This document shows, piece by piece, positions 1 to 36,562 of a stretch of DNA of 36,562 bases. The stretch is taken from positions 81,843-118,404 of the forward strand of contig JBBHKE010000026.1 of assembly GCA_037447655.1 (NCBI GenBank), read 5' to 3'. A program made the position numbers and the translations under genes. The notes under the pieces were generated by a model. It was not told the origin of the DNA. It made no database searches and saw nothing but the letters and a program-made list of their open reading frames with translations. The stretch is from Zygnema cylindricum (lineage: Eukaryota; Streptophyta; Zygnematophyceae; Zygnematales; Zygnemataceae). The stretch's first letter is position 1. Each line of letters starts with the position of its first letter.

Positions 1-983
1 GCACTCCTACAACTTCTATTTTTTAGTTTTCTTTTATTTTTGTTTTATTTTTATTTTGTTTTTGTTTCAACTAATTATTTTTGTTTGTCTTTTTTTTTAT
101 CTCATTTTTATCTCATTTTAATATTATTTATATCATCTTTTTATTATTATCTTTGGTTAATTTTTTATTATTTTTATCTTAATTTTAAACTTATCTTAAT
201 CTTAATTTTTTAACTTTTTTTTTATGTTTTTTTTCTTTTTTTTTAACTTTGGAATTAGCTTTTGTATTAGTTGATGTAATATTTATACCTTTTTATTGTA
301 TTATTTATTTCATCTGAATTTTTTATCTTCGCTACTAATCATAATGTTAAAACTCTAAAAAATTTCGTTGTTTCAGTTGATGCCCAGTTAGTAAAGAATT
401 ATGTGCCATTTCTTAGAAAAAAAAAAAAAAAAAAAAATTAGAAACTTGCGATTCTTTACCGTGTATTAAGAAATGATTGACCCGTAGTTGACTTTGTTGC
501 TTTAAAAAATCTCAAAATTGTAATACTAATCATCGCTTCTATTTTTTAAGTCTACTTTATTTATTATGTTATTTTTCCATATTTATAATGTAGTTGATTA
601 TGTTTTCGATTAAGGTTTCAATTTTTTTTTCTTTTTTTTGTATTTTTTTTTCAATTTTTTAATTCTAATTCTATTCAAATTTTAATTCTATTTTTATTAT
701 TTTTTAATTGGTTTCTATTATTATTTTTCTACTATATTTATTATAATTTTACTCTATTTTTACTCTATTTTTTTTTCTGTTTGTTTTTATTAATCAACTT
801 TGTTTTTGTTTTATTTTTATTTTGTTTTTATTTTCTTTTGATTTTTTATCTTCAACATCCTCACGTTAATTGAAAACATAGCATTCTCTTTTGGCATGAA
901 CAAAAGGCAAATGTTAAAAATCTATATGGGTGGGTGAAATTCATTCGTGGGGGTTGGTGGGGTGAGGATACTTGGGGTCGCAG
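1..983. other. AT-rich non-coding DNA, probably intron of gene 1
   Basis: No open reading frame of note is present. The stretch is dominated by T-runs on the + strand and has a poly(A) run near 418-437. It ends in a usable splice acceptor (cag at 981-983) directly before an LRR exon, so the last part at least should be intron of gene 1. Earlier exons of that gene lie outside the window. Confidence 0.5.
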
Positions 984-1055
984 CGCTTTACAAAACAACT
1001 CGCTCAGTGGAAGTATTCCATCGTCCATCGGTCAGCTGAAGAACCTCCAATCCTT
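984..1055 (+). CDS. Gene 1 exon: single LRR
   Basis: This is exactly 72 nt, entered and left in phase 2 (first base completes a codon, last two bases TT begin one). It is bounded by cag at 981-983 and gtaag at 1056. The 24-residue repeat has the N-x-L-x-G-x-I-P signature. The same exon size and phase recur in gene 2. Confidence 0.75.
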
Positions 1056-1951
1056 GTAAGATCTAATGAAATTTAACAACGCAAAATAATTTAAAAGACA
1101 AACCTAACAATTCTAAACTCCAAACACTGTAGGGTAAAGGAGAGCTTACCTACTTCTTTATCATCCATTGTTTCTCCATTTTGCTCTCACTACAATTGCC
1201 TTTTGTTGATCTCATTTGTTTGGATGTTCGAGGAGGGTTGGGGTAAAATAGAGGGATAGGGAGATAATTGGTTGTCAAAAGAGAAGAAAATACACAAAAA
1301 AGGGGGACAGAATGTCGTGACGTGAGTGGAGGGAGAAAAACTTCCAGTTAGAGGGGAGAGGTATTGGCAGGAGGGAGGCACACCGTAGTCACTATTTAGG
1401 GGGGGAGAGTGTGGTTATTACAAGGGAGGAAAAGAAGAGGGGAAAGTGGGAAGGAGAAAAGGGATACTGAGAAAGAAAGTGTGTTCGTTATAGGGGAAAG
1501 AAAAATTGTGGTTGTAGGTGGGGACGAGAGTGGAAGTAGCGAGATTAGGCAAGGCAATGAGCCGTTGTGAGGGAGAGAATGGCAATAAGATGAAGGAGAA
1601 TTTGGATCCAAAAAAAAATAGATGGGAGGAGAGGGTCACAATTAGAGGGGTTTGAGAAAGTCATAGTTAGAAAGAGATAAGCGGGGTGGAGGTTAGATGG
1701 CATTGAGGGAGAGGGAGAAGCCATGGGAGATAATTGGAGGGGAGGGAAATGGAAGAGTGCGGCGAAAGTGTGGCGACGGGAGGGGGCAGGGGACGTAGAA
1801 GAAGGATTGGGGGGTGGTTGGATGAAAGAGAGAAGAGGGAGGGGGAGGGAGAGGGAGAGGGTCTTATGGAGAAAACTAGATCGTTTATAAAAACGAAAAA
1901 GCCGAAGTAATGGAGAAACAAACAAAAATTAAAATGAGAGAGAGAGAGAGC

Positions 1952-1995
<44 letters not shown>

Positions 1996-4900
1996 AAAAG
2001 AGAAGGAGAAAGAGAGAGAGAAAGGGAGCGTGAGCGTGAAGGTGTTTTTGTGGTGTCATCTGGAGTTCTATTTTTGATACTCTTAGAGTAGTTTTTTTTT
2101 ATCTAAGGCTCACTCTTTCCCAATCCTTCCCCTTACCTTCCCTCTCCACCTCCCTCCCATGCTGCTCTCCTCCATTTCTTCCCTCGTCCTCACCCCTTGT
2201 TTATTAATTTTTCATTGTTTTCTTCACCTTCTCTATCCCTCTTTCTCCCTCTCCCCCCCTAATTATATCATTTTCAAGTTTTTTGAAGACAGTTGGATCT
2301 ATTTACGACCAGGATGAACCCCTCCTCTCCCTTTCCGCCTCTCCGTTTTTTCCCTTTTCTTTAGTCACTCTCTCCCTACCCTATTGTTTTTCGCCCCTCT
2401 CACTCTCTTTTCTCTCATTTTCCTTCTCCTCCCCCTCCCCTCCTTTTTTTCTTGTATTTTTTGAAGTAGTCATATTTGGAGCCCCCCAAACTATCTCCCC
2501 CCAACACCAGATAATTGTAACAGAAACCTTTCACCCCCCTTCACCACCATTTGAAAAAAAAAAAAAAAAATAATAATAATCGAAAAGATAAAAAAATATT
2601 GCATTTCTTTAACTTATGTTAAATATGTTCGACCCACTAGTAAACTTTATTGTTTGCAAATAACTTTTTCTTTTTTGAGAGGGAGAGCAAGAGAGAGAGG
2701 GGAGAGAGTGAGGGAAATAGCGAGAGGGAGGGAAATTGGGGGGTCTCCACTGAATCTCCCTCTCACATTTCCAACTTTACGACCTATTTAAATGTTTTTT
2801 CTAAATTCCATTTTCAAAAGTAAAGATAAAGTCATTTTTTGCATTTATTTTTATCTAATGTTGAGTGACTTTTTGACATTTTTTATTATGTTTGTTTTGT
2901 CTAGTGTCGTAAAAAACAAAAGGCTTCCCAAATGAACGTTTAACGGCTCTAGAGCAAAAAAATGAAAGTAGCAATAATGACTCTTGTCAACGTCTAAAAA
3001 GAAAGAGCCAAAATACTTTTTTTTCTTAAGAGAAAAGATGTAAGGACCATAAAAATATCCCTTTCTTTTCGTTTTCTTGGCACCAAACACCTCCCAAACA
3101 TTGTTAAACATGATCGAGAAAACTATATAATACGAGCTTATGCACTTCCCTATACCTCTTACATTTAATTTAAGAGTGTGAAAATCACAACATTGACAAA
3201 TATCACTAACTTTATTTTATTTTTATTGACGGATATTATGAACAGTATTATTTCGAACAACTATTTTATTGGTCCCATTGTAAAAGTCAACGACCATCCA
3301 TCATGTGAAGAATTAAATGCAAACTGCCTTTTTGCATTAAGTCTCCCATCCGAATGTGGATCCTCTAATCAACGCAGTCAAAACGATTGTGAAGCGTTTT
3401 GCAATGCGACCCAAGTCGGAGGGCCTTGTGGGGGGGACGGTATTTGCTCCACAATCACTTGGGCGACCTATCAATGTGACTGTAACCAAGGCTATACTGA
3501 TATAACAAGCAAATACACTTGCAAATGTAAGTTCTCTTGTGGCAATTATATCTACCAAAAAATGGACTCTTTTTCGAGGAAATTGAAAGTTATTCGAAGT
3601 TTATGTCTTTGTGGTCTCATGTCTCTCTCGCTTTAAATTATATATTGATAAATAAAATCAGTTTTTTTTTTGTTCTCTACTATTTAGGCATTATCATTTT
3701 CTCGCACAAATTTTGAATATTTCCGAGAGATTCTTGATTTTTGGCTCTGGCGCAAGTTATTGAAAAATTCCGATTATTAATTTGTTCGTGAACAATTGTG
3801 TTGACCAAAAAAAGGCTTTGACAAAGTTGTTGTTCCAACGTTAAATACATGTCTTTTATTTTCCAGTAATAGAATTACCACCTCCATTAAGATCACCACC
3901 CATTGGATCACCTCCTCCAGTGCCACCCCCTCGCCCACCTCCTCCACCGCCTACTTCACCACCGATAAGATCACCTCCTCCATCTCTATCAGCTCGCCCA
4001 CCTCCTACACCCTCTCCTTCACCACCGCTTAGATCACTTCTCCCCCCACCTCCACCTCTCCCTCTCCCTGTCCCTCCCGCTACTCCTCCCCCTCGCCCTC
4101 TCCCTCCCCCTCCCCCTCCCCCTCCCCCTCCTCCTCCCCCTCCCCCTCCCTCTCCCCCTCCACCTCTCCCTCCTCCCCCTCCCTCTCCCCCTCCTCCTCC
4201 CCCTCCCCCTCTCCCTCCCCCTCCCCCTCCCTCTCCCCCTTCCTCTTCCCCTCCCCCTCCCACTCCCCCTCCTTTTCCGCCTCCCTCTCCCCCACCACCT
4301 CCGTTTCCCCCTCCCCCTCTCCCTCCCCCTCCCCCTCCACCTCCACCTCCTCCTCCCCCTTCCCCTTCCCCTTCCTCTCTCCCTCCCTCTCCTCCTCCTT
4401 CACGCCCTCCACCACTGCTTAGATCACCTCCACCATTGCGCCCCCCTCGCCCTATCCCTCCACCCCTTTCACCGCCAATTAGATCACCTCCTCGATCACC
4501 ACCCCCACGCCCTCTTACTTCACCCCCTCGTTCACCACCTCTTAGATCACCTCGTCCCCCCCCCTCCCCCTCCCCCTCCTTCTCCCCCTCCCTCCCCTCC
4601 TCCCCCTCCCTCCCCTCCTCCTCCCTCTCTCCCACCTCCCTCTCCCCCTTCCGCTCCCCCTCTTTCTCCCCCTCCCCCTCCCTTTCCTTCCCCCCCCTCC
4701 CCCCCACCTCCCTCTCCGCCTCCTTCTCCCCCTCCCCCTCTTTCTCCTCTACCACCTCTCCGTTCACCTCCACCTTCAAAACTTTCTCTCCCACTCCCTT
4801 CATCTCGTCCACCACCCTTTCGTTCACCTCCTCCTTTCATATCCCCTCTCCCTCCTTCACCCCTTCCTCCACCACCCTTTCGTCCACCTCCTCCTTTAAA

Positions 4901-6268
4901 ATCTCCTCTCCCTCCTCGTTTATCCTTTCCACCTCCCCTTCGTTCACCTCCTCCTTCACTATTTCCACCCAACCCATCGCCTCCAAGTCCTCCACCCATA
5001 TCTGAAGGTGAGGCCCAAACAACAGTTAGAGTTTGCTAGAGTAGTTCAAATTAGATTCCTTGTTAACCATCTAACGTTGATATTTTAGCTTGTAACCACC
5101 AAATTGAGAAAATAAAGAAAATATGTTTCGCCAAAACTGGTTCATAAAAGTTACTAGGTGCTGCCAAATCATTTGTTTTCAGATTGTTGCAATTAGAAGG
5201 TCATTTTTGGCTGGTAGTTCTAAGAATTTTACAACATTATTTTTATGATTTCTAGAATTTGATTTAAAAGACTTGAATTGGTTTATTTTTTGTACTTTCC
5301 TGGTCACCTTTTGCAACAATGTGATGCATTTGAAACACAATGGAGAAATGAAACGTATTTTTTTTTAATGTAAGCCCAGATACACTATGTGCTTTTGTTT
5401 TAGACTTCTTTTTTGAATACCAACATCATTAAAATTCGAACTTTTTGTAATAATGTGATGCATCTTATACCCGATGGAGAAGTAATAAAAAATTGTACAC
5501 TTTAACAAGATACATTATGTGGTATGATTTTGTAAAAGCCTGATAAACAACCATCGACATAAAATTTGAAAATCTAGAAACCACGTTAAAAATCACAACC
5601 ATAATTTTTTTATTACAACGTAAATATATTCTCCTTTCTTTTACACATACAAAGAGATATTGATATTAAAACACAAATGTTGACAAAACAAAATACCGTT
5701 AGCATGATGTAACCTTGTCTATCGATCAATCACCAATAATAGGCGTAGATACGTAACAAATGGCTATATATAACGACCAACGTGACTTCCCCATTCTGCC
5801 CAGGTGGAAAACGGGCACTCTTCTCATTTTCCTTGCACCATAATGAGCGAATAAACTTGCCATTTTTCCCAAACAACCGAAGACTCACCTCATTATATTT
5901 TGCTAGTAAAGGTCTTGTTATGTTGGTTGAGGGACAAATTTGGACTTGCATTTGGATGATGAGCTGCCAACGGATGTTGTTGTTTATTATGAATAGGAGT
6001 CCATTTTACACTCTTGTTGTTTTCAAATATTATAATATTTAGAAACTTTTCTTTTCTTTTCTTGTACGAGTTACACTATGTGACATCCTAGTTCAGCTCT
6101 TCTCTTTGCTAAACTATTTATGTTACACGTGTCGATGTAATATGTATGCATATAAATTTATAAAAATATGTTTTATTTGCACTAATTTCAATTATATACA
6201 TATCTTGCTCACTTGTTTCAGATAAGAATATGAAGGTGCCGCTTTTGGGATGCATTCTTAATATCTAA
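984..6268 (+). CDS. Gene 1 (5' partial): LRR - EGF-like cap - Pro-rich (extensin/LRX-like) protein
   Basis: Four exons join in phase: 984-1055 (one LRR), 3246-3526 (end of LRR plus Cys-rich EGF-like module), 3867-5007 (Pro-rich) and a tentative last exon from 6222 to a TAA at 6266-6268. Intron phases are 2, 1 and 1. The LRR exon reads [20 protein letters not shown], the plant extracellular LRR consensus. The Cys-rich module closely matches that of gene 2 downstream, so the two are tandem paralogues with different C-termini. LRR joined to Ser-Pro(3-5) repeats is the layout of LRX (LRR-extensin) wall proteins of land plants, so a role in the extracellular matrix is inferred. The Pro-rich exon changes frame at a run of nine C (4556-4564). 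The N-terminus and signal peptide are outside the window. The last exon is the least certain part; reading through the donor at 5008 instead would stop at 5036-5038. Confidence 0.55.
1056..3245 (+). other. Long intron of gene 1 with purine and pyrimidine tracts
   Basis: No further LRR exon was seen. From about 1230 to 2045 the + strand is strongly purine-rich, including a GA microsatellite around 1934-1998. From about 2100 to 2545 it turns pyrimidine-rich, ending in a poly(A) run. A second GA-rich patch lies at about 2675-2740. ORFs here are low-complexity and not believed. Confidence 0.5.
1934..1998. repeat. (GA)n microsatellite
   Basis: Almost uninterrupted GAGAGA dinucleotides sit inside a longer purine-rich tract of about 0.8 kb. 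Confidence 0.85.
3246..3526 (+). CDS. Gene 1 exon: LRR end plus EGF-like Cys-rich cap
   Basis: The exon opens with an LRR-like [10 protein letters not shown] and then a Cys-rich module: SCEELNANC, an [11 protein letters not shown] segment, GPCGGDGIC, then YQCDCNQGY and a final Cys before the donor (gtaag at 3527). The Cys order and the CGG-G-C..C-C..GY pattern fit an EGF-like fold. Gene 2 exon 11701-12050 has the same arrangement (FCNATQ, ACGGHGVC, CLCDPGY), so this cap is a family feature. The acceptor is the cag at 3243-3245, which is pyrimidine-poor, so the exact start is less sure than the end. Confidence 0.65.
3867..5007 (+). CDS. Gene 1 exon: Pro-rich extensin-like domain with apparent frame change
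   Basis: The exon follows ttttccag and joins in phase 1 to the EGF-like exon. It is dominated by runs of Pro broken by Ser, with recurring [15 protein letters not shown] and SPPPP units typical of extensin/pherophorin-type cell-wall proteins. The frame open from the acceptor turns Ser-rich after about 4556 and stops at 5003-5005. The next frame, from about 4565, keeps the same motifs ([26 protein letters not shown]) and runs in phase to the gtgagg donor at 5008. One C too many in the nine-C run at 4556-4564 explains both facts. This may be a real mutation or a homopolymer sequencing error. Confidence 0.6.
5008..6221 (+). other. Intron of gene 1
   Basis: This is AT-rich sequence without convincing coding content. 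It contains a diverged tandem duplication (5312-5390 against 5447-5522) sharing aatgtgatgcat, atggagaa and gatacaYtatgtg blocks. The overlapping ORFs on both strands at 5730-6042 resemble nothing I know. Confidence 0.4.
5312..5522. repeat. Diverged tandem duplication, period about 133 bp
   Basis: The first copy starts near 5312 and the second near 5447. Both carry aatgtgatgcat, then an atggagaa block, then gatacaYtatgtg, in the same order and spacing. Confidence 0.55.
6222..6268 (+). CDS. Tentative last exon of gene 1
   Basis: After a good acceptor (ttgtttcag, ending 6221), the phase-1 reading gives a short tail, [13 protein letters not shown], then TAA at 6266. The phase matches the donor at 5008. 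A tail this short cannot be recognised by homology, so this rests on splice-site phase only. Confidence 0.35.
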
Positions 6269-6850
6269 AATTCGAAATCAGTTGGAGCATGGGATGTTAA
6301 TGGAGCCGAGTTTCTTTTTCAGTTGTTCATTCAAAATTAGTGTTTATTATATGTCCTTGGATTTTTTTTTGTTGGATAAAAGCCATGCTATGTTATCATG
6401 CTGAAACCCCTGAACGGCCTAACGTTCGCGTACCATGACTTTTTTTTGATGGATCTAGTGTTCACAAAACGAGAATGTGAATCGTCAACTTTGCAAAAAA
6501 AATGTTAAAAACCTTATTCTCATTTCATAATTTGCTTGAATTTGGATACATTTTTCTAAAGAAAAACCAACCCATCAAAATGATCTCATCCTTCACCAAG
6601 ATACCACCACCTTAAATTTATATGTGACCTTAGTGAGGACTTTAACTGACATGGCAATTTAAATGACATTACGGTTTTTCTGGTCCAACTTTCTTATGAA
6701 TGCCATTTGTTACCTTTTCCTAAAATGTTGGGAGACCAACATCTTCATGTTTATCTGATATTTCTCTTGCGAGGAGAATAATATTTTCCAAGTGAAATCG
6801 AAGGGCTTATGATGTCTAATGGTGTCATACGGCACTCAATGGAAATACAG
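6269..6850 (+). other. Region between genes 1 and 2; expected place of gene 2's first exon
   Basis: Gene 2 exon 6851 needs an upstream phase-1 exon carrying a start codon and signal peptide. I searched for an ATG followed by a hydrophobic stretch and a phase-1 donor and found none that convinces. An ATG-led stretch near 6695 encoding NAICYLFLKC is hydrophobic but meets an in-frame stop. No TATA or other promoter signal is claimed. Confidence 0.3.
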
Positions 6851-6983
6851 GTCTCGTCCTCCTAGATTTGAAAGCTGCCATCTCAAGCGATCCAAACAGG
6901 TTTTTGTCAAGATGGAAAAATGGATCAAGCTTTTGTGGCTGGGATGGCATAGTGTGCAACAGTAGGTTGCAAGTGAAAAAAAT
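6851..6983 (+). CDS. Gene 2 exon: LRR N-terminal cap (LRRNT_2)
   Basis: It encodes LLDLKAAISSDPNRFLSRWK followed by SFCGWDGIVC. This is the plant LRR N-cap: an ALL..K helix, then W...(x)C.W.G..C with both cap cysteines. The acceptor is cag at 6848-6850 (phase 1) and the donor gtgag is at 6984 (phase 2). The N-cap normally follows a signal peptide directly, so only the leader exon should be missing. Confidence 0.8.
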
Positions 6984-9900
6984 GTGAGCATGTCAAGCTG
7001 ATTTTCTTAATCCTTAATCCTATTTTTTTTTCCTAGAGTGCTAGGTCCCAAAATAAATATAGTTGTGAACAATATAAGTAGCACGTGTGGCAACCATCAA
7101 AGCTATTTGAGTTTCTTTGTTTTAACACGCCATGATTCTGTAAACATGGCGTTATGTAAATAAGATATTGCCATTTTTAACTTGTGGATGTGCTTTTTCC
7201 TATTGCTAAGATTATGTTATCTAGGATTATAATGATAATGATGGGGAAAATTTCCTAATGTTTGTATAAAATTATAACAAAAAAAACATTTTACCTTTGA
7301 CGCAGTTTGTTGGTTGGAAAGGACCTAACCGGCACCATTTCCCCTTCTATAGGACTCCTCGCAAGCCTTCAAGAATTGTGAGGGCTTGATCTTCATCCGC
7401 ATGTCCCAAAATATCTGAATGACGACCATTTGTTGCGTATGGGAGCTTAAGTTTAGATGTGTGAAAGGTTATAGTGCACTTGATCCTTTCGCTCAGTTGG
7501 CACAAGGCCTACCAAAGTTATGGTTGTCTCGTTCATAGACACGTTTGTATGTAAAGAAGTGTACAGAAAATATTTGAATTTTGTGTTTGTTTGAAGTTTG
7601 ATTTCGTTGCGGGCGCTGGACATCTGACGGTCACAGCTTGAGATTTTTGGAAAACGAAAGTTATCCATTATCCGACGTTGGTGGAAAGTAAATTATTTAA
7701 ACTGCAAAAATCATCCTCGACAATAATCATGTTTGAAAATGTTCAATTCCATTGAAAAAATGTGCAGAGCTGATTAGAAGAATGAGCATATTTAAAGTAA
7801 GGGTAATTGAAAACGTAATTCATAGAAAATTTTCATCAGTCACACATCTTTCTCCAACAGATAAAGAAAAATTCGATTATACAGTGAGAAAAAAACAGGT
7901 AGTGAAGTGTGAAACTTTAGACTGCTAAGAAAGACAGCAATTACATAGCCTTCTTCTTTAGCCTCAATCAAATACCAATCATTTATCTACTTGAGCACTT
8001 CTCTGATGAATCGGTTTAGATCCATTTCATTTCATGACAAGCTTTTTGTGCTCAGACATAAGTAAGATTAAATGGAATATATTGGATTGCCGGGTACTGA
8101 AGTGTTGGCTTTCCTATAAATCTGAGTCTGAAGGCTAAGTCATGGAATTTCGTTTTTATGTCATGGCATGTTTGTTTTTATCAGGAACCTGGCAAACAAT
8201 CTTTTTATGGGGAGCATACCGTCTTCCATTGGAAACCTCAAATATCTTGAGAAGTTGTGAGACTCGTTCTTTTTGCTTGTTTTGACTTGCATTTTTGCAA
8301 ATTTCCACCGTTCGGAGGTGTTCGATGAATTGGAGAACTTGATATCTAATAGGACGCTGGATATAATTTGAGTTCTTCTTGGCTTTTAACACAATTACTT
8401 CTGGTCTCCTTTGGTTGTATATATGTACTTTTGAGCATTCAAAAATTATCAGCTTCTCTGAAATTTGCAATTTCGAAACTATTTTAAAACGCCACCTAAT
8501 CCCTTTTTGCCTCTTTTTATGGGTGAAATTCAGTTTCGTTGAGATGAAAAAAAAATACATTGTACAGAAATTCAGAATATTCCCACAGAAAAGAAAACGT
8601 TAATGTGTTTTTTTTTTAATTTACACTCCTTTTCTTTTTCTCTCGACCCCTTGTCCCATTTTTCCTCCATTTCCGCCTTCTTATTCTCCATACCTTTCCT
8701 TTTCCCTCCCTTCCCTCTTCGAGAAGTTTCACATCTTATAAAATTTCTTGGAATACATGTCCTAATAATATGGTCTCGTTTTCTAAACTACACTTGGGAG
8801 TATAGTTTAAAGTCCTGAAGAACTCAAATTTGACCTATAAATGTTTCATTTGTCTCTCCATTCGTTTCTAGAGATGAAAAGGATAACTATCATATCATTT
8901 TCATATTGATTTTATAAATTCAGAGTGTTTGGGGAAAATTTTGCTTTTTCTTTTTCTATTGGTGATATTGCGAATTTTTTTGTTGTCTGACCAAGTAATG
9001 TTCATGCGGATATATACCAGATTTTTTTTAGGAATGGTAAATGTCTTGATTTTTCCATACAAGTGATTTTTGTTCTATTTTCCGCCACAGTATGTCAGTG
9101 GTTCCATTCATTTTCTTGTTCCCCAAATTAAACGCCTTAAAAATCTGAACAGAATTTTAAAATCATGGCACGGATAGTGTTGATCCCCCCAAAGGTGACC
9201 GGACTGTTAAATTTCACCTACGACACAAAGCTATTATTCATATTATAAGATATATCTTATACCCATTCGGGCTTCAACCTCATAGAACTGTTGATACTAT
9301 TTGGTGTCTATCTATAAATGATGTCTTATTCGCACTCTTCTTCATGTGATTTAGTTTTTTGACGAGACATGCCAACCGGCATATGATTCACATTTGAATG
9401 CATGATTATTTTACAAATAAAGAGCCTCTTACAGGATGTCTCCCTCCTTTTTGTTGAAAACAAGATTTGTCACTCTTGCTGGCTATTTGTTTCTATCTAG
9501 CCTATTTTGAGAGCTACCCTGGAAGAAGTCCACAACTTGTGAGGAACGTTATGTCTTGGATTTCACCCGGAACTAACTTAAAACGCTCTTGTGTTTGGTT
9601 TTGCTGTGTCCTTTCAGAGATTTGTCAAAAAACCAATTGAATGGCAGCATTCCCTCATCCATTGGAAATTGCACAAGACTCCAAAGCTTGTGAGGTTTTT
9701 CTTTCCATAGGTTCAATTAATGCGTTTTTTTAGAATGACATTTTTCCATGAAGAAGTCGTATTGCTCTCCATGTTAAGCTTTTCAATGATGAATACACTA
9801 GCAACCATCATATTGACATATGATTTGATATATCTATCTGGACGAAATGGAAACATACCGTCTAAATAAACCTTGCGTTATTATTATTTCCTCGTGAAAC

Positions 9901-12900
9901 CCACAATTTTGGGAATCTTTGTTGCTGCTAATGTACTAAGCTGGGATTTTGCAGGATGTTATCGTCCAATCAACTGACTGGTGCCATTCCTACAAGCATT
10001 GGAAGTCTTTTTACCCTCGAAGAATTGTGAGTGTTTCATAGTCACAATGATCACTCGTCGCAGATCTATTGCTTAAGTGTTTTGTATGTACAGCACTTCA
10101 TTATCTGAGCTATCAAATGCAAAGGGCAGCCTTCCCTTTTACTTTTGCATTTCACAAGCTTCTTCCAGTTTTAACCTATGTCTCCAAGAACCATCTACTA
10201 ATTTGAGGACTATTTCCGGGATTTCCTAGTCAAAAACTAGTTTTTTTGTCTTTTACTATCCGATTTTTTTATATGTTGGTGATCTTTTCCGCTTTCATAT
10301 TTCTATGACGTAAGGCATTGGTTAATTCATTCAACTAAACATTGTATCATTTTGAACTAGATGTGTAATGCACAAGTGGTGGAGGTCTATAAGCGAGGCA
10401 GAGAAATATATGTCCCCTTGTCCCTTGAAGATAATAAATCCCCTACGATGCTACAGGCTAACAAGTGTTGAGTTTGTCTAGCATATGAGTAATTACAAAT
10501 TTATTTTAGTGTGTTATAAACTATCAAATTTTTCTTTTGGGACGTGTGAATGCTGCAGGTTCCTGGATAGGAATAGACTTGAAAGCATCCCAGAAAGTGT
10601 TGCAAATTTGCGAAGTCTTCGACAACTGTATGTTCTCTCGTTAACACCAATCAATTTTCTTTTTCAAATAAGGTCCATGTAAACGGTATTATCCTGCTTA
10701 CGCATTTGGACCATGATAATTAAAATTCGTGCACATCGATTTACGCATCACGTGGCGTGAATGAGCATGAAAAATTACATATTTTACTGAGGGTCATGTG
10801 ATCATGATTCATTCAGACGAAATACATTTAAACGACAGGAACATCAATTAAGCAATGGCCTCTCACGTCTCTTAGCTACTATAATGACCAGGGTGCAAGT
10901 TTTTTCCTCGTTATGAGTTTGTGCAAAGTGCTTCTTATCTGCATACATATTCAGCACGAAATTCATCCATCATTAGAAGGTTCCTTTCTGTAGGTAAATA
11001 AAATCCCCATAATTTTGAACTAGCATCTTTTCTCCTTTCCCTCAAACATGCCAAAAAGAGAACAACGGACTGCTCTCGGGTTTTGGATCACCAATTTATA
11101 ATTTACAAGTTAGTCATAGTGATGGAGTCCTTGTCGGTTTTTCGCCCAAACAGCACACACTCCCATGCTTGTTGGACGAGGGTACAAATGTCCCCTACTT
11201 TTGTGTGTTTTGTCTTTTGTGTGTTCTGTCTTTTGTGGAAACATTCGTGAGTAACGTATTCCGAATGGGTTTCTTTTGCACTGTTGGAATATCACATGGG
11301 TGTGACAGGTACCTCTACAAGAATCAATTCAGAGGAAATATACCTGCGTCGCTGGCAGATATACGCACTCTCTCCAATTTGTTCGTTTCCCCGCCCCTTT
11401 GAAACACTCCAGGAATGCAATGTCATTTCATTCATACCCAATATGCATCTCTTTAACAACACATATTCCCCACTCCGTCTTTGAAAAGCATTTACTACTT
11501 CAAGATAGTGCGTCTGAAATTGTTACTTTGTTCCGTAATGTGGCCTCAATTGCCATACCCTACCCAACATGTCAGATTAAAATCATGATATGGAGTCTTC
11601 AGGTAGCTGCTAATCACTTGTTTGTAAAATTTTCTTCATCTTGGCTTAACATTGATTTCTTTATCTCTTTCCCTAAAAGTGTTTTTTTGTTTTTTTTCAG
11701 GAAATTAAACGAAAACTTTTTCACAGGCATAGTAGTTCTCCACTTTACCACGCTTTTAAAGCCCGGAGTGGACCTCTCTTACAATTACTTGTCCGGAACG
11801 CCATCAATCACCATCAATGGAATGCAAGCGTGTGATGAAATCTCTTTGGGGTCGAATTGCTTTGATTTGGGAAACCCCCAGTTCGTTTGCCAGAAGGAAG
11901 ACCAAAAAGACCCAATGGAATGTCTTAGCTTTTGCAATGCTACTCAGCCAATGGGAGCGTGTGGAGGCCATGGAGTTTGTGACAGTAACTCTACTTGCTT
12001 ATGTGATCCAGGATACAATAACAATGAGAATTCAGTCACCTGCAGCTTTGGTAAGATATGTCTTCATCACTTTTCCCACCTTCCTTTTGATTTTTTTTTC
12101 TGTTGAACTTATTTTTTTGTGAAACGGTTCCCCTTTTCTCTACTTTACTCTTTCCACACTCTCGTTAGCATTGTAAAATGTATATATTGTACATTCCATT
12201 CCAACACCTTCACCTTTCACACCTTACCTTTTCCCCAATTTCTCTCATCTACCTTCCGTTTTCTCTTTAATACATCTGTATATAGTATATTCCTTTCATC
12301 TCCCTTCCATTTTCAAATACAATTGTATTGGTGAATTTTAAAATAGAGGAATTTGGACAAAATATTCTGCAGATTGCCCGTACTCCTATCAATTGAATAC
12401 ATGCAGGTGAGGCACGATAATGAAGTCTTTGGCCGAAGGAAAACATGGACTTTGATTTTGAGCTTTGCGTATTTTGTATTTTTGTATAAATTGATGTTTC
12501 CCAAGATAAACATGCCTATAATACTTTAGCTGCATGTATGCATCCAATTTTATTGTAAAATATTCAGCAATTCATTCTTTTTCGGGATGTAGAAAATTGC
12601 GGTCTTATATTTGTTGTCCATACCCTCCAAAAAAGATTAGAAAAAATATTTCTACTTGTAATCAAGTTTCTACTTTCAACCACATTTCTAATTGTTAACC
12701 TGCGTGTTTTATGTGTTTGGATGTAGGAAACCGAGGCCTTGGATATATTGACTCTCAATCATCTAGGCCATCAAAGAAAAATAAGTACTTCCGCTACTTG
12801 AGTGCAGGATATTTGTACCTGAATGAGCTGACGACTCCTTCTTGGATGGTTGCGACCAGCTGGAAATGGGTCAATGCAAAGGCGTTGCAAGCGATCAGAG

Positions 12901-15900
12901 ACCAGGAAACGTGCAGTATGTCAATACAGATTGGGAATGCTAGTCTTATTCGCATTCAAGTTAGCCTGTTTGTTGTGCAGGAGTTTGCAGACCCATAGCT
13001 GTTTGAGTTTGTAAATTGCATAAACAGAGTGTGTACATACACAGTGTGTACATACCAGTATGCAATCATAAAATATGATCTTAAATCTTGTCGTCTTTCT
13101 TTCAAATCTTATACAATTGTCAGTAAAGCATGCTACAACAACAATATCATTAGGATGCTTCTTAAGTAATTACCTGTTGAAAATTCACTTATTACTTTTG
13201 CAAGTGACATGTTAAAAATTCCGATTTTCTTAATGCGGATGTTTACCATTGTACAGTCTAGATCTATTGGCTAATCAAAAATGCGTCCTCGTAGACGCTG
13301 AATAGTAAGAATTTGTACGGCTTGTGTATATAGTGCAAAATTTAAGAGAAAGTGGATTGTTCTGATTTTTAAAATACCACCCTAGATTACTGATTAACTT
13401 TATGAAAGTAATACTTGATTTGGCACATATACCCGCGTGCAATTCATTTTACGTTTGCTGCTAGCTGAAGACTTACAGTTGGTTATTGTGGAAACCTCAG
13501 TTTATTCAACAAGGAAAAATTAGTCTGAACCTATGATCCCAAATTCTGCTTCCCTTTCACAGTTTATTATATATATGCATACATATTTATATGAATAGAT
13601 ATATTTATATATGTACATATTTATGTAATCCAGCTTTCAACGCTCGAGAAAAACCACCAAGTCTAGGTGACTGACAATATGCTTGAAAACACCACAGTTT
13701 ATTTATCAAAAAGTATACAGATTGACTAATTATATAAACGACCTGGGGTTTCTAACCATAGTCCCTTCATCTCTACCTTTTTTCCTCTTTCATTCATACA
13801 GATACTTGCTGGGTGTTTTCTACAACTTCAGCCATTGAAAGTGCTTTTTTCATTGCAAATGCTGGCCAAGTACCAGTTCCGAGTATCCCAGAAGAACAGT
13901 TTCTTGTTTGTTCCGGACAAAACAAAAGTTGTGGCGATGGTGGCTCGCCAGGAGACGCCCTTGATTATGCTGCTACCAACAGCCTCATTTTCAAGGAAGC
14001 TTATTTTGGTCCGAACAGTTGCGCTGGTCCTAAGGTATGATATCCTTTGCAGTGATACGTTTTAAGGATAGAATCATGGTGATAGTTTTTTCTAATATGT
14101 CTGTTTGTTTACTGATCATCAAAGGCACTAAAACATTAGAAAACCGACCAAAAAATATAATCATAATGTGATTACTGAGGTACTATTGCGCTAATCAGAT
14201 AATTGTCTTGACTTCAAGGTGTAATGGCGGTTTGAGTTAGAAAATTTAAGGGTACTTGTTTGTTCTCTAGTAACTTTTAGAGGTTCAAGAAATATCTATC
14301 TATAGGTTGATGTAACTCATTTTACAAACATTAGAATACAACTTACGCCAAGTTTGGATGACAATTCCATCCCTGATTTTTGGAACAAAAGAATGGCCAC
14401 AAAAAAATGTGAATAGAATAGAAAAATAGAAAGGTAAAAAAAAACCATGGAACAGTTCCCTATTCAACATATTGTTCCCAGAAAACTTATAAATTATAAA
14501 GAAATGACACACAACTATATTTTTTATGTGAGAGCACAAACATGAGCTTTATCTGCCTCAGTTGTTCGTCAACTTTCATATGGGAAGAATTATCTCTCTC
14601 ATATTGCCAGCTGATATAACTGTTCTGGAACAGGTTCCGCCAGTCCCTATAACATCTTTACCTGAAAATAGAAAGAAATTATAGTTCTTTATTTAGCATA
14701 TAAAAGGATATGTCTTTGAATGTGTAGCCCAAAGAAGGTACGTTAATTCCGCCAAATTATTGAAATTTTTGACTTTGGCCCTGAATTGAGGCTGCTTCAT
14801 TAAAAAGGAATGGTTTATGTCTAAATTATTTTTTCTGAAAATAAATTTTTGCCATGTATAGGTTGAAGAATCACCTTTCCATTTTTCCCACAAATTTACA
14901 GCAGTGAATTCGATGACTGGCAACAAACTAAAGACATGGGCAATTTAATGGTTGGTTTGAAAAAGGCTGATAAAAAACGATTTTTTTTTTTTTTGTTATT
15001 TCTGGGTGAAAAATGTGAAAGATTTGATTCAACGCTTATGGATTCATTTGCAAGTAATCGAATTGCGTGTAAGTAGCTTTTAAGGGCATTAGCATTTACT
15101 TGTCAAAAAAATATGAAAATCTCGTACTTAGGATGAATTATCATGTTGATTTGTTGCAGCTCACCAGCAGCACACGTATTTTCTCTTTTGAGGAAGTTCA
15201 GTCCTACGGTTGGATTGGTCTCCTTTTAGCGCTCCAACAGCAACCCGCTATTGTCAATATTGAAGGAAGCAGTTATAGTTTCAAAAACTACAAAAATGTG
15301 AGTTTGTGAATTAGTCTCTAATGTTATTGATTTACTATAAAGAACATAATAACAATATGTTTGAATTTCTCAGCATCATTTGCAACAAGAGAAGCATATT
15401 GTAACAGGTGAATATGCTCCATTGAGTTCACATTCTTCATCTAAGAGCAAAATTTGAATGTATTTTGAAGGATTCGTGGCATTTGGTAACCAATACTTGG
15501 AACCAAGCAAGGTCTTTCGTAGGGGATGCGGTCTTTTAGATGTGCCTAAGGATTTTTATTTGATTGCTTCTTTTGACTTTGTGTGACTTCATATTTATAT
15601 TTCTTAGATGAAAAAAAATCGTGAGAATAATAATTAGATTGGGTCATGGCACTAGGCAATGCAATGAATGTTTAAAAATCGATCTGCTTAATGTTGTGAA
15701 GGGGATATTTGATAATGATGACTGCTTCTCAAGCGGTGTGGACCATAGTGTGGTCGTTGTCGGTTACGACCTCACATCTTCACCACCTTGTTGGGTCCTT
15801 CGCAACTCATGGGGAACGAATTGGGGAGAAAATGGCTACATGCGAATCAAAATTACTGGAGGACTTGGAATCTGTGGTATAAATAGCCTTCCGGCACTTG

Positions 15901-18900
15901 TGCCGATAATACAATCCCCATGTAAGCGTTCGTCGTTGCGCTCTGTTCTTGCACATCATTGAAAAGTGTAGATTATGGCCATTTTGGCTTATATTTTAGC
16001 CTTGGTAACATCTCATCTAACACCTACAATTACGCAGCTCATTTTTTTTTTACTCATTATGCGTTTAGTCATGTGCGTTGTGATAAAGGCTGATTTACTT
16101 TTGAAAGAAAGAACCATGTTTTTTCTTAGTTTTTCATGCACCCTATTTGTCGAGACGTTTCTCTTTAACATGTACAAGAGAGAGAGCGTATTTTAGTTAA
16201 TAGACTATTTCTAGAGTGCCTTTAACAACCATGTGGACGTACCAAAACCACAAAGTTTGCAAAATTACTAATCTACCCTCCGTTGCAATACCGATCCTAT
16301 TCCAAACTAGTGAATGCATACCAAAAAAAAAATCTTCTCCTTAGCAAATATAGCAAAGTTGCATTGCAAATCAGCTTCATAGACTCATGTCGTGCTAGGG
16401 AATGGTGGGGAATGTCGGAAAATGGTGTACCTTTCCAGCAAATGATCCTTGCAACACCGTCAACTTTGCCAAGAAAGTTCTAAAGACTGAGTATGGCCCG
16501 GGACGCTCCAACCCATGTGGCAATGGTGTATGCATCCCAGTGGGGAGCACCAACCTTTGCCAATGTACGGATACATTTGTGGCTGTCAACAATACGGACG
16601 GCTCGCAGACGTGTGCTCCAGGTGCAAAATCGAGCAACTCTCTTACTCTTAGTGGCTTTGAACTGCATAATGCTGGTATGTTTTGTATTGAGTTTAAGCT
16701 AATTTTTTTCTAAGTTTGATACTCGTTATGGCCTTGAACACGTGGCAGCTTCCCCATGTACCTTCAGTCCGCAAAATCCATGTGGCGTGGGTACCTGCTT
16801 GGACACTTCTTTTCCACCCGGAACTTATGTGTGTATTTGCCCGCCTGGCTATGTGCTGGACTATCCAAGTGGCAAGCTCACTTGCGTAGCAGGTAAAAAT
16901 CTAGGAGATATACATACTAAATGCGGACATAAAACTCCCTTGCAAATTGGGATCCATATTGTTGCTTAATTATTATATTTAATCTCATGGCACGTTTGCT
17001 GACTTGAGTGACAATGATAGTTATGGATGGAGTGCACGATGATGGCCAGATGGTACCAATTTAGCAGGTAAAAATCTAGGAGATATACATACTAAATGTG
17101 GACATAAAACTACCTTTGCAAATCGGGATCCATATTGTTGCTTAATAATTCTATTTAATTCTATGGCACATTTGCAAACATGAGTGACAATGATAGTTAT
17201 GAATGGACTGCACGATGGTGGCCAGATGGTACCACTGGGACTGGCCTGAAGTACTTTGTGGTGCCAAGTGGAGTAAACGTGACCTGTTATGACATTTATC
17301 TCATTTACGGCATCAACAAGGATGTGTTTTTGGCACAGAATCAGGTGATGTTCAGCCAATGATTGAGATAGTATACTGCGCCATGATTGAGATCTTTACC
17401 ACCATACATTCACTTCTTGAGTAAATTTTCCGATTATTGACTATATTGAGATGTATTCGGTGCTAATCACGTTGGCTTCATGTTGTATAAAGGAAGTTCG
17501 GTATTTTCTTTCCTTCGATCATGATCGTTGTCGAATTATTTCCTGATGTAATGCCAGTATACTCAATTTTATGACAGGGTATTGACTGCTCTATTCCACT
17601 GCTTCCTAGCACGGCTGTCAATGTGACAACCTCCAACAACTGTTCTCTCCTCTATGCCGTCAATGAGGTTTCGACACACTTTCCCCTCCCTATTAAAATT
17701 ACGTCAATGGAAAAAAAATGAGATTTTTTTTTTTTTACTTTTTCAGTATACTGTGCTGTCGAGTAGAGCTTGCAGGTCATTAAGTATTCTACTTTTTTAT
17801 ACTTTATGATAATGCCTCGGGCTAAGTATTCTATTGCATGAATTGAATCGTATGATAGTCTGGAATGCTAATTCTTTTGGTTTGTTTCAGGGTGACACGT
17901 GTGCCACAATCGCCAGTATGTTTGAGATCGATTCGCTTTCAGGACCAGGTTCTCCTAATGTTGATTTGGACTGCTTTCAACTGAGGCCGTTTCAGCAGGT
18001 GCGTCTTTCCGTTACGGAAAAAGGCCTTTCAAATATTTATAAACTGGCAGCTCAAAAAAAATTGTCAACCAAAAAAAACCTTTTCTTTCAGGGGACTCTT
18101 TCAAAATAGTTTGTCGTAACAGAATTATGTATTCTTTGTTTCTTCAAGCGACACATGCCAGAAAAATCTGAGTTGAAGTCATCTGTCTTTTGTCGAAACA
18201 TGCATTTGTAGTTCCCTATTTTAATTTTGTTTTCACACCTGCAAAACTCATCCAATTCCATGATTTTTCCCAAATTTCATTTCAAATACGAGAGGTTTCG
18301 CAATAAACATTACTATTAGCAAAGGCTGTATAATGTTAATGTGCGCTAGTTTGTTGATTTTTATACGAGTTCGAATTGACATGAATTCGCAATGGTCTAT
18401 AAAAGGCAATGTTTACACATTTTTTGCGGCTATGAAAAGCCACAAAGTTTACATTTCTGAGGTGTCCCAGTCCAGTCACACTAATTTTGGCCGACGGTGT
18501 AACAATGTCAGGTTTGCATAGAAAGGGGGCCACTCCCCTCCCTGGGACCTTGCACGTGGCCGTACGATGTGAAACAGGACGAATCGTGTCTCTCCATTAT
18601 CAGCAGCCGATTGGATGGCGATATTCGTCTCTTCTATGCCCTAAATCCTGGAATTTACTGCGGCCGTCTTCTCTTTGTTTCTAGCGGAACCCAGAACATT
18701 GGACAACAGGTGTGTTTTCTTGACTTGGGCTGCTTAATTGTGAATATATGCTGAACCTCAAGTTTTTTTTGTGGTTCTTGAGGGTGAATATAGAGAAGGT
18801 TCATGGGTACAGATAGATTACGTGCTTAGTCTTGTCCTTCTTAACTACATGTTGTGAAGCATGGTGTACCTTCATGTTTACAGAAACCTTATATTTACTG

Positions 18901-20306
18901 TTTCATTTACGCATCCTTGCTATGGAACTTCATTTGCTTTAACTGAAACAAATTAAGTCGTTTTCGTAAACTAAGAACTTTTAAATCAAGGTTTTTACAT
19001 CTAAACAAGTCTTGAAAAAAAAAATTGTGTCATTATTTTCATTAAACTAAGCATATTAGAAGCAATTAGACAAGCATTCAAAGCCTAAAATCAGGCACTC
19101 TGTACTTGATCGTGGGTATTACATTAAAACGTATAGCTTTGTTTTACACCGTATTAACTCATCCTATTTCATACGAGTTCCTAGAATGATGATGCATGTA
19201 ATTTATTTCTTACCGTTGAATACCTGGCTCTATATTTCATAACTAATTTCGTGGTAAATAGAACAGCAATAATTGATTTAAGTCTCATTTTTGTCATTGC
19301 GAAGGTCAATGTTTAGTAGAATATTGCGACTTGCTTTCCATGAATACAACATTATGCCCTTTCAAAATATATGATTTTTTTTAATCAAAAAAATCCTTTT
19401 AGCTGCAAACCACTTGAAAAAGGTATACTTAACTCCGCTAGAGGCTCCACAGCCCTCATACATTTATGATTTTGCCGGTTATTTTAGAGTCTGGAATCGG
19501 TTGAAACAAACAAGCACATGCTTGAGGAATTGGAGGATTATATGGAGTAATAGAAGAGATAGAAAAAAATTGTAATTTCAGTTTTATATTAATGTGAGAA
19601 TTTTTTGAAATGTCTCTTCAATGTTGATTTAATGTTTTATAATCTGAATGCTTCTGCTGCTATAAGTGCTTGTAAGTGAGCTCAGAGTTTATTATCGATC
19701 CTTTCAGTTGTTGTAGCCCTAAGGCTCCTACTTCTAAATGGTTGTTTGAAGGTTGCTCTTCTATCACTGTATGAATACTAGAGATCTTACAGCCAGAGAT
19801 CTTACAGCCAGGCTTAGGCACCAAGACATGGGGTCATTTTAATGAATTTATTCACAAGTGTTCCAAGTACGTGTTGCGATTATTACTTCTTATGTGATGT
19901 ATCTCAATCGTGGAAAAGAGTATTAACAATGTACCATTTGATACAAAAAAAAAAAAAAAGTTTTACATATTATTTTTGTCTATCCCAACTCATGAAGGTA
20001 CCTGATCTAATATTCAACTACCTTTATTCGACCAGTAATGTTTTGTTAACCATATGCTTAACAACAACTATGCAATTGCAGGTTTGTCTTGCTGCAGATG
20101 ATATGGGAGCCAACTGGGCTGGATGTCCAGGCGGAAGCACATATACTTTGATGACTTCTGACTCTTGCACCAGCCTGTCGAAATGTTTTACAAAAAAAGA
20201 AACGTTTAAAATTCTGAACAAGTTTGCTTGCACAGCAGCTGCACTTCGAAAAGTGCGGGTGACTGGCAAACGAATTTGCATTCCAAATTCCAGCAAGTGC
20301 AAATGA
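6851..20306 (+). CDS. Gene 2: LRR - EGF-like - papain-like cysteine protease - 2x EGF-like - 4x LysM protein
   Basis: Nineteen exons: 6851-6983, 7306-7377, 8185-8256, 9618-9689, 9955-10026, 10559-10627, 11309-11380, 11701-12050, 12727-12915, 13802-14034, 15160-15297, 15702-15921, 16439-16675, 16749-16892, 17226-17344, 17578-17667, 17891-17998, 18512-18709 and 20082-20306. Every border is AG/GT and every phase matches. Together they leave one open frame of about 936 residues ending in TGA. Rough residue order in this partial protein: LRR N-cap 1-44; LRRs 45-225; EGF-like cap 225-304; protease 340-564; EGF-like 565-643 and 644-691; LysM modules 695-936. Protease residues are Gln about 364, Cys 370, His 506 and Asn 526. 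The LRR, EGF-like and LysM modules suggest a secreted matrix protein that binds a GlcNAc-type glycan and cuts protein. The first exon (signal peptide) was not found. The alternative is two adjacent genes split between 12050 and 12727, where an in-frame ATG at 12711 exists but no signal peptide follows it. Confidence 0.7.
7306..7377 (+). CDS. Gene 2 exon: LRR 1
   Basis: This is a 72-nt, phase-2/phase-2 exon between cgcag and gtgag. It encodes LVGKDLTGTISPSIGLLASL, a plant-type LRR (DLTGTISPSIG). Confidence 0.8.
8185..8256 (+). CDS. Gene 2 exon: LRR 2
   Basis: This is a 72-nt, phase-2/phase-2 exon between tcag and gtgag. It encodes [20 protein letters not shown], a textbook plant LRR. Confidence 0.82.
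9618..9689 (+). CDS. Gene 2 exon: LRR 3
   Basis: This is a 72-nt, phase-2/phase-2 exon between ctttcag and gtgag. It encodes [20 protein letters not shown]. Confidence 0.82.
9955..10026 (+). CDS. Gene 2 exon: LRR 4
   Basis: This is a 72-nt, phase-2/phase-2 exon between ttgcag and gtgag. It encodes MLSSNQLTGAIPTSIGSLFT. Confidence 0.82.
10559..10627 (+). CDS. Gene 2 exon: LRR 5 (23-residue variant)
   Basis: This exon is 69 nt, one codon shorter than its siblings but in the same phase, between ctgcag and gtatg. It encodes FLDRNRLESIPESVANLRSL. The Gly of the usual L-x-G-x-I-P segment is missing, giving the 23-residue class of LRR. Confidence 0.8.
11309..11380 (+). CDS. Gene 2 exon: LRR 6
   Basis: This is a 72-nt, phase-2/phase-2 exon following gacag. 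It encodes YLYKNQFRGNIPASLADIRT. The donor is gttcgt, weaker than the gtgag/gtaag of the other LRR exons. Confidence 0.78.
11701..12050 (+). CDS. Gene 2 exon: last LRRs and EGF-like Cys-rich cap
   Basis: After a strong acceptor (long T-run then cag), the exon encodes KLNENFFTGIVV, a second LRR-like VDLSYNYLSGTPSI, and then the cap: QACDEI, SNCFDLG, MECLSFCNATQ, ACGGHGVC, CLCDPGY and a final Cys before gtaag at 12051. The cap is paralogous to the gene 1 exon at 3246-3526, and both leave in phase 1. In gene 1 the next exon is Pro-rich; here it leads into the protease. The cap may close the LRR solenoid as well as being EGF-like. Confidence 0.78.
12051..12726 (+). other. Intron of gene 2 (LRR/EGF part to protease part)
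   Basis: Pyrimidine-rich at first, then AT-rich; nothing else is recognised. It starts with gtaag and ends in gatgtag. It is the junction that decides whether the LRR and protease halves are one gene. Confidence 0.5.
12727..12915 (+). CDS. Gene 2 exon: linker and start of protease domain
   Basis: This is a 63-residue exon, phase 1 at both ends. The first part (GLGYIDSQSSRPSKKN) is a Ser/Lys-rich linker. The end, SWKWVNAKALQAIRDQETC, corresponds to the start of mature papain-type enzymes (DWR..G.V.PV.DQ..C) and carries the Gln of the oxyanion hole. No ERFNIN/GNFD inhibitor prodomain (I29) is visible; YFRYLSAGYLYLNELTTPSW may be a short remnant at best. Confidence 0.72.
13802..14034 (+). CDS. 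Gene 2 exon: protease domain with catalytic Cys
   Basis: The exon begins by completing the active-site block Q-E-T-C-N-T-C-W-V-F-S, equivalent to papain Q19-x-x-C22-x-x-C25-W26. The catalytic Cys codon is 13807-13809. Downstream, PEEQFLVCSGQNKSC and GDGGSPGDALDYA match the family's SEQ-L-x-x-C and C-x-GG-x(4)-A-x-x-Y blocks. It ends in phase 0 at gtatga. Confidence 0.85.
15160..15297 (+). CDS. Gene 2 exon: protease domain, central part
   Basis: This is a 46-codon, phase-0 exon between ttgcag and gtgag. It contains LLLALQQQPAIVNIEGSSYS and FKNYKN, matching the papain-family L..AV..QPVSV.I......F..Y segment between the catalytic Cys and His. Confidence 0.82.
15702..15921 (+). CDS. Gene 2 exon: protease domain with catalytic His and Asn
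   Basis: It encodes GIFDNDDCFSSGVDHSVVVV, then GY, then CWVLRNSWGTNWGENGYMRI. The catalytic His codon is 15744-15746 (VDHSV) and Asn is 15804-15806 (RNSWG). The Cys-His distance is about 136 residues, against 134 in papain, so the domain is complete. It ends LGICGINSLPALVP, the usual C-terminal end of the fold. The acceptor (gtgaag) is pyrimidine-poor; it was chosen because it gives phase 0 and the family's Y..GI junction. Confidence 0.85.
16439..16675 (+). CDS. Gene 2 exon: EGF-like module 2
   Basis: Phase 1 at both ends, from ctttccag to gtatgt. It contains NDPCNTVNF, NPCGNGVC, NLCQCTD and QTC in the EGF-like Cys order, then a Ser-rich tail. A weaker donor at 16622 would drop the tail without changing phase. 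In plant granulin-type proteases a Cys-rich module also follows the protease; this one is EGF-like, not granulin. Confidence 0.75.
16749..16892 (+). CDS. Gene 2 exon: EGF-like module 3
   Basis: Phase 1 at both ends. It reads SPCTFSPQNPCGVGTCLDTS and later YVCICPPGYVLDYPSGKLTC. Six cysteines are in EGF order with the C-x-C-x-x-GY core. The donor is gtaaaa at 16893. Confidence 0.8.
16888..17237 (+). repeat. 175-bp tandem duplication across an exon edge
   Basis: The segment beginning tagcaggtaaaaatctagg recurs at an offset of 175 bp (16890 against 17065). Each copy runs from the last bases of the EGF exon through the intron to the start of the LysM1 exon (gatggtacca). Copy 1 carries a TGA where copy 2 has TGG in the would-be exon, so copy 1 has decayed or was never used. 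Confidence 0.85.
17226..17344 (+). CDS. Gene 2 exon: LysM 1, first part
   Basis: It encodes KYFVVPSGVNVTCYDIYLIY and then GINKDVFLAQNQ, a LysM start (Y-x-V-x-x-G-x-x-C-x-x-I). It is completed by the next exon (GIDCS...LLPSTAVNV). The acceptor at 17225 (ggccag) was chosen because it is the only nearby AG giving phase 1. The frame is also open back to about 17186, so the true start is uncertain. Confidence 0.7.
17578..17667 (+). CDS. Gene 2 exon: LysM 1 end and LysM 2 start
   Basis: This is a 30-codon, phase-0 exon. It closes LysM1 (GIDCSIPLLPSTAVNV) and opens LysM2 (NNCSLLYAVNE). The donor is gtttcg. Confidence 0.75.
17891..17998 (+). CDS. Gene 2 exon: LysM 2, main part
   Basis: This is a 36-codon, phase-0 exon after gtttcag. 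GDTCATIASMF is the most typical LysM core in the gene (V-x-x-GDTC-x-x-IA). It is followed by DLDCFQLRPFQQ, which joins V-C-I in the next exon to give the usual C..L.P.Q.VC ending. Confidence 0.82.
18512..18709 (+). CDS. Gene 2 exon: LysM 3
   Basis: This is a 66-codon, phase-0 exon between gtcag and gtgtg. It contains PCTWPYDVKQDESCLSIIS, then LFYALNPGIYCGRLLFV, a complete Cys-bracketed LysM. It begins VCIERG, completing LysM2, and ends GQQ, to be completed by VCL of the last exon. Confidence 0.82.
18710..20081 (+). other. Last and longest protease-half intron of gene 2
   Basis: AT-rich; it contains short direct repeats such as agagatcttacagcca twice near 19780-19810. No further LysM exon was found, and the flanking phases do not require one. 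Confidence 0.5.
20082..20306 (+). CDS. Gene 2 last exon: LysM 4 and stop
   Basis: Phase 0, after a strong acceptor (aattgcag). It encodes CPGGSTYTLMTSDSCTSLSK, then ILNKFACTAAALRKVRV and KRICIPNSSKCK, stop TGA 20304-20306. It is a diverged LysM keeping the four Cys positions. No AATAAA is seen in the following 200 bases. Confidence 0.8.
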   Translation, partial: VCLAADDMGANWAGCPGGSTYTLMTSDSCTSLSKCFTKKETFKILNKFACTAAALRKVRVTGKRICIPNSSKCK

Positions 20307-23215
20307 AAAACCTCTGGAATTTTAGGAGGTCAATGACTCATGAACGTAACTACGCTTACTGGAGAGTCTTGGACTAGATTCGGGTTCAAATTCAAAAAGA
20401 GGACAAAAGTACAACGAGGAGTCACTGTCAAACGTCTTACGATATGGAATCATTTGTAGCAAGGCTGTTGAACAAAAAATGTGATAACAAAAAAGAAAAA
20501 CAAAACCAATCAGAAAAAAACAACAAATCGGCTGTCGGTTGTCGGTTGTTGTTGGTTTTCGGTTGTTAGAAGTTTTAGGAATGTCACAAATTATAGAAAA
20601 ACATAATCATATCAAAGACACGATGAAAATCTGCACTTCTGACTGATTACACATTTTTTTAATTCTCAGGATGGTATGAGGGAAAGGTTTGGAATATTTG
20701 GGAAAACAAAACTTAATGATGGAGAGCAAACACTCTCAATAACGGATTATAACATGTTTTCATCATTATTGACTCTTTAAAAACATATGGTATCATGCTT
20801 TTCTTTTATATCTTCACTCTCTTTTGACAGTACATTTGAAAGGAAGTCCAATCATTTTTGTGGAATGGTTGTTTCTTTCCATATATTACTGAGTTGATGA
20901 GCATCTTTTAGGAAATAGTTGGTAAAAGATATTGCAAAGATATTGCAAATATTTAACGGCTTTAAATATATAAGTGATTCTTGTGTCCAGTAGGTTGGCG
21001 ATTGGTTGCATAATCTTTCCTTCATGAAGTGAATAAATCTAAATATTTTATAGCATAATCATTTTTTGCTATTCAGAAACAGATTTTAATAGTTTTCTCA
21101 TGTTCACTTATTTCCAGTTGTTTAGTTCCTTGTGAAAACTCGTTCCCCGTCCCATTCTTCGATCTTGAATGACACAATATTTAGATCTTCTATTAATTTA
21201 CTGTGGTTTCCCGACTGAAAATACCAATAATAGTGCATATAGAAAAAACAAAGGGTGAAGATTATCTTTGTTGATATCAATTCTTATTATAAATGCTAAA
21301 ACTAAGTTTCAAATGTTTTTTATAGACCATGCAATGAATCTGACATTTTACCTCAACCATAGCAGTCCCGAATACACCACACTGGATGGAGTATTGTTGC
21401 AATTGTTTGAATTTGTTGATAGCAGTCGATAATACTTTTGCTTTTTGTACAATATTTGAATGTAAATTGATTTCACTTTGGCAGGTCATTTGGCCTTGTG
21501 AACTTTTGATTCTATTGTCCACTAATGTGTCAAAGACCAATATAGAAAATAAATTAGCTTAATCTGTTCACATGCGAATTAACTATATATATACATTTAA
21601 CACAAAGACAAATTACACACAATTTAGCTCAGCCCGTCCACTTCCCGCGTAAAAATTTGAGTTTTTTTCGTTTTTTTCAAATCCGGTCTTGTTTATAGGC
21701 TCTTTTTGCAATGTTTTCACATTTTTTTTTCATTTTATGGGGTCTTCTGTGAGCTTGTTATCGTTGTTTTCTGATGTTTTCACCTAAAAGCAACCTAGCG
21801 GTGGTCAGCGTGATAGTCGTAACGCCCAGCAGAGAAGGGGAGAGAGAGGGGGGGGAGAGGTGCCATCTTTCACAAGCTTTGATACGGCTCCCCTCCCATC
21901 AACCAGCTTTTCCCTTTTGTTTGCGCTTTTTACTCCACATCCAATTCCCTCCATGATTCACTTGGAGGAAATTGACGGACGTTGCCACTTTGGACTCAAT
22001 TACTCATACTCGTCAAAGTGACCCTTTTGAGAGCCCCTTTATTTGCATAGCTTATCAATAAGCCTTAAGAGCATCACCTCTTTAATCCCTTTAGTGGTTG
22101 ATAACACACATATCATTGGCCCACCGGATCAAGTTTTTCTTGCATTTCACCATTTTCCCCTCCAACTTTCTAAGATAAGACGTTCGGTTGAAGGCGTCGG
22201 GTGTTGTCCTAATGGCATGCCATCGGATTTGCCCTCTCTATACGGATTCCGTGAATGTACTCTTAAAGAGGGTATAAAGGGGTCAGGTTCCCCAATTGGA
22301 GGCCTAAAGAAGTAGAACTTTCGACCTGTCTATGGTTAAAAATAAAAACACAATATAAAACCGAAGCGGAAAAAAAAAAATTGAAAAACATCAAAACAAA
22401 ACTCGGAAGGAAACCGAAAGAAAACCGAAAGAAAATAGAAAGTAAATGGAAGGAACCGACTTAAAACAAGCAGTTATTCTATATGTTCCTCTCAACAGTA
22501 TGTCTCCTCTTGTTGCGCTCATAACCGTGCCGTTCAGTAAGCAAGATCTCTTGTCACTCTTTCTAAGAGCATCTAAGAGCATCTAAGGGAGGGGCTCTCC
22601 TCGACGTGATTTGGCGCAATCTGGGCCGTATGTATGTGGGTTTTCCACTTATTCTGAGAAAAAAAGGTCATTTACTTATTTTAATTTGTGTTATTTCATG
22701 GTATTCTATATTGTGTCATGTTAATTGAAGTTGTTTGACGTTCTTTGATATTATCCAATGTTTTTTTGGGTTTTCCATGATATTTCTTATTACTTAATTT
22801 TTTTTTCTTTATTGCAATCAATGGCCTTCATACGAGATACAGAAGTACGAGGGAGAGGGAGAGGGAGAGAGAGAGGAAGAGGGAGAAAATTCTCCTAAGT
22901 CAAACTCTTATTTTTTCAATGAGTGCCCAAAAGTCCTAAACATGCGCAAAATGTGCTCACAGTCAAACAACGGCATTATTCAAATATAAGAAGGATCAAA
23001 ATGCAAAACGCTTCACATTTCAAACTAAACATAGACACAAACTGACAAATAAACTTCACCAGCAAGCCCACTTTACCAGCAAACCCGTAAATTGCAATAG
23101 TATAAACTATTTTCAAAAGCGCGCCCACTTCCATGATATCCTTAATGTTCCCCCTACCAATGTGCAAATCAACACTCAACTCAAAGTATCCGGCTTTGGG
23201 GAGAAGTTGTTTTTA
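20307..23215. other. Intergenic sequence, no gene supported
   Basis: The region starts with the 3' flank of gene 2. It has a cggttgt-rich patch at about 20530-20570, purine tracts at 21835-21860 and 22850-22885, and a 12-bp duplication (agagcatctaag, about 22565-22588). ORFs at 22043-22315 (+) and 22976-23179 (-) have no recognisable domain and no conserved motif. Confidence 0.4.
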
Positions 23216-23218
23216 CTC

Positions 23219-25491
23219 TAAATTACATTTGTAATAGAAGATTAACTTCGGTTTCTGGAGATAAGACGCCTGAAGAATTGTGGATGGGCAGGATTCCATC
23301 TGTTCTACATTTGAGGATTTAGGGAGGCCGAGTCACTTTCTACATCGAGAAAATATATCGAGCGGGAAAATTCAGTCCCAGATCTTGGACAGGTATTTTT
23401 GTTGGATATAGTCCAAATTCAAGTCAATACAGGATTTTCAATCCCGCTACTCGAACGGTTGTCGAATCAAGGAATGTGGAGTATCACGAAAATTTGGCGA
23501 AAGCAATGGAGTTTACAAAGGAAAAGGAAGAAAGTTTGGATTTTGAGGAAGAGAGCAATTTCGAGGAGTTCAAAATTAATGACGAGAGTGACGAAGAGGA
23601 GGATGAAGAAATTCCATTTAAAAAGAAAAAATCTGTTAAGGTTGGTAAGAGATCTGAATCCTCCTAATCAGATTGTGAAAGCTTGAAAATTGAGAATGCA
23701 ATTCAAAGTTCTAAGTCCAGTGAAAGATCCCTTAGCAAACAAAGAAATGAATGCAGTTTGCCATCTGTAAGTGAGAAGGATGAGAGAGATGATGTTGTTG
23801 AAGAAAAAGTTGTTGTTAGGAGAAGTAATCGAGTAAATAAAGGAAAGGCTCCTGAGAGATTAACTCTTCATATGAATGCTAAGGATAAGTCGGTTAATTT
23901 TATTTTAGATGCTAGGTTAAATGAGTTTCTTTTATAGCAATTAATGAGTGAGCCTCTGAAAGGGGATCTTAAGTCCTATTCGGAAACTTTAGCATCAAGT
24001 GATTGGAATGAAAAGTGGAAACCAACTTTTGAGAAAGAACTTAAGTCTATTATTGATAATGGAACATTTGAAGAAGTAGTTTTACCAGAGGGAAAAAAGG
24101 CTATTGATTGTAAATGGGTATTTAAGACTAAGACGGGTGCATCAGGTGAAATCATTAAATATAAGGCAAGATTAGTTGGTAAAGGTTTTCAGCAGAAAGA
24201 AGGTATAGATTATACAGAAACATATGCACCTGTGGTTAAGTTTGATAGTTTAAAGATGATTATTGCGATTGTTGCTGCTAAGAGAAAGCATATCCACCAA
24301 ATGGATGTGGAAACTGCTTTTCTAAATGGACAATTAAAAAAAGAAGTTTATATGAAGATTCCAGAAGGAGTTTCGGGCAAACCTGGACATGTGTGGAAGT
24401 TGAAGAAGTCCCTCTATGGACTTAAGAAAGCACCAAGGACTTGGTATACTCGTCTTCACAAAGTACTTTTTGATTTTGGTTTTGTTCGTACATTTTCAGA
24501 TTTAGGTGTTTATCTCAAAGGAGAAAGAGTTGATCAGATTATATTTAGTGTGTATGTTGATGATTTCATTATGATATCAGATAGTCTTGAAAGCAACCAG
24601 GAATTGAAATGTATTCTTAGTAAATTCTTCAAAGTTACAGACTTAGGAGAAGCTAGATACATTATTGGTATTGAAGTGATAAGAGATGAGTTTGGTTCCT
24701 TGAAACTTAGTTAGGAACAATATTGTAAGGAAGTCTTAGCTAGGTTTTCTATGTTGAATGTTAAGCCTTTAAGTACACCTTTGGATCGTAGAGTTCAGTT
24801 GAGTAAAGCAGAAAGTGAGCCAACAATTGATGTACCTTATAGAGAAGCAGTTGGTTGTTTAATGTAACTTAGTGTTGGAACTAGACCAGATATCTCAGCT
24901 GCTGTTGGTATTGTGAGTAAGTATTGTCAAGCACATAAGAAGTGACATAAGGAGAGTGTCAAAAGGATTTTTAGATATTTGGTTGGAACGTTAACTTATG
25001 GTTTAGTTTATAAGGCGGATTCAGAGTTAGATTGTTTTGGATATTGCGATTCTGATTGGGGTGGAGACTTCGACACGAGAAAGTCAACATCCGGTTACGC
25101 TTTCGTATTATCTGGAGGTGCGATTTCATGGAGTTCGAGACTTCAACCTACGGTGGAATTGAGTTTGACGGAGGCCGAATATATGGCGGCTTGCCATGCT
25201 ACCAAAGCTTCAATTTGGTTAAGAGAAATGTTAATTGAGTTGGGAATTATTATTCAATGTATGAAGTTGTTTTCAGATAGTATGTCTAGTATTGCATTGG
25301 CTAAGAATCCAGTGTTTCATAAGAGGACTAAGCATATTAGGATTCACTGGCATTTTGTGAGAGACTTAGTAAATGCTGGTGGGATTGAGTTCATTTTTGT
25401 ACCAACGGGCGAAGAAACAGCTGACATGTTAACTAAAGCTGTTATGCATGATGTCTTTGTGAGAGGAAGGCCTAAGTTAGGATTATTTTGA
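23219..25491 (+). pseudogene. copia pol fragment with six in-frame stops
   Basis: One frame holds the whole polyprotein remnant. Integrase C-terminal part: TPEELWMG, GKFSPRSWTGIFVGYSPNS. Next comes an acidic E/D-rich linker (about 23530-23640). Reverse transcriptase follows from about 23950: CKWVFKTK, YKARLVGKGFQQKEGIDY, QMDVETAFLNGQLKKEVYM, LKKSLYGLKKAPRTWY, YVDDF catalytic box. Last is RNase H: GYCDSDWGGD, KSTSGYAFVLSGG, SLTEAEYMA, KRTKHIRIHWHFVRD. Stops are TAG 23320 (in HLRI*GG, normally Phe), TAA 23665, TAG 23935, TAG 24712, TAA 24865 and TGA 24943 (normally Trp). No frameshift separates them. Catalytic Asp/Glu residues that can be seen are intact. It is non-functional as it stands. Confidence 0.85.
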
Positions 25492-25520
25492 GTTTGGTTG
25501 AGATTTAGTATAGATTCAAC

Positions 25521-25533
25521 AGTGAGAGAGGGA
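25521..25533 (+). other. Polypurine tract of the copia element
   Basis: agtgagagaggga sits just before the TGTTAG start of the presumed LTR and about 30 bp after the RNase H stop. This is the normal place for the primer of plus-strand synthesis. Confidence 0.6.
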
Positions 25534-25534
25534 T

Positions 25535-26153
25535 TGTTAGGATTTACAATGGTTGAATCTTTGTTTACGTAATTTTGGTTCGTAGTTAGTGTGGATATAG
25601 ATTTGGTCGTGCGTTGCTTTGCGTATTTTGGTTTTGTTTCGTTTAGTTTGATTTGGTATTTCGTGCGTATACGTTTCGCGTGTACGCGATTTGATTTGAT
25701 TTGTTTTATTTTGTTTCGTTTAAGTTATGTACCGTACGTCGAGAAGTTTCGTTTCGCGCGTCGTACATCTAGTTGTTTCGTTTCGCGTAAGTTAAGTTTG
25801 TCGTACAGGACTTTGTCAGTTTTGTTTCTAGTAGTTTCATTTTGCGTTGTACCATATTTGCGTCTAAGTACATTGTGACACTCCTAGAAATAGTGTTCTA
25901 GATTATTTCCGTGGCTAAGTTAAAAAACCATCGTGTGAGTGTGGTAGAATTAATTTATAAAGAAAATTAAGTAAAGTGTAATGTTTACGGATTGAGTTAG
26001 TATGAGTTTATTTTATTTAGTATTCTATTTGCCTCTATCTTAGATTATAAGCTTTCAATGTGTTGTAATGTTTGTTTTGATTTTAATTTCGCTTCCGCAT
26101 TGAGATATTTGAGTGATTGTGAGCGCATTCCGATTTCACTCTTATTCCTATCA
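25535..26153 (+). repeat. Probable 3' LTR of the copia element
   Basis: It starts TGTTAGGA right after the polypurine tract, as copia LTRs do. The right end is tentatively placed at ttcctatca because this is close to the inverted copy of the start. No 5' LTR is in the window to confirm it. The content is rich in ttcg/tttgtttcg and encodes nothing recognised. Confidence 0.45.
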
Positions 26154-26331
26154 GTATGGACAATGAATAGAGTATATAGAATGAATGTCTATTTCATTGA
26201 TATCCCAAATATCGAAATCATTATAAATAGATCGGAATTATTGGCCATACGATATCTCAATGCCACACATCAAATATCAAGACCCGCAAAAATAATTCAT
26301 ATCAATTATTAGCAAAACATGTTCAATATAA

Positions 26332-26542
26332 CGTGTATCGCTATTAATGTTAATGTTTTTTTCGCCACTTAAAACATATTTTATCCGTACACAGTTGTCG
26401 GATTGTGGATCTAAGGGTTGCGATTGAAAGGAAAGGTTCTCAGCTTCCGATTAGCGATCTCAAAATGAAAATCGGACAATTGTGTACGGATAAAATATGT
26501 TTTAAGTGGCGGAAACAATATTAACAGTAATAGCGATACACG
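26332..26542. mobile_element. MITE with about 64-bp terminal inverted repeats
   Basis: The left arm (cgtgtatcgctatta... to ccgtacac, 26332-26396) is the near-perfect inverse of the right arm (gtgtacgg... to tagcgatacacg, 26479-26542). A core of about 30 bp around cgccacttaaaacatatttt is identical. The loop of about 80 bp is non-coding. Related right ends (taacactaatagcRat.cac) recur at 27168, 29340 and 31613. Confidence 0.8.
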
Positions 26543-27002
26543 GAAGTCGCAAATGTAAAAACTTTAGATAACCGAAACCGACCATTTTTTTTTTCAAAAT
26601 CTGAGTACCTGACGCCCGATCGGGTTATGTCACGTTCCAAAATTGTTAACCTTTAAGCAAAACGAGTTTCTGAAAAAAAAAAATCAACCGAAACTCGATT
26701 TCTATTGACAACCCGTACTCGCCCGTACCCAAATAAGTACAAAATTAGTGGTACATCTCACGTATACCTTCCACGATAATTAGAATACAAAGTTCATTAT
26801 GCTGGATTGTATAAACAGCACAAAATTTTCATTTTTTTTCTTCTTTTGCTTACCCAACCGTAACCATTTTTTTTTTTTTTTTGTGAATCAACCGCTCGAA
26901 TCTGCTCCGCCCTCGAAATTTGGCACCCGAATCCGTTCCGGATCAGACTCGGCGGTCGGTTAACGGTCAGTCATGGTTTCGGTTGACCGTTTACGACCTC
27001 TA
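26543..27002 (-). mobile_element. Non-autonomous hAT-like element, copy C (short form)
   Basis: This is the reverse complement of the elements at 32285-32768 and 32913-33664. It carries the same ends (ggaagtcgcaaa at left, tttacgacctcta at right), the cggtttcggtt and cggtcggttaacggt subterminal blocks, and the cgtgacataacccg segment in inverse. It lacks the tandem units found in the other two copies. It abuts the MITE on its left and a partial MITE on its right. Confidence 0.65.
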
Positions 27003-27168
27003 CCGTACACACTTTTCCGATTTCCAATTTGAGATTGCCAATTAGAATTTGAGAACATTCTATGAGAATGTTACGCAACCGTTAGATCCAAAATACGACA
27101 TGTGTGTACGGAGAAAAGTCGCTAAAGTGGCGAAAAACATTTTAACACTCATAGCGATTCACGGTGTA
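27003..27168 (-). mobile_element. Partial MITE related to 26332-26542, opposite orientation
   Basis: The inner part aligns with the reverse complement of the first MITE (tccgattt..aatttgagat.gc.aatt, then gcaacc.ttagatcca, then gtgtacgg). The right arm (aagtggcgaaaaacattttaacactcatagcgattcacgg) matches its right arm. The left arm is missing beyond ccgtacac, where hAT copy C ends. Confidence 0.65.
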
Positions 27169-27264
27169 TTAGTATATAAATAAGGGAACGTTGTTCGCCT
27201 TCGGGGAAACCCTTATATAGGCGTCGTGTCTGTCTCGATTTTTTTCTGTCACACAGCCGTACCG

Positions 27265-28150
27265 CGGGCACGATGTAGCGCTGCCGCCGTCCCGGTACAG
27301 ACCGCTATACTGCGACAATATTCTACGCTGCCGCCCGCCTGCTGGTGTAATTCTACGTTGCCGCCCGCCCGATGGCATAATTTTACGCTGCCGTTGGCCG
27401 GCATAATTCTACGTTGAACCCGTTGGCGGATTATACGCTGCCGCTTGGTGGCGTAATTTTACGCTGCCGCCGGCTGGCGTGATTGTACGATGTCGCTCAG
27501 TGTCGTAATTCTACGTCGCCGACAGTCTGCGTAAATATACGCTGCCCCCCGCTGGCGTAAATATACGCTGCCGCTTCAGCTGGCGTGATTGTACGTTGTC
27601 GCTCTGTGTCGTAATTCTACGACGCCGACAGTTTGCGTAAATATACGCTGCCGCCCGCTGGCGTAAATATACGCTGCCGCCTGCTGGCGTAATTCTACGC
27701 TGCCGCTCGGTGGCGTAATTCAACGATGCCGCTCGGTGGCGTAATTCCACGATGCCGCTCGGTGGCGTAATTCCACGATGCCGCTTGGTGGCGTAATTCT
27801 ACGATGTCGCTCGGTGGCGTAATTCTAGGATGCCGCTCGGTGGCGTAATTCCACAATGCCGCTCGGTGGCGTAATTCCACGATGTCGCTCGGTGGCGTAA
27901 TTCTACGCTACCGCTCGGTGGCGTAATTCCACACTGCCGCTTGGTGGCGTAATTCTACGCTGCCGCTCGGTGGCGTAATTCCACACTTCCGCTTGGTGGC
28001 GTAATTCTACGCTGCCCCCCGTTGGCGTAATTCTACGTCGCCGCCCGTCAACAGTACATACCGCCGTACCTGGCACAATGTAACGTTGCCCTGGGACCGT
28101 CCGCAGTACGGACCGCCGTACCGATGGCGTAATGCAACATTGCCGCCTGC
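27265..28150. repeat. 26-bp GC-rich minisatellite, about 30 units
   Basis: The unit is close to cggtggcgtaattccacgat plus gccgct. It is purest at 27700-27990 and diverged at both sides. Within 27475-27690 a block of four units (with gacagtYtgcgtaaatatac variants) repeats at about 107 bp, a higher-order structure. Period 26 is not a multiple of three, so the long minus-strand ORFs here (TERQRRITP-type repeats) are by-products. Confidence 0.9.
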
Positions 28151-28470
28151 CAGTATCTACGAACGACCACCGGCAATACCGAAAAAAAACACACTTTAAG
28201 CTGATCAAATCACCCTATATTTTTGTTCCCATGAAGAGTGTATTACTATTGTCAAGAGAATAATTACAAAATAAAAAATCGGTATTTTCGATTAAAAATT
28301 ATAGACCTTTTGCTGCCATGTTGAAAACCTTAAATATGCGATATCTGTGTGCGCGCTAGGCGGTGTCAGTACGTCCGCGCGACTTAAAATATCATGTCTC
28401 TTATGACCACGACCCATGTTCCCATTTGTCGTTGGTGCAAATTTGATGCTTCAATATACATTCCAAGAGG

Positions 28471-28768
28471 AAAAAAAGAAAAGGTACGCCTGTGCCATCT
28501 CGGCTAAATTGATGTCTAAAAATACATATCAAATGAAAGGTTACGAAAAATTGTAATTTATAAAAAACGGTTATTAATGAGGAATATATTATTATTGTTG
28601 TTGATTTAACATCGCAAGAGCAAAAAAAGAAAAGGTACGCGTGTGCCATCCCGACCCAATTGATGCTTAGAAATACATATCAAATGAAATATTACGAACT
28701 ATTGTGATTTGTAAGAAACGGTTATTAATAAAGGGATATATTATTATTGTTATTGATTTACAATTCAC
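28471..28768. repeat. 151-bp tandem duplication
   Basis: aaaaaaagaaaaggtacgc starts at 28471 and again at 28622. Both copies continue with tgtgccatc, aattgatg, aatacatatcaaatgaaa, aaacggttattaat and atatattattattgtt. A short related stretch before 28471 (ccaagagg) suggests an older third copy. Confidence 0.85.
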
Positions 28769-29021
28769 ATTGCATGCAAGTACGCTGCTAAGTCGTAAAA
28801 TATACAAGCAGTAATAATATATCATTGCATTTTTTTTGTTTTAAATTAAGGTTGATTTATGAAAGCGGCACAAAATGTGTAGATGGCAGTAGCATACATT
28901 ACTTCACTGTTGCAGTTTGAAAGAGTTTATGATGCGTATGTGACCCTAACGCAAACACCCTATGGTTGTTGTTGCAAAGCGTGTAGACGTGAGTACGCAT
29001 ATTCGAGCTAAACAATAACTC

Positions 29022-29171
29022 ACAATATGTGATCTGACAATGTACGAACCGACAAGATGTGAACCAACAATATATGAACCTACAAGAAAGGAATCGCCAA
29101 AGTATGAAACGACAATATATAAATTGACAATATATGCACCGGAAATATATGAACAAACAATATATGAACAG
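29022..29171. repeat. 15-bp minisatellite, 10 units
   Basis: There are ten consecutive units of the type acaatatatgaaccg with no indels. Since 15 is a multiple of three, the minus strand keeps an open frame with a Cys/Phe/Ile/Tyr pentapeptide rhythm. I see no other sign that it is coding. Confidence 0.88.
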
Positions 29172-29300
29172 ACAACAAAAAAGAGGGAGAGAGGAGAGAT
29201 AGAAGACGAAGAGGGATAGAGAGAGGGAGAGGGGAGAGACAACAAGAGAGAGGGACGGGGGAGAAAAAACAAGCGAGATAGGAAAAAGAAAAGGGCGATG
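29172..29300. repeat. Purine-rich GA/GGA tract
   Basis: Low-complexity gagaggagag sequence directly after the 15-bp minisatellite. The antisense ORFs over it are Ser/Leu/Pro-rich artefacts. Confidence 0.7.
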
Positions 29301-29307
29301 AATCAGT

Positions 29308-29342
29308 GTGTCTAACACTAATAGCAATCCATGGTGTATTTA
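29308..29342. mobile_element. Solo MITE right end
   Basis: taacactaatagcaatccatggtgtatt matches the right terminus of the MITE family at 27140-27170 (taacactcatagcgattcacggtgtatt). A matching left end was not found. Confidence 0.5.
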
Positions 29343-30312
29343 AATGTTTCTGTAAATAGGAGAAGGTAATACAATGTGAAAATTGACATTTCTTTTACAA
29401 TGGTGAAATAAAGAAGTTTCGAAAGAAACTTATCCGTTAACATTGTTAGAGCTATAAAAAGTTAATATCAAAAATTATGTTTAATCCTAATTGGGTTGTT
29501 AACGTTTTAAAGTAAGCTACATATGTATACATACTTCGACACACTTATGTTCTAACACTACTATTTCTTCAATGGAATATTCTTGCTGTTTGGAAGTGTG
29601 TATGTTTTCTATGCTTATACCATCACTCTATGGTTGTTGTTCCAATAAAAGTTGCAGAGAGACTCTTTACATATAATGCATGTCGTACAATTGTTTATTG
29701 AACACATAAACTTATATTTGTATAATACTTTGGTAAGGCTCAACAAAGCGTGATAAAACAACACACGATACATGCCCATATAAGAAGCATAACAAAACAC
29801 GACACGAATCATGTCCGTGTAACGGGCATTGATTGACTTTTGTGAACAAAAACATATTGTGTAACAAAACACACCAACATGAGATATGTAGCTAAAAATA
29901 AACATTTGATTTCTGACAGTTACACATAGATATAGGCGGAGACTGGTTAGTTAAGTATAGTTAGTCAGTTGAAATTGCTAGAGTCACACACCATTGAATG
30001 TTATTACAAAGGTGACACTCGGTCATCAATAAACCCATTTAATCTCAACTACAATATTCTTGTTGTCAAGTAGACTAAATATGATTATGAACTTCAAAAC
30101 ATGTTTGTTTGCACAGAATGACATCTTACATGGGACATTCCCTCGGTTTAAAATTGTCTATATTTGTGTTGTAAATTAAAACACCCTATGGCTGTTATTC
30201 CAATATATAATTTATATTTGTATAGTTCATCGAAAAACCCACCTGTAGTTGTTCCCAAATATATAGAGTGCAAAAACTCTATACAACCTTAAACACACAC
30301 AACACGACCTTT

Positions 30313-30340
30313 GCTCGTGTAACGGGCATTGATTTACTAG
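30313..30340 (+). mobile_element. Helitron-like 3' terminus
   Basis: A 6-bp hairpin (gctcgt, loop gta, acgggc; 30313-30327) is followed 9 bp later by CTAG (30337-30340) and then T. This is the layout of plant Helitron 3' ends. The same hairpin block (gtccgtgtaacgggcattgatt) occurs at about 29812-29833 without the CTAG. The 5' end was not identified. A tatggttgttgttcca block recurs at 28960, 29630 and 30187. Confidence 0.4.
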
Positions 30341-30533
30341 TCACTAAAACAACGGATGAAAACACGTCCACGCACGTGCGACGCACATGGAAAATTTTAA
30401 GCACAACGGGGAGTTCACAAAAGAAAAAAGTTGTCTGTTCGCAACCTGTACGGAAATTTCTACAATGGCACGGAGAAGTGGAATCCTATGATGTCACAAA
30501 AAGTCAACAAAGGTGTGACAACATTGTAGACGC

Positions 30534-30690
30534 CTACAACCGTCGCTATTTTTGTAGACATCACCAACTGTCACATTTTTATAGAGGCCTACAACCATCG
30601 TTGTTTTTGTAAACGTCACCAATTGTCGGAAGTTTCGTAGTCGTCTACAACCGTCACAAGTTTTGCGCCACTTCTACAAATGTCACATCT
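30534..30690. repeat. 55-bp tandem repeat, about 2.5 units
   Basis: ctacaaccRtcg..ttttgta starts at about 30534, 30589 and 30645, with caccaa.tgtc in the first two units. It lies inside an open + frame (30268-30612) that looks like a by-product. Confidence 0.7.
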
Positions 30691-30699
30691 CAGAGTAAA

Positions 30700-31590
30700 G
30701 ATTCCATTTTAGCACATTGGAACGGTCTATAAAAGAATACGAAGAATCTTCACTGTAATACAAAAGTAGCAGTTACTGGTTACATGGGCACACCCCCAAT
30801 TCACCTCATTTAAAAGTGCAAACTCCAAAGGAAGTACGCATGCTTCTAAAAAAAAAAGGTGTGCAGAGTTTGTACTTCTAAAAAGTACAGACTTTACGTT
30901 TCTATGTAGTTTAATGTGGTGGGAAACCGTGATTTATATGAAATCTATTGTGGCATATGTAATTGTCTACCCGTTGAACTAAAGAAAATAATGACATTAC
31001 AACACTTTCATGAATCCGTACAGAAAAAAAGATAGTTATGTTAAGCGTTCACGTTTCAATATCAGTTTGATATTGATAACGCGAACTTAGGATCGTTAGA
31101 TTTAGCAAATGGGCGATTGAGATCTGTTTAGCAATAATTTTTTTTTTAAATTGTGAGAAGTAAAAAAAGAAAATATTGTTGTTCACACTATTTTTTTCGG
31201 TTCAAGGGCCTACCGCCAACAAAATTTGAAACTAATTTATGCATCTAACACTCATTCGAATAGACATTCCCATATTGTAATCGGTATAGTTTGCGTTCAC
31301 ATTTATTCCCCCCCTTATGATTTTTAGAAATTGATTTTGGGTGTGGTTTCAAGTGTCAATGGATTCACTTTCCCATGTCGACGCCGTTATCTATCATATT
31401 TATCGTACGCTTCGGCGAAATAACGAGTACTTTTAGTACGTAATAACACACTTCGTACACTACACTATTTAAACAATCAACATCAGAGTAATTGCCACTA
31501 ACTAAACAATAACTTTATTGGCGTAAATGAAAATATAGAAGTTGTTAGCTATGTTTTAGGTTGAGGGCCAAAATTTAGGGGTGCCGAATT
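30700..31590. other. No feature recognised
   Basis: AT-rich sequence with gtac-containing patches. No gene, and no repeat boundary I can define. Confidence 0.4.
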
Positions 31591-31596
31591 AATGTT

Positions 31597-31613
31597 AGTA
31601 ACACTAATAGCAA
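31597..31613. mobile_element. Fragment of the MITE right end
   Basis: taacactaatagcaattcac matches the MITE terminus seen at 27140-27165. It is too short for more to be said. Confidence 0.4.
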
Positions 31614-31671
31614 TTCACAAAATAATTTCGCTTATCGTTCTGCATTCATTATTCAAGAAAATAGTATTTTT

Positions 31672-31833
31672 ATGTCAATAAGTGGCAAGTTTTGTGGAGG
31701 ATTCACGACAACGCATGTTTGCACATGTCCCGCGTTCTTTGACTCGCTTAAGTATAAGGTTAGTGGTGATAGATGGATTATAGTGGAATCAAGTTTAAAA
31801 GTAAATGCTGGAGGAGGCATGTCCTCCACGTAA
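31672..31833 (+). pseudogene. Possible FAR1/MULE-type zinc-finger fragment
   Basis: This is a 53-codon frame starting with ATG, stop TAA at 31831. The segment CTCPAFFDSLKYKVSGDRW, then IIVESSLKVNAG, resembles the C..C......W.I..S.L.HNH pattern at the N-terminus of MuDR-type transposases and FAR1 proteins. VNAG stands where HNHG would be expected, so the metal site would be lost. It is a weak resemblance judged by eye. Confidence 0.3.
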
Positions 31834-32284
31834 CCGTAGTTTGAAGATTATTGTCGAACAAACACATGAAAAGGTCTTCCACCTTACAAAATAGTGGTTG
31901 GCATCCCCTCTTTGATCCTCGGGAACCTCTTCTCCCTCGTGCCTTCTATACCCTTATCCCAATCAGGTTGGGGACCAATTTTGTTGAAAGTTATCATAAG
32001 AGCCAGTATCCTTGAGAACATGTCACAAAATTTGTGTCTTACTTGTGTGTGTGCAACGACATTTAAGGTACCCCAGTACATGACAAATTTGGCGACCTAA
32101 TTATCAAGACTCGTGATGTCGTCTCATTTACGTATTCTCGAAAAGTGACTTGATAGTTTCTCATCATGGCTTGGCTATTAATCTTTTCATTGTTGTTTTA
32201 AAGACATTTCCGCTCCATCTTATTTATCACTTTAGAACTTTGATTAAAATCCATTTTGAAAATTACTTTTCTTCCCAAAATATG
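31834..32284. other. No gene recognised
   Basis: Overlapping ORFs on both strands at 31884-32100 have no known motif. They may be the remains of a repeat. Confidence 0.35.
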
Positions 32285-32768
32285 GGCTCCCCAAAAAACC
32301 GATCCAAAAAAATGAAAATTTTGTACTGTCCATACAATCCAACATTATTGTACTTTGTAATCGTTGGTATCCTGGAAGTACGTGACATCATGATTAGCGT
32401 CGCAAATATGACACGGTAGTAACACTATTATTTTCGTAAATCTTAGGGAATGCGACAAAGCGTCGCAAATCTGACACGTTAGTAAACACTATTCATTTCG
32501 CAAATCTAAGGGAACGCGACAAATCGTAATTATTGGCTTATTCATACGTCGTACATTAGTTAATTTTGTACTTTTTCGGTTATGGGCGGGCAAGGTTAGT
32601 CGCGAGAAATCTAGTTTCGGTTAACTTTTATTTTTGTAAACGCCGGTCGGTTAACGGTTAACAATTTTGGAGCGTGACATAACCCGGTCGGGTGTCGGTT
32701 ACTCAAATTTTGAGAAAAAAAAAATGGTCGGTTTCGGTTATGTAAAATTTTGACTTTTGCGACCTCTG
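32285..32768 (+). mobile_element. Non-autonomous hAT-like element, copy B (left end lost)
   Basis: From gaaaattttgtactgtcc onward it follows copy A: gtacgtgacatcatgattagcg, two tandem cgcaaatctgacac units (from 32400 and 32463), ttggcttattc, cggttaacggttaacaatttt, and the right end ttttgcgacctctg at 32768. No left terminal repeat is found, so the 8-bp target duplication cannot be checked. Confidence 0.75.
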
Positions 32769-32904
32769 GTCCGTATACACTTGCAATCATATTCTGAATT
32801 GCATATCGGATTATATCGCCAAAATTTCGGTACGATATGCTTCTGTTGAATTAATCGTCATTATTTTGTTTGTGGTCCGTAGAGCAGAAATATGAAATCC
32901 GCAT

Positions 32905-32912
32905 GCGCAGAC
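32905..32912. other. Left target-site duplication of hAT copy A
   Basis: gcgcagac, identical to 33665-33672. Confidence 0.88.
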
Positions 32913-33664
32913 CAGAGGTCGCAAACGGTCAACCGAAACCGTGACCGACCGTTAACCGACCGCCCGCGCCGGATCCGGAACGGATTTAGTTGCCGAATTT
33001 TGGGGGTCGGGCGGTTACGGTCGGTTGATTCACCAGGAAAAAAAAAGCGGTCGGTTACGGTCGGTCAACCAAAAAACCAAAAAAAAAGAAAATTTTGTAC
33101 TGTCCTTATAATCGAAAATTCTTGTACTTTGTACTCTTTGGCATCGTGGAAGTACGTGACATCATGATTAGCGTTGCAAATCTGACATGGTACTGTAGTA
33201 AGCTATTTATTTCGCAAATCAAAGGGAACGCGACAAACCGTCGCAAATCTGACACGGTAGTACACTATTCATTTCGAAAATCTTTGGGAACGCGACAAAG
33301 CGTCGCAAATCTGACACGGCAGTACAATATTCATTTCGCAAATCTTAGGCAACGCGACAAAGCGTTGCAAATCTGACACAGTAGTACACTATTCATTTCG
33401 CAAATCTTAGGAAACGCGACAAATCTTAATTATTGGCTTATTCCGTTGTACATTGATTAATTTTGTACTTTTTCGGTTACGGGCGGGCACGGTTAGTCGC
33501 AAAAAATCAAGATTCGGTTAATTTTTTTTTCGTAAACGACGGTCGGTTAACGGTTAACAATTTTGGAGCGTGACAAAACTCGGTCGGGCGTCGGTTACTC
33601 AGATTTTGAAAAAAAAAAAACGGTCGGTTTCGGGTATGAAATTCTGTGACTTTTGCGACCTCTG
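32913..33664 (+). mobile_element. Complete non-autonomous hAT element, copy A
   Basis: It is 752 bp. Ends are cagaggtcgcaaa at left and tttgcgacctctg at right, an inverted pair. The 8 bp on each side are identical (gcgcagac at 32905-32912 and 33665-33672), the target-duplication length of hAT elements. Subterminal ggtcggtta/cggttaacgg motifs are repeated many times in both orientations, as in hAT ends. The interior has no transposase, only four tandem 62-67-bp units at 33174-33427. It must have moved with an enzyme supplied elsewhere. Confidence 0.9.
33174..33427. repeat. 62-67-bp tandem units inside hAT copy A
   Basis: cgcaaatctgacacggtagt units begin at about 33174, 33241, 33303 and 33365, each ending in aacgcgacaaa. 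Copy B has two such units and copy C none. Confidence 0.85.
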
Positions 33665-33672
33665 GCGCAGAC
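33665..33672. other. Right target-site duplication of hAT copy A
   Basis: gcgcagac, identical to 32905-32912. Confidence 0.88.
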
Positions 33673-34283
33673 ACCATAATATCTAATAGATTTTGTTTTA
33701 GAATCTAAATAAATATCTATAAAGATTTTTGTAGTGACATGTCGGACACAAACAGAAAATATTCCGTACATATATTGACGTGACACCTTACAAGATTTTA
33801 TTTTCAAGGATTCTTGGCCAGATACAGTTCTAGAAAAGACTGTTGAAGTCTCCGCGCATGACACCTACCTGCCACCTCAGCATTCATTTTTCTACACGTG
33901 TCCAGCTGGGAGGGCACTTTGCAAGTTGATTTGCCAATCGTCGTCATTGCGTAATTAATATTTGTCCCTCGCGTGCCATTTTTCATTCTACATTTCGTAC
34001 CATCAGCGCACTAAATGAAAGTCATCCGTATTTATTCCCAACGATAACGTCCGGAATAGCGTTAACATACGTCATCATATCAGCAAAGTACAGCACGCGT
34101 GCAAGGTACTTTGTCATTATTCATTGACCTCTATAGGACCTCTGCAAGCAAGGACAGTCCTTCTCAAGCAGTACAGTGCCGTACTTTTCGAAATGTCCAG
34201 TTACAGGTCAATGTTGATAACAAAACCCTAACTTCCAGTGACACGTGGATCAAAATCTACGGTCACAATTTCATGCACAATAC
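33673..34283. other. No gene recognised
   Basis: Mixed sequence with several acgtg/cacgtg and gtac motifs. Short ORFs on both strands have no known domain. Confidence 0.35.
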
Positions 34284-34372
34284 TTTGGGGGTTTTTTAGG
34301 GTTTGTTAGGGTTTGTTAGGGTTTCTTTGGGTTTTTTACTTTTTTAGGATTTTTTAGGGTTTTTAGGGTATC
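34284..34372 (+). repeat. Degenerate interstitial telomere-like repeat
   Basis: Several ttagggttt units with t-run variants (ttttttagggtttgttagggtt and further). The plant-type telomere unit is TTTAGGG. An aaaccctaa box on the opposite sense lies nearby at about 34222. Confidence 0.65.
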
Positions 34373-35958
34373 TATGGCAGATCTCCGGTGTAACGGAGAG
34401 TCCTATAGGTTAGTTTCGAAAGTCTACGGACCTACGAGCATTTTTCGTCTTTTTATCTCCGACAAAAATCTGGCCAGTGAAATTTCAGTAGACTGCAGTT
34501 CAGTGACTGCGATTAGCCGCGGGAAATCCGGTTGACCTCTTATTTCTATGCACCTGTTAGTTAGGGACATTAAAAATAACGAGAAATCAGTAAAACTGCC
34601 CGGAAAGTAATCGAATTTTTTTTCTAGCTCCAAATAAAGGAAAATGATTCGCCTAAACTTGGGAAGGGACCTTGAAAAAAAACCTTGTCGCGTAAAGCAG
34701 TCGTAAAAAATAAAATCATATTATTTTTCCTGCCCGTAAATGTTTATATTTGCACTTGCCACGTGGCGAGTACCGAGTGGCGAAGCTTTCGCCGCCGTCA
34801 TACATTCGACTCATCGATAGGGACAAATGCGCAAAATGACCGCAATTTTTTTTTATTTTTTTTTCTGACCGCAAAAATCTGTCCAACAGCTTTTATCGCT
34901 AAAAGACAAATAATCCGATGTCCTATTAGGAAACGGAGAGCCTTTCGCTAATTTTGTCGTATCTGATAACGTTTCAAATAACACAATTCCCATTGGTCGA
35001 ATAATACGTCAAAAAAAAGTGCTCGTTTGTCCGTACACTTTTCCAGCTACAATACCGTACGAATATCCGTTACTAAAAAAGTACAGAAAGTACAAAAATT
35101 ACATTTGCCCTGAAAAAAATTACAAAAAAATAACGTACGTCACAAGGAAGCGGAAAAAAAAGACAAACAGCCGTAAAAAATGTTAGCTAGCCGACAAAAA
35201 GGAAGCTAGCCGACAAAAAAGCCAACTCTAAAACGTGCACAGCATGTGACACCTGTAGATCGTACTTTTGGCACGTGTAAATATTTTAGTACGGACGCCA
35301 GCACGACAGTATTAAGATTGCGATGGGGCCAATTAGGTCAATTTATAAATTTTAAGTCAATTTTATCCAATTTTTGAGGACTATTCCGTATTTTACGTCC
35401 GTACGATTAAAAAATCTGGAATATATAAAGTACGTACGGTATTTAATTAAAAAATACGGTACAGTACCGTACAATGACGCAAAAAAAAGGCCAAAAGGCG
35501 GGCCAGTGTAAAAAATATTTAATAGGATTTTTTATTTAATATTTATTAATAATGCAAAAGAATTTTCGCACGATATGAACAAATTTAGTAAGAAATTCGC
35601 ACTAAATTTCCGCACTTTTAGGAAATAGCTTCGGAAATATTCCACCGACCACATTCTGGTCAAACTGTACATTGGAAAGTACTTTATGTACGGAATGTAG
35701 TCAAGTCTACACTTCGAAAACGACAAAAACGCAAAAAATAGAAGTCACAGAGGTAGTGAAAACAAACAAATTAAAAAAATTGCGAAAAAAAAAAAAAAAC
35801 CTATTTTTCCGACAGAACTAAAATTCAATAATAAATAGAAATAATAATATAAACAGTAAAAAAAAGAAATTAAAATTCTCTCATCATCTCCGATTGTCAT
35901 TTTTTTTATTTTTTTTTAAATTCTTAAAAACCGGAGACTTACCACTGAGAATTATTAC
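34373..35958. other. No gene recognised; gtac-rich repeats
   Basis: No long frame carries a known motif. There is a short direct repeat agctagccgacaaaaa at about 35184 and 35203, and a near-palindrome tacggtacagtaccgta at about 35456. Several A-runs are present. Confidence 0.4.
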
Positions 35959-36067
35959 CTGAACCTCTGTCTCTCTCTCTGTCTCTCTCTCTCCCCTTCC
36001 TCTCTCTCTCTATCTCTCCCTCTCTCTCCCTCTCCCTCTCTCCCTCCCTCCCCTCTCCCTCTCCCCT

Positions 36068-36096
<29 letters not shown>
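35959..36096. repeat. (TC)n tract ending in a run of 29 C
   Basis: tctctctc-rich pyrimidine sequence leads into an uninterrupted C run at 36068-36096. The minus strand is therefore G-rich. The run length is likely to be inaccurate in any assembly. Confidence 0.85.
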
Positions 36097-36099
<3 letters not shown>

Positions 36100-36195
36100 C
36101 TCCAATTCTCCCAAACCATGTCTCTATCCTCCGAGCCCGAGCGTCACGTGACATCCAGAAAACGACAAAAATGTGATTCCCACCTGTACGGTCAG

Positions 36196-36485
36196 AGCAC
36201 CCACAGGCCGTCCGTACATCCGACCGGACCCTCCCAGCCTTCCCCTTCCGTACAGTTGAAGCCATCCGCCCAACCTGGTCCGTCCGTACAATCCGTACAA
36301 TCCGTACAATTCGCCCCACCCCCAGAATCTGTACAGTCCGTACAGTCCGTACAGTTCCCAGAATCGGGAGAGTTGAAGCAGTCCGTACCGTCCGTACGGA
36401 ATCCGTACGGCGTGAGGAAGGGATACGTGGACACGAGAGGAGGGCAGCAGCTGCACTACAGAATGTACGGAATTCGTCCGTACAG
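36196..36485. repeat. Cluster of CCGTACA repeats
   Basis: tccgtaca recurs many times, often at 10-bp spacing (tccgtacaat x3 at 36291-36310; ccgtacagt x3 at about 36330-36355). Overlapping minus-strand ORFs (YGLYGLY / TDCTDCTD) are products of this repeat, not convincing genes. Confidence 0.75.
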
Positions 36486-36562
36486 TTTTTTGGCAGTATT
36501 AGGGGGGAGTGGGAAGGAGAGGAATGGGGAAAAATTAAGGGCTTTTCTCGTTTGGGTGGGGG

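Follow-up and report, generated by a model that had tools for sequence, protein, structure and literature searches.

A predicted LRR-papain-LysM protein of a large gene family in Zygnema cylindricum, a candidate extracellular defence protease

The DNA analysed here, a 36,562-nucleotide stretch of Zygnema cylindricum contig JBBHKE010000026.1 (the window), contains on its forward strand a single predicted gene of 19 exons (positions 6851-20306) whose product appears to be a secreted, soluble or wall-bound, glycan-docked multidomain cysteine protease belonging to a large zygnematophyte family; its most likely role, to which we give a probability of roughly 0.45, would be extracellular defence. 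Microbe sensing and defence in the algal relatives of land plants are poorly known. The family is large, constrained and secreted-looking. It unites an LRR head of the plant-receptor type with a papain protease that looks active and with LysMs of the chitinase type, and is a concrete candidate for a layer of extracellular defence or wall sensing in these algae.

Structure of the predicted gene

The gene model was rebuilt independently, giving 18 GT-AG introns out of 18, no phase conflicts and an open frame of 936 codons followed by a stop. The encoded domains run from an LRR N-cap and LRRs through an EGF-like cap to a complete C1A protease, two EGF-like modules and four LysMs. The N-cap exon (LRRNT_2-like by Pfam; 6851-6983) is followed by six phase-2 exons of one repeat each (7306-7377, 8185-8256, 9618-9689, 9955-10026, 10559-10627 and 11309-11380; Pfam and paralogs) and by an exon holding the final LRR and the EGF-like cap with the pattern C..FCNATQ..GACGGHGVC (11701-12050; model, Pfam and paralogs). 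The protease then occupies four exons, the first of which (12727-12915) carries a family-specific YFRYxSAG stretch before the protease start up to the oxyanion Gln; the second (13802-14034) contains the catalytic Cys codon at 13807-13809, placed by alignment and catalytic-residue comparison, the third (15160-15297) is supported by the model and paralogs, and the fourth (15702-15921) contains the aligned catalytic His and Asn codons at 15744-15746 and 15804-15806. EGF-like modules 1 (16439-16675; model and paralogs) and 2 (16749-16892; model, Pfam and paralogs) precede LysM1 (17226-17667), which is split between exons 17226-17344 and 17578-17667, the latter also starting LysM2 (17891-17998). 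LysM3 (18512-18709) and LysM4 with the stop codon (20082-20306) were placed by profile matches and paralogs. A candidate mini-exon encoding YTVLSS near 17751 was rejected because it disrupts the reading frame, whereas its omission lets exons 17578-17667 and 17891-17998 form a proper LysM2 (YAVNEGDTC).

That these exons form one gene with this domain order, as the preliminary description of the DNA had proposed, is confirmed for the predicted gene by the frame open across all 18 introns, by P0001, a Trinity-labelled EukProt protein that aligns in order with residues 40-930 at 39% identity, and by the repetition of the order in all ten paralogous stretches fetched from the same genome, three of them with modules missing. 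Pfam matches in the joined protein to LRRNT_2, LRR_1, Peptidase_C1 and LysM, with EGF just under its cut-off, bear out the domain assignments as well. Two or more adjacent genes could have been wrongly joined, since the model was read from DNA alone and the 676-nt intron separating the cap from the protease is of ordinary length; this is extremely improbable, however, given that P0001 crosses the cap-protease junction in one open frame, that predicted proteins of Closterium and of the 'Mesen1' entries cross it too, and that the paralogous stretches agree. In particular, a split into two genes at 12050-12727 appears unlikely because of P0001 and the paralogs.

Because the N-cap exon begins in codon phase 1, the model lacks an upstream exon carrying the start codon and is 5′-incomplete. 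The splice acceptor of this exon is conserved in two paralogous stretches, C20b and C20c. A strict search for a signal-peptide exon returned zero candidates in the window, C20b and C20c, while a relaxed search gave weak candidates at 5123, 6398 and 6663 in the window, at 1286 in C20c, and none in C20b; as none was common to the copies, all were rejected and no start-codon or signal-peptide exon was accepted between 5.0 and 6.85 kb. A Pro-rich stretch at approximately 3866-5039 was likewise rejected as the 5′ part of the gene, its end being matched in C20c, where two codons and a stop follow. In the window and in C20c the upstream neighbour is a cap fused to a Pro-rich exon. The N-terminus of P0001 is hydrophobic by hydropathy. 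The peak 19-residue hydropathy of the window protein is 1.48 overall and 1.09 in the last 120 residues, which hold no strongly hydrophobic stretch, and no single C-terminal transmembrane segment was found, as judged by hydropathy only. The protein is probably secreted.

Recognition modules, protease domain and LysM tail

The head of the joined protein is of the plant type, combining LRRNT_2 (2.1e-7) with LRR_1 (6.5e-16), and a fold search, which was effectively of the LRR part only, showed that this part of P0001 resembles plant LRR receptor ectodomains. The label 'EGF-like' is based on the cysteine pattern together with weak Pfam scores (3.8e-4; 21.1 bits against a cut-off of 21.5). With the LRR end and cap (residues 187-303) as the sole query, a homology search retained none of 124 candidates at E 0.01.

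Peptidase_C1 (PF00112) matched residues 347-553 at 1.4e-40, covering profile positions 3-215 of 220, and alignment to ervatamin-C showed the catalytic Gln, Cys, His and Asn (QCHN) all to be intact; by this whole-domain profile and these residues the predicted protein is assigned to papain family C1A, and it probably cuts proteins. The I29 propeptide (PF08246) of a cathepsin L-like proenzyme was not detected by Pfam in the window protein, P0001, P0003, P0011 or P0004. In a catalytic-residue tree that retained 55 of 62 candidate homologs (seven were too short or unmatched) and in which P0031 is doubtfully aligned, Ser replaces the catalytic Cys in 21 of the 55 relatives. The Ser state corresponds to three changes on this tree, which need not be independent losses of Cys, and a four-row Ser group of the lectin type has weak tree support (89/79). 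The replacement in many Closterium relatives suggests a role beyond ordinary proteolysis.

LysM2 alone exceeded the Pfam cut-off (PF01476, 5e-5, residues 756-774), and LysM1, LysM3 and LysM4 gave no Pfam match in the joined protein. Profiles of these three modules, built from the window and its relatives, matched solved 'Chitinase A' LysM chains with best E-values of 3.5e-7, 1.1e-8 and 3.7e-8, respectively, and the AlphaFold model of P0001 contains four beta-alpha-alpha-beta units in the LysM region, at a mean pLDDT of only 68.6. The tail is predicted to bind glycans, and it would hold the protease on GlcNAc-containing polymers, namely parasite chitin or else glycans of walls or peptidoglycan. 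A protein or peptide partner would be picked by the LRR head and EGF-like cap, and the papain domain in the middle would cut this partner or be restrained by it. The intact protease residues and the LysM tail would also suit an exoenzyme that digests or scavenges, docking on dead particles that bear chitin or peptidoglycan, but a head resembling plant receptor ectodomains has no evident purpose in bulk digestion, and we regard such a role as very unlikely.

A large family with algal relatives

Relatives were found by homology search in Closterium strains, where they are numerous, and among the 'Mesen1' entries, presumably Mesotaenium endlicherianum, which bears out the kinship among charophytes; of the 91 matches, those from P0052 on are mostly ordinary or bacterial C1A proteins aligned in the protease part only. 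Some relatives have a legume-lectin domain inserted or contain a linker rich in Pro, the latter being an SPPPPKK linker between cap and protease in the Mesen1 relatives P0003 and P0005. The LysM-cysteine protease fusions that the preliminary description had mentioned for volvocine algae may exist but were not confirmed: a literature search gave one unrelated paper, and a profile search with A1 contained no volvocine-named protein among the best 8000 candidates, which were scored.

The Z. cylindricum genome (352.8 Mb, 2689 contigs) contains many further copies. A Peptidase_C1 census scored 150 of 303 candidates and is therefore a lower bound for candidates and an upper bound for family members; by match range, 132 of the 150 matches, on 108 contigs, could be the last protease exon of the family (92 by a narrower range), and the remainder comprise 13 N-terminal halves and 5 matches ending at profile position 219 or 220. 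All 21 loci examined, which were best-scoring or hand-picked (the window, the ten paralogous stretches and ten more), belong to the family. The last ten come from a set of 20 loci of which 16 are family members, with L001, L002, L003 and L017 lying outside and L001 overlapping L002. The copies may include haplotypes, and compared pairs differ at dS 0.15-0.47. On this genomic evidence the predicted gene is one member of a large family. Recognition, protease and glycan-binding type modules do share one chain, as initially described, and the gene is no isolated curiosity.

Among three paralogs, LysM4 (~1.1) was the only block whose dN/dS was not below 1, and the lowest values fell in the protease and EGF blocks; these are Nei-Gojobori estimates on HMM-bounded exon pieces rather than from a likelihood model. 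In one comparison the LYM4 value of group A is not reliable, C20b having no LysM4 match in its stretch. These features are compatible with an immune, wall or sexual function, as had been suggested at the outset. We favour extracellular defence against bacteria or attackers with chitin walls as the most likely use, because the copies are many and the recognition ends are less constrained around a conserved catalytic centre. Less constrained recognition ends are also common in mating proteins, and Closterium, with its numerous relatives, is a model for conjugation; a mating or cell-recognition factor whose LRR and lectin-like modules recognise the partner while the protease dissolves the wall is nonetheless rather improbable, the copy number in one genome being above the usual need of mating systems.

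A more serious, though still unlikely, alternative to defence is remodelling of the wall or matrix, in which the LysMs and LRRs would anchor the enzyme to the matrix of the alga itself and the protease would trim wall proteins, for example Pro-rich glycoproteins, as cells grow, divide or release spores. The Pro-rich linker of P0003 and P0005 and the cap-plus-Pro-rich upstream neighbour in the window and C20c argue for it, whereas numerous copies differing in their LRR sets are hardly what a housekeeping enzyme of the wall would require, and the LysM type matches that of chitinases; chitin is not known to be a major wall polymer in these algae. An algal precedent for such an enzyme is the M11 wall protease of Chlamydomonas (PMC6362431).

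Relation to known systems

C1A-LysM combinations in algae and non-vascular plants are already in print, and vascular plants did not keep C1A-lectin combinations, according to PMC6362431. The Zygnema gene shares with those fusions C1A and LysM in one chain and differs from them, as far as they are described there, in its LRR N-cap, LRRs, EGF-like cap, two EGF-like modules, four LysMs and large copy number. Since C1A-LysM is published, what is new lies in the LRR head and in the family's expansion: no LRR-headed C1A-LysM form was found in the open-licence literature searched, the component terms occur only separately in the accessible text of PMC10945595, and no LRR-C1A-LysM protein is described there or in the accessible parts of PMC11289646, PMC10380794, PMC10318531 and PMC7941945.

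Several systems share single parts with the predicted protein. Where the plant LRR receptors RGFR1, PEPR1, MIK2 and RXEG1 have a transmembrane segment and kinase, it has an EGF-like cap and protease. The LysM profiles of the family match Chitinase A (5bum and 4pxv, from a fern and a horsetail) and fungal Ecp6 (4b8v); unlike Chitinase A, the Zygnema protein has no chitinase, and its LysMs stand behind the protease. In tomato, the LRR partner of Rcr3, Cf-2, is membrane-bound. Rcr3 itself is an apoplastic papain-like protease that serves as co-receptor of the resistance protein Cf-2, by which microbial protease inhibitors are detected, according to PMC5014320. As in Rcr3/Cf-2, described there as two proteins, a papain-like protease is paired with an LRR part, but the Zygnema gene has both in one chain, together with LysMs and without a transmembrane-like stretch. 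The protein might be a single-chain guard, in which the LRR part monitors the papain domain joined to it, or a partner held by that domain, while the LysM tail docks on an attacker's chitin, although we consider this form of defence doubtful. The upstream neighbour, rather than the fusion gene, resembles land-plant LRR-extensins in its layout, with what is left of an LRR cap coupled to a stretch rich in Pro.

Gene model and domain composition

According to the preliminary description, nineteen forward-strand exons between 6851 and 20306 form a single gene, and this proposal held: after the splice sites were set from the sequence and the exons joined, the predicted model, which is without its 5' exon, comprised 2,813 coding nt (936 codons plus stop), with all 18 introns bounded by GT-AG and no phase conflict. 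Of 5,000 draws of random intron sequence, 2.5%, 1.2% and 0% were open in one frame at lengths of 189, 225 and 350 nt, respectively. Furthermore, P0001, a Trinity-labelled EukProt protein of 1,178 residues, was colinear with the window protein (39% identity over window residues 40-930); because this unbroken alignment runs from the LRRs through LysM4, the exons constitute one predicted gene. A Pfam search of the joined protein matched LRRNT_2, LRRs, Peptidase_C1 (1.4e-40) and LysM, in agreement with the domains first proposed. Only one of the four proposed LysMs, LysM2, was detected by Pfam; profiles of LysM1, LysM3 and LysM4 made from the window and its relatives matched the solved LysM chains of Chitinase A (best E 3.5e-7, 1.1e-8 and 3.7e-8, respectively), with LysM4 additionally matching Ecp6 (1.9e-4), and the EGF match fell slightly below the Pfam cut-off. 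A 176-bp tandem duplication (16887-17234; 2.0 copies, 91% matches) spans the intron preceding LysM1 and doubles its splice sites; inside this intron, 17050-17067 is a possible additional exon of 18 nt, phase-neutral.

Family architecture among homologs

LRR, Peptidase_C1 and LysM were found together by Pfam in 6 of 91 search hits (P0001, P0011, P0012, P0023, P0026 and P0027), and LRR, legume lectin and Peptidase_C1 in five (P0004, P0007, P0010, P0014 and P0021). Given these lectin-type homologs and the Pro-rich linkers between cap and protease in P0003 and P0005 (labelled Mesen1), the predicted family plan begins with LRR and an EGF-like cap, may then include a lectin or Pro-rich insert, and continues with C1A, a pair of EGF-like modules and LysMs; the LRR part is absent from many members, at least in predicted proteins. 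C1A-LysM combinations are reported from a plant and algal set, with C1A-lectin combinations stated not to be retained in vascular plants (PMC6362431); 26 Lectin_legB architectures and, separately, an enrichment of LRRs are also reported (PMC11096116). The C1A-LysM fusion is thus already known; no published account of the LRR-C1A-LysM form was found in the literature consulted, including the sections of PMC11096116 that were examined.

Catalytic residues

In the catalytic-residue tree, P0001 was sister (98/91) to a single clade holding all ten same-genome rows, each of which kept Gln, Cys, His and Asn. Among the 55 homologs in the tree, the active-site letter was Cys in 28, Ser in 21 (including P0002, P0006, P0007, P0010, P0013, P0015 and P0016), a gap in three and another residue in three. 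The Ser rows occupied two positions: a weakly supported set of four of lectin type, and 17 members of a well-supported clade of 19 that has no listed LRR; in 13 of the 17, the oxyanion Gln was replaced by Glu. By prediction, the Ser-bearing homologs are something other than ordinary cysteine proteases. Scans of five proteins whose sequence extends to the N-terminal side of the protease detected no I29 propeptide.

Expansion within the genome

The window (G000:C20:81843-118404) belongs to a 352.8-Mb assembly, in which 150 of 303 Peptidase_C1 candidates were scored. When classed by match range, 132 scored rows on 108 contigs fitted the range of the family's last protease exon, and 92 fitted a narrower range; 21 loci were examined, and 16 of 20 loci from the search belonged to the LRR-C1A-LysM family. 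The family is large in its own genome, with a copy number that haplotypes may inflate. Ten paralogous stretches were scanned with module profiles from the window and homologs, and all carried LRR, cap, C1A, EGF1, EGF2 and LysM in order on one strand, with individual exceptions: C1052 (joined from loci L021/L022) had no match to the protease profile C1b and a broken C1a frame, and is probably a pseudogene; C1470 reached its contig end before LysM3; C20b had no LysM4 match within the stretch scanned; C1414 had a single weak LRR match (12.6 bits); and C20c (joined from L033/L034) had two successive LysM4 exons (13725 and 15936), nearly identical (dS 0.026, dN 0.047), a possible duplication, or alternative form, of the last exon. 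Weak opposite-strand module matches also occurred among the stretches, as did LRR matches of a divergent neighbour in C1662b.

Selective constraint

When the window gene, C20b and C20c were compared, N-cap and LRRs had dN/dS values of 0.31-0.51, the cap 0.22-0.35, C1A 0.11-0.16, the EGF modules 0.07-0.12 and LysM1-3 0.31-0.33, with bootstrap limits below 1 for all these blocks; the LRR value was not above that of C1A in shares of only 0.002, 0.046 and 0.000 of bootstraps. For LysM4, comparison of the window with the two exons of C20c gave 1.14 and 1.10. In five paralogs of a second clade, module values were 0.06-0.65, with the maximum in LysM2. Nearly the whole reading frame is constrained, a conserved catalytic centre being flanked by less constrained ends; these values represent constraint and are no demonstration of positive selection.

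Possible function

Since the N-terminus of P0001 is hydrophobic and no anchor-like hydrophobic stretch was found in the last 120 residues of four proteins tested, the family proteins may be secreted. Such a protein would dock onto GlcNAc polymers, its LRR head would serve as the recognition part, and a partner would be cleaved or trapped. Defence is our first choice for the role, at a probability of roughly 0.45; wall remodelling comes second and appears rather unlikely, and mating, third, is the most doubtful of the three. The boldest reading we keep draws on tomato Cf-2 resistance, in which the papain-like protease Rcr3 serves as co-receptor for the detection of inhibitors (PMC5014320); that the window protein might be a single-chain version of such a system is improbable.

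Neighbouring sequences in the window

An upstream gene or remnant (988-5039) has one LRR match (988-1056) and an EGF-like cap (3319-3528), followed by a long Pro-rich stretch that ends [16 protein letters not shown] (5037-5039); because its frame shifts where consecutive C residues occur close to 4550, this reading may be broken or reflect an assembly slip. C20c is likewise preceded by a cap and a Pro-rich stretch. Downstream, a broken Ty1/copia-type element remnant (23323-25491) has SH3_retrovirus and RVT_2 matches at 23323-24711 and no Pfam match at 24946-25488. A 26-bp unit is tandemly repeated at 27320-28044 (about 27.6 copies), and further repeats of 62-64 bp lie at 32396-32527 and 33195-33423.
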